Positions 1 to 64,000 of a stretch of DNA of 64,000 bases are shown piece after piece. The position numbers and the translations under genes were made by a program. Under the pieces are notes generated by a model. The model was not told where the DNA came from. It was given only the letters and a program-made list of their open reading frames with translations, and searched no databases. Source of the stretch: Brachybacterium ginsengisoli (lineage in GTDB: Bacteria; Actinomycetota; Actinomycetes; Actinomycetales; Dermabacteraceae); NCBI RefSeq assembly GCF_002407065.1, contig NZ_CP023564.1:558001-622000 (forward strand), written 5' to 3'. Each line of letters opens with the position of its first letter. Position 1 is the first letter of the stretch.

Positions 1-1
1 G

Positions 2-2191
2 CTCTTCGACGCCATCATGGAGACCCACGTCGTCTCCTCGCTCGCACGCGCCCTGGGGGAGCGTGGGCATGCGGTCGCCACCACCGGGCAGCTGTCGTGG
101 GGGCACGTCCCCATCTCCGATCCCGTCGACCTCCGGCGCGTGGATGCGGCGATCGACGATGCGCTGGCCTTCGGCCCCGATGTCGTCCTGGTGTTCCGCC
201 CGACCAGCCTCCCGCACGCCCAGCTGCGCCGACTGCGGCGTTCAGGGGCACAGCTCATGGCGTGGTTCTCAGACGACCCCGTGCTCTGGGGGCTCTCCTA
301 CGGTGCGGCGGTCGACCTCTACGATGTGATCCTCCACTGCGGGAACGCCGATGTCCTGGCCTTCTACGAGACGACCCACGGCCGCGCCACCGGGGTGAAC
401 ATCCCGTTCTGGACGGACGAGGTCGAGTTCCCGCGCGTGGGAGCCACGCTTCCCGCGGAGACGGAGGTCCTCTTCCTCGGCAACGTCGGGGATCGCATCC
501 GCCGCGGGCGGTACTTCGACCTCGGGCTCCTCGATCTCGACCTCCGGGTCCATGGCAGGACGGGCGACGACTACTTCGACCTGTCGGGCGGTTACCTCGA
601 TACCCGGGAGGAGGTGCTCGATGCTGCCGCACGATCGCGACTGGCCGTGAACATCCCCCAGCTCTTCACCGATCACCACGGGGCCCCGACATGGTTCGAC
701 GGACTCGGCGATCTCGGCGTCTTCGACACTCCGAGCAGGATCGTGCAGTACGCCGCGATGGGGCTTCCCGTCGTCTCCCTGCAGCCTGCAGGTGCCGGTC
801 CCCTCGGATTCGCGGACATCCCGATCGCGCGGGACCCGGCGGAGCTGAGGGGAATCGTCCACGAGCTCCTCACCTCCGAGGAGCTCCCCGCGCTCGCCGA
901 GTCCCTCCACGGGACCTTCCAGCAGCACTTCAGCGCCGCCTCCAGGGCGCTCGCCCTCGAGAGCCTGGCGACCGACGATTCGTGGCGCCGACTGGATCCG
1001 GTCGGGCGCGCGGAGTGGTTCCTCGGATTCCCCGCCCAGCGCGAGGCACGAAGCGGGCATGCCCCGGAGAGGGCGACCGCGACCATCGGCCCGCACGCGG
1101 GTCGCGAGGTCGAGGCGCTGCCGTCGACCTCCCGGCAACGAGTGGCCGTGATCGGCATCGGACATGGCGAGTACTTCTCGCCGTACCGCACAGCCACCCG
1201 AGCTCTCGCCAGCGCCGGCCACGACGTCGTCGAGGTGTCCGCAGCATTGCTCGGGGAGCATTCGACCACGGACCCGACCGGCAGGTTCTCCCGCGTCGTG
1301 GACCTCGAGTCCCTCGACGGAGCAGTGGGCGGAGCGGACACCTTCCTGTTCGTCGGAGATCGGTACCTGCCCTCGCCGACGTCACGCCGGAAGATGCTCG
1401 AACACGGAACGGCTCGCGTCGCCGTCCATGCGCTCGGTGCGACCGGCCACTCGGAGCGGCTCGCCGCACTCGTCACGACGGCGGACGCCGCATCGTTCCT
1501 CCACCAGTCCGCGCTCGAGGCCTTCCGCGGCCGAGAGATCAGCGCCGCGATCCACCTCCCGCATCTAGTCGATGCCGTCTACCGCGAGACCACCGAGAGG
1601 CTCGCCGCACAGGGTGAGCGCCATGCTCGTGCGGCAGTCGTCGCGGAGTCGGCGAGCGACCTCCTGGCGCACGAGGACCTCCTCGGCGCGCTGGGGCCGT
1701 TGTCGAAGCAGATCTACATCCTCGAGGAGGAGAAGGGGCGTCCTCACGGTCTCGCGAATCTCGCACGCATCGCGCGCAGCGAGATCGTCGTCGCCGTCGG
1801 CGCCGCCTCCCGCGGCGCCGGGCACCAGCTCCTGCCCCACCTGCTCACCGGCGCGGGCGTCGTGGTGCTGCCGCGATCGGAGCAGCCGAAAGGCGTCGCA
1901 GAGGGAGAGCAGGCGTGGGTCCTCGCCGCCTCGGGGCGCGAGCTCAACCAGAAGCTCCACCGTCTCGCATCCCACCCGGCGGCGGTCACCTCCCTGCGCC
2001 GCGCTGCATCGGCACGCACACAGGGGGAGTTCTGCGCTGAGACGGGTCTCGATCGGCTCCTCTCGCTCGCGCACTCGCCCGTCTCCGCGAAGCCTCCTCC
2101 CCTCTCAGACGGAGACCGGCCTCCGCTTCCACCCGGCATCTCCCCGCAGAACCCCATCCCCACCCCCACGAACACGGCAGGACAGGAATGA
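2..2191 (+). CDS. CgeB-like glycosyltransferase, two-domain (5' partial)
   Basis: Probable cytoplasmic glycosyltransferase of the polysaccharide cluster. The first visible ATG is at 17, but the frame is open to base 2 and reads LFDAIMETHVVSSLARALG, a typical beginning of a GT-B domain, so the true start probably lies upstream of the window. Roughly residues 1-340 resemble CgeB-type GT-B proteins: a donor-side segment with FLGNVGDR, followed by PSRIVQYAAMGLPVVSL. Residues about 375-700 form a second Rossmann-like half starting RVAVIGIGHGEYFSPYRTA, less conserved, perhaps a second glycosyltransferase module. The C-terminal 30 residues are proline-rich. The stop overlaps the ATG of the next gene (ATGA), so the two are probably translationally coupled. 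The sugar donor cannot be read from the sequence. Confidence 0.75.
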   Translation, partial: LFDAIMETHVVSSLARALGERGHAVATTGQLSWGHVPISDPVDLRRVDAAIDDALAFGPDVVLVFRPTSLPHAQLRRLRRSGAQLMAWFSDDPVLWGLSYGAAVDLYDVILHCGNADVLAFYETTHGRATGVNIPFWTDEVEFPRVGATLPAETEVLFLGNVGDRIRRGRYFDLGLLDLDLRVHGRTGDDYFDLSGGYLDTREEVLDAAARSRLAVNIPQLFTDHHGAPTWFDGLGDLGVFDTPSRIVQYAAMGLPVVSLQPAGAGPLGFADIPIARDPAELRGIVHELLTSEELPALAESLHGTFQQHFSAASRALALESLATDDSWRRLDPVGRAEWFLGFPAQREARSGHAPERATATIGPHAGREVEALPSTSRQRVAVIGIGHGEYFSPYRTATRALASAGHDVVEVSAALLGEHSTTDPTGRFSRVVDLESLDGAVGGADTFLFVGDRYLPSPTSRRKMLEHGTARVAVHALGATGHSERLAALVTTADAASFLHQSALEAFRGREISAAIHLPHLVDAVYRETTERLAAQGERHARAAVVAESASDLLAHEDLLGALGPLSKQIYILEEEKGRPHGLANLARIARSEIVVAVGAASRGAGHQLLPHLLTGAGVVVLPRSEQPKGVAEGEQAWVLAASGRELNQKLHRLASHPAAVTSLRRAASARTQGEFCAETGLDRLLSLAHSPVSAKPPPLSDGDRPPLPPGISPQNPIPTPTNTAGQE

Positions 2192-5043
2192 ACCAGAACA
2201 TCGAGCGGCTCCGGCGAGAGCTCCAGGACAAGATCTTCGATCAGGGCTTCCACTGGAAGATCCTCTTCATCGGCACATCGGTCAACGGCACCACCGATAT
2301 CGTCTCGTCCCTCTCCCGCTCCCTGCGCAACCTCGGCCACCACGTGCTGGACCTCGACACGTCGCGCCATCGCGTGCTCGAGAACCCGCTGCGCCGCCAG
2401 GGCGGGATGGGACCGGTGTACGTCAGCTACGACAAGATCAAGCAGACGGTCGACGCCTTCGAGCCCCAGGTGATCGTGTGCTGCGCCGGCGGCCTGACCT
2501 TCACGGAGGAGGACGCGCAGAAGCTCAAGGACCGGGGGATCGTCCTGGTGGGCATCACGCTCTCGGACCCGGACGTCTTCCCCTCGATCCGGGACCACCA
2601 GCACGTCTTCGACGTCCACACGACCAACGCGACCGCCGCGATGCCCATGTACCGCGAGGCGGGCATGCACAACACGGTCTACTTCCCCTTCGGCATCGAC
2701 CGCGGGTTCGTCACGCAGGAGATCCCGGAGGATCCCGCCTTCGAGGCCGATGTCATCTGCCTCGGGCACGCGACCAATCGTCCGGATCGCAACGAGATGA
2801 TGGTGGCCCTCGACAGGAAGTTCGACGTCAAGACCTACGGTCGTGGCTGGGAGATCCCGGATTCGATCACCGTGGGCGGCCAGGAGATGGTCCAGGCGCT
2901 CAAGGGTGGGAAGATCCACGTGAACTTCCCCCTGACGCGTGCGGGGTTCATCAACATCAAGTGCGGCGTCTTCGAGTCCGCCGGCCAGGGCCGGATGGTG
3001 GCCACCGGGCGCTTCGAGGAGATGGAGCAGTTCTTCACCTACGGTGAGGAGATCATCGGCTACGAGGACGAAGAGGATCTCTCGCGCCAGATCGAGTACT
3101 ACCTCGCCAACCCCGAGGAGTACGAGCGCGTCGCCGAGAACGGCTTCCGGAGGATCATCAACGATCATCTCTACGAGCACCGGTGGATGTACCTGCTCGA
3201 CATCCTGCGAGACCTCGGGGACGGCCCGGATGTCGAGGTCGGCCCCGAGCGCCTCGCCCAGATCAAGGAGACCCTGTCCGTCTCGTACCCGCGAGCGAAG
3301 AAGGTCATTCTCTCGGGCTTCTACGGCGCGAGGAACCTCGGCGACGAGATGATCCTCCGCAGCATCAGCTCCCGGCTCCGCGAGGCCGACCCCGCGATCC
3401 AGGTCAGCGTCGCGGCGGAGAGCCCCACCAGGGTGGAGGCGGCGCACGGTCTGCAGGCGTTCGACCGCAAGTCCCACACGATCGCCGGTTACCAGGTGAA
3501 GTCGGCGTCCGCCGTGCTCCTCGGCGGTGGCGGGCTCTGGCACGACTACACCTTCGAGCGCGGCGGCGGCCTCCCCGCACTGTTCACCGGAGGAACCATC
3601 TCCATGGCAGGGTTCGGCATCCTCCCGATGATGGGGAAGGTGCTGGACATCCCCTTCCACGTCGTCGGACTGGGTGTGGGCCCGCTGACGGATCCCTACG
3701 CGCGCAGGACCGTGAAGTTCCTCGCCTCGCAGGCGGACTCGATCTACGTGCGCGACCCCGAGTCCGCGGACCTGCTCCGGTCGCTGCCCGTCGACGAGGA
3801 ACGGCTCACGGTGGGCCCTGACTCGGTGTACGCCATCGATCTGGACGAGGTCGAGCCCCAGGTGCCGGACGAGGTGCGACGTCTGCGCGAGGAGGGGTAC
3901 ACGGTCGTCGGCCTGAACCTTCGCCCGTGGGCGCAGGAGGACATGCTGGCGGTCGCGCTCCGTGTGCGGGACGCGCTCGTCGACCTGGCCGCACAGCTCG
4001 CCGAGCGGGGCGAGAAGCTCGCCGTGGTGGCGCTGCCGATGCAGGCCGGCGACCGGATGGACCGCGGGGCGATCGGACAGGTCACCCGGCGCCTGCCGAA
4101 GTCGATCCCTTCGGTCTTCGTGGATCGACAGGGCGAGCTCTCCCTCGCCGAGTACCTGGGTGCCCTCGAGGGCTGCCATGCAGTGCTGGCGATGCGGCTC
4201 CACGCGGGGCTCATCGCCCATCGGGTCGGGGTGCCGGTGGTCGGTCTGTGCTACGACCCGAAGGTGTACCGCCACTTCGCCGAGGTGGACCGCGTGGACG
4301 ACGGGCTGGATCTCACGGCGGCCTCGTCGCAGATCTCCGAGCGCCTCCGGCTGGCGGTCACCGACGGCCTGAGCGAGCGGTCGCAGGAGCTCGTCCGTGA
4401 CCACGCTCGGGACGCGCGGGCGGCCCTGGACATCTCCGTGCAGGCAGTCGCCGCGACTCCGGCGGTCCCCGCGGTCTATGAGGTCCCGGCCGAGAACGAG
4501 GCCCCTGTCCGCCGTCGTGCGGTTCCGCGGACGGATGTGGGCGCCTACTTCCAGGGGTTCACCGCGTCGCAGCAGGGTCTCGACGACATGAAGCTGCCCG
4601 GGAACCCGCATCTCCGGGCAGGTCTCCAGCGGATCGACCTCGCGCTCGAGTCCGAGATGCCCAAGGCCGGGATGACGATCTCGCAGTCCGGTCGGATGGA
4701 GCTCGTCGACCGCCGTGCGACCTCCGTGGATCTCGTGATCCACTCGAGGTGGCACAACCCGCGCGCGATCGGGCGGGTCTACCTCGAGGTGAGGATCGGA
4801 TCCAAGATCCTCCGTCAGGATCTCGCGGTGTCCGGCGAGCCCATCGAGCTCAACTTCAGGACGTCCGGTGACGGGTCGATCCCCGTCGAGGTCAAGGTCT
4901 CCGTCGAGGCCGACACGTTCAAGGCGCGTTCCTGGACGCCGGCGACGACCGTCGGGCTCGAGATCACCGGATCCAGGAGGCTCGCCTCGGCGAAGGAGGA
5001 GCTGCTCATCGCCAGCCGGGGCGACGTCCGCTCCGCGGGCTGA
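2188..5043 (+). CDS. Fusion of CgeB-like glycosyltransferase and polysaccharide pyruvyl transferase
   Basis: A 951-residue fusion. Residues about 20-345 are a CgeB-like GT-B domain (start FHWKILFIGTSVNGTTDI; later TRAGFINIKCGVFESAGQGR). Residues about 370-750 match the polysaccharide pyruvyl transferase fold of CsaB and related proteins: GFYGARNLGDEMIL, the GGGGLW loop, GLGVGPLTDP and the late MRLHAGLIAHRVGVPVVGL block. Pyruvyl transferases of this type add ketal-linked pyruvate from PEP to glycan sugars. The last 190 residues are an unrecognised, probably beta-rich domain. The gene starts at an ATGA overlap with the preceding glycosyltransferase. Its 3' end overlaps the convergent reading frame of the broken oxidoreductase by about 229 bp. 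The domain calls are firm; the acceptor glycan is unknown. Confidence 0.82.
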   Translation: MNQNIERLRRELQDKIFDQGFHWKILFIGTSVNGTTDIVSSLSRSLRNLGHHVLDLDTSRHRVLENPLRRQGGMGPVYVSYDKIKQTVDAFEPQVIVCCAGGLTFTEEDAQKLKDRGIVLVGITLSDPDVFPSIRDHQHVFDVHTTNATAAMPMYREAGMHNTVYFPFGIDRGFVTQEIPEDPAFEADVICLGHATNRPDRNEMMVALDRKFDVKTYGRGWEIPDSITVGGQEMVQALKGGKIHVNFPLTRAGFINIKCGVFESAGQGRMVATGRFEEMEQFFTYGEEIIGYEDEEDLSRQIEYYLANPEEYERVAENGFRRIINDHLYEHRWMYLLDILRDLGDGPDVEVGPERLAQIKETLSVSYPRAKKVILSGFYGARNLGDEMILRSISSRLREADPAIQVSVAAESPTRVEAAHGLQAFDRKSHTIAGYQVKSASAVLLGGGGLWHDYTFERGGGLPALFTGGTISMAGFGILPMMGKVLDIPFHVVGLGVGPLTDPYARRTVKFLASQADSIYVRDPESADLLRSLPVDEERLTVGPDSVYAIDLDEVEPQVPDEVRRLREEGYTVVGLNLRPWAQEDMLAVALRVRDALVDLAAQLAERGEKLAVVALPMQAGDRMDRGAIGQVTRRLPKSIPSVFVDRQGELSLAEYLGALEGCHAVLAMRLHAGLIAHRVGVPVVGLCYDPKVYRHFAEVDRVDDGLDLTAASSQISERLRLAVTDGLSERSQELVRDHARDARAALDISVQAVAATPAVPAVYEVPAENEAPVRRRAVPRTDVGAYFQGFTASQQGLDDMKLPGNPHLRAGLQRIDLALESEMPKAGMTISQSGRMELVDRRATSVDLVIHSRWHNPRAIGRVYLEVRIGSKILRQDLAVSGEPIELNFRTSGDGSIPVEVKVSVEADTFKARSWTPATTVGLEITGSRRLASAKEELLIASRGDVRSAG

Positions 5044-6998
5044 GGGTCCTCCAGCACGTCCGGGCCGGCGGGGACGCCATCGATGATCGAGGGCGACCCC
5101 GCCGGCAGCCGGACGGGAGCGGGAGCCTGCGAGAGGGGGGCCAGCGTCTCCAGCAGGGCGGCAGCGGCGACGACGGCTGCTCCGCGGTCGACGGCGACGT
5201 ACTGCTCCAGCGTCGGCTCGAGGACGACCTCGGTGGGGACGAGACGTCGCGCCACCGCGAGCGCGACCAGTGGGTAGTCCTCGTGGTCGCGCGGGATGCC
5301 CTCGATACGCACCGGAGAGATCAGGGCCCCACCGGTGGCGAGCTCGTGCTGAACGGAGGCGACGGGGACGTCGCGGGGTGACATGCCCCCGCGCACAGCG
5401 AGGGCGGCGAGCACCCCTGCTGCTTCGCCGATCGAGGTGACGGTCGGATGCACCCGGGTCGCGCTCGATGCGAGCCGCGAGGCCGAAATGTTCTTCTCCG
5501 CTGCGAGCAGACCCTCCATCGAGGCGGGGATGAGGCATCCCAACGGAATCGGGAACGGGCCGAACGTGAGGCGATTCGGCTTGTCCTCCAGGGTCTCGCC
5601 GAGATCTGTTTCGAAGTCCTCGACGTCGCGGGCGCCGTGGAGATCCGGGTGGTAGGTGCCGGTCGCGACGGAGTCCTCGTTCCACGGGGCGCAGTCGCGC
5701 ATCCGCCCACGGGTGATCATCGCCCCGGTCAGGGTCTGCGTCCCGATGAGCCGTCGGCTCTCCCGGATGTACGGGATCAGGGGGAAGTGGCGTTCGAGTG
5801 CGCGGTACTCGGCGGGCAGATACGGGTTGCCTCGCTCGTCGGGCCCGTCGGCGAAGCCCTCATCCGTGGTGACCTACCAGTCCAGTCCCAGCACGTTCTG
5901 CAGGTGGTGGAGGACGCAGAGGGTCCGCAGCATCGCTCGCGCCTCATCGCGGAGCCTGGTGTCGGGATCGGTCAGATACCGCGAGGTGACGACCGTGTCG
6001 TTGAAGTGGTTGAGGCTCGTCCGGGTGACCAGCTGCCACTGCGCACCGTTGTGGGCGGTGCGCTTGGACAGATCCGGCGCTGCGCGATACCCGGCGAATC
6101 CCAGAGGTCCGTTCTTGGAGGACGGCTGGGCGTCCTTCGCCCCGGCGGGCGGGAAGGCTCGGAGAAGCTTCGCGGCGCTCTCGGACCATCCCTCGGGAGG
6201 GGTGCGGATCATGAGGTCGTCCGGGACGCCGTCGGGGTAGTGACGGATCACCGCGGCGCAGGTGATGCTCTGGATCTTCGACTCCACGGCGTCAGCGGCG
6301 CCGGGTGTGGAGGTGTCGACCCGGAGGCTCCCGATCCGGTGCGGCGCGGCGGCGAGCGCGAGGACCTGCCCGTCCTCAGTCGCGTCGATGACGATCGACC
6401 CGCGCACCTCTCCCGCCGAGGTGCGCAGACCGGTCAGACGGTCCGAGCTGCCGAGGGTGCTCTCGATCCGTGTGCTCCGGAGGACCGTGACCGCGGCCTC
6501 CTCCAGCATCTCCGATAGGACGCGCTCGACGATCACGACGTTCGGCGTGAGGGAGGCGTTGCGATAGTGGCCGACGTTGACCGGCCTCTCGAGCTCGTCG
6601 TGGTAGATGGCGAGGGTCCGTTCGACGATCTCTCCCCAGATCCCGTGGTCGTTGAGCGTCTCGTCGTAGAGGAAGGTGATGTCGAAGGCGGAGACTCCGG
6701 CCGCGGTCGCCTGGCCCCCGATCATGTGGGTCGGCTCGACGACCGCCACGCTCAAGCCCCGGCGGGCGGCTGCGACGGCAGCGGCAACTCCGGAGAGCCC
6801 TCCGCCGGCGATGATCACGTCGACCGAGCGCGCCTCGACGGGAGGGACGATGGACCAGCGAGCACGCTGGTCAGGAGGAACAGGAGTACGGCGAGGGGGT
6901 ACGTGCCCGTCGGGGAACTCGCGGAATCTCGGAGGCGTCCATGCAGCATCGCTACGCAAGTCAGAAATATAAGGGCGAAGTCGGCAGGAAATGGACAT
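4815..6998 (-). pseudogene. FAD-dependent oxidoreductase interrupted by an in-frame TAG
   Basis: Minus-strand frame with an FAD-binding motif (VDVIIAGGGLSGVAAAVAAA, near residue 58) and the long substrate-domain pattern of FAD_oxidored (PF12831)-type flavoproteins. After 374 residues the frame hits TAG at 5876-5874 (reading LGLDW then stop). The same frame then continues open: 51 codons starting VTTDEGFADGPDERGN, then a further 301-residue stretch that includes the family-like IPLGCLIPASMEGLLAAEKN and TSIGEAAGVLAAL segments. A single base change therefore separates two halves of one enzyme. The frame ends at 4815 inside the convergent glycosyltransferase gene, so the natural C-terminus may have been lost as well. 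The start is uncertain: the first 45 residues look non-conserved. Nonsense mutation, sequencing error and readthrough are the alternatives. Confidence 0.8.
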
Positions 6999-7095
6999 AG
7001 TTAGTCAAACGTGACCATTCCCGAAATGCCGGCGCGCGCGGCGACTTCGGCGGGATCCGGCAGCGTGCCGGGTTGCCACGGCTCGGGCGTCGCGA

Positions 7096-7111
7096 GGCCC
7101 CGGGAGGGGCC
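7096..7111 (-). terminator. Short GC hairpin after the beta-propeller gene
   Basis: GGCCCC, a 4-base loop GGGA, then GGGGCC, just downstream of the stop at 7123 on the minus strand. There is no T-run. It is plausible as an actinobacterial-type terminator but short. Confidence 0.35.
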
Positions 7112-7122
7112 CGGCGCACGTC

Positions 7123-9306
7123 CTAGAGTCCGACCTCAGCGATGTTCGTGCCCCGTGCCGGGACGAACAGCCGTCCGGCCGGGGAGGCGGTCACACGTGA
7201 CCCGAAGACGTCGGCGCTCGACCCGTCCTGCACCTCGGAGAGCTCGCCGGTGAGGAAGTCCGCGACGGTCACGAACCCGCCGGCGGCATGGGCGATGAAG
7301 CGACCGCCGTCGACGACGGCGAGGTCCGCGGAAGCCCATCCCGGTCGCTGCGAGGAGTTGGCGACAGGGCCGAGCTCGTGCCGCGCCACCAGCTCCCCGT
7401 TGCGGGGATCGACGATCGCGAGTCCTTCGAGATCCGCGATCACCAGCCAGCCGGCCACCAGATGCGGTGAGTACAGCGCTCCGGTGTCCGGAACGGGTGA
7501 CGTGCGCCAGAGGACCCGTCGAGTCGCGATGTCCAGCTTGAAGACGCAGGCAGGTCCCTCGGTGTCTCGTGCACCGGACCCGTTTCTCACCGAGGTCGTC
7601 CCGTAGACGAACTTCTCGCTGGCGACCAGTCCGATGATCGAATGCCCGGCGATGAACCCGTCGCCCTCGCCGTGCATCACCCAGGAGGTGGCGTTCGAGG
7701 CCCGGTCGATCCTGGCCAGCACTCCACCGGACCTCCCGTAGTCCGGCACCGTGCCGACGAAGAGGCTCGTGGAGTTCGACGCGAGCCCGTAGGGACGGGA
7801 TTGGTCGTACTCATCGCTGTATCTCGCGATGCGCGTATAGCTGGAGCCGCTGTCGCGATCGCTCAGATCGCAGGAGATGATGTCGGCCCAGCTGTACGTC
7901 CCCAGGTAGAGGCGATCCGGCTCGATTCCGATCATGCTCTCGACCTGGTCGATGACGTCGACGGTGCCGGGGGACTGCCAGCGATCTCCGGTGTCGGGGT
8001 CGATGCCGACGATCCCGGACCCCATGAAGCCGCCGGCATACAGAGTCCCGTCGGCGGGGGCGAGGATGCTCTGCACCCTGAAACGTCCGGGTTCGAGGTG
8101 CACCGTGCGAGTCCGCCGGGAGTCGGAGGGGGAGCGAGGGATCAGTGCCAGAGCGGCGCCGTCGTCGGCTCCCTGGGAGATCAGGCGCTCGGAGCCTCGG
8201 AGGTGGACGGCGCGGGGCGTGGAGTCGGAGATGCTCGTGACGTGCTGGCGACCGGAAGCCCCGTGCGCGAACAGCTCTCCGTCCTGTGCCATGTAGTAGG
8301 TGTCGTCCTCGAGCAGCTCCGACGGCGGAGTCCTCACCCAGCCATGTTCGCGGAAGCTCCGGTCCCAGGTGCGGGCCTGCGAATCGAGCTCGAACACGTC
8401 CGGATGCCCATCGGTCGTCACGCGGACCTTCGTCGTGCCGGCGCGGATCGCCGTGATGAATCCGCTGTCGAGTGGTTCCGGGATCGGGATCTCGACCCGG
8501 GACTCCGGAGTGGTCCGGTGGAAGGTGAAGATCCTCGGGTTGAGAGCTCCGGTGCCGATCCACATCCGACCGCGGGCATCCATGGAGAGGCGGCGTACGT
8601 AGTCGGAGTCCGAGGCGAACTGCGTGAAAGCACGAGCTTCACGGGATGCCGGCGAGTATCGGAAGACCGTCCCCGTGGGGAAGGTACCACCCCAGACGGC
8701 GCCGTCCGGGTCGACCAGGAGCTCGTACAGGCTCGTCGCCCCGGGCACGTCCGCGACGTGCTCGATGTTGTTCGGGGCCGCCAGCCTCCAGTGGAAGAGC
8801 TTCCCGCCTGCGGAGAGATACAGGACCTCGCGGTCCTGGTCCCACGCCATGCTGAGGATCTCTGCCGGGGGATCGAGAGGGACGTCCAGGACGATCCGCG
8901 GCGACGACTCGTCGGCCGCCACGATCTGGAGCTGGTGGGACGTTCCGATGATGGTGGCCGCCACCCAGGAGCTCACCCCGTCACCCGTCCCGGCCAGCGG
9001 CAGGATCTCGCGCACCTTGAGGGAGGGGAACACGTCGTGGTGGGTGCGCGTCACCTGACGGACGGCGCCGGAGGGTTTCAAGGACTCCAGGAGCCGAGGG
9101 TCCCGTTCCGTCCAGGTGACCGAGGGACGCGCAGGCCGAGTCGCCGGCGGGGCGGTCGCCTCGACCGGCTCGTCGTCGTGGTCAGCGCTTCTCCGGGTGC
9201 CGACGACCACTGCGCCGGCGACGGACGCTCCTCCCAGGACGGCTCCGGCGATCAGCAGATTGCGTCGTGACGGGGTGGGCGTCGGATTCTGGTCCTGACG
9301 GTTCAC
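7123..9306 (-). CDS. Tat-exported beta-propeller (PQQ/YVTN-like) protein
   Basis: About 727 residues from the GTG at 9306, chosen because AAGGA lies 6 bases upstream and the next residues form a Tat-like signal (SRRNLL at 13-18, then a hydrophobic run to about residue 33). The longer frame upstream overlaps the preceding gene and looks non-coding. There is no lipobox cysteine. The body has repeated beta-propeller blades with motifs such as DPDGAVWGGTFPTGTVFRYS and DARGRMWIGTG, and later GELVARHELGPV and FVTVADFLTGEL. It is therefore probably an extracytoplasmic, possibly membrane-tethered, propeller. It closes the minus-strand run of glycan genes, starting 19 bp after the stop of the DUF6270 gene. 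A ligand-binding or scaffold role at the surface is inference. Confidence 0.72.
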   Translation of the reverse strand: MNRQDQNPTPTPSRRNLLIAGAVLGGASVAGAVVVGTRRSADHDDEPVEATAPPATRPARPSVTWTERDPRLLESLKPSGAVRQVTRTHHDVFPSLKVREILPLAGTGDGVSSWVAATIIGTSHQLQIVAADESSPRIVLDVPLDPPAEILSMAWDQDREVLYLSAGGKLFHWRLAAPNNIEHVADVPGATSLYELLVDPDGAVWGGTFPTGTVFRYSPASREARAFTQFASDSDYVRRLSMDARGRMWIGTGALNPRIFTFHRTTPESRVEIPIPEPLDSGFITAIRAGTTKVRVTTDGHPDVFELDSQARTWDRSFREHGWVRTPPSELLEDDTYYMAQDGELFAHGASGRQHVTSISDSTPRAVHLRGSERLISQGADDGAALALIPRSPSDSRRTRTVHLEPGRFRVQSILAPADGTLYAGGFMGSGIVGIDPDTGDRWQSPGTVDVIDQVESMIGIEPDRLYLGTYSWADIISCDLSDRDSGSSYTRIARYSDEYDQSRPYGLASNSTSLFVGTVPDYGRSGGVLARIDRASNATSWVMHGEGDGFIAGHSIIGLVASEKFVYGTTSVRNGSGARDTEGPACVFKLDIATRRVLWRTSPVPDTGALYSPHLVAGWLVIADLEGLAIVDPRNGELVARHELGPVANSSQRPGWASADLAVVDGGRFIAHAAGGFVTVADFLTGELSEVQDGSSADVFGSRVTASPAGRLFVPARGTNIAEVGL

Positions 9307-9325
9307 CGATGGTCCTTGCGTGCGC

Positions 9326-10996
9326 TCATCGGCTGGTCCGCTGAGCGACCAGTTCTCTTGTGGCGGGAGCCGCCTGCCAGGACTCGGCGAGCTGTGCCCA
9401 GTCGCCGTCGACCGCGGCGACCGCTTCGAGCATCGTGCGGAGCACCGGGGCGGGGGGCGGCACATGTCCCGATCCCCAGTCGCCGAAATGGATCATGGCA
9501 CCCTCGGGCCAGCCCACCTCCTCGAACCAGGGGATCAGCTGTGTCGAGACATGGGCATCCGCGGAGTTCTGCACATAGATCACCGTGTTCGAGAACCCCT
9601 CCGCGTAGAGCCGCCGTTGGTCTGCCCGGGGGTGCGACTCGAGCACCGCACGAGCCTGCTCCGCGCTGTCCGCACCGAAGCAGGCTCGTGCCATAGCGTC
9701 CCAGTGCACCTCGGCGTAGTCGAGGATCCGCGTCTGCGGGTTCACGGGCACCGCCAGGGACCCGGGGAACTCGTGGGAGAGGTTCAGGGCGGCGAACCCG
9801 CCCCCGGACATCCCGAAGAAGACCAGATGCTGGCCGCCCATCCGCTCCTGCAGGCCGCTGATCGCGTCGGTGAGCAGGGAGGTGGCGTTCAGAGTGTTCG
9901 TGCCGAGGTACCAGGCGAGTCCGAGGTCGGCGCTCGCGAGCAGCCCGGGATCGGACACGAAGATGCGGTTCATCCCGCTGCTCTGGCTGATCGCCCGTCC
10001 GGTGAAGATCGGGGGCTGCAGACCGGATCCGCCGAGGGCGGCGTGGAAGCTGACCAGCGTCGTCGCGGCGCCCAGGTTCTCCACGTACAGATCGAGCGGG
10101 TATCCGTGGCGCCGGATCGTCAGATAGGTCGATTCCCCGAGCGTCTCGGGAAGCGCGGCGACCGAATCCATCTCGAGGAAGTTCCCGTCTCCCCAGGGAG
10201 TGGTGTCGCGGCGCTCCAGCGCCGCCGGCCGAGGTTCCTCTGCGACCTCCGCGGCCAGATCGACGATCGCCTGTGCGAAGTACTCGTAGGCGGCGGCCTG
10301 GTAATGGAAGGGACTCGCTCCCCATTGATGGTTCCGTGAGGACTTCGCCAGCTCGGAGGGGAGCTCCGTGACACGGAGGCCGCAGTCCCGGAGAAAGCTC
10401 ACGTAGCGCCCGTAGGCGGCGTTCGCGGCCTCGGGCCGCATCATCCAGTCGGGGATCTCGAGGTCCTCGCCCGTGTCGTAGGCAGACGCCCAAGGGGCAT
10501 GGAGGACGAGGGTCCGGGGGAGCAGCTCCGCCTCTCGCAGCGCTCCGACGAATCGCCGGGCCCCCTCGGACCAGAGCGAGAAGTGCTCGTCGGTGCCGAA
10601 CGGCACATGCTCTCCGTCACGCGAGGCCTCGCGGCCACCGGCGCCCCAGAACTCGCTGAGCTTGGTGGCGTAGTCCTGATCGAAGCGGATCACGCCGCCG
10701 CGCTCGTCGACGAGGTCGATGAGCACCACGTCGGTCGTCGTCGCCTGGGCGGCCAGCGCGGTGAGGAGGTCGCCGGCGAGGTCGCCGCGGACCATCCGCT
10801 GCTGGAAGGTGGAGGCGAGCTCGGTGAGCTGGGGCCGGATCGCGGTGGCATCCGTTCCCGCGCTGATCAGGGACTGCCGGGCGACGTACCGGGACAGCGT
10901 GAACTGCTCGGGCAGGTAGCCGAAGGTGTCGCGGCTGACGCAGCTGCCCCAGATGAAGGTGCTGATCGGGCCCTCGGCCGCTGGGCCTCCGCTCAT
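9326..10996 (-). CDS. DUF6270-like protein with C-terminal alpha/beta-hydrolase-like domain
   Basis: 556 residues from the ATG at 10996, which overlaps the stop of the upstream gene as ATGA. The N-terminal half begins ISTFIWGSCVSRDTFGYL, the signature of DUF6270-type proteins found in capsule clusters, with later D/H-containing segments (HAPWASAYDTG; HYQAAAYEYFAQAI) resembling an SGNH-esterase layout. The C-terminal half (from about residue 300) contains FFGMSGGGFAAL, a nucleophile-elbow-like GxSxGG, and a late histidine in HFGDWGSGH, suggesting an alpha/beta hydrolase fold. It could be a bifunctional acyl-transfer or esterase enzyme that decorates the glycan; this is inferred from motifs and neighbours only. 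Confidence 0.7.
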   Translation of the reverse strand: MSGGPAAEGPISTFIWGSCVSRDTFGYLPEQFTLSRYVARQSLISAGTDATAIRPQLTELASTFQQRMVRGDLAGDLLTALAAQATTTDVVLIDLVDERGGVIRFDQDYATKLSEFWGAGGREASRDGEHVPFGTDEHFSLWSEGARRFVGALREAELLPRTLVLHAPWASAYDTGEDLEIPDWMMRPEAANAAYGRYVSFLRDCGLRVTELPSELAKSSRNHQWGASPFHYQAAAYEYFAQAIVDLAAEVAEEPRPAALERRDTTPWGDGNFLEMDSVAALPETLGESTYLTIRRHGYPLDLYVENLGAATTLVSFHAALGGSGLQPPIFTGRAISQSSGMNRIFVSDPGLLASADLGLAWYLGTNTLNATSLLTDAISGLQERMGGQHLVFFGMSGGGFAALNLSHEFPGSLAVPVNPQTRILDYAEVHWDAMARACFGADSAEQARAVLESHPRADQRRLYAEGFSNTVIYVQNSADAHVSTQLIPWFEEVGWPEGAMIHFGDWGSGHVPPPAPVLRTMLEAVAAVDGDWAQLAESWQAAPATRELVAQRTSR

Positions 10997-12828
10997 GCCG
11001 GGATCTCGATCTCGATCGTCGCCGCGCTCGGGGCGGAGGCCTCGAGCCAGCGCCCGTCGGCCATGAACTGGGAGGAGAACAGAGCCCACGCGGCAGGCGC
11101 ACGGTATCTCTTGCCGTCGAACATCTCGGCTACGGCGGTGCGGTCGATGAGGTCGAACAGGAGGGACTTCTCCTGGGAGAGCACGAACTCCTTGAAGTAG
11201 GAGGCCAGGGGCTTGTTGTAGGCGGATCGCCAGTTGTAGCCGGCGCGCGGCTGGTCGTGCGCCGAGTACGGGGCACGATCGTCCCAGCTCTCCGGCTTGT
11301 ACATCGGATCGGGCCCCTTCTTCTCGAACGCCCATCTGTCGCGGAAGAAGGGAAGGTCCACCACCTCTGGAGCGAGCGTCGCCATCACCTCGTGGGCGAT
11401 CCGCTCGCCCAGCAGCATCCGGGAGGGAAGGGTGCGCAGCAGACGCACCATCTGGTTGTTAATAAGCAGCGTGGTGTGGGAGCTGGTGACGGACTCCCCA
11501 TGCCGCATCGTGGCCAGCCAGCGGCCCGTGCGGTTGGTGACGTAGGCCAGGAACGTGGCGCGTACGGGGTCCCGGTCGGCGAAGTCCAGGTATCCCTGGA
11601 TGTCTGCGCGGACGGCCTCGGCCGCGAGCGGGGTGAGCAGGTCCTTGTTGTTGAACCATCGGGAGGTCAGCGCGGAGACGGCGTCCGACGAGCTCGGGGT
11701 CTCGCCGAGCTCCCTGGCGAAGCCGCCGCGGATGATCTCTCCGCCCTGCCCGCCGAAGTTCGTCTTCCTGGTGGTCGAGAGGTGCGGCCGCGACGGGTCC
11801 GGGAGCATGGTGAAGGCATTGCCCATCCCGCCGGTCGAGCGCAGTGTCGTCCATGCCTGGAGCTCGGGCTTCGCCTCGATGATGGCGGCGCCGCCGGCGG
11901 AGCGTCGCACGGGTGGGGTGACGAGCTTGTGCTCCACTCCGAGCGCACCGGTCACCGTGGTGCCCACGGCGGCCTCGCCGCTCTCGGGCAGGCCGTTGGT
12001 GTAGGTGGAGAAGTCGATCCCGGCGGCGTGCAGCGTGGAGACCACCAGGCGGCTGTCCTTGCCGCCGGTGATCGCGGCGGCCACCTCTCCGGAGCCGGAG
12101 GCGAGCACCTTCGCGTAGTCGACGAGGCCCTGCGCGATGGTCTCCGCGGTCGCCGAGACATCCGCGGCGGAGTCGTCCTGTTCCACCTCGTCGTACGTGA
12201 TGCGCAGGTCCGTGCGCTCGTCGGAGCTGAGCTTCGCGGCGGCGTCCAGGGTGCGCACGCCCTCGAAGGGAGTCGCGTCGGCGAAGGGCAGCCCGTGCAT
12301 GAGGAACGCGGCCGTCCCGACGCGGCTGTATTCGGGGGTGCCGTTGCCGCGCATCGTCGCGAGCAGGGCGGCAGAGTTGCTCACCACCACCGCGGTCGGC
12401 GTGGAGATCCAGTACACCGATTCGGAGCGGTGCTGGTTCGTATAGGCCACGAGGGCGTCCGGAGTCGCGCCGAGCAGGGCGAAGCTGCCGATGCCGGACC
12501 AGATCGCCTCGTCGTCCGCGGTGGCTGCGGTGGACGATCGGAGACGAGCGTGCAGGTCCCCGCCCATGATGCCGGTCCACGACCAGCATCGTGCCTTGTT
12601 CCCGATCCAGCCGTCGCGCTCGCGGATGGGCGGCTCCTCATTGGAGCGGAAGATGGTGGCGACCCGGCCCTCGGAGGGGACCCAGCGGAGGTCCTGGGTG
12701 GTGTTCTCCTCCGGCCACGGCTGGACGGCGCCCAGCGCCGCGTAGGCGGCGCGCACAGCATCGCGGAGCGGGCCGCGCTCGGACCGCGGGACGTCGTTCT
12801 TGACGCGGATTCCGACGAAGAGCCTCAT
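10993..12828 (-). CDS. Asparagine-synthase-like protein lacking the glutaminase cysteine
   Basis: 611 residues with the overall layout of asparagine synthetase B. The N-terminal Ntn-hydrolase-like region starts MRLFVGIRV, with no Cys at position 2, so glutamine hydrolysis is unlikely. The C-terminal synthetase domain carries a PP-loop TGGKDS at 254-259, a variant of SGGxDS. AsnB-like proteins in surface-glycan clusters are thought to transfer amino groups or amides onto sugar acids or substituents. A uronic-acid dehydrogenase is encoded in the same cluster, so amidation of a hexuronic acid is a reasonable but unproven role. It is coupled by ATGA to the DUF6270 gene downstream and lies 44 bp after the heparinase-like gene. 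Confidence 0.75.
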   Translation of the reverse strand: MRLFVGIRVKNDVPRSERGPLRDAVRAAYAALGAVQPWPEENTTQDLRWVPSEGRVATIFRSNEEPPIRERDGWIGNKARCWSWTGIMGGDLHARLRSSTAATADDEAIWSGIGSFALLGATPDALVAYTNQHRSESVYWISTPTAVVVSNSAALLATMRGNGTPEYSRVGTAAFLMHGLPFADATPFEGVRTLDAAAKLSSDERTDLRITYDEVEQDDSAADVSATAETIAQGLVDYAKVLASGSGEVAAAITGGKDSRLVVSTLHAAGIDFSTYTNGLPESGEAAVGTTVTGALGVEHKLVTPPVRRSAGGAAIIEAKPELQAWTTLRSTGGMGNAFTMLPDPSRPHLSTTRKTNFGGQGGEIIRGGFARELGETPSSSDAVSALTSRWFNNKDLLTPLAAEAVRADIQGYLDFADRDPVRATFLAYVTNRTGRWLATMRHGESVTSSHTTLLINNQMVRLLRTLPSRMLLGERIAHEVMATLAPEVVDLPFFRDRWAFEKKGPDPMYKPESWDDRAPYSAHDQPRAGYNWRSAYNKPLASYFKEFVLSQEKSLLFDLIDRTAVAEMFDGKRYRAPAAWALFSSQFMADGRWLEASAPSAATIEIEIPA

Positions 12829-12872
12829 CGGTGTACCTCAGTTCTCCCCACTTCGCCGCGGGGTGACGGTGA

Positions 12873-14678
12873 TTATCGCAGGACGTGGGAGAGGTCCGCG
12901 GCGGTCTGCTCGCCGCGGACCAGCACGGCGTCGGTGTCGGTCACGAGCGCGCTGAAGGCGTCGGTGTCGGCGCGAGCGATCTGCAGGTGCAGTCCCTGGT
13001 CCGTCTCCTCCATGGAGACGGAGACGGGGCGTGGCTCCTTCGCCGCGGTGAAGCTCAGCGCGGTGACCACCCGCCCCTGGATGCCGATGCTGCTGGTCTC
13101 GACCACCCGGGTCGGCTCGATCACCCGCCAGGTCGGGGAGAACCAGCCCTGGAACGGGGCGCGGGAGCCGCGGACGATTTTCGGCGTGACGGTTCCCTCC
13201 GGCCAGCTGAGCCGGAGCTCATTGGCTGCGGTGCGCACCACCACGGTGTCCGTCTCCTTGCGGTGGCTCGCCGTCGGGGCCAGGTGCCACGACTGGTTCA
13301 CGGTGATCTCCTGGTCCGCGACGAACTCGTCGATCACCAGTGCGACCCCCCACTGCAGGGAGATGAGGAGGTGCCGGGTCAGGACGGTCCCGGCGTACCC
13401 GCGGTCCTCGAAGCGGTAGTGCTCGAAGTCGTCGTGCTGCCCGGAGGCGGTGAGCTCGACGGAGATGGTCCTGTCGTGCTCGACTCCGGCCACCGAGAGG
13501 GAGTTGTGCGATGCGCGCGAGAGGAGGTGCGCCCTGTACGGGTCCTTCGCGTCGTACGCGAACTTCCCCGAGTCGACGAGAAGCGACTCCCGTCCGGCCC
13601 AGAGGGTCAGCGACATCCCGTCGGCGTGCCCGTGGATCCGATTCTGCGGACCGAACCGGAGGCTGTAGAAGCTCGCATCGGCGAACTTCTGCCGCCGGTC
13701 GCCCCAGGTGGAGCGTCCGTAGATGTAGCCGGCATCGAACACGGCGATGCGATCGCGCGGGGCGATCCCCTTCGTCCCGCTGCTGCTGACGTAGTCGATC
13801 GCGGCATGTCCCAGGCCGCGCGGCGTGAACTCCTCGGTGTCACCGATCAGCTCGTACCGTCCGTCCGGCCGCGTGGAGTGCGCCATGGCCAGAGGGGCCT
13901 TCTCGATCCGGTCGAAGGCGTCCGGAGCGCTTCCTGTGGCGAGGAGGATCCTGCGGCGCAGCGTCCTCCACCAGAGGAAGTTGATCTGGTGGTACTGCAC
14001 CGCGCCCTCTTCGTTGACCCCCTGGTCGTCGTAGGACTCCCGGAGCATCGTCTCCGAGCGGGAGACGGCGAGCTCGATCCACTCGGGACGGCGGAGGACG
14101 GCCCCGATCACGAGCAGCCCCTGATGCTGCTGCAGGGCGTGGTTCCCGGTGCGGATATGGCTCGGTTCAGCGAGCCACTCCCCGTGCTGTTCGATCGAGT
14201 GCAGCAGCGGAGGCAGCTTCTCGGGCCGGAGATCCTCGATCACAGGAAGCGCGAAGGTGAAGGTCATCGCGCGAGCGGCCTCGATCATGTCCGCCCAGGA
14301 GTAGTTCGCCCGGCCCTTCCCCGGAGGGTTCTTCTCGATCCAGCTCTCGGCGATGGAGAGCCAGAGGTCGATGAGCTCGTGGCGACCCTTCTGCGCCTGG
14401 CGGCGCAGCGGGTCCAGCCATCGGAGCATGTGGAACTGCGCGACCCAGTTCGGCTCCTTGAACGGGTTCTCGTACCAGGTGATCTCCGCCGGCATGGACC
14501 AGGTCGGATTGGGGGGCAGCGCCAACGAGCCCGTCAGGAGCTCCTGGACCTTCTTGGAGTCCTGGGGTGTGGGGTCGAAGGGAGTGCCGAAGGCGAGCCG
14601 CTCCGCCATGTCGCGCGAGTAGGCCGAGCTCGTCGACGTCGGGGTGGGCGGAGTCCGAGGATCGGGGGAAGTCATCAT
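12873..14678 (-). CDS. Heparinase II/III-family protein (copy 1)
   Basis: 601 residues. The N-terminal two-thirds are helical, of the alginate-lyase/heparinase (alpha/alpha) type (MLRWLDPLRRQAQKG; HALQQHQGLLVIG; YHQINFLWWRTLRRR). The C-terminal region holds the heparinase II/III block SLRFGPQNRIHGHADGMSL followed by LLVDSGKF and SHNSLSVAGVEHDR. Family members cleave uronic-acid-containing polysaccharides by beta-elimination. There is no signal peptide, so it may act on cytoplasmic or lipid-linked glycan or be exported by another route. Clear paralogue of the gene at 20894-22588. Two adjacent ATGs (14678 and 14675) are possible starts; it follows the large glycosyltransferase by 9 bp, so the genes are probably co-transcribed. 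Confidence 0.82.
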   Translation of the reverse strand: MMTSPDPRTPPTPTSTSSAYSRDMAERLAFGTPFDPTPQDSKKVQELLTGSLALPPNPTWSMPAEITWYENPFKEPNWVAQFHMLRWLDPLRRQAQKGRHELIDLWLSIAESWIEKNPPGKGRANYSWADMIEAARAMTFTFALPVIEDLRPEKLPPLLHSIEQHGEWLAEPSHIRTGNHALQQHQGLLVIGAVLRRPEWIELAVSRSETMLRESYDDQGVNEEGAVQYHQINFLWWRTLRRRILLATGSAPDAFDRIEKAPLAMAHSTRPDGRYELIGDTEEFTPRGLGHAAIDYVSSSGTKGIAPRDRIAVFDAGYIYGRSTWGDRRQKFADASFYSLRFGPQNRIHGHADGMSLTLWAGRESLLVDSGKFAYDAKDPYRAHLLSRASHNSLSVAGVEHDRTISVELTASGQHDDFEHYRFEDRGYAGTVLTRHLLISLQWGVALVIDEFVADQEITVNQSWHLAPTASHRKETDTVVVRTAANELRLSWPEGTVTPKIVRGSRAPFQGWFSPTWRVIEPTRVVETSSIGIQGRVVTALSFTAAKEPRPVSVSMEETDQGLHLQIARADTDAFSALVTDTDAVLVRGEQTAADLSHVLR

Positions 14679-14687
14679 TGCAGCGGG

Positions 14688-17600
14688 TCAGGCGCCGGTC
14701 GGCGCGATGATCTCGAGCAGGGCGGGCATCGAGGTGGAGAGGGCGAACTGCTCCAGCACGACGGACCGCTCGTCCCGCTCCAGGCCCTCTCTCGCCCCGA
14801 CGGATTCCACGATCCCGTCGACGGTGGCGGCGAGCCACTCGCGGGGGTAGATGAGATCGCTGCCGGGCCAGGCCAGCGACACGGGGAGAGCTCGGGACGC
14901 AGCACCGTCGGCGATCGTGAGGTGGAAGGATTCGAAGTCCGAGGTGGAGAGCGCGATCCCGATCTTCCGGTACCACTCCGGCATGTCGTCGCCCTGAGGG
15001 TCGAAGACGACCGCCCCGGGGTGGGCGGCGTTGATCGCCTCGATGCGTGCGTACTGCGCGTCGTACCACTCCATCTCGTCCGGCCGCTGCGCCATCCACG
15101 GGTAGTCCTCGGGCCGCTTGCCCTTGATGAAGAGCCGATAGTCGGGATCCCGCTCGAGCAGACGGGCAAGGACGTCCACGGCCAGATCGAGACGCTTGGC
15201 ACGGGGGACGATCCCGACGAAGCCGAGGTGCTTCTCCGAGCCCTCGAGCTTCTCCAGGTCGAGATGCTCGGCGTCGACGAAGTTGGGGATCAGATGGGTC
15301 TTCTCCGCCGGGACGCCGTGGCTCTCCACAGCAGCTCGGCGGATCAGCTCGCCGACGAACACGTAGCCGTCGACCGATTCGTGGTTCACCCGGCTCAGAT
15401 ACGGCCGGAAGAGCTCCTGCGAGTGGCAGCGGATCACAAGACGCTGGTTCCGGCGCACGTGCTGGGAGTACCAGACGGCGTTGCCGAGTCCCCACTCGCA
15501 CAGGACGATGTCCGCCTGCGCGAGCAGCTCGAGAGACCGCTCCTCGTCGTGCTGGGTGTGGTTGTCCCACTGGTCGATCAGCACGGTGTGCCCGGCCTCC
15601 TCGAGGGAGGCGAGGATCGAGCCGGCGAACTTCAGATCGTGGCCGGCCACGAGCACGGTCCGCGGACCCAGGGGCGGTGCCGCGGTCCTCCCGAGGGGCC
15701 GGGATCCGATGGCTTCGGTGCTCGGGGGCGAGGCGACCAGGAGCGTGACCCCGGCCTCGGACGGGGAGCGCAGCGCCTCCTCGACGGTGCTCGCCGCGCG
15801 GGCGATCCGGGTCGAGACCAGGCCGGAGGCCGAACCTGGTTCGACGCCCGGCGCCGCCAGCGTGCGGCCGATGGACGTCCCATCGGCGTACTCTGCCGCG
15901 ATCCGGTCCCAGTCCCCGAAGCGAGGGGCGAGGAGGAGGTCCTCGAACCAGGTGCGCGGCAGGGGATCGGCCACCAGTCCGATCCACTCCTCGGCGACCT
16001 CGTGGACCGACTGGGAGTCGCGCACGTCGATTCCCGACCCGGTGAGCGCCGCGGTCGCCTCCGACGGCCCGGCGGGGACGAAGACGGTGCGCGGACGGAG
16101 GGACTGCGCCAGGACGGCATCGACGAGAGCGCTCGAGGCCTCGGTGAGGACCACGGCGTACGACGGCGAACCCGTCGCGCGCACCGGGATTCCGGCAGTG
16201 CGCAACAGCAGGGTCATGGCGCTCAGCACGGTGTGGGACCGGTGCACCGCTCGCATCTGGCGCCAGGCCTCTCGGACCCGTGCCTCGGGATCGGTGGACC
16301 AGGAGTGGAGCAGAGCCCTCCAGTAGGCCGAGTCCTTCGAGGCGGGGATCATCCCGCCGAAGGTCTCCTCGACACCACGGCCGGGTCCCGACAGAGCGAT
16401 CCCGCCGCATGCCGCGATCTCCACCACGCGCCGGGAGAACATCGTCGGCGAGTCCATGACCGAGTTGCCGTTGAGATGAGCGAGGTGGGACTTGTAGGAG
16501 TCGATCACCTCGTCATACGGGAGGGCGCCCTCGCTGTACCGCTGGAACTCCGGCGGGAAGCGGTAGGGAGAATCCGGGAAGGCGGCCTGGCGGTCGTAGA
16601 TGGTCAGCCCGTAGCTGGCGGCGGCGTCGAGCATCCGGTACAGCTCCCGCGAGCGCTCCTCGTACCTCTTGCCGTAATAGGTGCCGGCGTACGCGATCGT
16701 GTGCTGGTACGGGCGCCGGGAGGGCAGAGGATTGTGGATCGCGGGCTGGGCATAGAAGGGCATCGAGGAGACGGTGCGGGCGGAGGAGCCCGGGGTCTCC
16801 AGGTACTTCCCGATGATCCCGCCGTCGGTCGTGAAGACGTGGTCCACCAGCGCTGCGGTCGACCGGAACCGCTGGAAGTGGATCGGGTCCTCCTTGTTCC
16901 AGAAGGCAGTGGGGATCCCGTTCTGCCGGCAGTAGGCCAGGAGGCTCACGATGTCCTGATGGTCGTCGGGCCCGTAATCGCCGACGCCCCGGTGCCACTG
17001 CCCGCCGTTGCCCTCCCACGCGGACTCGACGAGGAGAAGGTCCATGGGATCCTGCTCGAGCTGGGCCAGCCACCGGGAGCGGTCGATCGGCACGGTACGG
17101 ATCGAGGACGAGATGGACTTGGTGGTGAACTCGTCCGCGATGAGGCCGATCGTGACGTCCGCGAGGGAGATCTCAGCGGGCGCGACGCTCGCGTCGTGCG
17201 CAGCGACTGCGGCGCCGTGGGCGGACCTCATCGTCTCGGCGATGTGGGTCCAGGTGCGCTCGTCGAGCGTCCACAGTCGCGCGGTACGTCCCAGATCCCG
17301 GCGCAGATCCGCATCCGCGAGCAGCCTGGCGAGGGAATCGGCGAGCGAGGAGGCAGATCCGGCGTCGAACAGGCGGGCGCGCTCCTGTTGATGGCCGGCG
17401 AGATCTCGATGGGGCGCCACATCGGAGAGCAGCACGGCCTTCATCGAGGAGAAGGCCTCGAGCGGCTTGAGCGGCGAGACCATCTCGGTGACAGGTTGCG
17501 AGAGGCGAGGGATCGGCACGATGTCGAAGGTGCTCAGGAGCTGAGGCATCTCCTGGATCGGACGGCGACCGAGGAGCACCACGCTGTGGGCCCCGAGGTC

Positions 17601-19328
17601 GCTGCGGAGCGAACGGAGTTCGTCGTCCGCCGTGCCGGATCCGGCGATGACCACCTGGTGCTCGATCCCGTGCTCGTCCAGCAGCACCGAGGCTTCGATG
17701 AGCGTGCTCAGTCCCTCGTAGTCGACCATGCTCCCGGCAAAGCCGATGACGGGCACATCCGTGCGGATCTTGCGAGCCTTCGCGTAGGCGGTGTCCTTGG
17801 GGAGGGGCGCGAACTCGTCGGTGTCCACGGCGTTCGCGGCGATCGAGATCTTCTCGGACGGGATGCCGCGGGAGAGCAGCTCGTCCTTCACCTGGCGGGT
17901 GATCGCCAGGACGTGGTCCGCCTCGCGGGCGAGCAGGGTCTCGAGGCCCGAAATGGTCTCGTACTGCTCGCTGCCATCCCAGCTCGGCTTCGCGGCAGCC
18001 TGGGACATCTCCCAGAAGCCGCGGATCTCGTAGATGAAGGGCACGCCGAGCCGGCGCGCGGCGACGAGAGCGGGGAGGGCGGTGCGGTAGTTCGAGGCGG
18101 ACTGTATGACGGAGGGCCGCTGCAGCAGGGCCTCGCGCGTGAAGGCGTCCGCCGACTCGATGAGGTAGCGGTCCATCGGCACGGTGCCGAGGCCGGAACC
18201 GGGCAGATGAACGTACTGGACCCCGTCCAGCTCCCGCATCGTGCGCTCGACAGAAGGCTTGGCGGCGTCGGCGCGGGAGTCCCACGGGTATCCGGCTCGG
18301 CCCACCACGCGCACGTCCGTGCCCGATCGGTGGAGCCCTTTGGCGACACCGCGGGTACGTGTCGAGTATCCGTTGGAATTGAAGACCGGCGTCGAGTGCA
18401 CGCAGTACATGAGCCGACCCGGCTCGGGGAGATAGGCGACCCCTTCCGCACGCGGCGGGATCGTCGGGCCCTCGTGGCGCAGCCGGTGGTCTCCGAGGAT
18501 GCGCTCGACCATCGACCTCCTGCGCTCCTCGAACTGCTCGACCAGATCTGGGTTCTCCCCGATCAGCCGTGCGGGCTCGTCGATGAGTCCGAGCCCGTAC
18601 CATGCGCGATTCAGCACATGGGCAAAGGTCTCCGGGTCGGGGTGGGCTTCGAACTCATGGCGCAGGGTTGCGTAGCTGCGCTCTCCGACGGGGAGCGATG
18701 ACTCCCCGGGGGTCTCGTCGACAGGGGCGGAGTTCGCAGTCTGCGGCTCAGGGGCAGCGCTCTGCGGAGGGGGCGCGGGCGTGGCGCCCGAGCCGTTCGG
18801 TGCGGAGCTCTCGTCGGACTGGACGTCTGCCGGCGTCGCCTTCTCGACAGGAGCTGCCTCCAGCTCGGCGGGCTTCCCGGGCTGGACGGGCCGCGTGCCG
18901 CCACGGAAGATCTTGGTGGGTCCGAGAACCGCCTTGCCGACCTTGAACGTCCTCGAGCCGCGTACACGCTCCAGGTCCTCACGGAGCCGTCGGGCCTCGC
19001 GCACGCTCTTGACGTGCTTGCCCTGCACGTCGGCGAGCTTGCCCTGCGCCGTGGAGAGCTTCGATTGCAGGGCCTCGGACTTCTTGCGCAGGGCCTTCTC
19101 GGCCTTCTTCCCCCGAGCCCTCTCCTGCTTCAGGGACTCCTCGAGCGAGGACTTCTCCTTCTCGGCGGCCTTCGCTCTCCGCTTGAGCTCCTGGATCCGC
19201 ACCTTCTGCGTTCGATCGCGCGCCGCGAGTCCCTCGTACCGCTGGAGGAAGCTGTCGGGATCGGACATCGCCTCCCGCGCGTGCAGCAGGCGGATCTCTT
19301 CGTCGGAGCGTGTCTCGTCGTAGTGCAT
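14688..19328 (-). CDS. Giant glycosyltransferase: coiled coil plus three GT modules
   Basis: 1546 residues. Residues about 25-130 are a lysine/glutamate-rich coiled coil, followed by a Pro/Ala/Ser-rich linker. A first GT4-type domain (about 265-690) begins LMYCVHSTPVFNSNGYSTRT and contains EMVSPLKPLEAFSSMKAV. A CgeB-like middle module (about 725-1060) contains LLLVESAWEGNGGQWHRG and FSRRVVEIAACGGIALSGP. A degenerate linker with a GT2-like trace follows, then a third GT-B domain (about 1225-1546) with LGFVGIVPRAKRLDLAVDV. Such fusions may add several residues in turn to one glycan, and the coiled coil could set chain length or assembly, as in other long glycosyltransferases; this is inference. 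It lies between the dehydrogenase gene and the first heparinase-like gene, all on the same strand. Confidence 0.8.
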   Translation of the reverse strand: MHYDETRSDEEIRLLHAREAMSDPDSFLQRYEGLAARDRTQKVRIQELKRRAKAAEKEKSSLEESLKQERARGKKAEKALRKKSEALQSKLSTAQGKLADVQGKHVKSVREARRLREDLERVRGSRTFKVGKAVLGPTKIFRGGTRPVQPGKPAELEAAPVEKATPADVQSDESSAPNGSGATPAPPPQSAAPEPQTANSAPVDETPGESSLPVGERSYATLRHEFEAHPDPETFAHVLNRAWYGLGLIDEPARLIGENPDLVEQFEERRRSMVERILGDHRLRHEGPTIPPRAEGVAYLPEPGRLMYCVHSTPVFNSNGYSTRTRGVAKGLHRSGTDVRVVGRAGYPWDSRADAAKPSVERTMRELDGVQYVHLPGSGLGTVPMDRYLIESADAFTREALLQRPSVIQSASNYRTALPALVAARRLGVPFIYEIRGFWEMSQAAAKPSWDGSEQYETISGLETLLAREADHVLAITRQVKDELLSRGIPSEKISIAANAVDTDEFAPLPKDTAYAKARKIRTDVPVIGFAGSMVDYEGLSTLIEASVLLDEHGIEHQVVIAGSGTADDELRSLRSDLGAHSVVLLGRRPIQEMPQLLSTFDIVPIPRLSQPVTEMVSPLKPLEAFSSMKAVLLSDVAPHRDLAGHQQERARLFDAGSASSLADSLARLLADADLRRDLGRTARLWTLDERTWTHIAETMRSAHGAAVAAHDASVAPAEISLADVTIGLIADEFTTKSISSSIRTVPIDRSRWLAQLEQDPMDLLLVESAWEGNGGQWHRGVGDYGPDDHQDIVSLLAYCRQNGIPTAFWNKEDPIHFQRFRSTAALVDHVFTTDGGIIGKYLETPGSSARTVSSMPFYAQPAIHNPLPSRRPYQHTIAYAGTYYGKRYEERSRELYRMLDAAASYGLTIYDRQAAFPDSPYRFPPEFQRYSEGALPYDEVIDSYKSHLAHLNGNSVMDSPTMFSRRVVEIAACGGIALSGPGRGVEETFGGMIPASKDSAYWRALLHSWSTDPEARVREAWRQMRAVHRSHTVLSAMTLLLRTAGIPVRATGSPSYAVVLTEASSALVDAVLAQSLRPRTVFVPAGPSEATAALTGSGIDVRDSQSVHEVAEEWIGLVADPLPRTWFEDLLLAPRFGDWDRIAAEYADGTSIGRTLAAPGVEPGSASGLVSTRIARAASTVEEALRSPSEAGVTLLVASPPSTEAIGSRPLGRTAAPPLGPRTVLVAGHDLKFAGSILASLEEAGHTVLIDQWDNHTQHDEERSLELLAQADIVLCEWGLGNAVWYSQHVRRNQRLVIRCHSQELFRPYLSRVNHESVDGYVFVGELIRRAAVESHGVPAEKTHLIPNFVDAEHLDLEKLEGSEKHLGFVGIVPRAKRLDLAVDVLARLLERDPDYRLFIKGKRPEDYPWMAQRPDEMEWYDAQYARIEAINAAHPGAVVFDPQGDDMPEWYRKIGIALSTSDFESFHLTIADGAASRALPVSLAWPGSDLIYPREWLAATVDGIVESVGAREGLERDERSVVLEQFALSTSMPALLEIIAPTGA

Positions 19329-19426
19329 GTCTCGTTCCGTGGGGTGCGAAGGATGGACGGAGCGGTGAGGAGGTGAGCTGTGCGGGTCGAGGCACCGACA
19401 CAGGTCAGAGGGTCACATGGTGGGCG

Positions 19427-20680
19427 TCAGCGCCACAAGCCCTTGGTATCGATGAGGACCTTCTCCCGGAGCTTCTCCCGATCGAACTCCTTGAAGGGGT
19501 CGTGGTCCACCATGAGCAGCACGATGTCGGCGCGCTCCACGGCGTCGTCGAGCTCGGCGAGCTGGACGTTGTCCTTGCCTGCGAACTCCTTGGGGAGCTC
19601 CTCGATGTTCGGCTCCACCACGAGCACCGTGCCATGGTCCAGACGGTCGGTGAGAGCGAGGGCGATGTCCTTGGAGGGGGACTCGCGCAGGTCGTCGATG
19701 TTGGCCTTGAAGGCGATGCCGAGAGCGGCCACCAAGGGGTTCTTCAGCTTGTCGGCCTTCTTCATCACCTTGTCGAGCACCAGCTCGGGCTTGGAGTCGT
19801 TGACCTCGCGAGCGGTGCGGATCAGGTTCGAGTACTCACGATCCGCAGAGACGATGAACCACGGGTCCACGGCGATGCAGTGCCCGCCCACACCGGGGCC
19901 CGGCTGGAGGATGTTGACGCGCGGGTGATGGTTGGCGAGCGCGATCAGCTCCCACACGTCGATGCCCTGGCGCTCGGAGATGATCGAGAGCTCGTTGGCG
20001 AAGGCGATGTTCACATCACGGAACGCGTTCTCGGTGAGCTTGGCCATCTCGGCCGTGCGTGCGTCGGTGACCAGGAGCTCGCCGTGGCAGAAGCTCGCGT
20101 AGAGCTCACGGTTGAGCTCGCCGGCCTCTTTGCCGAGTCCACCGATGATCCGGTCGTTCTCGACCATCTCGATCATGATGCGTCCCGGCAGCACTCGCTC
20201 CGGGGCGTGGGAGAAGTAGAGGGAGTTCGGGAGGTTCGGCTCGGTGGTGAACTCGGGCCGGGCTTCGAGGATGACCTGTGCCATGTGCTCGGTGGCGCCG
20301 GGGGGAGAGGTGGACTCGAGGACGACGAGCTCGCCGCCCGAGAGCTTCGGGGCGATACCGGCCGCGGCGGCCTCGATGTAGGAGAGATCTGCGTCGTGAT
20401 CGCCCTTGAACGGCGTGGGGACCGAGACGATGTAGGCGTCCGCCACGGGAGTCTCGGTCTGGGCGGAGAGCTTGCCCTGGGCGACGGTGCCCGCGACGAC
20501 GGTCTCGAGCCCCTCCTCGACGAACGGCACCTTGCCGGCGTTGATCGCGTCGACGTTCGACTGCTTGATGTCGACGCCGATCACGGTCTTGCCCGCCTGC
20601 GCGAGAACAGCGGCCGTGGGAAGGCCGATGTAGCCGAGACCGATCACTGCCACGGTATCGAGAGGGACGTTCGGGCTCAT
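19427..20680 (-). CDS. wecC: UDP-N-acetyl-D-mannosamine dehydrogenase (WecC type)
   Basis: 417 residues. NAD-dependent four-electron oxidation of UDP-ManNAc to UDP-ManNAcA, supplying an amino-uronic acid for the polysaccharide. The N-terminal Rossmann motif is VAVIGLGYIGLP (residues 11-21). The catalytic cysteine block GPGVGGHCIAVDPWF has Cys268, and PERVLPGRIM is typical of the WecC rather than the UDP-glucose dehydrogenase branch. AAGGAG precedes the ATG. No UDP-GlcNAc 2-epimerase is visible in the window, so the substrate must come from elsewhere. It makes a uronic-acid polymer the likely product of the neighbouring glycosyltransferases and the likely substrate of the two heparinase-like proteins. 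Confidence 0.88.
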   Translation of the reverse strand: MSPNVPLDTVAVIGLGYIGLPTAAVLAQAGKTVIGVDIKQSNVDAINAGKVPFVEEGLETVVAGTVAQGKLSAQTETPVADAYIVSVPTPFKGDHDADLSYIEAAAAGIAPKLSGGELVVLESTSPPGATEHMAQVILEARPEFTTEPNLPNSLYFSHAPERVLPGRIMIEMVENDRIIGGLGKEAGELNRELYASFCHGELLVTDARTAEMAKLTENAFRDVNIAFANELSIISERQGIDVWELIALANHHPRVNILQPGPGVGGHCIAVDPWFIVSADREYSNLIRTAREVNDSKPELVLDKVMKKADKLKNPLVAALGIAFKANIDDLRESPSKDIALALTDRLDHGTVLVVEPNIEELPKEFAGKDNVQLAELDDAVERADIVLLMVDHDPFKEFDREKLREKVLIDTKGLWR

Positions 20681-20694
20681 CGAGGAATCTCCTT

Positions 20695-20723
20695 GGGTGG
20701 GGAGGGGAGGGGAGGGAGAGGGG
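20695..20723 (+). other. G-rich tract in the wecC leader (G-quadruplex-like)
   Basis: Five or more G-runs of 3-4 separated by single bases lie on the plus strand just upstream of the wecC start (minus strand), so the wecC mRNA leader is C-rich. The pattern satisfies a simple four-G-run quadruplex rule. The remaining 170 bp up to the next gene show no other clear structure. Confidence 0.4.
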
Positions 20724-20893
20724 CGGTCGAGGGTTACCGTAGCCCCTCAGGACCGATACCAGGACAGGGTGCAGGTCACGCAGCGGCGAAGTTACCCATC
20801 GTTCTTGTCACATGTACGGAATCCGATGCGGCGCGGGCTGGTCGAGCACGGTCCGCCGAATGCCGCTGATGCTGCCGGATCCTCGGTATGCGG

Positions 20894-22588
20894 TCAGATC
20901 GCAGGGAACGAGACGGCGGTCGGCGACAAGAGGATCCGCTCGGTGGTGCCGTTGATCGTCACATCCAGCACGATCCGGCCCGGCACCGCTACCGGCACCT
21001 GCTGGACGGTCGGTGGCGTCATCGACCCCGCGCTGAGCACGGTGACGAAGGTCAGCGCCGTGCCCCGCCGTTCGGCGAGGACGGCGGTGGCTGGAGCCAT
21101 CTGCTTCCAGCCCGTCGAGATGTATCCGTCGAACGGGTCATCCTGTGCGGTGATCGTCGAGATCTCCGTGGGCCCGTCATCGAACCACAGCACGCCCGAA
21201 CGATCACCTGAGGTGAGGGCGACCGTGTTCCCCTGGATCTCAGCGTCGACCGAGGTCCCCAGCTGCCATCGCTGCACGCCGGTGATCTGGCGCTTCGAGG
21301 CGGCGTGGTCGAGGACGACCAGGTACTCGCCGCGTGTCGAGAAGATGACTCGGCGAGTGATCTCGATGCCGTCGTAGCTCAGATCCTCGACCACGAACTC
21401 GTGGGCCCGCGAGGTGATCGAGCGGTGGGTCAGCTCCGTGTAGGGCTCTTTGAACGCTGTCCTGCCATCGATCGACAGCAGCGAGTGCGCGGCGCGGGAG
21501 ACGAAATGGTCTCGAGCAGTGCCGCGCCCGTACTGGTATTTGCCGGGATCGACCACCCAGTGGACTCCGCCTGCGGAGTACGTGAGTGAGGAGCCGTCAG
21601 GGTGTCCATGCACTCGCCGCGAGGGGCCGAATCGGAGAGAGTAGAAGGTCTGCTCGGCGAACGGCCGCTGACGCGTACCCCAGCCGGAGCGCCCGAAGAC
21701 GTAGCCCGCGTCGTAGACCTTCACCAGGTCCTTGGGGGCTGTGCCCTCGCGTCCGTTCGTCGTCACGTAGGCGACGAACGGACTCTGGACCTGCTTCGGG
21801 TTCTGCACATCGGTGTCCCCGATGGGGACGAGCGTCCCATCGGGCCGGGTGGCATGCGCGATCTCCTCCGGCGCCTGGAGGTGCCGGTCGGTGCCGTCAG
21901 GGCGGGGCAAGTTCTCCAGATCGAAGCGGCGCAGGGCCCGTTCCCACCACAGGAAGTTGTTGTAATGGTAGGCCGTGGCGCCCTCGGCGTTCACCCCCTG
22001 CTCGTCGTACTGCTCCATGAGCAGCGTGCTCATCCGGCGAGAAGCGAGCTGCCAGAGCCGCTCGTCCTTGAGCACACGACCGCACATGAAGAGGGACTCC
22101 TGCTGGTGGAGCGCGTGGTTGGCGTTGCCCATGTTCGCGGGATCCGCCAGGTGCTCTGCATGGACGCGGATCGTCCGCTCGAGCCACTCGAGCTGCTCGG
22201 GGTCGCGCTCGGCGAGCAGTGTCGATGCGGAGCACAGCTGCTGGGCACGGATGCCGTCCGACATGTCGGTCCATGCCCAGGAGGTCGTGGGCGCGCTGGG
22301 AGGGTTCTTCTCCACCCAGTCATGGATCCACCGCGACCACATCGCGTAGGCCCGATCGTCGCCGTGCGCCGCCGCTCGGCGCAGCGGATCGAGCCAGCGC
22401 AGCATGTGGTACTGGAACCGCCAGTTGCGATCCTCGAAAGGGTCCTCCAGCCAGGTGGGTTCCTCCGGCAGAGTCCACCGGGGGTGGGGAGACATGTGTA
22501 GCACGCCGGAGAGCAGCTTCTTGATCTCGTCCGGGTTCACGGACGTGACGAGCGTCTGCCGCCGAGCGGCCTCGAGGTCGAGCGTCAC
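20894..22588 (-). CDS. Heparinase II/III-family protein (copy 2)
   Basis: 564 residues from a GTG whose last two bases and the following A form the stop of the upstream glycosyltransferase gene (GTGA overlap). It parallels the copy at 12873-14678 along most of its length: MLRWLDPLRRAAAHGD, HALHQQESLFMCG, YHYNNFLWWERAL, then SLRFGPSRRVHGHPDGSSL and VVDPGKYQYG. The conserved histidine in VHGHPDG and an aromatic-rich active-site cleft are retained. As for copy 1, no signal peptide is seen. Expected to act on a uronic-acid glycan made by this cluster, either as a trimming lyase or in a non-catalytic role. Translational coupling to a glycosyltransferase favours a biosynthetic role over nutrient degradation. 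Confidence 0.82.
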   Translation of the reverse strand: MTLDLEAARRQTLVTSVNPDEIKKLLSGVLHMSPHPRWTLPEEPTWLEDPFEDRNWRFQYHMLRWLDPLRRAAAHGDDRAYAMWSRWIHDWVEKNPPSAPTTSWAWTDMSDGIRAQQLCSASTLLAERDPEQLEWLERTIRVHAEHLADPANMGNANHALHQQESLFMCGRVLKDERLWQLASRRMSTLLMEQYDEQGVNAEGATAYHYNNFLWWERALRRFDLENLPRPDGTDRHLQAPEEIAHATRPDGTLVPIGDTDVQNPKQVQSPFVAYVTTNGREGTAPKDLVKVYDAGYVFGRSGWGTRQRPFAEQTFYSLRFGPSRRVHGHPDGSSLTYSAGGVHWVVDPGKYQYGRGTARDHFVSRAAHSLLSIDGRTAFKEPYTELTHRSITSRAHEFVVEDLSYDGIEITRRVIFSTRGEYLVVLDHAASKRQITGVQRWQLGTSVDAEIQGNTVALTSGDRSGVLWFDDGPTEISTITAQDDPFDGYISTGWKQMAPATAVLAERRGTALTFVTVLSAGSMTPPTVQQVPVAVPGRIVLDVTINGTTERILLSPTAVSFPAI

Positions 22589-24177
22589 TCCACGATCTCC
22601 GCATACACCTCGGCGACGGTCGCCGCGAGCTGACGCCAGTCCCGTTCGGCCACCACCCAGTCGCGTGCCTGGCCGCCCAGCCGGGCAGCGAGTTCGTGGT
22701 CATCCAGCAGCAGCTCCAGCTGCCCGGTGAGCGAGTCGGCGCTGCCCTTGGCGTGCAGCAGGCCGTTCCTGCCCGGGGTCACGATCTCCGCGAGCGCGGC
22801 GACGTCCGAGGCGATGACCGCCTTGCCCATCGCCATCGCCTCGAAGGGCTTCAGCGGGGAGACCATCTCGCACACCGGCAGCGGCAGGCGCGGGAACGGC
22901 GTCACGTCGATGATCGAGTAGTACCGTTCCACCTCCTCGTGCGGGACGCGGCCGGTGAAGGTGACCACGTCATCCAGACCCTGAGAGGTCGCGCTCGACT
23001 GCAGCTCCTCGAGCTTGGCGCCGTCGCCGATGATCAGCACGTGGAAGTCCTCGCGACTGCGCTTCAGCGTGGCCGCGGATTCGAGCAGCAGGTCCAGCCC
23101 CTCGTAGTCCACGATCGTTCCCACGTACCCGATGACGGTCTTCCCGGCCACGCCCAGCTGTGCGGCGAGCTCCTCGTCACGGGGGAGCGGCGTGAAGCGC
23201 TCGGTGTCCACGCCGTTGGGAACGAGCACGATCTTGGCCTCGTCCACGCCGCGCTCCACCAACTCGGTCTTCAGCGCCTGCGTGATGGCGAGGACCTTCG
23301 TGGCGCCGCGGGCGGCGTCGGCCTCCATGCGGGCGATGTACCGGTACTGGTCGCTGCGGCCCCACTCGGGGTCGCGAGACCCGCGGGTGACCTCCCAGAG
23401 ACCGCGCACCTCGTACACCGACGGGATGCCGAGCAGGCGGCCGGTCTGCACGGCGGCCAGGCCGTTCCAGTGGTTCGAGGCGCCGTGCAGGATCGCAGGA
23501 CGCTCCGCGCGGGCCAGCGGCAGCAGCGCGTCGGTGTACCGCGCCACGTAGTCGTGCATCGGGTTCTTCTTCTCGATCTGCCGCCCGGTGAGCAGGTGGT
23601 GGTAGTCCACCTCGCCCACCACCTCGCTGGCCGGGAGCTCGGGGACGTCCGCCATCTTCGGCATGTCATAGGGATAGCCCAGCCGGGTCACGCCGTCCAC
23701 GTCCCAGCCGATGCGACCCAGCTCCGTGAGCAGGCCGTGGGTGCGGGTGGCGTAGCCGCCCGAGTGGTTGGGGAGGGCGTTGTGCAGCAGGTAGAGAACG
23801 TGGTCCGGGCGAGGTTCGTACTCGGGCTCGCTGCGCATCTCAGGAAGGGGGAAGCCGTTCCGTGCCAGATCGGAGTTGCGCACTGCAACGGACCCCGTGG
23901 CCGATGCGCCAGGAGTGTTCGAGAGCGCGGACGGCTTCGCCCGTCGCGATTCCTGGCGACTCCACCACAGGCGGAATTCGGCGATGCCGCCGTGGCGGAG
24001 GTGCCACAGCCCCTTCCTCAGGGTCGCGAAGTCTCCGGCGTTCGCGAGCGCCGACGGCTTCGCGCGGCGGGACTCCTGGCGGCTCCACCACTGCCGGAAT
24101 TCGGCGATGCCGCCGTGGCGGAGGTGCCACAGCCCCTTCCTCAGGGTGTCGAGGCGGGACGTCTGCGGGTCGGGCAC
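22585..24177 (-). CDS. GT4-family glycosyltransferase with duplicated N-terminal module
   Basis: 530 residues from the GTG at 24177 (GGAGG 8 bases upstream; the longer upstream frame shows no family features). Residues 11-51 and 52-85 are two near-identical copies of a basic, aromatic module starting TLRKGLWHLRHGGIAEF. The GT-B fold follows: HVLYLLHNALPNHSGGYATR near residue 130, VIGYVGTIVDYEGLDLLL in the donor half, and EMVSPLKPFEAMAMGKAV, the nucleotide-sugar-binding E-x7-E-type block of GT4 enzymes. The closest relative in the window is the first module of the 1546-residue protein. It probably transfers one sugar during assembly of the surface glycan at the cytoplasmic membrane face. The basic tandem module may help membrane or partner binding; this is inference. 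Confidence 0.82.
   Translation of the reverse strand: MPDPQTSRLDTLRKGLWHLRHGGIAEFRQWWSRQESRRAKPSALANAGDFATLRKGLWHLRHGGIAEFRLWWSRQESRRAKPSALSNTPGASATGSVAVRNSDLARNGFPLPEMRSEPEYEPRPDHVLYLLHNALPNHSGGYATRTHGLLTELGRIGWDVDGVTRLGYPYDMPKMADVPELPASEVVGEVDYHHLLTGRQIEKKNPMHDYVARYTDALLPLARAERPAILHGASNHWNGLAAVQTGRLLGIPSVYEVRGLWEVTRGSRDPEWGRSDQYRYIARMEADAARGATKVLAITQALKTELVERGVDEAKIVLVPNGVDTERFTPLPRDEELAAQLGVAGKTVIGYVGTIVDYEGLDLLLESAATLKRSREDFHVLIIGDGAKLEELQSSATSQGLDDVVTFTGRVPHEEVERYYSIIDVTPFPRLPLPVCEMVSPLKPFEAMAMGKAVIASDVAALAEIVTPGRNGLLHAKGSADSLTGQLELLLDDHELAARLGGQARDWVVAERDWRQLAATVAEVYAEIVE
23923..24147 (-). repeat. Tandem 123-bp intragenic duplication
   Basis: Two in-frame copies, 123 bp (41 codons) apart, inside the GT4 gene; a GAATTC core recurs at 23974 and 24097. 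The second copy ends after 34 codons. Protein and DNA are both nearly identical, so the duplication is recent or homogenised. Confidence 0.85.
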
Positions 24178-24292
24178 GGGGAACCTCCGGGCTGGGGGCG
24201 AGATCGCGCTCAGTCTAGAGCGGCGACCGACCGGTACGGTGGTGGACGGCGTGTGGTGATGACCCTGCGCACAGGACTTTCGAAGGACTGCG

Positions 24293-25342
24293 ATGACCGA
24301 CGTCGACACCCCGGCTCCGCACCGCCGCCCCTGGCTCCTCACCGGCGCGATCCTGCTCCTGGTGCTCGTCGTCCTTCTGGGCATCCTTGCCCTCCGTGGA
24401 CAGGGCGGCGCCGACCGCCATGCCGCTCCCGCCTCGTCGGCCGCAGCGACCACCACGGCGCCGCCGTACCCCTCGGCCCCCTACTCCCGCGTGGATGACA
24501 CCACCCTCACCGTCCCCGAGAAGACCCGCTTCGCCCCCGGCACCTTCTGGGCGACGGCGGGCACCGAGTACCTGGTCTCCATGGATCTCCAGAGCGTGAA
24601 GCCCGAGGGCAGCGGCGGTCGCTCCATGTACCTGGGCGTGACGCTGAGCTGCTCCCCGCAGGCCGGCGGCCCCGGCATCTCCGTCGGCGGAACCCAGAAC
24701 ATGCTCACCGGTGAGACGACGACCTACAGCAATCAGGGCCTCATCTCGGTGCCCGAGGACGGCGCGATCGACTGCAGCATCAAGGCGTCGGCCCCGTATG
24801 ACGACGTCGCCTCGAACGGCACCTCGTTCGACATCGACGCCACCTGGAACGCGACGCCCGTCGACGGCGAGGCGCAGGCCTCCGACGAGAAGGGACTGCC
24901 CCGCACGATCGCCGCCGGCGCCGAGGAGACGGTCATGAGCACCGACCTCCCGCCGGACCAGGGCGGCGGGGACGACCTGCACGCGCTGACCAGCCTCCAC
25001 CTGACCACCTGCACCATCGTGAACGGCTCCCGCGAGGACGGCCGCGCCTGGTGCTCACCGAACGCCCTCGACAAGAACGGCAGCACCGTGACCACCACGC
25101 TGAGAGCCGACCTCGTGGACGACAGCGGCACCGTCTGCCAGAACCTCGGGACGCTGTCCGGAGAAGCGGACCACATCGACCTCTACCGTCACCATCGGGT
25201 GCTGTCGCTCGAGCTTGACGAGACCGTGCCGAGGCAGCCATGCGGCGAGACAGTGCGTGTCTCGACGAGCGTGCACAACGAAGGTCCTGCGCCGTTGGTG
25301 GTGCATCGTTCGAACTCATCGCTCGTGGTGGTGGGGGAGTAG
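24293..25342 (+). CDS. Membrane-anchored secreted protein of unknown function
   Basis: 349 residues. A short cytoplasmic N-terminus is followed by one hydrophobic segment (residues about 15-35, LLTGAILLLVLVVLLGILAL), an Ala/Thr/Pro-rich linker and an extracellular domain of about 280 residues. The domain has at least six cysteines (e.g. LSCSPQ, AIDCSIK, LTTCTIV, RAWCSPN, GTVCQNL, RQPCGETV), consistent with disulfides. GAAGGA lies 5 bases before the ATG. It is divergent from the glycosyltransferase gene, with only about 115 bp between starts. I do not recognise a family. Confidence 0.65.
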   Translation: MTDVDTPAPHRRPWLLTGAILLLVLVVLLGILALRGQGGADRHAAPASSAAATTTAPPYPSAPYSRVDDTTLTVPEKTRFAPGTFWATAGTEYLVSMDLQSVKPEGSGGRSMYLGVTLSCSPQAGGPGISVGGTQNMLTGETTTYSNQGLISVPEDGAIDCSIKASAPYDDVASNGTSFDIDATWNATPVDGEAQASDEKGLPRTIAAGAEETVMSTDLPPDQGGGDDLHALTSLHLTTCTIVNGSREDGRAWCSPNALDKNGSTVTTTLRADLVDDSGTVCQNLGTLSGEADHIDLYRHHRVLSLELDETVPRQPCGETVRVSTSVHNEGPAPLVVHRSNSSLVVVGE

Positions 25343-25662
25343 CGCGAGGTCGCACCGATCTCTCAGCTGGACAGCCGTAACCTCTTCTCGCTGTCGCCGA
25401 CTCTGGAGGTCGCTTGGTCGGGCGCGTCGTCCCGGCCTGCCTCGTGCGCCATATCGGGGATGCCGAGCTGGAGGTCGGTCACCGGGGAGTTCCACTGGGG
25501 CGTGGTGTAGTCCACGGCGCCCCGCCCGGGAGGTGCGGCGGGCCGAGTTCGCAGGAGATCGGTGCGGAACAGAGGTCTGCGCGGGGATCGCGCGTCGTAC
25601 CCGACTCGATACGCTGACACCTGACAGGAACCACCGCGTACACGGGAAGAAGGGGAACCGGG
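25343..25662. other. 320-bp intergenic stretch with a possible minus-strand gene remnant
   Basis: No intact gene. On the minus strand, 25363 to about 25560 reads as a short protein-like tail (DYTTPQWNSPVTDLQLGIPD) ending at a stop, but no start, RBS or conserved upstream part is visible. It may be a remnant of a deleted gene. The promoter of the response-regulator gene should lie near the right end. Confidence 0.3.
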
Positions 25663-26040
25663 ATGGCCACGGCACTGGTGATCGAGGACGACGACGACAT
25701 CCGTCGGCTGCTGGAGGTGGTGCTCGGCCAGGCCGGGTACCGCGTCTCCGCCGCGGCCAACGGTGCCGACGGGCTGGAGGCGCTCGAGGCGCAGTCCCCG
25801 GACCTCCTGCTGGTGGACGTGGGCCTGTCCGACATCGAGGGCTACGAGGTGGTGCGCCGTGCGCGCCCCCAGGTGGGCGGGCACATCGTGATGCTCAGCG
25901 CCCGGCCCGAGGAGTCCGATGCCCGGCTCGGTCTCGAGGCGGGTGCCGACGAATACCTGACCAAGCCGTTCCGCCCCCGCCGGTTGCGCGAGCAGCTCGC
26001 CGAGATCATCGAGCGACCCGTCACGAGCGGGGAACGGTGA
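25663..26040 (+). CDS. Receiver-only response regulator
   Basis: 125 residues, a single REC domain with no output domain. The acidic pair is D9/D10, the phospho-acceptor is D52 (LLLVDVGL), S79 holds the Thr/Ser position and K101 is in the TKPF motif. GAAGGGG precedes the ATG. Single-domain receivers act through protein contacts or phosphorelays rather than DNA binding. The gene converges on, and overlaps by 20 bp, the glycan synthase with an Hpt-like tail, whose own upstream neighbour is a sensor kinase. That arrangement suggests all three belong to one signalling unit, with this protein carrying the phosphate to, or competing for, the synthase tail. Confidence 0.88.
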   Translation: MATALVIEDDDDIRRLLEVVLGQAGYRVSAAANGADGLEALEAQSPDLLLVDVGLSDIEGYEVVRRARPQVGGHIVMLSARPEESDARLGLEAGADEYLTKPFRPRRLREQLAEIIERPVTSGER

Positions 26041-27910
26041 CCATCCGGGACTCGGTCACGGCCGGCTCCGCCTGACGCGGGGTGTCCAGCAGGGCGCGGC
26101 GCACCGACACCTCCTTGCGCAGCATGTCCACCGTCTCCCGACCGATCGCGAGGACCACCGGCAGCCGGTCGCGGCACTCCTCCAGAGCATCCCGCGCCAC
26201 GGCCTGTTCCAGACCGATGGAGGCCTGCTCGAGGCGCGCCGCTCCCACCATCGCCGAGGACACCCGGAGGCTGCCGATCGCGTCGCGGATCGCCGACGGA
26301 TCCTCAGCGGCGACCGCCCGCTCGAGCCGTGAGGCCCGGGTGGGCCACATGATGGCCCAGCCGGCCACGAAGTCGATCCCCAGATCGGAACGTCCCTCGA
26401 GCTCGGCGGAGAGCTCCTCGAGCTCCTCCAGGCGCATCAGCGGCAGCGCCTCCAGCGCCGCGTCGAGAATGACCGGAGCCGACGAGCGGCCGTCGGCGTT
26501 GCGTCGCGTCTTCGCCCAGCCGGTGCTGCCTGACAGCGCCCGCCAGGCGGCTCGCAGGTAGTACACGTAGGTCAGGTACACGTACACGAGGTTGCACAGC
26601 CCCAGCCCCACCGCGAGCGGCCAGGACACCTCCCCATCGGTCACCCGGTGATATACCAGCCCCCACACGGCGTAGGGCAGCACCAGGAAGAACAGTCCGG
26701 TGGCGACGATCGTCGCCAGGGAGCTCGCGGACCAGAACCCGCCGGGATCCTCCGTCAGGCCCAGGATCAGCAGCAGCGGTATCAGCACGAGGTTCAGCAT
26801 CATGATCAGCGGCTGCAGCATGAAGTAGTGGATCTCCAGCAGCCCGGCCGCGCTCAGATGACCGCTGCGTCGCAGCCCGGGCAGGGCGGAGGCGCACTCC
26901 ATGTTCCCCTGCGCCCAGCGGGTCCGCTGGGTGATCAACCGACGAGTGAAGGGCAGCGCCTCCTGGGACACATGGGCCTCGCGCACGTAGTGGTTGCGCA
27001 TCCCCTGGTGCAGGATGTTCAGCCCCAGCTCGTAGTCCTCGGAGAGCTTCTTCCCCCACGGCTTGCCGTGCTCCTCGGTGAGGGTGTCCAGCACCGAGAG
27101 CCGGGTGAACTGACCGTTCCCGCCCATGCCCACGGTGCCTGTACGCACACGCAGCACCTGCATCGCCGAGTTGGTGGTGCGGAACTCCAGATCCTGCATC
27201 CGCACCAGCGCTCGACCGACCGCATTGCGAAGCCGTCCGTCGTCCGGACGCGGCCGGCGGTCCCCGCGATTCTTCATCCACACCTCGAGCTGCACCGCAC
27301 CGATCGACTCGTCCCCGAAGGACTCGGGCCCGGCCAGCATCGGCAGCGCATTGTCGGAGAGGAAGCCGTCCGCGTCCAGCACCCCGACAATCGCGCGATG
27401 ACGCGTGGCCTCATCCCCGTCCACATGCTCCGAGACGATCCGGTAGGCGGCGTTGAGAGCATCGCCCTTCCCGGTCCGGGCCTCCGGCGCGATGCGCGAG
27501 ATCAGGTGCACGCGGTCGTCGAACACCATCAGGTCCCGCACGACCGCCGCAGTCGCGTCCTCGCTCGCGTCGTCGATCACCCAGACGTGCATCGCGGGGA
27601 ACGAGGAGCGGGCTGCGGAGACGGTCTCGGCGATCACGTTCTCCTCGTCGCGGCAGGGCACCAGCACGTGCCACTCGAGCTCAGCAGGATCACCGGGGGA
27701 ATTGCGCGGGCGGCGCACCTCGCGCAGGAAGGTCAGCAGCAGCAGCGACACGTAGGTGAGCGCGCAGGCGGCGACCGCGGTCAGCAGCGCCACCGCGACA
27801 TCGCGCCACAGGGACTCGCCGAGGGTGCCGAACACCCCGGAGACCCCGAAGGCCACCACGGCCAGGAGGGCGTAGAACACGGCCAGGACGACCGTCACTG
27901 CAGTTCTCAT
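26021..27910 (-). CDS. Processive GT2 polysaccharide synthase with degenerate Hpt-like C-terminus
   Basis: 629 residues from the ATG at 27910. Two N-terminal membrane segments (about 3-28 and 37-62) precede a GT2 catalytic domain with DDAS (113-116), DAD (179-181), SED (290-292) and QRTRW (328-332), the QxxRW motif of processive synthases such as cellulose and hyaluronan synthases. Further membrane segments follow at about 365-386, 396-420 and 432-452. Residues about 500-600 form a helical domain with Hpt spacing (FVAGWAIMWPTRASRLE, then SLRVSSAMVGAARLEQ), but the phospho-accepting histidine of the AHxLKGSS motif is replaced by Gly546. Longer upstream frames overlap the kinase and are not used. 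The synthase is flanked by a lone receiver protein and a sensor kinase, which suggests post-translational control of polymer synthesis. Confidence 0.85.
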   Translation of the reverse strand: MRTAVTVVLAVFYALLAVVAFGVSGVFGTLGESLWRDVAVALLTAVAACALTYVSLLLLTFLREVRRPRNSPGDPAELEWHVLVPCRDEENVIAETVSAARSSFPAMHVWVIDDASEDATAAVVRDLMVFDDRVHLISRIAPEARTGKGDALNAAYRIVSEHVDGDEATRHRAIVGVLDADGFLSDNALPMLAGPESFGDESIGAVQLEVWMKNRGDRRPRPDDGRLRNAVGRALVRMQDLEFRTTNSAMQVLRVRTGTVGMGGNGQFTRLSVLDTLTEEHGKPWGKKLSEDYELGLNILHQGMRNHYVREAHVSQEALPFTRRLITQRTRWAQGNMECASALPGLRRSGHLSAAGLLEIHYFMLQPLIMMLNLVLIPLLLILGLTEDPGGFWSASSLATIVATGLFFLVLPYAVWGLVYHRVTDGEVSWPLAVGLGLCNLVYVYLTYVYYLRAAWRALSGSTGWAKTRRNADGRSSAPVILDAALEALPLMRLEELEELSAELEGRSDLGIDFVAGWAIMWPTRASRLERAVAAEDPSAIRDAIGSLRVSSAMVGAARLEQASIGLEQAVARDALEECRDRLPVVLAIGRETVDMLRKEVSVRRALLDTPRQAEPAVTESRMVTVPRS

Positions 27911-28046
27911 GGTCGTGCTCACTTCCTCATGGTCGTCTCCGGACGATCGTAGCGATCCGAGAATGCTGCACATACGGCCCGGAGGCACGTGGATCCGCGG
28001 TGTGCGGCACAGTTCCCGCGCCTGCGGCCTTCGTGCCCCGTGGTGT

Positions 28047-29744
28047 CTATGTCGTCGGGGAGTCCCTCTGCCCGGGATCGTCGGCCCCCTCCGCATGGGA
28101 TTCCAGCGGGAAGCGGATGGTGAAGGTGGAGCCCTCGCCGAGGATCGAGCGCACCGAGATCTGCCCGTTGTGCGCCACCACGATCCTGCGGGTGAGGGAC
28201 AGCCCGATGCCGTGGCCGGCGATCGCGCTCTCCCGTGCGGTCGGAGTGCGGTAGTACTCGGTGAACAGCTCGGTCTGCTCCTTGGCGGACATCCCGACTC
28301 CGGAGTCGACGACGGTGAGCTCGACATGGTTGCTGCGCACTCCGGTGTGCACCGAGACACGGCCCTCGCGCGGGGTGTACTTCAGGGCGTTGGAGAGCAG
28401 GTTGGCGACCGCCTGGCGCATCCGGTGCGCGTCCAGCGGAAGCTCCGGCGTCTCCCGAAGGTCCTGCTCGATCTCGATCCCTGCGTCCTGAGCCTGCGGG
28501 GCGACGCTCTCCGCACAATCTCGCGCGATCTCGGAGAGCCGGTCGGGGCGCAGCGTCAGCTGCTGGGTACCCGAGCGCGAAACCTGGTCGGAGAGCAGGT
28601 CCTGCACGATCAGCAGCAGCTGCTCCGCATTGCGGCTCGCCACCTCCAGATGCGAGGTTGCTTCCACCGAGAGGTCACGATCGTCCCGGGCCAGCTCGAG
28701 ATACCCGATCACCGAGGTCAGCGGGGTCCGCAGCTCATGGGACACCGCAGCGACGAACCGCTCCTGCGAACGGACGGTCTCGATGTAGGAGCTGACGTCC
28801 GAGAACACCACCACCGCTCCCGAGCGGACTCCGCGATGGTCGAGGATCTGACGCGCCGAGGCGGAGAAAGAGGCTCCGCGCCCGGGGGGTCCGGCGGTGA
28901 CGATGTAGTTGGAGAAGGTCTCCCCCAGCACCGCCCGTCGCACGGGCCGCTGCTCCGTCGGGATCGCGGTTGAGGTTCCGGGATACCGCAGCAGCAGGAG
29001 ACCCTCGTCCGGATCCGCGACGCCCTCCGGGGTGCAGAGCTCGTGGATCCGACGCTGGGTCCGGTTCATCAGCACGTCGTGACCATCACGGTCCACCACC
29101 ACGATCCCGACGTCCACACTGTCGATGATGCTGGTCAGCAGCTGCTCCGAGGTGTCGGCGGCTTCGAGCAGCGCGGCCTTCTCCCTGAGCCCCTGAGCCA
29201 GTTGGTCGTTCCGGCCGTCCAGCAGCGCCAGCCCGCCCGTGATCAGCAGTCCGATCTGCAGCACGGTGAACGGCAGCAGCAGCGAGTTCGCGATCGTCAG
29301 CGAATCGATGAGCTCCGTGCGAACCAGCGCCGGGACGGTGACCAGCAGGGTGACGCTGGCGGTGCCGATGAGCACACCGGCGGAGCGCAACCGGGCCGCC
29401 AGCCAGACGACCGGGATAAGAGTCAACAAGGAGACTGCGACGGCGTAGTCGCGCATGAGGTCCCGGGTGACGGCAACGGCCACGATGTCCATCACCGGGA
29501 CCACCGCTCCCCAGGAGGCGGGGAGCGCCTCCCAGCGGATCGTCATCGCAAGTACGGTCGCGAGCACCAGGATGCCCAGGGCGAACAGGTACGGCGCCGC
29601 GATCACCAGCTCGATGTGGGAGAGCGCGATCAGCGCCGTGAAGGAGAGCATGAACCCCGCGAAGTACAGCTGCTTCGACGCAGTCCCGCCGACAGGGGAG
29701 CGGACGCGGTCGAGTCGTGCGGACAGTGAGCCGGGGACCTGCAC
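28047..29744 (-). CDS. PAS-domain sensor histidine kinase
   Basis: 565 residues from a GTG at 29744 with GAGGAG 7 bases upstream. About six N-terminal membrane helices (28-176) form an integral membrane sensor. A PAS-like region (about 200-320) is followed by HisKA with His336 in VAAVSHELRTPLTSVIGY, the N box NLLSNALKY (Asn452), the G1 box VDSGVGMS (Asp480) and the G2 box GHGIGLSL. All catalytic residues are present, so it should autophosphorylate. No DNA-binding response regulator is adjacent. The nearest partners are the glycan synthase with the Hpt-like tail, 136 bp downstream on the same strand, and the lone receiver gene beyond it. A decayed relative lies at 57893-58490. Confidence 0.9.
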   Translation of the reverse strand: MQVPGSLSARLDRVRSPVGGTASKQLYFAGFMLSFTALIALSHIELVIAAPYLFALGILVLATVLAMTIRWEALPASWGAVVPVMDIVAVAVTRDLMRDYAVAVSLLTLIPVVWLAARLRSAGVLIGTASVTLLVTVPALVRTELIDSLTIANSLLLPFTVLQIGLLITGGLALLDGRNDQLAQGLREKAALLEAADTSEQLLTSIIDSVDVGIVVVDRDGHDVLMNRTQRRIHELCTPEGVADPDEGLLLLRYPGTSTAIPTEQRPVRRAVLGETFSNYIVTAGPPGRGASFSASARQILDHRGVRSGAVVVFSDVSSYIETVRSQERFVAAVSHELRTPLTSVIGYLELARDDRDLSVEATSHLEVASRNAEQLLLIVQDLLSDQVSRSGTQQLTLRPDRLSEIARDCAESVAPQAQDAGIEIEQDLRETPELPLDAHRMRQAVANLLSNALKYTPREGRVSVHTGVRSNHVELTVVDSGVGMSAKEQTELFTEYYRTPTARESAIAGHGIGLSLTRRIVVAHNGQISVRSILGEGSTFTIRFPLESHAEGADDPGQRDSPTT

Positions 29745-29822
29745 GGGGGAGCTCCTCAGGATCGGGTAGGACGTGACTCCGTGATCTGAACACTACGAGA
29801 ACATCGTCGATCGAAAAACCGA

Positions 29823-30275
29823 TCACCTCCGGCGCGCGTCCCCCTCCACCGCATCCTCGCCCTGCTCCGCGATGAACGCGGCGACGATCTCCGAGCGCAG
29901 CGCGCCGATCCTCTTCTTCAGCGCCCTGCGCTCCTTGCCGGGGGCGCCGGGTGCCTTCAGCAGCAGCGCGGCCTGCTCGCAGCGGGCGAGCTGGCGCTCC
30001 CAGTCCCGCGCCTGCTTCACCTCTGCCTCATCGTCCGCGGAGGCGGTCAGGTAGTCGACGTTGCCTCGCAGCACCGTGATCGTCTCGAGCACGCCCTCCG
30101 GGGTGCCGGTGCGGGCCTTCGTCAGCTGGGTGATCTGCTGCTTGGCCTTCTCGAGGATCTCGGGGTTCGCCGAGACCCATCGGCCCGCCGCGACCAGCAG
30201 CGGCAGCGCCCACTTCGCGGTGTCCAGTGCGCCCTTGCCCTTCGGGCCGAGCGTGGTGAGCTTCTTGGCGGCCAT
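29823..30275 (-). CDS. Conserved-looking small helical protein, function unknown
   Basis: 150 residues, basic, strongly alpha-helical by composition, with a weakly hydrophobic N-terminal stretch (TAKWALPLLVAAGRWV). GAGGAGG is 5 bases before the ATG. It lies about 80 bp upstream of the kinase gene on the same strand and could be part of that transcript. No motif points to a function. Confidence 0.6.
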   Translation of the reverse strand: MAAKKLTTLGPKGKGALDTAKWALPLLVAAGRWVSANPEILEKAKQQITQLTKARTGTPEGVLETITVLRGNVDYLTASADDEAEVKQARDWERQLARCEQAALLLKAPGAPGKERRALKKRIGALRSEIVAAFIAEQGEDAVEGDARRR

Positions 30276-30397
30276 CGTTCGCCTCCTCGTCGGCGTGCGG
30301 GGTGCACGGCGAGCATAGCGATCGCCCTTGCGCCGGCTCGCGGTTCGTGGTGATCTGAGCCCGTTCGCAACGGGCCGTCGACGAGGGGGTGCTGCCG

Positions 30398-30934
30398 ATG
30401 CGTGACACCCTTCGTCGTCGAGCTCCGCAGCGGCGGTGGTCCGTGCGGCTGCGCGTGCTGCTCGCCGCCGGGCTCGTGCTCGGGGCAGGAGCCACCTCGA
30501 GCCTCGCGGACTGGTGGGACACCGAGCAGGCCTCGGCGACCTTCCGGGCCGGAGAGGTCCCCGCTCCCGCCCTCACCCGAGCGTGCGAGTACAGCCCCGG
30601 GGTGATCGGCCTCGGGGCGCGGGTGCGCATCTTCTGGGCCCTGCCCCCGGGGTACTCCCTCGCGGACGTCCGGGTGCTGGCCTCGACCAGCGGGCTCGGT
30701 TCCGTGCTCGCCCCGCTGACGGGATTCTCCGTGCAGGGGAACACCCAGCAGCTGGCCGACGGCACCTACCGCACCGAAGTCCCCACCAACCTCCTGGGCG
30801 GTCTGCTCGGGCTGGGCTCGGAGCTCGAGATCGCGATCACCGTCGTGAACGGCCAGTGGGTGTCGAGGTCGGCCTCCGTCGCCAGCAACGCGGGCCTGCT
30901 CGCCGGCATCGGAGGCACCTGCCGCAACCTCTAG
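30398..30934 (+). CDS. SipW-type exported protein
   Basis: 178 residues from the ATG at 30398 (GAGGGGG 8 bases upstream; a GTG at 30389 is the alternative). The N-terminus has the SipW-dependent signal pattern: arginine-rich n-region, VRLRVLLAAGLVLGAGATSS, then DWWDTEQASATFRAG, the W-D/x-F-x-A-G pattern that follows the cleavage site in TasA/CalY-like proteins. The mature domain is small and probably beta-rich. TasA-like proteins assemble into fibres or the biofilm matrix in Bacillus; here that role is inferred. The likely processing enzyme is the SipW fusion at 43155-44516. Confidence 0.78.
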   Translation: MRDTLRRRAPQRRWSVRLRVLLAAGLVLGAGATSSLADWWDTEQASATFRAGEVPAPALTRACEYSPGVIGLGARVRIFWALPPGYSLADVRVLASTSGLGSVLAPLTGFSVQGNTQQLADGTYRTEVPTNLLGGLLGLGSELEIAITVVNGQWVSRSASVASNAGLLAGIGGTCRNL

Positions 30935-30982
30935 GACCCTCCGGGGCGGCGGCCGTCTCCATCGGCCGTCGGAGGCCGAATG

Positions 30983-30998
30983 CGGACAAAGCGGACCG
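30983..30998 (+). promoter_or_regulatory. Putative operator, copy 1 (CGGACAAAGCGGACCG)
   Basis: 16-bp motif made of two CGGAC half-sites 8 bp apart, 83 nt before the ATG of the decayed SipW-substrate gene. Differs at two positions from the copy at 41761, which precedes the intact SipW operon. A possible -10 box, TATAAC, lies at about 31034. Confidence 0.45.
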
Positions 30999-31080
30999 TT
31001 TTCCGAAGAACGTCAGTACCTGCTACGGAACGCTATAACCTGCGAGGGAACAGTCTCATAGGTGTCGATACGGAGTGGTC

Positions 31081-31457
31081 ATGTCAGGGTCCGGCGCAGT
31101 GTCCTCCCGCGGCCGACGGATCAGCGCGCTCCTCGCCGGCGGGCTTGCTCCCGGAGCCGGCGCCGCGGTCACCCTTGCCGCCTTCGCCGATCCCGCGGTC
31201 GAGGCCGGCGCCGCGAACCCGACCCACGTCGTCTCCCGGGCCACGGCCGTCGAGGACTGCTTCTAGGCGCTCTCCGGGACGGAGCTGGCCCCGGCCGGTC
31301 CGGGAGGAGGCGCTCCGGCGGCGGGCCGGTGGCCACCGGCGCCATGGCGGCCCTCCCTCCAGCGGCCGCGGCCATCGTGCTGACCGCGCTCGGGGGAGCG
31401 CTGCGCCGTTCGAATCGGCGACGGTCGTCGGGACCGGTCGCCCCGAGCGTCGAATGA
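31081..31457 (+). pseudogene. Decayed SipW-type exported protein gene
   Basis: The ATG at 31081 (GGAG 5 bases upstream) opens a 60-codon frame that closely follows the start of the intact gene at 41879: SSRGRRISALLAGGLAPGAG AAVTLAAF matches QRGRKIRALLAGGLVLGVG AAVTLAAW. The mature part then breaks down and stops at 31266. In another frame the DNA up to 31457 still reads like a C-terminal membrane anchor (PVATGAMAALPPAAAAIVLT, then a basic tail). This looks like a gene with frameshifts or internal deletions, originally ending in a sorting-type signal. A very short functional peptide is the less likely alternative. Confidence 0.55.
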
Positions 31458-31935
31458 CGTATTCGTCGTCGAGCGAAGACCTCTGGTGGCGCACAAATCC
31501 GAAGTGCCGCGGTGTTTCCGCGCCGTCCCGCGCGACACAATGTCCGATTAGCCCTTTTTGGTCCATGAGGGTGCATTGTCCAGATTTAGGTGCTTTAGTC
31601 ACCAGGGCGTCGAGGTGGGCTGGTCCGACGCCCGATGATCCTGGTGCAACCTGCACCGATGCATGCGGCGCACCGTCGTGCAAGATCAGAGGGTTCGCGA
31701 TTCTGCAAGTTACCCCCGAGTATTCCCACGAAGGCGCGAGAACGGGTCGGGCGGGGGTTTTCGGGCGTAACTTTCTTGCAACGAACTGCTTGTTCCGGCG
31801 GAGTAACTGCCCCTTATTGTTCATCTCCTGAAAAACTGGTGGAGGTCACCTCTGTGACTCCCGTCCACTGCGCCGCCCTTCCCCTCGGGCGTTCGTGAGC
31901 GGGGCCCCTCCCCCCCACTTGACGAAGGAGCGAAT
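31458..31935 (+). other. AT-richer leader region upstream of the adhesin
   Basis: About 480 bp with no credible gene and visibly lower GC than its surroundings. It contains repeated half-site-like strings (AATGTCC at about 31535, ATTGTCC at about 31574), a possible TTGTTC/TTATTG promoter near 31793-31822 and a small inverted repeat GTCAC-ctct-GTGAC near 31847. It probably carries the promoter and a long 5' leader of the adhesin gene. I could not match it to a known riboswitch. Confidence 0.35.
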
Positions 31936-34900
31936 GTGGTACACCAGCAGAACCCACCGCCCGCGACGAGACGGCGGCGATCACCCTTGCTCAAGGGTGT
32001 CGTCGCGTCGTTCGCCACGGCGAGCCTCACCCTTCTCGGCCTGCCTGCAGTGCACGCCGCGGAGAGCGACCAGTCCGAAGGCCTCGGGCGCGTCATCAAC
32101 GCCGATGTGCTCAGCCTCGATCTCGCGGACGCCGGCACCAGCCAGTCGGGCTTCCCGAGCGATGCGGGGCCGAACGCCAACCCGCTGAACGTCGGCGTCA
32201 TCAACGATTCCGTGGCGCTGGATCTCGGCACGACCACGCTGCCGCTGATCGGCGACGAGAACAACGTCGGCCTGCTGCATCTCGGTCAGGTCGGCGCAGT
32301 CTCGAGCTTCGCCTCCTCGCCGGATGCCCTGAACTCCACCGCGAGCGCCGGAGCAGTGGGCGAGGGCGGGGCCCTCGACCTCGACGGCATCGCCAACGGA
32401 ACCTACGGCAGCGCCCGCGTCGACCTCACCACGCTGCTCGAGCAGGCCGGCGTGGACGGGCTCACGGACCAGATCGTCGATGAGCTCTCGCTCGAGCTCG
32501 GCGCCCTCGGCTCCACGGCCACGGAAGAGGCCGGCACGGTCTCCTCCGAGTACGTGGTCGCCGACGGCAAGCTCGTGATCAGCTCGCCGCTGGTCGCCGA
32601 ACTCTCCACCGAGCTGGATTCCGCGGTGACGGGAGTGGGCACCACCCTGAACTCGGCGGTGGGGGCGGATGGGGTCCTCGGAACCGTCGCACAGAACGCC
32701 TCGCTCGATCTGAACGTCGGCCTCGTCCGGGTGCAGGGCGGTGGCGGAACCATCGGCGTCACCGGTCTCGATGCCGCGCTCGCCGAGGCGAGCGACTCTC
32801 TCCTCGTGGAGCCGCTGACCGATGCCAACGGCCTGGTGTCCATCAACCTGGCGGATGGCACCATCGAGGTCGACCTGCAGCAGCTGGGAGGAGCGGATGG
32901 TCTGAACGGGCTGCCCGCCAACACCGAGCTGCTGGACGCGACCACGATCGGACTCATCACCGGCGCGGTGACCGAGGCGCTCGGCACCGTGTCCGACCGC
33001 GCCGGTCAGGTGCTGATCGACGACGTCTTCAACAACGTCGGCCTCACCATCGAGCTGCCTGCGCGGGTGTCGACCCTCGGTCTCCCCGCGGCCACTGTGG
33101 ACATCGTCGTCGAGACGACCATCGGTCAGCTCGCCGGCACCGCCGACGGCCAGCCGACCGTCAGCATCGACGGCAACCTGCTCGGGATCATCCCGATCGG
33201 CACCCTGCTCAGCGCTGTCGAGCCGGTCATCCAGACCGTGCTGATCGCGCCGCTCCAGGGCGTCGTGGGCGGGCTCGTGGACACCACGACCACCGGCCTG
33301 ACCGAGACCCTCGACGGTCTCATCAACCCGGTGCTCACCACCCTCGACCCGGTTCTGGATGGCGTGCTCTCCGAGGTCGTCTCCGTGACGATCAACGAGC
33401 AGCCGTCGCCCGGCTACCTCGGCGCGGAGTCGTTCACCGTGAACGCGCTCAGCCTCGAGCTGCTGCCGAACCTCGCGGCCGTGAACGTCGACCTCGCCTC
33501 CTCCACGGTGCGCGCGGCCGACGAGGTCGTCGATCCGACGATCGCCGTGGATCCCGGCACCGTCACCGATGGTGACACCACCACCGTCACCGGTGAGGCC
33601 TACCCGGCGAACACCGAGGTCTCGGTGCAGCTGACCGACGCTGACGGCAACCCCGTCGGCGATCCCGTCTCCGTCACCACGGACGACACCGGCGCGTTCA
33701 CCACCGACCTCACGGTGCCCGAGGGCACCGAGGCCGGCGAGTTCTCGGTCGTCGGCGCCGCGACCGGCGGTGAGACCGCTTCGGCCCCGCTGCAGGTGGT
33801 CAATGCACCGGCCATCACCGCGGATCCCGATCGCGTGCCCGCTGGCGACAGCACCACGGTGACCGGCACCGACTTCCCGGCCGACTCCGAGGTGACCGTG
33901 CAGCTCCAGGATGCCGATGGCAACCCCATCGGTGACCCGGTCACGGTCACGACCGACTCTGATGGCAACTTCACCACGGAGCTCCCCGTGCCCGCCGGTA
34001 CCCCGGAGGGCGAGGACTACGTGATCGAGGCTGTGGCCGAGAGCGGTGAGTCGGCGACCACGCCTCTCGCCGTCATCGGTGACAACCAGGCCGACAATAC
34101 GGCTGACAACACGGACGTGAACACCGAGGTCAACACCGCTGAGAACACGGACGTCAACACGGATGTGAACACGGCGGACAACGCTGCTGAGAACACCGAC
34201 GTCAACACCGATGTGAACACGGCAGATAACGCTGCTGAGAACACGGATGTCAACACGGATGTCAACACGGCGGACAACGCTGCCGAGAACACTGACGTGA
34301 ACACCGAGGTGAACACTGCTGACAACACTGAGGTGAACGCGGCGGACAACACCGAGGTCAACACGGACGTGAACACGGCAGATAACGCTGCCGAGAACAC
34401 TGACGTGAACACCGAGGTGAACACTGCTGACAACACTGAGGTGAACGCGGCGGACAACACCGAGGTCAACACGGACGTGAACACGGCGGACAATGCTGCC
34501 GAGAACACCGACGTGAACACCGAGGTGAACACTGCTGACAACACTGAGGTGAACGCGGCGGACAACACCGAGGTCAACACGGACGTGAACACGGCGGACA
34601 ACGCTGCCGAGAACACGGATGTCAACACCGAGGTGAACACTGCTGACAACACTGAGGTGAACGCGGCGGACAACACCGAGGTCAACACCGACGTGAACAC
34701 GGCAGACAACGCTGCCGAGAACACCGACGTGAACACCGAGGTGAACACTGCTGACAACACTGAGGTGAACGCGGCGGACAACACCGAGGTCAACACCGAC
34801 GTGAACACGGCAGACAATGCTGCCGAGAACACCGACGTGAACACCGAGGTGAACACTGCTGACAACACTGAGGTGAACGCGGCGGACAACACCGAGGTCA

Positions 34901-36429
34901 ACACCGACGTGAACACGGCAGACAATGCTGCCGAGAACACCGACGTGAACACCGAGGTGAACACTGCTGACAACACTGAGGTGAACGCGGCGGACAACAC
35001 CGAGGTCAACACCGACGTGAACACGGCAGACAATGCTGCCGAGAACACCGACGTGAACACCGAGGTGAACACTGCTGACAACACTGAGGTGAACGCGGCG
35101 GACAACACCGAGGTCAACACCGACGTGAACACGGCAGACAATGCTGCCGAGAACACCGACGTCAACACCGAGGTCAACACCGCTGAGAACACAGGTGACA
35201 ACACCGCGGACAACACGGCGGTCGCAGAGATCACCGTGACGCCCAAGCGTGCTGTTCAGGGCGAGGACACCGTCCTCGTCTCCGGCACCGGCTACACCCC
35301 GAGCGGGACGGCCGAGGCGTACCTCCGACCGATCGATGGCCCGGTTCTCGCGAACGTCGAGCCGCTCGCCACTCTCCTCCGGGCGATCACCGTGCCGGGT
35401 GAGCCGATCGGAACCGTCGACGTCGATGAGAACGGCGAGGCGACCTTCCGGATCGACACTGCTGATCTCGAGATCGGCGACTATGTGGTCACCTTGATCG
35501 ACAACGAGGACCCGAAGCTCGCCGACTCGGAGACGTTCACCGTGGTCGTCGCGGGTTCTTCGGACAACACCGCAGAGAACACGGCGGACAACACCGGCGC
35601 GAACACCGAGGTGAACACGGCGGAGAACACCGACGCGAACACCGAGGTCAACACTGACGTGAACACGGCGGAGAACACCGACGTGAACACCGAGGTCAAC
35701 ACTGACGTGAACACGGCGGAGAACACCGACGTGAACACTGAGGCCAATGCTGAGGTGAACACCGCGGAGAACACCGACGTGAACACCTCGGAGAACACCG
35801 CTGACAACGCCGGCGACAACGCCACCGCTGAGGACCCGGCTGTCTCGGTCGACCCGTCGACCGTCGAGCCCGGTGACTCCACCACGGTGACCGGCGAGGG
35901 CTTCCCGCCGAACACCGAGGTCGAGGTTCAGCTGATCGATCCGTCGGGCAACCCCGTCGGCGATCCGGTGAGCGTCACCACCGATGAGGACGGCGCATTC
36001 ACCGTCGACCTCGTCGTGCCCGAGGGTTCCGTCGTGGGCGATTACACGGTCGAGGCCACCGCTGAGACCGGGGAGTCCGCCACCGCGGATCTCACCGTGA
36101 TCGCCGGTTCCGATGACAACACGGCAGATAACACCGGTGACAACACCGGCGCGAACACCGGTGCCAACGCCGGCGACAACACCTCGGACAACTCGTCCGA
36201 CAACGTCTCGGCCAACCCCGGGGGCAACGGCTCCGGCTCGACCGGTAACGGTTCCGCCGGTACCGGCTCCGGCTCCGGTTCGTCCGGCTCCGGTTCGGGC
36301 AGCTCCTCCGGTTCGGGCTTCCTCGCCCAGACCGGTGCTGCCGGCACCGCTGCGATGGTGGGGCTCGCCGCCCTGCTGCTCGTCGGCGGCGCCGCAGGGA
36401 TCTTCCTGTCCCGCCGTTCCGCGTCCTGA
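31936..36429 (+). CDS. Giant Asn/Thr-repeat surface adhesin with LAQTG anchor (choice-of-anchor G type)
   Basis: 1497 residues. GAAGGAG is 5 bases before the GTG at 31936; an ATG two bases earlier is in another frame. A Sec signal peptide (cleavage near AVHA-AE) is followed by a region (about 35-528) with the GxVINADVLSLDLADAGTS start and repeated Val/Leu-rich blocks typical of choice-of-anchor-G proteins. Two Ig-like modules follow (about 529-705: VDPGTVTDGDTTTVTGEAYP and a second copy). Next come a long tetrapeptide-repeat region (about 716-1095), a further domain (1096-1208), a second repeat block, a third Ig-like module (about 1300-1393) and a Gly/Ser/Asn-rich stalk. The C-terminus is LAQTG (1463-1467), a membrane helix and RRSAS. 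LAxTG is the class E sortase signal of high-GC actinobacteria, so the protein should be wall-linked and act in adhesion or aggregation. Confidence 0.85.
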   Translation: MVHQQNPPPATRRRRSPLLKGVVASFATASLTLLGLPAVHAAESDQSEGLGRVINADVLSLDLADAGTSQSGFPSDAGPNANPLNVGVINDSVALDLGTTTLPLIGDENNVGLLHLGQVGAVSSFASSPDALNSTASAGAVGEGGALDLDGIANGTYGSARVDLTTLLEQAGVDGLTDQIVDELSLELGALGSTATEEAGTVSSEYVVADGKLVISSPLVAELSTELDSAVTGVGTTLNSAVGADGVLGTVAQNASLDLNVGLVRVQGGGGTIGVTGLDAALAEASDSLLVEPLTDANGLVSINLADGTIEVDLQQLGGADGLNGLPANTELLDATTIGLITGAVTEALGTVSDRAGQVLIDDVFNNVGLTIELPARVSTLGLPAATVDIVVETTIGQLAGTADGQPTVSIDGNLLGIIPIGTLLSAVEPVIQTVLIAPLQGVVGGLVDTTTTGLTETLDGLINPVLTTLDPVLDGVLSEVVSVTINEQPSPGYLGAESFTVNALSLELLPNLAAVNVDLASSTVRAADEVVDPTIAVDPGTVTDGDTTTVTGEAYPANTEVSVQLTDADGNPVGDPVSVTTDDTGAFTTDLTVPEGTEAGEFSVVGAATGGETASAPLQVVNAPAITADPDRVPAGDSTTVTGTDFPADSEVTVQLQDADGNPIGDPVTVTTDSDGNFTTELPVPAGTPEGEDYVIEAVAESGESATTPLAVIGDNQADNTADNTDVNTEVNTAENTDVNTDVNTADNAAENTDVNTDVNTADNAAENTDVNTDVNTADNAAENTDVNTEVNTADNTEVNAADNTEVNTDVNTADNAAENTDVNTEVNTADNTEVNAADNTEVNTDVNTADNAAENTDVNTEVNTADNTEVNAADNTEVNTDVNTADNAAENTDVNTEVNTADNTEVNAADNTEVNTDVNTADNAAENTDVNTEVNTADNTEVNAADNTEVNTDVNTADNAAENTDVNTEVNTADNTEVNAADNTEVNTDVNTADNAAENTDVNTEVNTADNTEVNAADNTEVNTDVNTADNAAENTDVNTEVNTADNTEVNAADNTEVNTDVNTADNAAENTDVNTEVNTAENTGDNTADNTAVAEITVTPKRAVQGEDTVLVSGTGYTPSGTAEAYLRPIDGPVLANVEPLATLLRAITVPGEPIGTVDVDENGEATFRIDTADLEIGDYVVTLIDNEDPKLADSETFTVVVAGSSDNTAENTADNTGANTEVNTAENTDANTEVNTDVNTAENTDVNTEVNTDVNTAENTDVNTEANAEVNTAENTDVNTSENTADNAGDNATAEDPAVSVDPSTVEPGDSTTVTGEGFPPNTEVEVQLIDPSGNPVGDPVSVTTDEDGAFTVDLVVPEGSVVGDYTVEATAETGESATADLTVIAGSDDNTADNTGDNTGANTGANAGDNTSDNSSDNVSANPGGNGSGSTGNGSAGTGSGSGSSGSGSGSSSGSGFLAQTGAAGTAAMVGLAALLLVGGAAGIFLSRRSAS
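34270..35133 (+). repeat. Eight tandem 108-bp repeats in the adhesin
   Basis: Eight 36-codon units, each opening ADNAAENTDVNTEVNT, with an internal 12-bp (4-residue xxN[TA]) sub-periodicity. The core at 34329 recurs every 108 bp to 35085 with only scattered synonymous changes. They are flanked by shorter 48-bp units at 34170-34270 and by related xxNT stretches at 35565-35820 and 36115-36210. Confidence 0.95.
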
Positions 36430-36448
36430 GTGACCCGGAACAACAGAT

Positions 36449-36493
36449 GATGGCCGTCGGGCCGGCACCTCGGTGCCGTGCCCGGCGGCCATC
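36449..36493 (+). terminator. Strong hairpin after the adhesin gene
   Basis: GATGGCCG-rich arm, loop around CTCGG, and a nearly perfect complementary arm ending GCGGCCATC, starting 20 bp after the stop codon. A stem of about 19 bp with two imperfections and no T-run, typical of high-GC terminators. Confidence 0.7.
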
Positions 36494-36556
36494 GCCCCTC
36501 TCTCCTCCGCCCCTCTCCTCCGCACCCACTCGAAGCCCCCAGAACGGATCTGCACC

Positions 36557-37309
36557 ATGGCCTCGACCCGAATTCGCCGACTGCCCGCCGTGGTCCTGGC
36601 GACCGTCGGCCTCCTCGCTGCCGGCCACATCGGCGCCACCCTCGCCTACACGGGCCCCGACACCCCTCTTCGCGCCGCACTGCAGCCGGCGCTGAACCGC
36701 TACTTCCTCGGGCCGCTCGACCAGGGCTGGAACCTCTTCGCCCCGGGGCCCTACTCGCAGGACGAATACATGCTCGTGCGTGCCTGCATCAGCGAGTTCG
36801 ACGTCTGCGCGGGCGGCGCCGATGCCGGCGCCGAGTTCACGCCGTGGCGCAACATCACCGCGGACGAGGCGGAAGCGGTGCAGTACAACATCTTCGCGAA
36901 CCGTGAATCGCGCCAGTCGAAGGTCGTCCACGGGAGGCTCTGGCCCGCCGCGAACAAGCTCACCGACGAGCAGCGGAAACAGGCCGCCGCGAACCACATC
37001 GACGGCGATCCCGTCTTCGGCGTGGACCTCTACTCCCCGGAAGCAGGGGAGGGCATCGCCTCCGATCAGCTCAACAACCTGCGCACCTACCAGCGGCTCG
37101 AGGACGCGGCCGTGGGCCTCGCGACCCTGACCCTGCAGGAGGAGTACGGCGACAGCGTCACCCTGGTCGAGGTGCGGATGCTGCGCGAGGCCGTGCCCGC
37201 CTTCGACGAACGGCACGATCCGCCGGAGGAGCCGGCGCAGCAGTGGACCACGATCGGCTGGCGCCCGGCCATGGAGTTCGACGACGACGTGAAGGCGGCC
37301 TGGTCATGA
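36557..37309 (+). CDS. DUF5819 (SdpA-like) membrane-anchored protein
   Basis: 250 residues from the ATG at 36557 (the upstream extension runs through the preceding terminator). One N-terminal membrane segment (about 7-27) precedes an extracellular domain with LGPLDQGWNLFAPGPYSQDE, the W-x-F/L-F-A-P-x-P pattern of DUF5819 and SdpA-like proteins. The stop overlaps the ATG of the HTTM gene (ATGA). In Bacillus, SdpA and the HTTM protein SdpB together mature the SdpC toxin. In actinobacteria such pairs are common but their substrate is usually unknown. No SdpC-like precursor is visible nearby. Confidence 0.72.
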   Translation: MASTRIRRLPAVVLATVGLLAAGHIGATLAYTGPDTPLRAALQPALNRYFLGPLDQGWNLFAPGPYSQDEYMLVRACISEFDVCAGGADAGAEFTPWRNITADEAEAVQYNIFANRESRQSKVVHGRLWPAANKLTDEQRKQAAANHIDGDPVFGVDLYSPEAGEGIASDQLNNLRTYQRLEDAAVGLATLTLQEEYGDSVTLVEVRMLREAVPAFDERHDPPEEPAQQWTTIGWRPAMEFDDDVKAAWS

Positions 37310-38397
37310 GCGCCTCCACCCCGATCCGCAGCTGGGTCACGGCCCAGCGCCACCTGCCCTCGCAGCTGCTGGGCCGCATCGTCACCTGGTTCATCGCGGA
37401 CCGCCACGCCGACTACGGTCTGGCCGTCATGCGCATCGCCTCCGGCAGCTTCCTGCTGGGCTGGCTGCTGCTGAACCTCCCGATCGCCTCCCGCATCTGG
37501 GGTCCGGGTTCCGCCTACTGGCAGCCGTACCGCGAGATCCTCGGCTACAACGCCCCGTTCAACGCCCTGCAGAACGCCGGCCCCGGCCTGTTCTGGCTCT
37601 GGTACCTGGTCACGATCGCACTGGTCGTCGCGTTCCTGCTCGGATGGCGCACCCGGTTCGTCACCCCGCTGCTGTTCATCGCCTACACGACGCTGAACGG
37701 GCAGAACACGCCGGTCTCCGACGGCGGCAACTACTTCATCCGGATCATGCTCCTGTACCTGATCCTGATCGACGTCTCGCGGCGCTGGTCCCTGGACTCC
37801 CGCCGCCGCGCCCGCTCCGGTCGCGAGGAGACCCAGACCGGCTCCGTGCTGCACAACATCGGGCTGTGCCTGGTGGTCGCGCAGATCTGCACGGTGTACC
37901 TGGAGGCCGGGCTCTACAAGGTCCAGGGGACCCTGTGGCAGAACGGCACGGCCGTGTACTACCCGCTGCAGTCCGTGGCCTACGGGGCCTTCCCCCCGCT
38001 GGCAGATCTGCTGACCCACTGGGCGTTCCCCGTGGTCATCGCGACCTACGTGACCGTGCTCGCGCAGATCGCCTTCCCGTTCCTGCTGTTCCACAAGGTC
38101 ACCCGTCGCATCGCGCTGGTGGTCCTGCTCGGAATGCACCTCAGCATCGCCGTGATCATGGGTCTGCCGTTCTTCTCGGGCATCATGGCCTCGGCCGACG
38201 CCGTGCTGGTCTCCGGCGCGACCTGGATCGCGATCGTGGCCTGGCTGCGCACCGCCCTCACCGAGAACCGGCTCTCGCGCACCCTCGTCGAGAAGCTGCC
38301 CCGTCGGGCGGGCCGCGGCCGCCGCGCCTCCACCTCTCCGAAGCCGGCTCCGGCACCGGATCCGCAGGGCGCCGAGGAGGAGCCCAGCAGGGTCTGA
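37306..38397 (+). CDS. HTTM-domain (SdpB-like) membrane protein
   Basis: 363 residues from the ATG overlapping the stop of the DUF5819 gene. Multiple membrane helices: about 38-58 (LAVMRIASGSFLLGWLLL), 95-117 (GLFWLWYLVTIALVVAFLLG), 120-160, 180-205, 240-270 and 270-310. This is the HTTM fold shared with vitamin-K-dependent gamma-carboxylases and SdpB. The conserved middle segment is LNGQNTPVSDGGNYFIRIML. The cytoplasmic tail is basic and Pro/Ala-rich. Acts in the membrane together with its coupled neighbour; whether it modifies a peptide or a lipid is unknown. Confidence 0.8.
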   Translation: MSASTPIRSWVTAQRHLPSQLLGRIVTWFIADRHADYGLAVMRIASGSFLLGWLLLNLPIASRIWGPGSAYWQPYREILGYNAPFNALQNAGPGLFWLWYLVTIALVVAFLLGWRTRFVTPLLFIAYTTLNGQNTPVSDGGNYFIRIMLLYLILIDVSRRWSLDSRRRARSGREETQTGSVLHNIGLCLVVAQICTVYLEAGLYKVQGTLWQNGTAVYYPLQSVAYGAFPPLADLLTHWAFPVVIATYVTVLAQIAFPFLLFHKVTRRIALVVLLGMHLSIAVIMGLPFFSGIMASADAVLVSGATWIAIVAWLRTALTENRLSRTLVEKLPRRAGRGRRASTSPKPAPAPDPQGAEEEPSRV

Positions 38398-38420
38398 TCA
38401 GGAGTCACCACCGGGAGATG

Positions 38421-38457
38421 GGCGGTCCCGTCGGGCAGGGAGCCCGCCGGGACCGCC
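38421..38457. terminator. Bidirectional terminator hairpin
   Basis: 16-bp stem (GGCGGTCCCGTCGGGC and its complement with one mismatch) around the loop AGGGA, between the convergent HTTM and PepSY genes. Confidence 0.75.
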
Positions 38458-38467
38458 ACGGAGGGTC

Positions 38468-39895
38468 TCAGCGTCCCGCCCGCACTCTCCCCACCACGGC
38501 ATCGAGCACCACGAACACCACCAGGCTGGCCCCCACCAGGGGCAGCAGCAGGCCCGCTGCCCCCGCGGTCAGCAGCACCAGCGCCACGCCCCACCAGGGC
38601 GCTCGGCGCAGCGCTCCGCGGTGGGGTGGGCGACCCACCCCCGCCCCACCTCGCGTGGGGCGGCGCTGCCACCACATCATGTAGCCCCACACGATCATCG
38701 CCACCAGGGCCGAGGCGATCGCGAACAGCACCAGCTGGTTCACCACCCCGAAGAGGACCCCCATGTGCAGGTCGATGCCCCAGCGGGTCAGCTTCGAGGC
38801 GATGTCGGCCTCGGCGAAGACGTAGCGGTCCACCACCTCGAGGCTCTCCCCGTCCACCGCCACCGCGTCCACCTTCGTGGGGTAGGAGCGCTGGATCTCC
38901 TCGATGACCCAGGCGGAGCCGGCATCGGCCGGGGGTCGGATCTCGATCCGGCCGGTGTCGATGACATCGGCGCGGCCGGCGGCCAGCACGTCGTCGATCG
39001 CCTCGATCCCTCCGGACGGTCCCTTCTGCTCCGCTGCGGGAGCGGCAGCTCCATGGCCGCCGTGCTCGCCGTGCTCGCCGTGCCCCGCCTCCTCGCTGGC
39101 GGGCTCCTCGCCCTCGACAGCCTGCTCGCTCTCGGGAAGCTCGGTGCTCACCGAGGCGGTGGTGAACCCCAGCGCCTCCCGCACCACGCCCACGTTCCCG
39201 CCTCCGTACCTGGACCAGGTGATGCCCGTCGCGCCCAGGAACAGCGCCCCGAGCAGAACCCACACGCCCACGGAACTGTGCAGCGACAGGGTGCGGCGGT
39301 AGCCGCGGGCGTGCAGATCCGGTCGCAACAGGTCGCGCTTCCGCCGGGACCGGCGCGCCCGGCGCACCCACAGGCCCAGCCCGGCCACCGCGATCACCCC
39401 GAGCCAGGAGGCGGAGAGCTCGCTGTACAGCCGTCCCGCCTCGCCCAGATGCAGGTTCCGGTGCAGCTGATCGATCCACGAACGCAGCGGCAGAGACCCG
39501 CTGGTGCCGTACACGGTGAGATCGCCCTGGATCTCCGCGGTCGCCGGATCCACCATGATCGCCCGCGACTCGCTCTCCCCGAGAGACGGGTCCGCGTACA
39601 TCACCCGCGTGGTGTCCCCGGGCTCGGGAGCGGGACGGACCGCGGAGACCTGCGCACCCTCGCCCACAAGCTCCTGTGCGGCGGCGACCTGCTGCGCGAG
39701 CGGCAGCGCGGGCCCCTCCGTGCGGGCCTCGAGCTCGTCGGCGTAGACGAGCTGCTCCACCTGCGGGCTCACCGCGTACAGCGCCCCGCTCGCCGCGGAG
39801 ACCAGCAGGAACGGACCCACCAGGAGCGCCGCATAGAAGTGCAGGCGCAGCAGCAGCGGGCCCAGCCAGTGCCGCGGGGCGGGGGACTCGGGCAT
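38468..39895 (-). CDS. PepSY-associated membrane protein with a His-rich loop
   Basis: 475 residues. Four main membrane segments: about 13-40 (LHFYAALLVGPFLLVSAASG), 162-178, 208-228 and 375-405, plus two C-terminal hydrophobic stretches. This is the PepSY_TM layout, with PepSY-like extracytoplasmic segments around 60-130 and 300-360. A histidine-rich stretch GHGEHGEHGGHG lies around 268-280 in the extracytoplasmic loop and could bind copper, zinc or iron. PepSY_TM proteins are often linked to metal or siderophore handling; that role is inferred. It is the last gene of a three-gene minus-strand operon, 7 bp after the sortase gene. Confidence 0.8.
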   Translation of the reverse strand: MPESPAPRHWLGPLLLRLHFYAALLVGPFLLVSAASGALYAVSPQVEQLVYADELEARTEGPALPLAQQVAAAQELVGEGAQVSAVRPAPEPGDTTRVMYADPSLGESESRAIMVDPATAEIQGDLTVYGTSGSLPLRSWIDQLHRNLHLGEAGRLYSELSASWLGVIAVAGLGLWVRRARRSRRKRDLLRPDLHARGYRRTLSLHSSVGVWVLLGALFLGATGITWSRYGGGNVGVVREALGFTTASVSTELPESEQAVEGEEPASEEAGHGEHGEHGGHGAAAPAAEQKGPSGGIEAIDDVLAAGRADVIDTGRIEIRPPADAGSAWVIEEIQRSYPTKVDAVAVDGESLEVVDRYVFAEADIASKLTRWGIDLHMGVLFGVVNQLVLFAIASALVAMIVWGYMMWWQRRPTRGGAGVGRPPHRGALRRAPWWGVALVLLTAGAAGLLLPLVGASLVVFVVLDAVVGRVRAGR

Positions 39896-39902
39896 CGGAT
39901 CC

Positions 39903-40700
39903 TCAGTTCTCGATCAGGCGCAGGAAGACGACGGTGTTGTCGAGGTGATGGCCCTGGTCATCGAGCTCGCCGCCACAGGTGATCAGCCGCAGCTCCGGAC
40001 CGTCGGTGCGACCGTAGACGGCGACGGTGGGGAAGGCGTCCTTCGCGAAGCGGGCCGTGTCGTAGACCTCGAAGGTCGCCGTGGTGCCGTCCTCACGATC
40101 CACCTCGACGCGGTCCCCGCTGCGCAGGGCGCCGAGTTCGAAGAAGATCGACGGGTCGCCGCCCCAGGTGACGTGCCCCTCGATCACCGACGGGCCGACC
40201 TCGCCGGGCGTCGGGGAACCGTCGAACCAGGCTGGATCGTGAGCCCGTTCGCCGCTCGGGGCCAGCAGCGCGCCGTCCGGGCCGAGGCCCAGGGGGAACA
40301 CCTCGGCCTCGAGGGACAGCGAGTCGATCCGCAGGGTGGTCGGCTCGGAGCGGGTCAGTGCCGGTGCGAGGGGCTCCTCGGGCTCGGCAGGCTCAGCTGG
40401 CTCAGCTGGCTCAGCTGGCTCAGCAGGCTCCGTGGGCTCCGCCGGTTCGTCGGCCGCCGTGGGGGTGGCGGCGCCCTCGGCGGACGGGCCGGGGACGGTG
40501 CCGCCGTCGTCGGAAGCCTGCGCGTCGCCACCGCCGTCGGAAGCCTGCGCGGCGGTGCGGAGCTCCGGCTGGGGAGGCTCCCCGACCTGCGAGGTCAGCG
40601 TGTAGCCCACCAGCAGGGCCCCGAGGACGGCCAGGGCGCCGAGGGCGGCGATCGTCAGCCGACGACCGCCGCCCCGGCGGTTCTCTCCCGGAGAGGTCAT
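39903..40700 (-). CDS. Class F sortase
   Basis: 265 residues. N-terminal membrane anchor (about 14-36), then a low-complexity linker with consecutive AEP triplets (about 85-110), then the sortase domain. The catalytic residues visible are His176 (VIEGHVTW), Cys242 (LRLITCGG) and Arg261 (VVFLRL). The compact domain and the position of the His/Cys motifs fit class F, which cleaves LPxTG-like signals. One base separates its start from the stop of the CHRD gene, so the two are coupled. The CHRD protein has a C-terminal hydrophobic tail but no obvious LPxTG, and the two LAxTG proteins in this window fit class E better, so its substrate is unclear. Confidence 0.85.
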   Translation of the reverse strand: MTSPGENRRGGGRRLTIAALGALAVLGALLVGYTLTSQVGEPPQPELRTAAQASDGGGDAQASDDGGTVPGPSAEGAATPTAADEPAEPTEPAEPAEPAEPAEPAEPEEPLAPALTRSEPTTLRIDSLSLEAEVFPLGLGPDGALLAPSGERAHDPAWFDGSPTPGEVGPSVIEGHVTWGGDPSIFFELGALRSGDRVEVDREDGTTATFEVYDTARFAKDAFPTVAVYGRTDGPELRLITCGGELDDQGHHLDNTVVFLRLIEN

Positions 40701-40701
40701 C

Positions 40702-41475
40702 TCACCGCTGGGTACGGCGACGGAGCGCGAAGGCTCCGGCGGCCGCGGCGGTCAGCAGGCCTCCGCCGGCGGCCAGGGCTCCGACGTTCTCGATGCCTGC
40801 GGTCGAGCCGCCACCGGTGGCGGCGCCACCGTCAGGCCACTCCTGCATCTGAGCGACCTCGAGCTCGCCGCAGGCGGCGGGATCGGTGGCCTCGGAGGGC
40901 AGGCTCGGATCGAGATCCGACTTCACGTCGCCGTCGTAGGCGCCGCTGCCGTTGTGGTCCACACCGTGCACCACGATCACGCCCTTGCCGGCGGCGATGT
41001 CGGCGGCGACCTGGTCGCTGACCTCGAAGGTGCGCTCGTAGGGCGCGTCACCGACGGGGAAGCGTTCCACGGCCAGTCCGCTGTCCGGGCTGGTGTCGCC
41101 CTCGGTGGTCAGCGAGGCGACGATGTCGCCGTAGGCGTGGTGGGCGTCGGAGACCTGCAGGGCACCGTTCTCGCCGTTGCCCTTGGCATCCGGGTCAGGG
41201 CAGGAGTTCGTGCCGCCCACGTGGATGTGCTGGGCATGGGGGGAATCGGCCAGCAGGCCCGTGTTCTCCATCTTCACCGTCACCTCGTTGCCCTCGAGCG
41301 TGACCCAGGCGGTGCCGGAGGCGCCGGACTGGTTCAGCTCGGTGAGGTGGGCTTCGAGCGTGGTCGATCCGTGGTCTCCGCCATGGCCCTCGGCGAGGGC
41401 GGCGGGGGCGCTGAGCATGCCCACTGCGGCGGTCGCCGCGAGCAGAGGGAGCAGTCGCTTCGTCATCGTGCGCAT
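40702..41475 (-). CDS. Secreted CHRD-domain protein with C-terminal membrane tail
   Basis: 257 residues from the ATG at 41475 (AAGGAG 6 bases upstream). A Sec signal peptide is cleaved near ALA-EG (28/29). The CHRD-like domain (about 38-205) contains GTAWVTLEGNEVTVKMENTG and the metal-type histidines HAQHIHVGG (80-88), with a later HGVDHNGSGAYDGD. Cysteines at CPDP and ACGEL may pair. The protein ends in a Gly-rich stretch, a hydrophobic helix and RRRTQR, the shape of a sorting signal without a canonical pentapeptide (closest is STAGIENVG). Coupled to the class F sortase. Probably a surface protein; the CHRD fold has no settled activity in bacteria. Confidence 0.75.
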   Translation of the reverse strand: MRTMTKRLLPLLAATAAVGMLSAPAALAEGHGGDHGSTTLEAHLTELNQSGASGTAWVTLEGNEVTVKMENTGLLADSPHAQHIHVGGTNSCPDPDAKGNGENGALQVSDAHHAYGDIVASLTTEGDTSPDSGLAVERFPVGDAPYERTFEVSDQVAADIAAGKGVIVVHGVDHNGSGAYDGDVKSDLDPSLPSEATDPAACGELEVAQMQEWPDGGAATGGGSTAGIENVGALAAGGGLLTAAAAGAFALRRRTQR

Positions 41476-41760
41476 CGTGACTCCTTCGACGAGGTGACGG
41501 GCGGCGGTGAGCCGTCGAGGACGACACCTCTCGATCACTGTTCGGAGCCCGCGGGCGAACGGATGGGGACGAATGTTCGCACTCTTCCGTCGGGCGGGAT
41601 CGGCGGTCATCGCCAGGCAGGGAGCAGAGCCGGGCGGCCCCGTGGTGCGGGGGAGGAATCCTCGTCACGAGGTCACGATGACCAGGGGGTCTCGCCGGTC
41701 CGCTCCTGCAGTGCTTCGCTCGTCGGTTTTCTGCACTTTTCTGATCTGCATCGCCCGACA

Positions 41761-41776
41761 CGGACAATGCGGACGG
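41761..41776 (+). promoter_or_regulatory. Putative operator, copy 2 (CGGACAATGCGGACGG)
   Basis: Second copy of the two-CGGAC motif, 102 nt before the first gene of the SipW operon. It lies in a 403-bp divergent intergenic region (41476-41878) that otherwise shows only AT-richer sequence and no gene. The RBS GGGGGA precedes the ATG at 41879. Confidence 0.5.
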
Positions 41777-41878
41777 AAGTTCATGACGACCGTGTAGTTT
41801 CCGGGAATCCTCGATAGCCTCGTCGAAGTCACTGAATATCGAGCTCTGACAGCTCGCGACATCGATCGGGGGATCATC

Positions 41879-42490
41879 ATGTCCACGTCCACCACCTCTC
41901 CTCAGCGCGGCCGGAAGATTCGCGCCCTCCTCGCCGGCGGTCTCGTGCTCGGCGTCGGCGCCGCCGTCACCCTTGCCGCGTGGACCGATGAGGAATGGGC
42001 GATCGGCAACTTCGGCGCCGGCTCCTTCAACATCGAGGGAAGCACCGACGGCACCGACTTCGCCGACCACAACTCCGAAGCCGGCGCGGCGGTCCTCCCC
42101 TTCGAGATCGACGCCGAGAACCTCAGCCCCGGCGACTCGGTCGCCGCGCCCTTCGTGGTGCGCACCGATGCGGCCACCACCTATGGCGCGACCGTCGAGC
42201 TGACCTCAGCTGCGGGGGAGGGCACCATCGCCCCGGACCTCACCTACGGGATCTCCCAGGTGGGCGCGACGGGCGAGTGCACCGAGGGCGCCACCGGCAC
42301 CCCGATCGTCCCCGCCGGCACCAGCGTCGATGCGATCACCGGCGCGGCCCCCTTCACCCTCGAGGCCGGGGCGGCGGGCGCCGCCGGAGCCCCGGTCGTC
42401 CTCTGCTTCGAGGTCACCGCCGGAGAGACCCTCCAGCAGGGTGACACAGGCTCCGCGACCTGGGAGTTCACGGCCACCTCCGTCGAGTGA
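41879..42490 (+). CDS. SipW-type exported protein (TasA/CalY-like), first gene of operon
   Basis: 203 residues. Alternate (SipW-dependent) signal: RKIRALLAGGLVLGVGAAVT, then AAWTDEEWAIGNFGAGSF, with the W-[TN]-D-E...F-x-A-G-x-F pattern just after the cleavage site. The mature domain is acidic and beta-rich (EIDAENLSPGDSVAAPFVVR) with two cysteines. Such proteins form fibres or act as matrix components in Bacillus. Here it opens a four-gene operon with a second exported protein (GTGA overlap), the SipW peptidase and a third exported protein. The 16-bp motif upstream is shared with the decayed paralogue at 31081. Confidence 0.85.
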   Translation: MSTSTTSPQRGRKIRALLAGGLVLGVGAAVTLAAWTDEEWAIGNFGAGSFNIEGSTDGTDFADHNSEAGAAVLPFEIDAENLSPGDSVAAPFVVRTDAATTYGATVELTSAAGEGTIAPDLTYGISQVGATGECTEGATGTPIVPAGTSVDAITGAAPFTLEAGAAGAAGAPVVLCFEVTAGETLQQGDTGSATWEFTATSVE

Positions 42491-43158
42491 CCCGCCGATC
42501 GCGCACGAGCGCGCCGCCGACGACCCCTCCGCATGATCCGATGCGGCGGCGCCGTCGGTGGCGCCAGTTCCGGGCCCTGCTCGCCGGAGGCGTCGCCTTC
42601 GGCCTCGGGGCCTCGGTCACCATGGCCGCCTGGAACGACACCGAGACCGGTACCGCCGAGTTCCGCGCCGGCGAGTTCCAGCTCGAGGCCAACATCGACG
42701 GCACCTGGAACGCCACCCGGCAGATGACCTTCACCTCCGGGGCCATGTTCCCCGGTGCGGTCACCTACGCCCCGGTGCGGCTTCGCACCACCCCGACCAC
42801 CACCGTGCCCGGGGACATGACCGTCACCGGCACCGGCCGCACCAGCGGCAGCGGCGCCATCGCGGACTCCCTCGAGTACCGGGCGGTGATCCAGCCGGTC
42901 ACCGGCACCACCCCGCCCGCCTGCGGTGCGGGCGCGTTCACCTCCTCGGCGACCTACGCCTTCGGCAGCGCCACCAGCTGGCAGGCGATGAGCTCCGGCG
43001 TCACCTCGCCGACCGTCCGCCGGCTGGAAGCGGCCCAGCGCAGCACTCTGCAGTACTGCTTCGAGGTGCGCCTGCGCGCCAACACCCCCAACTCCGCCCA
43101 GGGCACCCGGGCCGGCTACACCTGGACCTGGGACGCCACGTCCGTCGCCCCGGGATGA
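42487..43158 (+). CDS. SipW-type exported protein, second gene of operon
   Basis: 223 residues from a GTG overlapping the previous stop (GTGA); an internal ATG at 42541 is an alternative start that leaves the signal intact. The signal reads RRWRQFRALLAGGVAFGLGA followed by AAWNDTETGTAEFRAGEFQL, again the SipW pattern. The mature domain is Thr/Gly-rich and beta-rich, with two cysteines (PPACGAG, LQYCFEV). Different from the first exported protein beyond the signal, suggesting separate subunits, e.g. major and minor fibre components. The stop overlaps the peptidase start (ATGA). Confidence 0.83.
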   Translation: MTRRSRTSAPPTTPPHDPMRRRRRWRQFRALLAGGVAFGLGASVTMAAWNDTETGTAEFRAGEFQLEANIDGTWNATRQMTFTSGAMFPGAVTYAPVRLRTTPTTTVPGDMTVTGTGRTSGSGAIADSLEYRAVIQPVTGTTPPACGAGAFTSSATYAFGSATSWQAMSSGVTSPTVRRLEAAQRSTLQYCFEVRLRANTPNSAQGTRAGYTWTWDATSVAPG

Positions 43159-44516
43159 GGACCATGGAGACCGCCACGCGCACCGCCCACCGTCGACGCC
43201 CTCTGGCCGTCGTGGGGGATCACCTGCTCACGGTGCTCGCCGTCGCGGGGGCGCTGTGCATCGCGCTGGTGATCCTCAGCTGGGTCTTCAACATCTCGAT
43301 CATGATGTTCCGCACCGGTTCCATGAGCCCCACGATCACGGCCGGCTCCATCGCCTTCGTGCGCGAGATCCCGGCGACCGAGATGGAGGAGGGGGACGTC
43401 GTCACCGTCTCCCGTGGCGCGAACGTGCTGCCGGTGACCCACCGGGTCGTGGACATCGACGAGGTGGACCACACCACGGGCGAGGTCACCTTCGCGATGC
43501 GCGGAGACGCCAACGACGTCGACGATCCCGAGCCCTACACCGCCACCGAGGTGCGAGAGGTGATCGTCTCCGTCCCCGGTGCCGCGCGCGTGGTCCAGTG
43601 GTTCGGAGACCCGTACGTCCTCGGCGGGCTCACCCTCGGTGCCACGGTGCTCGTGATCTGGGCCTTCTGGCCGCGTGAGCAGGAGGAGTCCGACGAACCG
43701 GAGGGCACCTCCGTGGCCCACGCCGCAGGGGTGCCCCTGCTCGCGGCCCTGGTCCTCGCCGCCCCCGGCATGGAGCATCCCGAGTCCACGCTGATCGCCG
43801 GTGAGCACCTGCGCATGCAGACCACCGGCGATCCCGTGCAGATGCAGAACCTCCACCCCGGACAGGCGGTGACCTGGGAGGTAGGCGTCTGGGCCGAGGC
43901 GCCCGAGCCCGGGGAGATCCGCCTGGGGATCACCGGGCGGGGGGAGCTGGCCCGGATCGACGACGCCCTGCGCGTTTCGGTGACCAGCTGCTCCGAGCCG
44001 TGGATCGCGGAGAACTGCTCGAGCGGGGCCGTCGAGCTGCTGCCCGCGACGAGCCTGGACCGCATCGCCGAGGTCGAACCCACCCGGCTGCTCACCACCA
44101 TGGACACCGACGAGCAGCGGTGGCTCCGCATCGAGGTGGTCCTCGACGACTCCGGAGGGGCGGTGCCCGCCGACGCCGAAGGGGACGTGCTCGTGCACGC
44201 CTCCGGCGCCGGCGAGGAGATCTCCACGGGCCCCGACGCGCCGGGCGGCGATGCACCCGGCGGCGATGCGCCGGGCGGCGATGCACCCGGCGGCGATGCG
44301 CCGGGCGGCGATGCGCCGGGCCCCGACGCGCCGGGCGGCGACGGCGAGGGAAACGGCGGAGGGCATCAGGGCGATGATCGGCACAACGGCGACCTGTGGG
44401 GCGAAGGCCTCGCCCGCACCGGTGCCTCCGGGGTGGTGACCCTGCTCAGCGCGGGGCTGCTGGCCGTCGTGCTCGGCCTCGCGCTGCGGCGCGCCCGGGG
44501 TCGGGGGGAGCGGTGA
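43155..44516 (+). CDS. sipW: SipW-type signal peptidase I fused to an LARTG-anchored extracellular domain
   Basis: 453 residues. TM1 is about 20-45. The S26 catalytic domain has Ser56 in FRTGSMSPTI and His96 in VTHRVV in place of the usual lysine, as in ER-type/SipW peptidases, with Asp118 in RGDAND. TM2 is about 152-172. Ordinary SipW proteins end near here. This one continues: an acidic cytoplasmic loop, a third hydrophobic segment (about 188-204), an extracellular domain (about 206-350) with a cysteine pair (278/288), six or more DAPGGD repeats (360-395), then LARTG (419-423), a membrane helix and RRARGRGER. The last part is a complete class E sortase signal. A start at 43164 is also possible. 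Coupled by ATGA to the preceding substrate gene. Confidence 0.85.
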   Translation: MRTMETATRTAHRRRPLAVVGDHLLTVLAVAGALCIALVILSWVFNISIMMFRTGSMSPTITAGSIAFVREIPATEMEEGDVVTVSRGANVLPVTHRVVDIDEVDHTTGEVTFAMRGDANDVDDPEPYTATEVREVIVSVPGAARVVQWFGDPYVLGGLTLGATVLVIWAFWPREQEESDEPEGTSVAHAAGVPLLAALVLAAPGMEHPESTLIAGEHLRMQTTGDPVQMQNLHPGQAVTWEVGVWAEAPEPGEIRLGITGRGELARIDDALRVSVTSCSEPWIAENCSSGAVELLPATSLDRIAEVEPTRLLTTMDTDEQRWLRIEVVLDDSGGAVPADAEGDVLVHASGAGEEISTGPDAPGGDAPGGDAPGGDAPGGDAPGGDAPGPDAPGGDGEGNGGGHQGDDRHNGDLWGEGLARTGASGVVTLLSAGLLAVVLGLALRRARGRGER

Positions 44517-45043
44517 TGACCACATCGCAGGTGCGGCGGCTCCGCCACCACCCGTCGGCCGACGACGACCGCCCCGCCACCCGCTGGAGGCACGGGGCGC
44601 GGCCCGTGGCCGGGGTGCTCGCGCTCCTGCTGCTCGCCGCGACGCTCCTGGGTGGCACCGGAGCCCTGGGCCGCGCCACCGAGGGGATGTGGACCGACGC
44701 GATGTGGACGGCCCCCAAGCCGGCGGACGGCAGCTTCACCGGACTGCAGGTCGGGCCCGTGCAGGCGTACAGCTGCACGGCCGCGCTGTGGACCTCGGCG
44801 ACGGTGACCTGGCAGCGCCCGGCCGGGACCCCGAGCGGGGTGGTCAGCTATCGGGTCACGCTGCAGCGCGGGTCCACCACCCAGACCACCACCCAGACGG
44901 CGACGACCTTCGAGTACAGCCGCCCGGCCGGCAACTTCGACGCTGTCACGCTCACGGTCCAGCCGTTCATCGGGGAGTGGAACGGCACCTCGCAGTCGAT
45001 GCGCCTGGAGGCGGTGCCGCTCGTCGGCATGCGATGCCCGTGA
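44516..45043 (+). CDS. SipW-operon third exported protein
   Basis: 175 residues; the ATG shares one base with the peptidase stop and GGGGGAG lies just upstream. An arginine-rich n-region and hydrophobic core (RPVAGVLALLLLAATLLGG) lead into ATEGMWTDAMW, a looser version of the SipW-type cleavage region. The mature domain resembles a fibronectin-like beta sandwich (YSCTAALWTSATVTWQRP; FDAVTLTVQPFIGEW). It resembles the lone exported protein at 30398 in size and layout. Probably a minor matrix or fibre component. Confidence 0.72.
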   Translation: MTTSQVRRLRHHPSADDDRPATRWRHGARPVAGVLALLLLAATLLGGTGALGRATEGMWTDAMWTAPKPADGSFTGLQVGPVQAYSCTAALWTSATVTWQRPAGTPSGVVSYRVTLQRGSTTQTTTQTATTFEYSRPAGNFDAVTLTVQPFIGEWNGTSQSMRLEAVPLVGMRCP

Positions 45044-45191
45044 ACGCGGGGCGGCGGGGCCGGCGCGGTCATCGCGCAACCCTCGCGAGGACCTACCGCC
45101 GCGGCGCCTGACGTGGCAGGCTTGACCCGAGCATTCCCACGTTGAAATTCCGGGCCCGAGGGCCCGCACCACACCATCGGAGCTGTAAGAG

Positions 45192-46991
45192 ATGACCCTG
45201 AGCGCCACCCGGCACGGCGGCACCCACCCCCGCCCCACCCTCCAGCGCGAGGACTGGGAGAGCCTCGACGGACCCTGGTCCTTCGCGCACGACGACGCGG
45301 ACCGCGGCCTCGCCGAGCGCTGGTACGCGCCGGGTGCCGCGGCGGGCGAGGTCTTCGACCGCACGATCTCCGTGCCCTTCGTGCCCGAGTCCGAGGCCTC
45401 CGGCATCCATGAGACGGGCTTCCATCCCGTGGTCTGGTACCGCCGTGAGATCACCGCGACCGTCCGGCCTGGCCGACGCGTGCTGCTGCACCTCGGCGCC
45501 GTGGACCACGAGGCCCACGTGTGGGTCGACGGCCGCCTCGCCGGCCACCACGTGGGCGGGCAGACGGCCTTCACCTGCGATCTCACCGACCTGCTGGAGC
45601 CGGGGGAGGAGCACGTCGTGGTGGTGCGTGCCTTCGATGACCCGCACGACCCCGAGCTGCCCCGCGGCAAGCAGGACTGGCGCGAGGAGCCCCACGGCAT
45701 CTGGTACCACCGCTCCACCGGGATCTGGCGCAGCGTCTGGCTCGAGCAGGTCCCCGACCAGCACTTCACCGGCTTCCACTGGGAGTTCGACATGCCGCGC
45801 GCACGGGTCGAGGTGTCCCTGCGACTGGCCCGTCGGCCTCTGCCCGGGACCACCGTGCGCGCCACCCTCACCGCCGGCGAGGAGCGCCTGGGCGCGGTGG
45901 AGATCGCCGCGCACGACACCCGCGTGCAGGGCGTCGTGGACGTCCCCGCGGTGCGCAACACCCAGGACCGCGACCGCCTCCTGTGGAGCCCCGAGCACCC
46001 CCACCTGATCGACGTCGCCCTCGAGGTGCTCGTGGACGGCGAGGTGGTCGATGAGGCCGCGAGCTACCTGGGCCTGCGCACCACCGGCATCGACCGCGGC
46101 CACTTCCTGCTCAACGGCGAGCCGTACTTCGTGCGCTCCGTGCTCGAGCAGGGCTACTGGCCCTCCTCCCACCTCACCGCCCCCACCCTCGAGGCGTACC
46201 GGCAGGAGGTCGAGCTGATCAAGGAGCTCGGCTTCACCGCCGCCCGCATACACCAGAAGGTCGAGGATCCCCGCTTCCTGTTCTGGGCGGACTCCCTGGG
46301 CCTGCTGATCTGGGGCGAGACCGCGAACGCCTACGCCTACAGCCCGCGCGCCGCCGCCGCCCTCACCTCGGAGTGGACCGAGATCGTCGAGCAGTGCCGG
46401 CCCCACCCCAGCGTGGTCACCTGGGTGCCGGTCAACGAGTCCTGGGGCGTGCGCGACCTCGCCGACTCCGCCCCGCAGAAGGACCTCACCATCGCCCTCA
46501 CCGCCCTGACCCGGGCGCTGGACCCCACCCGCCCCGTCATCTCCAACGACGGCTACGAGCTCACCGGCGGGGACGTCATCGCCCTGCACGACTACACCAC
46601 CGACGCCGCCGCGCTCGCGGCGAACTACGCGAGCGAGGACGCCGCCGAGGCCACCATCGCCGGGCGCGGCCCGCAGCGCCGGCGCCCCGTCGACGATGCG
46701 GCCCAGCACCTGAACCCGGACGCCCCCGTCATGATCACCGAGTTCGGCGGCATCGCCTACGCCGCCGAGGGCACCTGGGGCTACGCCACCGTCTCCTCCC
46801 CGGAGGAGTTCGAGCAGAAGGTGGGCGGACTGTTCGCGGCCCTGAACGACTCGCCGGTGCTGGCCGGCCACTGCTACACCCAGCTCACCGACACCCTCCA
46901 GGAGGCCAACGGCCTGGCCACCGCGGATCGTCGGCCGAAGCTCGACGCCGCGGTGATCCGCGCCCTGGTCACCGGGCGGGACCAGGCATGA
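45192..46991 (+). CDS. Glycoside hydrolase family 2 (beta-galactosidase/glucuronidase type)
   Basis: 599 residues, cytoplasmic (no signal). N-terminal sugar-binding jelly roll (FHPVVWYRREI; HEAHVWVDGRLAGHHVGG), an Ig-like domain, and a TIM barrel with acid/base Glu416 in VPVNESWG and nucleophile Glu517 in ITEFGG. A plausible promoter is TTGACC (45122) with 17-bp spacing to AAATTC, followed by a small palindrome of CGGGCCC; GGAG lies ahead of the ATG. Forms an ATGA-coupled operon with the GH127 gene. The exact sugar specificity (galactoside, glucuronide, arabinoside) cannot be set from sequence. No transporter or regulator lies beside it. Confidence 0.85.
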   Translation: MTLSATRHGGTHPRPTLQREDWESLDGPWSFAHDDADRGLAERWYAPGAAAGEVFDRTISVPFVPESEASGIHETGFHPVVWYRREITATVRPGRRVLLHLGAVDHEAHVWVDGRLAGHHVGGQTAFTCDLTDLLEPGEEHVVVVRAFDDPHDPELPRGKQDWREEPHGIWYHRSTGIWRSVWLEQVPDQHFTGFHWEFDMPRARVEVSLRLARRPLPGTTVRATLTAGEERLGAVEIAAHDTRVQGVVDVPAVRNTQDRDRLLWSPEHPHLIDVALEVLVDGEVVDEAASYLGLRTTGIDRGHFLLNGEPYFVRSVLEQGYWPSSHLTAPTLEAYRQEVELIKELGFTAARIHQKVEDPRFLFWADSLGLLIWGETANAYAYSPRAAAALTSEWTEIVEQCRPHPSVVTWVPVNESWGVRDLADSAPQKDLTIALTALTRALDPTRPVISNDGYELTGGDVIALHDYTTDAAALAANYASEDAAEATIAGRGPQRRRPVDDAAQHLNPDAPVMITEFGGIAYAAEGTWGYATVSSPEEFEQKVGGLFAALNDSPVLAGHCYTQLTDTLQEANGLATADRRPKLDAAVIRALVTGRDQA

Positions 46992-48874
46992 CCGGCAGGC
47001 TGCGCCGCCCCGCCGCGCAGCTGCCGCTCGGGCAGATCCGCCCGCGCGGCTGGCTCGAGCGCCAGCTGCGCCTCCAGGCTGCGGGGATCACCGGTCGCCT
47101 CCCCGAGGTGTGGGCCGACGTGGGCCCGGACAGCGGCTGGCTGGGCGGGAGCGGCGAGAGCTGGGAGCGCGGACCCTACTACCTCGACGGCCTGGTGCCG
47201 CTCGCCCACGTGCTCGGCGATGAGGCGCTGATCGCCCAGGCCGAGCCCTGGATCGAAGGGATGCTCGCCTCGCAGCGCGAGGACGGCTCCTTCGGTCCCG
47301 CGGCCGACGAGGACTGGTGGCCGCGCATGGTCGCCGCGAAGGTGCTCATCCAGCACGCCGAGGCGACCGAGGACTCCCGCGTGGCCCCTTTCCTGCTGCG
47401 CTGGTGCGAGCACTTGCGCGAGGAGCTGCCGGGCCGGCCGCTGTCCGGCTGGGGCGAGGTGCGCGGCGCCGATCTCGCGCTCGCCGTCGCCTGGGTGCAC
47501 GAACGCATCGACCAGGCATGGCTCGTGGACCTCCTGGACCTCGTGCTCGAGCAGACCTTCGACTGGAACGCCTACCTCACCGGCGATCTGGTCACCGGAC
47601 CGGCCCGCGTCTTCGAGCACCGCACCCACGGCGTGAACGTCGCGATGGGCCTGAAGACGGCCGCCGCCGCGTCCCTGCGCGGCGACCTGGACGGTCACCG
47701 CGAGCGCACCGAGGCCGCCTTCGCCGCCCTCGAGCGCTGGCACGGGCAGGCCCACGGATGGTTCGCGGCCGACGAGTGGCTGGGCGGCCGTGAGGCCGTC
47801 GCCGGGATCGAGACCTGTCTGGTGGTCGAGATGATGCACACCCAGGAGGTGCTCTCGCGGCTGTTCGGCGACGGGGTGCAGGGCGACCGCCTGGAGTCCC
47901 TCGCGATGAACCTGCTGCCCGCCTCCTCGGACCCGCGGATGCTCGCCCACCAGTACCACCAGCAGGGCACGCAGCTCGAGGCGTCGGTCGCCCGGCGGGA
48001 CTGGTCCTGCTCCAGCGACGGCGCGAACGTGTTCGGCCTCGAACCCCACTTCGGATGCTGCACCGCGAACCTCCACCAGGGCTGGCCCAAGTTTGCCGCC
48101 TCGCTGTGGGCGCGCGACGAGGACGGCGGGCTGCGCGCCGTCGCGTACGCCCCCGCCGTGGTCGAGACCGCCCTCGTGCCGGGCGGCGGTGCGGCGGACC
48201 CGTCGGCCGATGGGGCCGTGCCGGTGCGGATCGAGGTCGAGACCGACTACCCCTTCGAGGAGTCCGTGCGCCTCACCGTCAGCCTCGACGGGCCCGCCCT
48301 CTTCCCGTTGCGGCTGCGCCTGCCGCAGTGGTGCGACGAGCCCGCCCTCACCCTCGACGGCGAGAGGGTCGAGATCCTCGACCGCGGGGACGGGCACGTC
48401 GAGATCGAGCGCGACTGGTCCGGCACCACCGCGCTCCTCCTCACCCTGCCGATGCGCCCGCGGATCGTGCGCCGCGAGCGCCAGGCCGCAGCCGTGCACC
48501 TGGGGCCGCTGGTCATGGTCGCGAGTCCGGGGGAGACCTGGCGGAGTGTGCCGGACGCCCCGGGCCTCGGCGAATGGGAGATCCACCCCCGCACCAGCTG
48601 GAACTGGGCGCTCGCGGAGCTTGAGAACGCCGGGACCTGGCCCGTGGAGCGCGGCCCCGTGCCCGAGGCGCCGTTCGCGCTGTCGCGGGCCACGGTGCTG
48701 CGGGCCACCGGCTGCGACGTCCCGCATTGGCTCCGCGACGGCGCCTCGGCCGCGCCCCCGCCGCCGAGCCCGGTCATGGACCACGGGCCGGTGCACGACC
48801 TCGAGCTCGTCCCCTACGGCACGGCGCGGCTGCGGGTCATGGAGTTCCCGGTCGCCATCGGCCGCCGGGACTGA
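46988..48874 (+). CDS. GH127-family protein (beta-L-arabinofuranosidase type)
   Basis: 628 residues from the ATG overlapping the GH2 stop. Alpha/alpha barrel features (RGWLERQLRLQAAGITGRLP; YYLDGLVPLAHVLGD) and the GH127 signature FGCCTANLHQGWPKF, with Cys357/Cys358 providing the metal-liganded cysteine nucleophile of the family. A C-terminal beta-sandwich follows. Family members release beta-L-arabinofuranose from short arabinooligosaccharides, though some related proteins have other activities. No signal peptide, so it should process imported oligosaccharides together with the GH2 enzyme. Confidence 0.82.
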   Translation: MTGRLRRPAAQLPLGQIRPRGWLERQLRLQAAGITGRLPEVWADVGPDSGWLGGSGESWERGPYYLDGLVPLAHVLGDEALIAQAEPWIEGMLASQREDGSFGPAADEDWWPRMVAAKVLIQHAEATEDSRVAPFLLRWCEHLREELPGRPLSGWGEVRGADLALAVAWVHERIDQAWLVDLLDLVLEQTFDWNAYLTGDLVTGPARVFEHRTHGVNVAMGLKTAAAASLRGDLDGHRERTEAAFAALERWHGQAHGWFAADEWLGGREAVAGIETCLVVEMMHTQEVLSRLFGDGVQGDRLESLAMNLLPASSDPRMLAHQYHQQGTQLEASVARRDWSCSSDGANVFGLEPHFGCCTANLHQGWPKFAASLWARDEDGGLRAVAYAPAVVETALVPGGGAADPSADGAVPVRIEVETDYPFEESVRLTVSLDGPALFPLRLRLPQWCDEPALTLDGERVEILDRGDGHVEIERDWSGTTALLLTLPMRPRIVRRERQAAAVHLGPLVMVASPGETWRSVPDAPGLGEWEIHPRTSWNWALAELENAGTWPVERGPVPEAPFALSRATVLRATGCDVPHWLRDGASAAPPPPSPVMDHGPVHDLELVPYGTARLRVMEFPVAIGRRD

Positions 48875-48941
48875 GGGGCGCGGCGAGGCGACGGGTCGGG
48901 GTCTCGGGCGCGAGGGTCGCGAACATGGGGGATCAGGCCGC

Positions 48942-49072
48942 CCATTCGCCCGTCTTCGTGACTCCGGCGGAGGCGGGGCCGGGCTCGTGGGGGAGTGCCC
49001 GCGTGCCGGGGTGCGAGCGCCACAAAAGTGGTGGAACAGGTCGCCTATTCGCCCCTGTTCGTGACTCCGGCC
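48942..49072. repeat. Two hairpin-type intergenic repeat elements
   Basis: Two copies of the local repeat family with right arms CATTCGCCCGTCTTCGTGAC (from 48942) and TATTCGCCCCTGTTCGTGAC (from 49046), each with an imperfect inverted left arm about 40 bp upstream. They lie between the convergent GH127 and TetR genes and may end transcription from both sides. Confidence 0.6.
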
Positions 49073-49085
49073 GGACGGGCCGGAC

Positions 49086-49700
49086 TCAGCCGAGCGGGCG
49101 CTGGCCCCGCAGGAACTGCTCGGTGGCCTGGTCCGTCAGGTCCTCGAGCCGGGACAGATCGACCATGTCGCCGTTGATCAGGGTGGCGATGCCCTGGAGC
49201 GTCGCGAACAGCACGATGCTCACCTGCTCGGTGTCGCCCGCGGCCACCTCCCCGGAGCGCTGCCCCTGGACGATCAGGGCATCGAGCCGGACGAACGCGG
49301 GAGCGGCCGCCTCGCGCACCGCCTCCGCCCCATCGCGATGCTTGGTGGTGAACATCAGCTCCAGCAGCGCCGCGCTGTCGGTCGCGAAGCGCACGTACGC
49401 GCCCGCCGTGGCGCGCAGCCGGGACGGGAAGTCCTCGCCCGTCTCCTCGAGAGCGGCGCGGAGGGCGTCGTCCAGACGGCCGAATCCCGTGATCGCCAGG
49501 GCGTCCAGCAGGGCCTGGCGGTCGGCGAAGTGTCGGCGCGGCGCTCCGTGGCTCACGCCGATCTGCCGTGCGAGCTCGCGGAGGGAGAGCTGCTCCTGGC
49601 CCCGCTCACGCAGCGTCGCCTCCGCAGCGGCGAGCAGCTCATCACGGAGGTTCCCGTGGTGGTAGGGTCGCTCGGGCGTCGCGGTGCGGGTCTCGGTCAT
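49086..49700 (-). CDS. TetR-family repressor
   Basis: 204 residues. N-terminal helix-turn-helix (RDELLAAAEATLRERGQEQL; LSLRELARQIGVSHGAPRRH), then a ligand-binding helical domain. GAGG lies 3 bases before the ATG. Divergent from the SDR gene with 59 bp between starts; that gap holds two inverted repeats overlapping the SDR promoter. This is the classic arrangement of a TetR repressor controlling itself and an enzyme gene. Confidence 0.88.
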   Translation of the reverse strand: MTETRTATPERPYHHGNLRDELLAAAEATLRERGQEQLSLRELARQIGVSHGAPRRHFADRQALLDALAITGFGRLDDALRAALEETGEDFPSRLRATAGAYVRFATDSAALLELMFTTKHRDGAEAVREAAAPAFVRLDALIVQGQRSGEVAAGDTEQVSIVLFATLQGIATLINGDMVDLSRLEDLTDQATEQFLRGQRPLG

Positions 49701-49707
49701 GACCTCA

Positions 49708-49753
49708 GACTACTCATGTAGTCGTTGACAACACAGTAGGCACTGCCTACATT
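49708..49753 (+). promoter_or_regulatory. SDR promoter with TetR operators; leaderless start
   Basis: TTGACA (49725-49730), a 17-bp spacer and TACATT (49748-49753), nearly ideal sigma-70 spacing. Inverted repeats GACTAC-tcat-GTAGTC (49708-49723) and GTAGGCACTGCCTAC (49736-49750) flank and overlap it, as expected for TetR binding. Only 6 nt separate the -10 box from the ATG at 49760, so the transcript should start at or within a base of the initiation codon. Confidence 0.7.
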
Positions 49754-49759
49754 GGGTGC

Positions 49760-50668
49760 ATGAGCACCTTCACCCTGCAGAGCATCCCCGATCTCTCCGG
49801 CACCACGGCGATCGTCACCGGAGCCAACACCGGCCTCGGCCGAGTCACCGCCAGTGCTCTGGCCGAGCGCGGCGCACGTGTCCTGCTCGCCGTGCGCAGC
49901 ACCGACAAGGGTCGCCAGGCCGCCCTCACCATGCCCGGGGATGTGGAGGTGCGGCGGCTCGACCTCGCCGACCTCTCCTCGGTGCGGGCCTTCGCCGACG
50001 AGGTCCAGGAGCCCATCGACCTGCTGATCAACAACGCCGGGCTGATGACCCCGCCGCGGGGACGCACCGCCGACGGCTTCGAGCTGCAGTTCGGCACCAA
50101 CCACCTCGGCCACTTCGCCCTGACCAACCTGCTGCTCCCGAGGGTGCGGGGGAGGGTCGTGACCGTCTCGTCGATGGGGCACCGCGTCGGCCGCATCGAC
50201 CTCGAGGACCCGAACTGGGAGCGTCGGGCCTACCGTCCCATGCTCGCCTACGGGCAGTCCAAGCTCGCCAACCTGCTCTTCGCCGCCGAGCTCCAGCGGA
50301 GGCTGGCGGCGGCCGGCTCCGCGGTGCTCGCGATGTCCTCGCACCCCGGGGTGGCCATGACCGACCTGATGCGTCCCCAGGAGGTGCGCGGTCGCGAGAT
50401 GCTCCGGGAGAGGGCCCTGCGCCCGTTCCTCCAGGACACCGTGGGCGGCGCGCTGCCCACCGTGCAGGCGGCCGTGGGCGACCTGCCCGGTGACAGCTTC
50501 GTCGGCCCGCGCGGGGCCCTGCGCACGCGCCGCGACTCCGGGCCGGTGGGGCGCTCCCGCCGTGCCCGGGACGCCCAGATGGCGCGCCGGCTCTGGACGC
50601 TCTCCGAGGAGCTGACCGGGGTCACCTTCCCGCTCACGGCGGAGGCGCCCGCCCCGTCGGGCTCCTGA
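49760..50668 (+). CDS. Short-chain dehydrogenase/reductase
   Basis: 302 residues. NAD(P)-binding TGANTGLG (residues 21-28), NNAG in LLINNAGLM, catalytic Ser in VVTVSSMGHR and YGQSK (Tyr/Lys). Resembles the retinol-dehydrogenase/light-dependent-protochlorophyllide-reductase-like branch of SDRs that act on diverse small molecules. Probably controlled by the divergent TetR repressor, which suggests induction by a xenobiotic or metabolite. The predicted transcript has no 5' leader. Confidence 0.85.
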   Translation: MSTFTLQSIPDLSGTTAIVTGANTGLGRVTASALAERGARVLLAVRSTDKGRQAALTMPGDVEVRRLDLADLSSVRAFADEVQEPIDLLINNAGLMTPPRGRTADGFELQFGTNHLGHFALTNLLLPRVRGRVVTVSSMGHRVGRIDLEDPNWERRAYRPMLAYGQSKLANLLFAAELQRRLAAAGSAVLAMSSHPGVAMTDLMRPQEVRGREMLRERALRPFLQDTVGGALPTVQAAVGDLPGDSFVGPRGALRTRRDSGPVGRSRRARDAQMARRLWTLSEELTGVTFPLTAEAPAPSGS

Positions 50669-50730
50669 CCGCGCCGCCCGGCCCGTCGGGCGATCCACCG
50701 CCCCCTCACCGCCCCTCGCCGGGGCACGGA

Positions 50731-50779
50731 AGTCACGAACAGGGGTGAATGGAGGTCTCATTCACCCCTGTTCGTGACT
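50731..50779. terminator. Perfect 21-bp inverted repeat (terminator / REP-like element)
   Basis: AGTCACGAACAGGGGTGAATG and its exact complement around a 7-nt loop, between the convergent SDR and patatin genes. The arm sequence is the same family as the repeats at 48942-49072 and 60864-61203. Confidence 0.85.
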
Positions 50780-50803
50780 CTGCCGGGCCGAGGTCGGGCG
50801 AGA

Positions 50804-51952
50804 TCAGCGCTGCGGGAGCGTTTCCGTCCCCGAGCCGGTGCGGAACCGCCGCGTGTACGCCTCGAAGTCCCAGGGCTCCTGCTCGTGGTCGCCGTCGAGG
50901 AAGTCCGTCGCGGCCTTGCGGCCCTTGCGGTAGAGCAGCTCCCGCTCCTCCTCCGAGAGGTCGAACTGGGTGGGACGCACCGCCTCGGTGTCGATGAAGA
51001 TCGTGCGCGCCACCGAGTGCGCGGCGTCGATGTGCATCCGGTCGTAGAACCCGGTGACGGTGTCCGCCACGGCCTTGCCGAAGCTCAGCGGCCCGCGGAT
51101 CCGGTTCCGCACCCCGAAATCCGCCTCCGGCTTGGCGGAGAGCTTCAGGCCGAAGGTGGGCCAGCGCGGCGGCTCGCCGTCCGGGCGGTCGAACACCGAG
51201 ACCGGGAAGTTGGAGAGCAGGCCCCCGTCCACCAGCACCGACGGCAGGCCGTGCGCGTTCTTCCAGCGCACCGGGCGGAAGAACAGCGGGATCGAGGTCG
51301 AGGCCCGCACTGCGTCCGCCACCCGCAGCGCATCCGGGGAGGTGCCCAGCGCGTCGGCATCCAGCGGCAGATAGCGCAGCAGCCCGGCGGAGAGGTCCGA
51401 GACCGTCACCACCAGACGGTGGGCGTGCGCACCGGTGAGCTCGATCCCGGGATCCGGGTCCTCGTATCGCAGATCGGCAAAGGTGCCCGTGCCGCCCGGC
51501 GCCCCGTGCTCCGCCAGCTGCTCCGCGACCCAGTCGCGCAGGTGACGGCCGCGATGGATGCCGTTGTGCAGGAGGATGCTGAGCCCCTTGCCGGGCAGGG
51601 TGCGGGTCCACCAGGGGCCGTCCTCGAAGAGCCGGTAGTCCGTCTCCCGCAGGATCTGCACCATCTGCGAGGCCGGGATCCCGGCGGTGAGCAGCGCCCC
51701 CGCGATCGCCCCGGCCGACGACCCCGCCACCCGGTTGACCGTGTACCCCCGCTCCTCGAGCACCTCGAGCGCGCCGGCCAGGGCGATGCCCTTGACTCCA
51801 CCGCCTTCGAGGACCAGGTCCACGCGGTGGGGTCTGATGGTCGCCGGGCGGGCGTCGCCACTGGTCCTGCCGGGGCCCGAACTGCGGAGCCCGTCACTGG
51901 CGGGCTCCCTGCCGGCGTCGAGGGTGGTCCGAGACCGATCGAAGGGCGCCAT
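50804..51952 (-). CDS. Patatin-like phospholipase
   Basis: 382 residues from the ATG at 51952 (an in-frame ATG at 52012 is possible but lacks family sequence). Oxyanion loop EGGGVKGIAL, nucleophile GSSAG in the GxSxG elbow and the catalytic DGG of LVDGGLLSNFP are all present. Predicted serine acyl hydrolase acting on lipids in the cytoplasm or at the membrane; no signal peptide. The C-terminal part (RKGRKAATDFLDG) matches other actinobacterial patatins. A TetR gene lies 75 bp upstream on the same strand and may control it. Confidence 0.88.
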   Translation of the reverse strand: MAPFDRSRTTLDAGREPASDGLRSSGPGRTSGDARPATIRPHRVDLVLEGGGVKGIALAGALEVLEERGYTVNRVAGSSAGAIAGALLTAGIPASQMVQILRETDYRLFEDGPWWTRTLPGKGLSILLHNGIHRGRHLRDWVAEQLAEHGAPGGTGTFADLRYEDPDPGIELTGAHAHRLVVTVSDLSAGLLRYLPLDADALGTSPDALRVADAVRASTSIPLFFRPVRWKNAHGLPSVLVDGGLLSNFPVSVFDRPDGEPPRWPTFGLKLSAKPEADFGVRNRIRGPLSFGKAVADTVTGFYDRMHIDAAHSVARTIFIDTEAVRPTQFDLSEEERELLYRKGRKAATDFLDGDHEQEPWDFEAYTRRFRTGSGTETLPQR

Positions 51953-52027
51953 GGGTTCAGCGTAGGGGAGCAGGTGACGGTGCGCGTCCCGGCGCCCGTC
52001 ACAGATCATCACTGCCGATCCGGCGGT

Positions 52028-52780
52028 TCACGGCCCCGAGCGGGCGCCGCCGGAAGGGTGGACGTACATGTCGATGAGCAGTCGGAGATCATCGAGCGGG
52101 TCATGATCATGATCGCGTTGCTGCTCCCCGACGGTGTGCTCGCGAATGGACGATGCGAGGAGGAATCCGCACAGGGTGCGGCCCGCGAGGTCGACGTCTG
52201 TCCCCTCCCGGAGGTGGCCGTGATGAGCGAGATTCACGAAGGCGGTGGTCCAGACATGCTCGTGAACGAGGCGCAGACGGGCGAGTGAGAGTCGATGGGG
52301 GACCTGGTGGTCCACAGCCTCGGCGTCGAGGCGGGCAAGCAGCTCGAGGTCGAAGCGGTGGGAGATCCAGTAGTTCCGGAGGTCCTGGACGAACCCCTCC
52401 GGGTGGGTTCCGACGTGCTCCACGTTCTGCAGCAGGCAACGGGTCTGGCGCTCGAGGTGCTCCACGATCCCGTCGATCAGGGACTGCTTGGTGGGGAAGT
52501 GGTGCAGCATTCCCGGATGCGACATGCCGACGTGGCGGGCGATGGCACGCAGGCTAGCCCCGTGATACCCGTGCCGGGAGACGACCTCCGCGGCACCGTG
52601 AAGGATCCTCTCTCGCCGCGTCAGCATCGACCATGTCGAGGGCGGCTCGGCGGCGGCAGTGGTGGTCGAGGGGGAGGGGCGCGAGCAGACCCCCTGCTGC
52701 TCGTGCTCCCGCCGACCCGTGGACGGTGTCTGGGCACCGGTCGAGAGAGGCCGGGGATCTTCCGGAAGGAGAGTGGTCAC
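52028..52780 (-). CDS. TetR/AcrR-family regulator
   Basis: 250 residues as drawn from GTG at 52780; the first 50 residues are Pro/Thr-rich, and the domain proper begins at MLTRRERILHGAAEVVSRHG, so a start near residue 52 is also possible. Helix-turn-helix ASLRAIARHVGMSHPGMLHH, then a helical effector domain. Same strand as the patatin gene downstream. Target unknown. Confidence 0.8.
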   Translation of the reverse strand: MTTLLPEDPRPLSTGAQTPSTGRREHEQQGVCSRPSPSTTTAAAEPPSTWSMLTRRERILHGAAEVVSRHGYHGASLRAIARHVGMSHPGMLHHFPTKQSLIDGIVEHLERQTRCLLQNVEHVGTHPEGFVQDLRNYWISHRFDLELLARLDAEAVDHQVPHRLSLARLRLVHEHVWTTAFVNLAHHGHLREGTDVDLAGRTLCGFLLASSIREHTVGEQQRDHDHDPLDDLRLLIDMYVHPSGGARSGP

Positions 52781-53062
52781 GCTTCAGAATCACGCACCGG
52801 AGGGACGGCCGTGCGTGCATCCCGTTCCGGTCCGAGCCAGTGGGACAATGACGGCCTGCCGTCGGGATCGTGAGCCCTCACCAGGTCTCCCGGGTGGGCG
52901 ACTCCCTGATCCATGCGACGTGACGGAAGTGAGGCGTGCGCGTGGTTCGAGGATCTCGTCAAGGTGACCGACCGGTTGCTCGATCGCTGCAGTGCGCGGA
53001 GTGCGTCTAGTCTCGAGAGCACCCGATGGACCCGAGGTACTCCAGAGGTCAGGAGGCAGTTC

Positions 53063-53449
53063 ATGCTGAACGGGAGTCGACTCGAATCCGATCCTTTCCC
53101 TGCGCAGTGCGAGGTCAGGGGGTGTACGCGGCCGCCAGGGGAGTGGTTCTCCATCGACAGTCTCTCGTTCGACGTATGCCGCGACCACGATCTCGAGCTT
53201 CGAGCAGGCGAGCCGTACGCCACGGAGGGCGAGGAGATACTCGTGGGGCGCGATTGCACCGGGGATGTCCTCGGTGTGCGTCTGACGGGATCGAGCACGT
53301 CCGAGACCGCTGTCATTCGGCTCGGTCGCCGAGGTGTGACCCATCAGGAGGTGCGCCTGGACTCGTGCACCGACCTCCCAGCAGCGTTGAGCGCACTCCG
53401 TGCGCTGGACGCGACGTGGGGAGGAGAGGTGGAACCGGACGGCGCGTGA
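53063..53449 (+). CDS. Small Cys/His protein of unknown function
   Basis: 128 residues from the ATG at 53063, chosen for AGGAGG 6 bases upstream; a longer frame from 52913 has an unconvincing start. CEVRGC and, 17 residues on, CRDHD resemble a C-x4-C...C-x2-H metal site, probably zinc. The rest is a small mixed domain (GRDCTGDVLGVRLTG). I do not recognise the family. The 210 bp upstream show no other feature. Confidence 0.55.
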   Translation: MLNGSRLESDPFPAQCEVRGCTRPPGEWFSIDSLSFDVCRDHDLELRAGEPYATEGEEILVGRDCTGDVLGVRLTGSSTSETAVIRLGRRGVTHQEVRLDSCTDLPAALSALRALDATWGGEVEPDGA

Positions 53450-53552
53450 CCGGTGGGTCGGAGGCCGCGGCACAGAGCGTCGCACGTGATGTCCCCGTCC
53501 TCATGCGCGACGCTCCTTCCTTGCTCTCCGCCCGGCACTACGGGCACCCGCC

Positions 53553-53563
53553 GGGGGGGGGGG
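53553..53563 (+). repeat. G11 homopolymer tract
   Basis: Eleven consecutive G in the 200-bp gap between the convergent Cys/His gene and the SnoaL-like gene. Not inside a credible gene; it may be an assembly or slippage hotspot. Confidence 0.9.
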
Positions 53564-53646
53564 AGGCGGCCAAGGCGCCGCCAGGCGAGCGGCCGCGACG
53601 TGCCGGCGGCCTCCCGCAGGTACACATGTCGTCGCGCCCCGGCGCG

Positions 53647-54027
53647 TCACCCGGGGGCTGCCGGAAGCTCGTCCCCGGCGGAGATCTCCTGGACCGGCGC
53701 ATGGAAGAGGTACTCCCAGGTGCGCCGCACGCGACCGTCCTCGAGCTGGAACACCTCGAGGGAGACGCCGCCGTCCTGATCGACCAGCTCGGTAGCCGTC
53801 AGGTCGTCACCGCCTCGGATGACGTGACGGACCTTGAGAGTGGTGCCGCCGCTCTCGCTGTACGCGCCCTCGAGGCGTTCCAAGTAGGCGGCGATGCCGA
53901 CGGACCGTCCGCGTTGGCTGGGGACCACCGTCCACTCGACGTCCGGGTGCAGCAGGGCGGCGAGATCGCTCCAATCGCGGCGGTTCTCCGCGTCGAACAG
54001 CCTGACCAGTACCGGAGGCAGACTCAT
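53647..54027 (-). CDS. SnoaL-like / NTF2-fold protein
   Basis: 126 residues with the NTF2-like pattern: LVRLFDAENRRDWSDLAALL HPDVEW, then LEVFQLEDGRVRRTWEY. Such proteins are small isomerases, hydrolases or ligand binders. It starts at an ATGA overlap with the MarR gene stop, so it is probably in the MarR transcript and may act on, or protect from, the MarR ligand. Confidence 0.8.
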   Translation of the reverse strand: MSLPPVLVRLFDAENRRDWSDLAALLHPDVEWTVVPSQRGRSVGIAAYLERLEGAYSESGGTTLKVRHVIRGGDDLTATELVDQDGGVSLEVFQLEDGRVRRTWEYLFHAPVQEISAGDELPAAPG

Positions 54028-54575
54028 GTCGCCTCCTCCTCCTGCGCGGCGCCGCAGCGTCGTTGCGCCGCGGGACGTGCTGAGAGGGGCTCTTCCGAAG
54101 AGTGCGGCTCGTCCAGCGAATGGTTGAGGTCGCGGAAGAAGGTCGTGACGACGGCTCGGTCCTCGGGGGTCATCGCCTCGGCGACGGCCAACATCCGCGC
54201 ATGCATGGAGTGCAGGGTCTCCCGGACCTCGTGGTGGCCTCGAGGGGTGGGGACGACAGCGATCGAGCGCCGGTCCGACGGATGGGGAGTGCGCAGGACG
54301 AACCCGTCGTTCACCAGGCGATCCACCAGGGCGCTGGCCGATGCCGCACTGATCCCCAGCTGGTAGGCCAGGTCGCGCTGTCGAACACTGCGATCCTCGG
54401 CGTCGGCCGCCAGGAGCAGTCGGAGGGCGAGAAGGTCCTTCTCTCCCATGCCCATGTCATCGCGGACCCGTGAGCGCATGCGCGTATTGGACTCGCGGTA
54501 TCGCCTGAGCTCGTTGAGCAGCTCTACGGACGAGGCCGTCGTGGATCTCTGCTCGCGGTACCAGTAGTTGCTCAT
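54024..54575 (-). CDS. MarR-family regulator
   Basis: 183 residues from the ATG at 54575 (GGGGAGG 8 bases upstream). Winged helix: LGISAASASALVDRLVNDGF then RTPHPSDRRSIAVV, the MarR wing with conserved D-x-R-R. Charged N- and C-terminal extensions. Divergent from the gene at 54692, with palindromes in between that probably form its operator. The C-terminal 25 residues are unusual for the family and overlap the SnoaL start. Confidence 0.88.
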   Translation of the reverse strand: MSNYWYREQRSTTASSVELLNELRRYRESNTRMRSRVRDDMGMGEKDLLALRLLLAADAEDRSVRQRDLAYQLGISAASASALVDRLVNDGFVLRTPHPSDRRSIAVVPTPRGHHEVRETLHSMHARMLAVAEAMTPEDRAVVTTFFRDLNHSLDEPHSSEEPLSARPAAQRRCGAAQEEEAT

Positions 54576-54622
54576 GCATGAAACCTCCCCGTCGCGCTGT
54601 TGACGTCGGTCCCGTAAATACG

Positions 54623-54649
54623 TAGCCTGGCTAACCGTTAGTCTAGCTA
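54623..54649. promoter_or_regulatory. Putative MarR operator palindromes
   Basis: TAGCCTGGCTA (54623-54633), CTAACCGTTAG (54631-54641) and TAGCTA (54644-54649) are overlapping or adjacent inverted repeats in the 116-bp gap between the divergent MarR gene and the gene at 54692. Confidence 0.55.
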
Positions 54650-54691
54650 CCGAAATGCCCGGCGTCGAGCCAGGCCGAACCAGGAGATGCC

Positions 54692-55126
54692 ATGACCGCC
54701 ACCGCGGATGCCGCACCCCCGCTGGCCAGTTCTTCAGCGCTCGCCACCGTCGGGTCCTCGCACGTGGTGAAGGGGCGATCGCCCGTCACGGATGAGGTCG
54801 CCGCGGGTCAGGTCACCTGGACTCGGCTCGCGGCGCGTACTGCCCAGCGCGCCAGGAGGCGGGCGCGCGCGCTGCCCGGAGTCACCAAGGCGCGGTTCCA
54901 GGTCGACCTATCTCCCGAGGGGCCCTCCCTCTCAGCCCGAGTGAGCTTGCTGGTCGGGTCGGAGATGACCGAAGCGGTGGACGCGGTCATGGAGATCATC
55001 GTGCCGGAGATGGAGCAGGCCCTCGGCCGCCGTTTCGCGACGAACGAGATCGAGTTCTCGATCGCCCAGGCACTGCCGTTGCTGGGTCGCCACGAGTCTC
55101 CGCCGTCGGTGCTCAGCATCGTCTGA
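54692..55126 (+). CDS. Asp23/Gls24-like small protein (tentative)
   Basis: 144 residues, AGGAG 6 bases before the ATG. The middle (LAARTAQRARRRARALPGVT, then a beta-strand pair and ALGRRFATNEIEFSIAQ) follows the alternating pattern of Asp23/Gls24 envelope-stress proteins, but identity is weak. Divergent from the MarR gene, so possibly MarR-controlled. A stress-envelope role would fit the neighbouring stress-type genes; treat as hypothetical. Confidence 0.5.
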   Translation: MTATADAAPPLASSSALATVGSSHVVKGRSPVTDEVAAGQVTWTRLAARTAQRARRRARALPGVTKARFQVDLSPEGPSLSARVSLLVGSEMTEAVDAVMEIIVPEMEQALGRRFATNEIEFSIAQALPLLGRHESPPSVLSIV

Positions 55127-55258
55127 TCGAGGATCGCCGAGTCCCCTGCGTCGGGGAGAGGAGCGCAACGATGTTGCGCTGCACCGAGGTGGGCGACGGC
55201 GAACCCAAGATGGCCGGCGACAGCGTGACAATGCCTCTGCAAAGGTCTCGGCACACGG

Positions 55259-55290
55259 CTGGTCGGCCCGGCGTGCGCCGGACCGACCAG
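55259..55290. terminator. Bidirectional terminator hairpin
   Basis: CTGGTCGGCCCGGC, loop GTGC, and its complement with one mismatch, between the plus-strand gene ending at 55126 and the minus-strand gene ending at 55314. Confidence 0.7.
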
Positions 55291-55313
55291 AGGAGTGGAG
55301 GAGGCGGAGAGCC

Positions 55314-55523
55314 TCAGTGGGCGTAGCCTCCGGCGTCTTCCCCGGCGGCCTTCTGCGCCTCGCGGGGGTCGTCGTGCTGAGCCGCCTCTTCCTCGGACAG
55401 GCGCTTGGTCTCCTCGTCGACCAGGTCGTCGGGCCCCTGGGCGGTGCTGTGGGACTCGCCCTGGTCCTCCGCAACGGGTCGGGTTTCGTCATCGGGGTGG
55501 TACATCGGCGTGCTGGTCATCAT
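55314..55523 (-). CDS. Small acidic protein, probably intrinsically disordered
   Basis: 69 residues, very rich in Asp/Glu/Gln and small residues (PDDLVDEETKRLSEEEAAQH), no hydrophobic core, GGAGG just upstream of the double ATG. Resembles small hydrophilic stress-induced proteins in composition only. It precedes no gene on its strand and follows the SDR gene by 115 bp. Confidence 0.55.
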   Translation of the reverse strand: MMTSTPMYHPDDETRPVAEDQGESHSTAQGPDDLVDEETKRLSEEEAAQHDDPREAQKAAGEDAGGYAH

Positions 55524-55638
55524 GATTCCTCCAGTGATTGATGGCTTCGCAGGCAGCGGAGCCCGTGGCATCGGTTCATTCGTTCCTCGGTGGCGGTGCC
55601 CGGCCGTATGGCGAAGAGCGGCGCAACGGATTGTCAGA

Positions 55639-56535
55639 TCAGGGGCTCGGGGTTCCTCCGTTCACGTTGAGGGTCTCGCCGATGACGTAGCTCGACTCAG
55701 CCGAGGTGAGGAACACGTAGGCCGGTGCGAGTTCGGTCGGCTGACCCGCACGGCCCAGCGGGGTGCTCTTGCCGAAATCCGGAAGGGCATCCTTCGGCTG
55801 GCCGTCGGAAACCTGCAGCGGCGTCCAGATCGGACCGGGCGCGACCGCGTTCACGCGGATGCCCCGCGGAGCGAGCTGCTGTCCGAGCCCTTTGGTGAAG
55901 TTGTTGATCGCGGCTTTCGTCGAGGCGTAGTCCACCAGATGCGGCGACGGGTCGTATGCCTGGATCGAGGTCGAGTTGACGATGGTCGACCCCGGCTCCA
56001 GATGGCGGAGGGCGGCTTTCGAGATCCGGTAGATCGCGCGGATGTTCACGTCGAAGGTCGAGGACCACTGGTCGTCGTCGAGATCCTCGATGTGCTCGAT
56101 CGCGATCTGCCGACCGGCGTTGTTGACCAGGGCATCGAGACCACCGAGAGCCTCAGCGGCCCGGTCGGGGAGGCTCGCGCAGTACTGGGAATCGGCGAGG
56201 TCGCCGGGCAGCAGCACAGCCTTGCGACCGGTCTCCTCGACGACACGACCGATGTATCGCGCGTCCTCCTCTTCCGCTGGAAGATAGGAGAGGGCGACAT
56301 CTGCGCCTTCGCGGGCGAAGGCGATCGCGACCGCTGCCCCGATCCCGGAGTCAGCGCCGGTGATGAGGGCGCGTCGTCCCGCGAGGCGACCTGTGCCTCG
56401 GTAGGAATGCTCGCCTCGGTCAGTCTGCGGGGCGAGGTCCGCATCGAGTCCGGGCTCGGGTTGGTCCTGCTTCGGAGGGGAGATCGACGGGAAGCGGTCG
56501 ACGGGGTTCTGGAAGGTCAGCTGGTCGGTCGTCAT
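55639..56535 (-). CDS. SDR-family oxidoreductase (YhdF/YdaD-type, general stress)
   Basis: 298 residues from the ATG at 56535 (AGAGGA upstream). A characteristic 45-residue N-terminal extension (FPSISPPKQDQPEPGLDADL) precedes the Rossmann domain with TGADSGIG, NNAG, and YASTK (catalytic Tyr/Lys). This extension is typical of the stress-induced SDRs YdaD/YhdF of Bacillus and their actinobacterial relatives. Likely NADP-dependent and cytoplasmic; substrate unknown. Forms a small minus-strand group with the alcohol dehydrogenase gene upstream (46-bp gap). Confidence 0.85.
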   Translation of the reverse strand: MTTDQLTFQNPVDRFPSISPPKQDQPEPGLDADLAPQTDRGEHSYRGTGRLAGRRALITGADSGIGAAVAIAFAREGADVALSYLPAEEEDARYIGRVVEETGRKAVLLPGDLADSQYCASLPDRAAEALGGLDALVNNAGRQIAIEHIEDLDDDQWSSTFDVNIRAIYRISKAALRHLEPGSTIVNSTSIQAYDPSPHLVDYASTKAAINNFTKGLGQQLAPRGIRVNAVAPGPIWTPLQVSDGQPKDALPDFGKSTPLGRAGQPTELAPAYVFLTSAESSYVIGETLNVNGGTPSP

Positions 56536-56581
56536 ATGTTTTTCCTCTCGAGGGGCGTCCATGGGCGGGCGGGGTCGGTCC

Positions 56582-57766
56582 TCAGCGACGGGCGGGATCG
56601 AGGACGACCTTGATGCAGCCGTCGTGCTTCTTCTGGAACATCGCGTAGGCAGAGGCCGCCTCCTCGAGCGGCAGACGATGGGTGATCAGGTCGGTCACAC
56701 CCAACGGGTCAGCAGGGTCCTCGACCAGGGGGAGCAGATCGTCGATCCAGGCGCGGACGTTGCACTGGCCCATGCGCAGCTGGATCTGCTTGTCGAACAT
56801 CGACAGCAGCGGCATCGGGCTTGCGACGCCTCCGTAGACCCCGCTCAGCGAGACCGTCCCGCCGCGGCGGACCAGATCCAGGCTGGTGTGCAGCGCGGCG
56901 AGGCGGTCCACGCCGACGGTCTCCATCGCTCGCTGTCCTACGGGCTTGGGGAGGTGGCCGACCACCTGATGCGCGGCGCGGGCGACCGGGCTGCCATGGG
57001 CTTCCATGCCGACCGCGTCGACGACCGCATCGGGCCCTCGGCCGTCGGTAGCCTCTCGAATGGTCTTCACGCCGTCGGGGCCCTGGTCGAAGACTTCCAC
57101 CCCGTGCCGGGCCGCCATCGCCCGGCGCTCGGGGACGGGGTCGATCGCGAACACGCGGCTGCCGAGGTGCACCCCGATGCGCGCCGCGAACTGACCGACG
57201 GGTCCTAGCCCGATGACGGCCAGCGTCCCCCCGTCGGGCACATCGGCGTATTTCACCCCCTGCCAGGCCGTGGGCAGGATGTCGCTGAGGAAGAGGTACC
57301 TCTCGTCGGGCAGATCGCTGCCCACAGCGATCAGCCCGTATTCTGCATGGGGGACCCGCAGCAGCTCGGCCTGTCCGCCGGGGACCTGCCCGTACAGCTT
57401 CGAGAACCCGAACAGCGATGCGCCCGACCCGTGCTCGGTGACCTGGGTGGTCTCGCACTGCGACTGGAGACCCTGCGTGCACATCCAGCAGTGTCCGCAG
57501 GAGATGTTGAAGGGAACGACGACGCGATCACCACGCCGTACGCGGGTGACCCCGGAGCCCACTTGTTCGATGACTCCCATCGCTTCGTGCCCGAGCACGT
57601 CTCCCGGCTCCATGTAGGGGCCGAGCACCTCGTAGAGATGCAGATCGGAGCCGCAGATCGCCGTCGAGGTGATTCTGACGATCGCATCCCCGGCGTCGAG
57701 GATCTGGGGATCGGGGACGTCCTGGACGCTCACCTGATGAGTGCTCTGCCATGTCACTGCTTTCAC
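56582..57766 (-). CDS. Zinc-dependent alcohol dehydrogenase (glutathione-independent formaldehyde dehydrogenase-like)
   Basis: 394 residues from the GTG at 57766 with AGGAGG 7 bases upstream. Zinc-site residues: ICGSDLHLYE (Cys), GHEAMGVIEQVG (His/Glu), and the four structural-zinc cysteines in CGHCWMCTQGLQSQC. The coenzyme loop is VIGLGPVGQFAARIG. The long insertions and C-terminal part resemble the FdhA/threonine-dehydrogenase-like branch used with stress SDRs. Probably oxidises a small aldehyde or alcohol with NAD(P). Same strand as the stress SDR gene. Confidence 0.85.
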   Translation of the reverse strand: MKAVTWQSTHQVSVQDVPDPQILDAGDAIVRITSTAICGSDLHLYEVLGPYMEPGDVLGHEAMGVIEQVGSGVTRVRRGDRVVVPFNISCGHCWMCTQGLQSQCETTQVTEHGSGASLFGFSKLYGQVPGGQAELLRVPHAEYGLIAVGSDLPDERYLFLSDILPTAWQGVKYADVPDGGTLAVIGLGPVGQFAARIGVHLGSRVFAIDPVPERRAMAARHGVEVFDQGPDGVKTIREATDGRGPDAVVDAVGMEAHGSPVARAAHQVVGHLPKPVGQRAMETVGVDRLAALHTSLDLVRRGGTVSLSGVYGGVASPMPLLSMFDKQIQLRMGQCNVRAWIDDLLPLVEDPADPLGVTDLITHRLPLEEAASAYAMFQKKHDGCIKVVLDPARR

Positions 57767-57892
57767 GGATGGTCCTCCTGGTATCGAGGCGCCGTCGTTC
57801 GCGCGGTGCTTCACCGAGTGTTCTCGGTCTCCTGACAACGTAGCGTCGGTACTCCGTGGTGGCCAGGAGAGCACCGATCGGTAGGTCGTCTC

Positions 57893-58490
57893 GGGCCTCC
57901 GGTGCGGGTCGGGGCGGTCGGAGACCTCTCGGATGAGGACGTCGAGCACCGAACAGTGTTCTTCCGCGACGCCGAGCAGCTGTTGTCCATCGTGGAGGAC
58001 CTCTTGGCGACGCAGCCCGTACAGGACAGGGGTGTCTGCGTGAACCGGTCCCCCGGGACCCGTCGGCGCAAACGCGCCGCGCGGACGAGTCGATCTTGCA
58101 GGAAGCAACCGAGAAGCACCTCGATGCGGCCGTGCTCCTCGACGACACTCCAGAGGTGGCGATGGATGCCGCGCAGATGCCCTGGTCGATCACGGCTCTG
58201 CTGTCCGCCGCCGTGAGGCACGCTCCAGTGCACGGGGGCGTCACAGTCGGTGCCCGCGGGAGCCACCACCGGGTCGAAGTGAGCGTCTCCGACACAGGTA
58301 TCGGCATGAGCGCGGCGTAACAGACGAATCTCTTCACCCAGTTCTCCCGCACCGACACGACCAGGAGGCAGCCCAGTCCCGGTCAGGGGCTGGGACTGTC
58401 CATGGTGAAGCTCGTCGTTCTCGCTCACGAGGGCCAGATGAGCATGCGATCCACCCAGGGGTGGGGATCGACGCTCACGAGCCGCACCCC
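57893..58490 (+). pseudogene. Decayed sensor histidine kinase (C-terminal part)
   Basis: Fragments in two frames align with the intact kinase at 28047-29744. Near 57925-57990: DAEQLLSIVEDLLATQPV against NAEQLLLIVQDLLSDQVS. From 58096 in another frame: DDTPEVAMDAAQM, then VEVSVSDTGIGMSAA, then TAA at 58318-58320. The same frame continues past the stop with QTNLFTQFSRTDTT, GQGLGLSMVKLVVLAHEG and QGWGSTLTSRTP, against EQTELFTEYYRT and GHGIGLSLTRRIVVAHNG. The N-box asparagine is also lost (LLSAAVRHAP). At least one frameshift and one nonsense codon, no HisKA histidine: not functional. 58491-58838 shows nothing recognisable. Confidence 0.75.
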
Positions 58491-58838
58491 TCGGCACCCA
58501 CGACGTTCGACGTCCTGGGCCAGGGGTGAGAAGACCTGTCGACCTCCCTGCACTGCTCGTGGAGAGAGGCAGGCGCCATCGGCAGGAACTCACCTGGCGA
58601 TGCTGGGTCGGCAGACGGTGCTCATCGCGAGCGATGTGGAGGCAGTACGAGAACTCGATGAGGTTGTCGGTGGCTCCCGCGGTGAGCCTCGATGCTCGTC
58701 ACGCCCTGGGTGGATAGTCTTCCGGGCACCGGTCGCTTCCTGCCGCGAGCGGTGCGTCAGAAGGTCGGCCCGCCCCGGGGGTCCCTCGAGCTCGCACTCA
58801 CCGACCTCCCGCGATCACCCGAGCCAGGAGGGCACGTC

Positions 58839-60839
58839 GTGACACGAGATGCGTCCCGCCCTGTCAGGCAGCGTGTCCGCATCGCTCTGCGCGACCTCGC
58901 CTACAGCCCGCCGGTGCGCGGGCTGGCCCGGCAGGTCGAGGACCGGCCCGCCGCAGCGGGCGCGATCGAGAAGCGCGGCCGCGGCGAGCTGCTGCGGCGC
59001 ATCGCCTCGGAGTCCCTCCCCGCCGGGCAGTTCTACGCGCGCCTGACGATCCTGAACTGGAAGAAGCACCGCGGCGCCGATGTCCGGCTGCTCGAGCGGG
59101 GCGAGGTGGTCTACGGCAACCGGATCCAGGCCCCGCCGGAGGGGGCGCCGCTGGAGTACCGCAACATCGTGGTCACCTCGTCGGATCCGGCGGACTTCAC
59201 CCTCGACCCGCCCGCGCGGTACCGCCTCGACATCAGTCGCGGAGCCTTCTCCACGCCGGAGCAGGACTCCTACGACCAGCGGTACGGGGTGCGCCGGCAG
59301 GACGGCCTGTACTCCTCCGTGCGCGGCAACACCACCAGCCCCACGCGCCTGCTGGTCACCTTCCCCGGCTTCCCGCCCGCGAACTCCCGCGTCTCCTACG
59401 CCGTCAGCTACCTCAAGGCCCTCGGTGACGAGGACCTCGCCGACACCCTGATGGTCTGCTTCCAGGACCGCTACGGCGTGGCCGGCACCTACATGGTCCA
59501 CGACAACGCCGGCCAGCCCCTGACCGGCCGCATCACCGCCGCGATCACCGCACTCATGCAGCGCCACGGCATCGCCGAGGAGGACGTGCTGCTGTTCGGC
59601 GCCTCCAAGGGCGCCTCGATCGCCGCCATGACCGCCCGCTGCCTGCCCGGCGCCCGCCAGGTGCTGGTGGTGCCGCAGATGAGCCTGCCCTACTACCTCG
59701 CCAAGCCCGTGTTGCGTGGCGGGCTCTTCCGTGACCGCGCGCTGTGGGAGGTGGAGCAGCCCGGGATCCTGATGCGCCGCCACCTCGCCGAGGGCCGCCG
59801 CATCGACTGGTTCTACTCCGACTCCGACGAGTCCAGCAACGCCTCCGTCGTCGAGTACGCCCGCGACGCGGAGGGCCTGACCAAGCACCGCATCGGCGGC
59901 GCCCACGCCTCGGTCGCCAAGCGCTCGATGCCCACGGTGCTGTCCCTGCTGCGCAGCTTCGCCCACGGCGCCGACGGCGGCGATACCGGATCTGCTGAGC
60001 CGGCTGGGATGCCGCTGGAGATCGTCGAGCTGACCTCGAGCGTCCGCGGGGACCAGGTCTCCCATCGGGTGCAGTTCGCCGACGACTCCGTGCCTGCGGC
60101 CGCGAACGTCTACCTCGAGGGGATGCTGGGCCGCACCCGCTTCCGCCAGCTCCTCTCGCCCGGTCGCGACCGCGCCGCCCGCTGGACAGCACCCGCCCAG
60201 CGCACCGACCCGACCCTGCACCCGGCGCGGTTCACGCGCGTCGTCGCCTTCGACGGCACCCCGCAGGTGAGGGCCGCGGCGGTCCCGCCGGTCGACGCCG
60301 GGGCGGAGCCGCCGGTCGACCCCGCTGGTGCCGCTGGTGCCGCTGGTGCCGCTGGTGCCGGTGATGTCGGTGGCGCCGGTCCCGTCGGCCGCCACCCCGA
60401 CTCCACGCCCACCCCGCTGACCTGCGACGCGACCGAGCCTCGCGACTACGCGCTGCTCGCCGCGGCGGGCGCCCCCTCGGCGCGGGTGCGCTACCTGTCC
60501 TCGATGGTCGATCCCACCGGGGAGACGGTCGAGCTGGTCCTGGTCCCGTCGCTCGAGGAGGCGGGGTCTGCGGTGGGTGGCGACTGGGGCCTCGGCGCGG
60601 CGGGCAGCGGCGCAGGCCTCGGCGCGGCGGGCCCCGGGGGGTCGGTCGCGCGTTTCGTCATGGAAGCCCTCTCGCCGTGGCATGACCTGCCGCAGCTGAT
60701 GCGTCGCCTCGCGATCGCCTGCGAGGTGGAGCAGGTGCGGGTGATCGTCACCGACTCTGACATCACTCCCGACCAGATCCGTGACCTCGAGGCCTCCGGC
60801 TGGCCCGCCGTGACCGTCCACGACACCCGCTCCGCCTGA
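58839..60839 (+). CDS. Alpha/beta-hydrolase-like protein, capsule XcbB/CpsF-like (tentative)
   Basis: 666 residues from the GTG at 58839 (AGGAGG 6 bases upstream; the longer frame is unlikely). Residues about 150-360 look like an alpha/beta hydrolase: LLVTFPGFPPANSRVSYAVS, then LLFGASKGASIAAM with nucleophile-like Ser256, then VVPQMSLPYYLAKP; the segment IGGAHASVAK may hold the catalytic His. Similar folds occur in XcbB/CpsF capsule proteins and accessory-Sec Asp2. The C-terminal half contains an Ala/Gly low-complexity stretch (four GGTGCCGCT-type 9-mers near 60325-60360) and a poorly conserved end (YLSSMVDPTGETVELVLVPS). Function unknown; a link to surface glycans is possible. Confidence 0.65.
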   Translation: MTRDASRPVRQRVRIALRDLAYSPPVRGLARQVEDRPAAAGAIEKRGRGELLRRIASESLPAGQFYARLTILNWKKHRGADVRLLERGEVVYGNRIQAPPEGAPLEYRNIVVTSSDPADFTLDPPARYRLDISRGAFSTPEQDSYDQRYGVRRQDGLYSSVRGNTTSPTRLLVTFPGFPPANSRVSYAVSYLKALGDEDLADTLMVCFQDRYGVAGTYMVHDNAGQPLTGRITAAITALMQRHGIAEEDVLLFGASKGASIAAMTARCLPGARQVLVVPQMSLPYYLAKPVLRGGLFRDRALWEVEQPGILMRRHLAEGRRIDWFYSDSDESSNASVVEYARDAEGLTKHRIGGAHASVAKRSMPTVLSLLRSFAHGADGGDTGSAEPAGMPLEIVELTSSVRGDQVSHRVQFADDSVPAAANVYLEGMLGRTRFRQLLSPGRDRAARWTAPAQRTDPTLHPARFTRVVAFDGTPQVRAAAVPPVDAGAEPPVDPAGAAGAAGAAGAGDVGGAGPVGRHPDSTPTPLTCDATEPRDYALLAAAGAPSARVRYLSSMVDPTGETVELVLVPSLEEAGSAVGGDWGLGAAGSGAGLGAAGPGGSVARFVMEALSPWHDLPQLMRRLAIACEVEQVRVIVTDSDITPDQIRDLEASGWPAVTVHDTRSA

Positions 60840-60863
60840 CCCTGCCGTCCCGCGGGCTTCGCC

Positions 60864-61203
60864 GGGTGAGGGTGACATACCTGGGGGAATAGCGACCGGT
60901 TAAGCCCCTGTTCGTCACTCTGGCCCGGCTCGGCTCGGGCCGCCCGCGGGCTATGCCGGGTGAGGGTGACATACCTGGGGGAATGGGGCCCGGTTAAGCC
61001 CTTGTTCGTCACTCTGGCCCGGCTCGGCTCGGGCCGCCCACGGGCTTCGCCGGGTGAGGGTGACTTTCCTGGGGGAATAGCGACCGGATAAGCCCTTGTT
61101 CGTCACTCTGGTCCGGTCCGGTTCGGGTCGCCCGCGGGCTATGCCGCGTGAGCGTGACATACCGGGGGAATGGGGCTCGGATAAGCCCTTGTTCGTCACT
61201 CCG
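60864..61203. repeat. Four-unit 94-bp tandem array of hairpin elements
   Basis: Units begin at 60864, 60958, 61052 and 61146, exactly 94 bp apart. Each has a left arm like GGTGACATACCTGGGGGAAT and a right arm like CCCTTGTTCGTCACTC, imperfect inverted repeats of the same family as 50731-50779. It lies between the convergent genes ending at 60839 and 61281. Short frames across it are not credible genes. Confidence 0.85.
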
Positions 61204-61235
61204 GCGCCGCTCGGCCCCACCGCCCCGGGCACGCG

Positions 61236-61273
61236 GAAGGGGCTGGACCGGGAACTCCCGGTCCAGCCCCTTC
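61236..61273 (-). terminator. Perfect 17-bp stem terminator
   Basis: GAAGGGGCTGGACCGGG, loop AACT, exact complement. Located 8 bp after the stop of the Gfo/Idh gene on the minus strand; acts after the tandem array from the plus side. Confidence 0.88.
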
Positions 61274-61280
61274 GTGCGGG

Positions 61281-62426
61281 TCAGAGCGTGCTGGCCAGCG
61301 GGTCGAAGTCCGCGGCGACGGCCGGGATCTCGGAGACGGACGAGTTCACGGTGACGAACTCGCCGCTCGCCGCCGACTCCTCGGCCGAGAGCATCACGTC
61401 GAGCACGTGGTAGCCCACCTCGCCGGTGGCGATGTGCGGGCGACCGGTGTGGATCGCGCGGACCATGTCCAGCAGGCCCAGACCGCGACCGGTGGTCGGG
61501 CCCTCCTGCGTGACCTCGATCCACTCCTGCTCCGGCGGGCGCTCGCCGAAGGACTCGAAGGGGCGCACGTAGGCGATGCGGCCCTCGAACATGTTCGGGT
61601 CGGGGACCACGAGCGAGCCCTCGGTGCCGTGGATCTCGACGATGCCCTGGCGGGCCAGGGGAGAGTCGAAGCTCAGCAGCGAGGTGCCGGTCTGGCCACC
61701 CTCGAACTGGGTGAGCACGGAGATCGTGGAGGGGACCTCGACGGGGAACGTGGTCCCGGCCTTGTCGCCCACCTGGATCGTCCGCTCCTCGAGGGCCTTC
61801 AGGCCCACGGCCGCGACCTTCTCGACGGTGCCGAACAGGCTCACCAGGGTGGTGAAGTAGTACGGGCCCATGTCGAGCAGCGGGCCGGCGCCCTTGGCGA
61901 ACAGGAAGCCGGGGTTCGGGTGGAACACCTCGGGACCCTGCCACTGCATGGAGGTCTGCGCGAACAGCGGGCGGCCGATGAGGCCGTCGAGGATCGCGCG
62001 CTTGGCGGTCTGCACGCCGGCACCGAGCACGGTGTCGGGGGCGCAGCCCACGCGGAGCCCGGCCTCGTCGGCCTGCTTGAGCAGCGCGGCGGTGGACTCG
62101 CGGTCCAGGCCCAGCGGCTTCTCGGTCCACACGTGCTTGCCCGCGGCGATCGCGGCGGAGGAGATCTCCGCGTGGGTCGCCGGGAGGGTCAGGTTCACGA
62201 CGACCTGCACGTCCGGGTGGTCCAGGACGTCCTGGGCGGAGCCGTGGGCGGGCACGCCGTGCTTCTCCGCCTGGGCGGCGGCGCGCTCGGCGTCGATGTC
62301 GCCCAGGATCAGCACCTCGACGTCCGGGAAGGAGTTCAGGTTCTCCAGGTAGGTGTCGGAGATGACGCCCACGCCGATGAAGCCGACGCCGACGGGCCCG
62401 GAGAAGGGCTTGGGGGCGATGCTCAT
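61281..62426 (-). CDS. Gfo/Idh/MocA-family oxidoreductase
   Basis: 381 residues. Rossmann start VGVGFIGVGVISDTYLENL (residues 12-30) and the family block TEKPLGLDRE (Lys of the EKP motif). The C-terminal alpha/beta domain carries LLDMGPYYFTTL, with the aspartate/tyrosine typical of the substrate side. Probably NAD(P)-dependent oxidation of a sugar, inositol or sugar acid. Coupled by ATGA to the isomerase gene upstream, so the pair should act on the same sugar, with the divergent TetR as likely regulator. Confidence 0.88.
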   Translation of the reverse strand: MSIAPKPFSGPVGVGFIGVGVISDTYLENLNSFPDVEVLILGDIDAERAAAQAEKHGVPAHGSAQDVLDHPDVQVVVNLTLPATHAEISSAAIAAGKHVWTEKPLGLDRESTAALLKQADEAGLRVGCAPDTVLGAGVQTAKRAILDGLIGRPLFAQTSMQWQGPEVFHPNPGFLFAKGAGPLLDMGPYYFTTLVSLFGTVEKVAAVGLKALEERTIQVGDKAGTTFPVEVPSTISVLTQFEGGQTGTSLLSFDSPLARQGIVEIHGTEGSLVVPDPNMFEGRIAYVRPFESFGERPPEQEWIEVTQEGPTTGRGLGLLDMVRAIHTGRPHIATGEVGYHVLDVMLSAEESAASGEFVTVNSSVSEIPAVAADFDPLASTL

Positions 62427-63247
62427 GCGGCGAGGCCTCCGTCGATCAGGAAGCGGTAGCTGTTCTCGACGTCCTCGAAGACGTCGCCGGGGGCGTTGTC
62501 GTACTCGATGACGGCGTACTGGACGTTGGTGGCGGCCTTCATCGCGTCGATGGTGGGGACCTCGCCCTCACCGGCGTGACGCTGGTCCAGGCTCTTGGAG
62601 CTGAACTTGGGGGCGTCGGGCGCGAAGGGGTTGGTCTCGGGCTTGATGCCGTCCTTGACGTGGATCGCGACGAGGCGGTCGCCGAGCTCCTGGACGAGCG
62701 CCACGACGTCCTGGCCGCCGACGAGCGCCCAGTACAGGTCCAGCTCGATCGCGACCGACGGGTCCACGAGGGAGAGGAAGCGCTGGTAGGCGGTCTGGCC
62801 GTCGAAGTCCGCGAGGAACTCCTGGGCGTGGTTGTGGTAGCCGACCTTGAGGCCGAACTCCTTGGCCTTCTCGGAGGCGGTGTTGAGGCGCTCGGCGATG
62901 TCCTTCACGCCGTCCTCGGTGATCCAGCGCTCGGTGGGCACCATCGGGTCGATGACCGTGGTCATGCCGATCTCGGCCGCGGCCTCGAAGACGACCTCGT
63001 TGGCCGGGGTGGGGATGGAGCCGTCCGGGGTCCACAGCTCGTCGGAGAGCAGCGGGGCGTGGCCGGTGGGGGAGGCGAGGCCGGAGGCGTCCAGCGCGGC
63101 GCGGATCTCGGCGGGGCGGCGCACGAAGTCGAAGGCCTCGACGTTCTTCAGGCCGATCTTCGCGAGCTTGTCGAGGGAGCCGTTCATATCGGCGGAGAAC
63201 TCCGCGGCCAGCGTGTACAGCTGGACGGAGGCGAGAGGCAGTGCCAC
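62423..63247 (-). CDS. Sugar phosphate isomerase/epimerase (xylose-isomerase-like TIM barrel)
   Basis: 274 residues from the GTG at 63247 (AGCAGG upstream; the longer frame runs through the divergent gene). TIM-barrel AP-endonuclease-2 family: SVQLYTLAAEF, VGYHNHAQEF, AIELDLYWALVGG (metal ligands Glu/Asp), VAIHVKDGIKPETN (His), and VIEYDNAPGD near the end (Glu). Related to IolE/IolI-type enzymes of sugar and inositol degradation. The stop overlaps the start of the Gfo/Idh gene. Confidence 0.85.
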   Translation of the reverse strand: MALPLASVQLYTLAAEFSADMNGSLDKLAKIGLKNVEAFDFVRRPAEIRAALDASGLASPTGHAPLLSDELWTPDGSIPTPANEVVFEAAAEIGMTTVIDPMVPTERWITEDGVKDIAERLNTASEKAKEFGLKVGYHNHAQEFLADFDGQTAYQRFLSLVDPSVAIELDLYWALVGGQDVVALVQELGDRLVAIHVKDGIKPETNPFAPDAPKFSSKSLDQRHAGEGEVPTIDAMKAATNVQYAVIEYDNAPGDVFEDVENSYRFLIDGGLAA

Positions 63248-63312
63248 GTCGAACCTGCTTTCGTACGTCGTTGTCTGGGCAGCGTCCTGGCGGACGCGTG
63301 GCGTCACACTAT

Positions 63313-63370
63313 CACCAAACCCACCAGTTGGAGGTTTTTGGTGCGGAAGAGTTCCCGAGGTGGGTACATT
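63313..63370 (+). promoter_or_regulatory. Operator-like inverted repeat and leaderless -10 box of the divergent TetR gene
   Basis: CACCAAA (63313-63319) and TTTGGTG (63337-63343) are exact inverted arms 17 bp apart in the divergent region, fitting a TetR or LacI-like operator. TACATT (63365-63370) is exactly 6 nt before the ATG at 63377. The same TACATTGG context precedes the SDR gene at 49760. Confidence 0.55.
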
Positions 63371-63376
63371 GGCGTC

Positions 63377-64000
63377 ATGAGCACCGAGGATCCAGCGCCA
63401 GCCGTCCCCGGCGGGACCCCGGAGGCCACCCCGTCGGCCGACGGGACGGCGCGCCCCGCCGCCCGCCGCATCGGCCGCGCGGGCTCCTACTCCAAGGGCA
63501 TCGCCCGGAGGCAGGAGATCCTGGACCGCGCCATCGAGGTGTTCCGCGAGCGCGGCGCCGACGGCACCTCGCTGCGCCGCATCGCCGAGTCGATCGGGGT
63601 CTCCCACGGGGCGCTGCTGCACTACTTCTCCTCCCGGGAGGAGCTGCTGGTCGCGGTCTACGAGCACGCCGAGAGCCCCAAGGGTGACGAGTCGGAGGAC
63701 CGGGAGCCGGAGCGCTCGGTGCACGTGATGACCAATGCGGCGATCGCGAACCTCGAGGTGCCGGGCCTCGTGCAGCTCTACTCGACGTTGGTGGCGACGG
63801 CTCTCGAGGGCGAGACCGGGCCGGCCAAGGAGTACTTCACCGCGCGCTTCGAGCGGGTGCGCTGCAGCCTCGAGGCGAAGCTGCGCGAGGACCAGGAGTC
63901 CGGGCTGGTGCGCCGCGATGTGGACCCCGCGCGCACCGCCGCGCTCATCGTCGCCGCGAGCGACGGCCTGCAGATCCAGTGGCTGCTCGAGCCCTCGATC
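63377..64000 (+). CDS. TetR-family regulator (3' partial)
   Basis: At least 208 residues; the frame is open to the window end. A Pro/Ala-rich N-terminus (about 40 residues) precedes the helix-turn-helix (RRQEILDRAIEVFRERGADG; SLRRIAESIGVSHGALLHYF). The effector domain (LYSTLVATALEGETGPAKEY, then LRREDVDPARTAAL-type sequence) is typical of actinobacterial TetR regulators of sugar metabolism. Divergent from the isomerase/Gfo-Idh operon, which it probably represses. Confidence 0.85.
   Translation, partial: MSTEDPAPAVPGGTPEATPSADGTARPAARRIGRAGSYSKGIARRQEILDRAIEVFRERGADGTSLRRIAESIGVSHGALLHYFSSREELLVAVYEHAESPKGDESEDREPERSVHVMTNAAIANLEVPGLVQLYSTLVATALEGETGPAKEYFTARFERVRCSLEAKLREDQESGLVRRDVDPARTAALIVAASDGLQIQWLLEPSI

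Follow-up and report, generated by a model that had tools for sequence, protein, structure and literature searches.

The locus and its three genes

The window, a stretch of 64,000 nucleotides from the genome of Brachybacterium ginsengisoli, contains a locus of three genes. One encodes a response regulator (RR) composed of a receiver (REC) domain only (25663..26040, plus strand), a protein of 125 aa that matches Pfam Response_reg at 2.4e-25. The second encodes a membrane polysaccharide synthase of the GT2 type with a predicted C-terminal pseudo-Hpt domain (26021..27910, minus strand; 629 aa; Glyco_tranf_2_3 at 2e-24), which starts with ATG at 27910 and whose frame closes at 26021. The third encodes a membrane PAS histidine kinase (28047..29744, minus strand; 565 aa; PAS_4 at 2.4e-5, HisKA at 1.5e-15, HATPase_c at 3.2e-26), in which sequence motifs identify the H, N, G1, and G2 boxes and whose presumed start codon is GTG. 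The kinase and GT2 genes are spaced by 136 bp on the minus strand, and the 3' end of the GT2 gene overlaps the REC gene by 20 bp, tail-to-tail. Because the REC gene lies on the strand opposite to the other two, it is convergent with them and outside their operon. Coordinates, Pfam matches, and motifs agree with the initial annotation, which had placed a REC protein, a QxxRW-type GT2 with an Hpt-like tail, and a PAS kinase at one locus.

The REC protein carries the phosphoacceptor D52 together with S79 and K101, and above its cut-off Pfam yields Response_reg alone, as is typical of a single-domain RR. The genome (3.95 Mb) gives 29 RR matches in total. The open frame of the window REC (140 aa) is the shortest among them, followed by one of 224 aa, and it is the sole match with an open frame below 200 aa.

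The D, DxD, ED, and QxxRW motifs of a processive GT2 synthase are all found in the second protein. Their residues (D113/D114, D179/D181, E291/D292, and Q328/R331/W332) are invariant across the 18 rows of the alignment, suggesting that the enzyme is probably active. The fold neighbours of the full-length GT2 model are cellulose and hyaluronan synthases, and the enzyme probably builds a surface sugar polymer. It scores 537.4 bits against NCBIfam NF053846 (XrtP-associated glycosyltransferase; cut-off 520), and no PilZ domain appears among its Pfam matches up to E 1. An exosortase partner for the window GT2 was ruled out by the finding of zero matches to TIGR04178 in its own genome. Among relatives that lack the tail, an exosortase-family (XrtS-like) gene adjoins the GT2 gene in all three scanned loci (L090, L092, and L096); all three neighbours score above the TIGR04178 cut-off, and one also exceeds the XrtS cut-off. 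A tblastn search for plasmid relatives gave 20 records, all below 60% identity and none reaching 80% query coverage.

Other genes of the window lie on both sides of the locus. Two heparinase II/III-like proteins, GT4-type proteins, and a UDP-sugar dehydrogenase are encoded at 12873-24456 (minus strand), adjoining the GT2 locus, and this region is a likely exopolysaccharide cluster. GT4, heparinase, and dehydrogenase genes also adjoin the GT2 gene in a related locus (L098). Near the kinase, 30389-30934 (plus strand) encodes a 181-aa protein with a signal peptide of the SipW-dependent type (TIGR04088). A protein of 1497 aa, encoded at 31936-36429 (plus strand), combines a choice-of-anchor G domain, recognised by NCBIfam, with long Asn-rich repeats of the NTADNTxVNT type, and the AT skew reaches 0.437 at 34-36 kb of the window.

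The synthase tail and the conservation of the gene set

The tail of the GT2 protein (residues 494-609; 26084..26431, minus strand) was delimited by the helices of the model and by structural matches to Hpt domains. The Pfam Hpt family (PF01627) scores 23.1 bits on the whole GT2 protein, against a cut-off of 24.6 (E 8.8e-5), and 26.7 bits on the isolated tail (E 6.9e-6). The same search of the 3.95-Mb genome found no Hpt match besides this tail. AlphaFold2, run on the tail with 18 related tails, returned a bundle with a pLDDT of 86.8. In a Foldseek comparison of this model with the PDB, rows 1-37 were all Hpt or CheA-P1 domains, with an E-value no better than 3.0e-3 and a TM to the target of 0.81 for the best row. 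VIA-align gave Z 16.0 to Hpt 3myf and Z 15.8 to HptB 7c1i (rmsd 1.8 over 114 residues). The best Hpt matches reached Z 14-16 compared with 11.2 for the top unrelated row; for helical bundles, VIA-align itself cautions against reading much into a Z of about 13 or less. The Hpt-REC complexes AHP1-ARR1 and Ypd1-Sln1 are among the structural matches. In the full-length GT2 model, of modest confidence (pLDDT 76.8), the bundle at 494-609 comes after the GT core and long helices and is preceded by a low-confidence linker (464-479). Structure prediction of the tail had been called for in the initial annotation, and its outcome bears out the Hpt-like assignment: the GT2 tail is predicted to be a four-helix Hpt-type bundle.

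The phospho-accepting histidine of Hpt domains is absent from this bundle. In a profile alignment of the tail with HptB, a weak sequence match (E 0.014), the histidine falls on Gly546 (codon 26273..26275, minus strand), the same residue that had originally been pointed out. Among the 18 distinct tailed relatives, this column holds Gly in nine, Ala in eight, and Val in one. An accidental loss of the histidine in a single genome is ruled out by these 18 non-His residues out of 18.

A search for related loci gave 14, of which 12 have the tail (Brachybacterium, Brevibacterium, Nesterenkonia, and Arthrobacter); of the two not counted as tailed, L014 has no tail and L015 ends at a contig edge. In the order-wide search, the GT2 was matched in 38 of 396 genomes. 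Twelve of these matches extend into the tail, while the remaining 26 match the GT2 core, one of them, with an internal stop, reaching residue 558. The genus-wide search matched 9 of 38 genomes.

All 18 distinct tailed loci have a REC-only RR, which is convergent in 17 and divergent in one, an Arthrobacter locus (L008) with a REC-HK arrangement. A histidine kinase lies within 4 kb in all 18. The initial annotation had called for a search for the three-gene set in other actinobacteria; tailed homologues there retain a receiver and a kinase as neighbours, and neither of the two outcomes that the annotation named as contradicting it (a tail without an Hpt-type fold, or synthase homologues with no such neighbours) was seen. 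The D, S, and K residues are retained in all 17 convergent RECs of GT2 loci, and an SHE[LM]RTP H-box is present in the kinase frame at each of the 18 loci, with an NxxxNG-type N-box in the three Brevibacterium kinases. Nine of the 26 core-matching relatives, fetched with larger flanks, form the tailless comparison. Seven of these nine have no REC throughout an 18-kb stretch; in L089 the closest REC is at least 6.5 kb away, and L095 has none on its 6.3-kb contig.

A different state is found in another Brachybacterium genome (G284; L186 and L251), where the kinase and the REC are 69% and 77% identical to those of the window and a GT2 match is absent. Besides the REC belonging to the GT2 set, this genome has two kinases and a pseudo-Hpt that stands alone with its own OmpR-type RR (L186, 4963-10299, and L251). 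The kinase and REC frames abut, as though the GT2 gene had been lost from between them. The presence of the REC without any GT2 indicates that it can persist without the tail. In genome G211 (L027 / L103), one frame covers residues 1-379 of the GT2 and a second covers 378-628; the gene may be broken, or the assembly may be wrong at this point. A Nesterenkonia kinase (L010, 6178-8130, plus strand) is split across two frames near its C-terminus by a frameshift or a sequencing error.

A family of His-less Hpt domains and its response regulators

Profiles built on the tails (A2, then A3) detect further Hpt-like domains of this kind in Actinobacteria, in searches of both the class and the order. 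They occur as stand-alone frames of about 120-270 aa, as fusions to SipW-type signal peptidases, and in longer frames (L176, L199, and L083). In the order, A3 matched 88 times, in 56 of 396 genomes, and all but the five weakest of these matches were fetched. Five matches of the class search (G483, G508, G561, G601, and G663) were set aside. At the phylum level, 51 of 396 genomes matched; the three loci added from this search were all hybrid kinases with His, and most of the other matches lie in long frames. The hybrid kinases L062-L065 and L067 were kept outside the tables and, by reading, have three His and two Glu at the column. The final set, which excludes the window, was reduced from 111 rows to 101 distinct ones and then to 95 by removing six hybrid-kinase rows, five of which retain His and one of which has Glu. 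Pfam Hpt matches at E up to 0.01 were found in 21 of 22 A3 members.

The histidine is absent in 93 of the 95 distinct non-hybrid members. Leu is the most frequent residue in its column (63), followed by Gly (9), Ala (8), Ile (3), Val (3), Met (2), Gln (2), and one each of Arg, Ser, and Glu. The two His-bearing members are L189 (78 bits) and L217 (36 bits); in L189 (4978-5589, minus strand), the histidine stands at the Hpt position in an otherwise His-less family, as a reversion or an ancestral state. Among the 81 members scoring at least 55 bits, Gly at +10 from the lost histidine is universal, and Ser at +1 (79), Arg at -21 (78), Ala at +11 (72), Met at +8 (72), and K/R at +3 (62) are frequent. 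Judged from the aligned sequences, the former active-site face stays conserved without its histidine.

By genomic context, the 95 members comprise 18 fused to GT2, 9 fused to a SipW-type peptidase, 9 downstream of a SipW-type gene, 8 after a tadC-like gene, and 51 others. The nine downstream members share the strand of the SipW-type peptidase gene and lie no more than 120 bp beyond it, and the eight tadC-associated members also lie on the same strand as the gene before them. In L069, L070, L162, and L164-L168, Tad-pilus genes are followed by a same-strand stand-alone His-less Hpt that is convergent with an OmpR-type regulator; Pfam identifies T2SSF, T2SSE, and a TadZ-like ATPase in L069, and T2SSF and T2SSE in L070. 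A SipW-type peptidase with a C-terminal His-less Hpt occupies a single frame in L074, L076, L084, L190, L192, L193, and L195-L197, and the gene preceding that of L076 matches camelysin (Peptidase_M73). The pseudo-Hpt of L068 adjoins GGDEF and GGDEF-EAL genes, and the layout of L072 looks similar.

A convergent RR, with its REC within 1.3 kb, accompanies 69 of the 95 members. In a control on 21 of these loci (L068-L088), which used custom-made gene calls, 228 other genes were counted, and 11 of them had such a convergent RR. The other 26 members have no convergent RR inside 1.3 kb, and 18 of them have no RR anywhere in the fetched stretch. These linkage counts are phylogenetically dependent: they are not independent of one another because the fusion to GT2 was probably a single event. 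The partner-type RRs of L008 (14199) and L070 (2495) have no second pseudo-Hpt next to them in a search with the A3 profile, even at E 10.

The partner RRs differ between GT2 loci and the rest of the family. A winged helix was found in all 52 convergent RRs outside the GT2 loci, which are of the OmpR type, and in none of the 18 RRs at GT2 loci, so that the DNA-binding domain is missing there only; the distinction between REC-only and winged-helix proteins rests in most loci on small custom HMMs. Custom HMMs built from 2 to 21 sequences served to identify REC and winged-helix domains, kinases, and the SipW and Tad proteins. The gap between REC and Hpt agrees with this difference, since it measures 7-156 bp in GT2 loci (n=17; median 95 bp) compared with 256-1221 bp elsewhere (n=52; median 440 bp), and the difference between the medians is approximately the size of the absent domain. 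Statistical tests on these differences took no account of relatedness and exaggerate their significance.

A careful REC tree of 99 rows, with the RRs of the window genome as its only background, separated 71 partner RECs from 28 other RRs of that genome (94/92). With the latter as the outgroup, a clade of 55 rows (99/98) contains 19 REC-only and 36 OmpR-type sequences, and 16 further OmpR-type partner rows fall outside it. The 19 REC-only sequences group together (100/100). Their nested position among OmpR-type partners is read as a loss of the DNA-binding domain. A broader REC tree, built quickly and retaining 135 of 143 rows, has a branch (97) with the 69 partners together on one side. Ten rows labelled as background also fell on this side, namely the window REC, the GT2 REC of the Arthrobacter locus L008, and eight others, all from loci with a pseudo-Hpt farther off or otherwise oriented. 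In the pseudo-Hpt tree, the GT2-fused tails group together (support 99), suggesting that the fusion probably occurred once. Computation shows the three genes, the predicted Hpt fold, the absence of the histidine, the conservation of the set, and its coinheritance with one REC clade.

A proposed switch and its alternatives

Docking between Hpt and REC domains is known. In the mechanism proposed here, the PAS kinase in the membrane would phosphorylate the stand-alone REC at D52, and the REC, in its phosphorylated or unphosphorylated form, would dock on the C-terminal bundle of the synthase, an Hpt fold without its histidine. The phosphate would stop at the REC because the histidine is missing from the bundle, and the docked REC-bundle complex would itself open or close the synthase. 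The REC has no winged helix and the genome has no other Hpt match, which makes the synthase the simplest output. The docking, its control by phosphorylation, the direction in which it acts, and the nature of the polymer are inferred. A two-component switch that acts directly on a membrane polysaccharide synthase through REC docking on a pseudo-Hpt is considered reasonably probable. Against it speak the 26 family members with no convergent RR close by, the Brachybacterium genome with kinase and REC but no GT2, the histidine of L189, the dependence among the counts, and the modest confidence of the full-length model. The initial annotation, whose interpretation of the locus is partly supported, had suggested such switching by docking, and this part is now favoured by the coinheritance of the REC, the loss of the DNA-binding domain at GT2 loci only, and the kept face of the bundle.

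The family suggests an origin for this arrangement. The ancestral module may have consisted of a kinase, an OmpR-type RR, and a convergent stand-alone pseudo-Hpt, for example with Tad pili and SipW-type peptidases. In a later capture of this older module, the pseudo-Hpt would have been fused to GT2, and the winged helix of the RR would have been lost. The OmpR-type relatives presumably act on transcription, which may be involved at the GT2 loci as well. In a wider form, the proposal states that a dedicated RR clade of Actinobacteria is directed by His-less Hpt domains, serving as docking handles without phosphotransfer, to machines that build the surface (GT2 polymer synthases, SipW-type signal peptidases, and Tad pili), and that the RR of the GT2 branch, having shed its DNA-binding domain, controls the enzyme alone. 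This wider proposal is about as likely as not.

The pseudo-Hpt could instead be a sink or insulator that competes for the REC against other targets, with docking that leaves synthesis unswitched. Passages of PMC7402358 describe a plant pseudo-HPt with Asn in place of His as a negative regulator, and the non-GT2 loci do have a full OmpR-type RR that a pseudo-Hpt could sequester. However, the RR has no output domain to sequester at any of the 18 GT2 loci, and the window genome offers no further Hpt match as a competitor, so that this explanation is unlikely. A flow in the reverse direction, in which the surface machine (GT2, SipW, or Tad) reports its state through the pseudo-Hpt to the RR or kinase as feedback, would be consistent with the OmpR-type partners beside SipW-type and Tad genes. 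It is likewise unlikely, as the REC of the GT2 loci lacks a DNA-binding domain and would have no obvious feedback output except onto the kinase.

Helical bundles are common, and Z values up to about 13 are weakly informative, which would suit a tail that is a mere structural or oligomerisation bundle, with the REC and kinase serving another target and the linkage incidental. The margin of the best Hpt matches over unrelated bundles, the centring of conservation on the former active site, and the membership of the partner RECs in one clade linked across unrelated machines all argue against it and make it very unlikely. Acceptance of phosphate on another residue of the tail, such as the near-invariant Ser beside the lost histidine, is the least credible explanation and highly improbable. 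This Ser would be a candidate acceptor by its conservation, but the His-bearing Hpt domains found here likewise have Thr, Ser, or Ala after the histidine, and to our knowledge no His/Asp-to-Ser relay is known. The direct switch by REC docking remains the preferred reading.

If true, this reading would add a direct two-component switch to the control of synthases, beside c-di-GMP, which is the main means of post-translational switching in bacterial synthases. It would also give a role to Hpt folds that are unable to carry phosphate. The family illustrates how one fusion and one domain loss could turn a transcriptional two-component system into an enzyme switch, and, within Actinobacteria, it connects kinases with pili, polysaccharide, and the secretion of matrix proteins.

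The individual parts are known; no prior description of a REC, a pseudo-Hpt-GT2, and a kinase together was found in the open-licence literature, where the papers retrieved on pseudo-Hpts concern plants, judging by their titles. Passages of PMC11481889 describe the Caulobacter Hmr relay with putative Hpts, where the phrase 'lacks the conserved histidine' concerns the kinase domain. The missing-histidine phrase in the passages of PMC3842833 concerns the RcsD transmitter rather than an Hpt. Flp/Tad genes of M. luteus lie beside a PAS kinase in passages of PMC8467076, which do not mention 'Hpt'. The nearest described pseudo-Hpt found in this literature is plant AHP6. Like the tail, AHP6 is an Hpt without His. 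According to passages of PMC7402358, it is a stand-alone competitor in the cytokinin relay, unlike the tail described here, which is part of an enzyme with its own REC.

The tail resembles Hpt domains such as HptB and the ArcB Hpt (PF01627) in its predicted bundle fold, the SSxxxGA motif, and the basic residue at +3, and differs from them in having no phospho-histidine, in the replacement of the +4 Gly, and in its fusion to a membrane GT2. The synthase shares the processive GT2 fold and the D/DxD/ED/QxxRW motifs with BcsA and class I hyaluronan synthase. BcsA is switched via its PilZ domain and c-di-GMP, whereas the window GT2 has no PilZ match. Its core resembles the XrtP-associated glycosyltransferases of NF053846 in scoring above their cut-off; unlike the three scanned tailless relatives, which have an exosortase-family gene beside the GT2, it lies in a genome without an exosortase match. 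CheY, through FliM, and DivK are single-domain RRs that act by docking on a protein partner. The REC of the window likewise has no output domain, and it differs from CheY and DivK in its proposed partner, a His-less Hpt on a glycosyltransferase.
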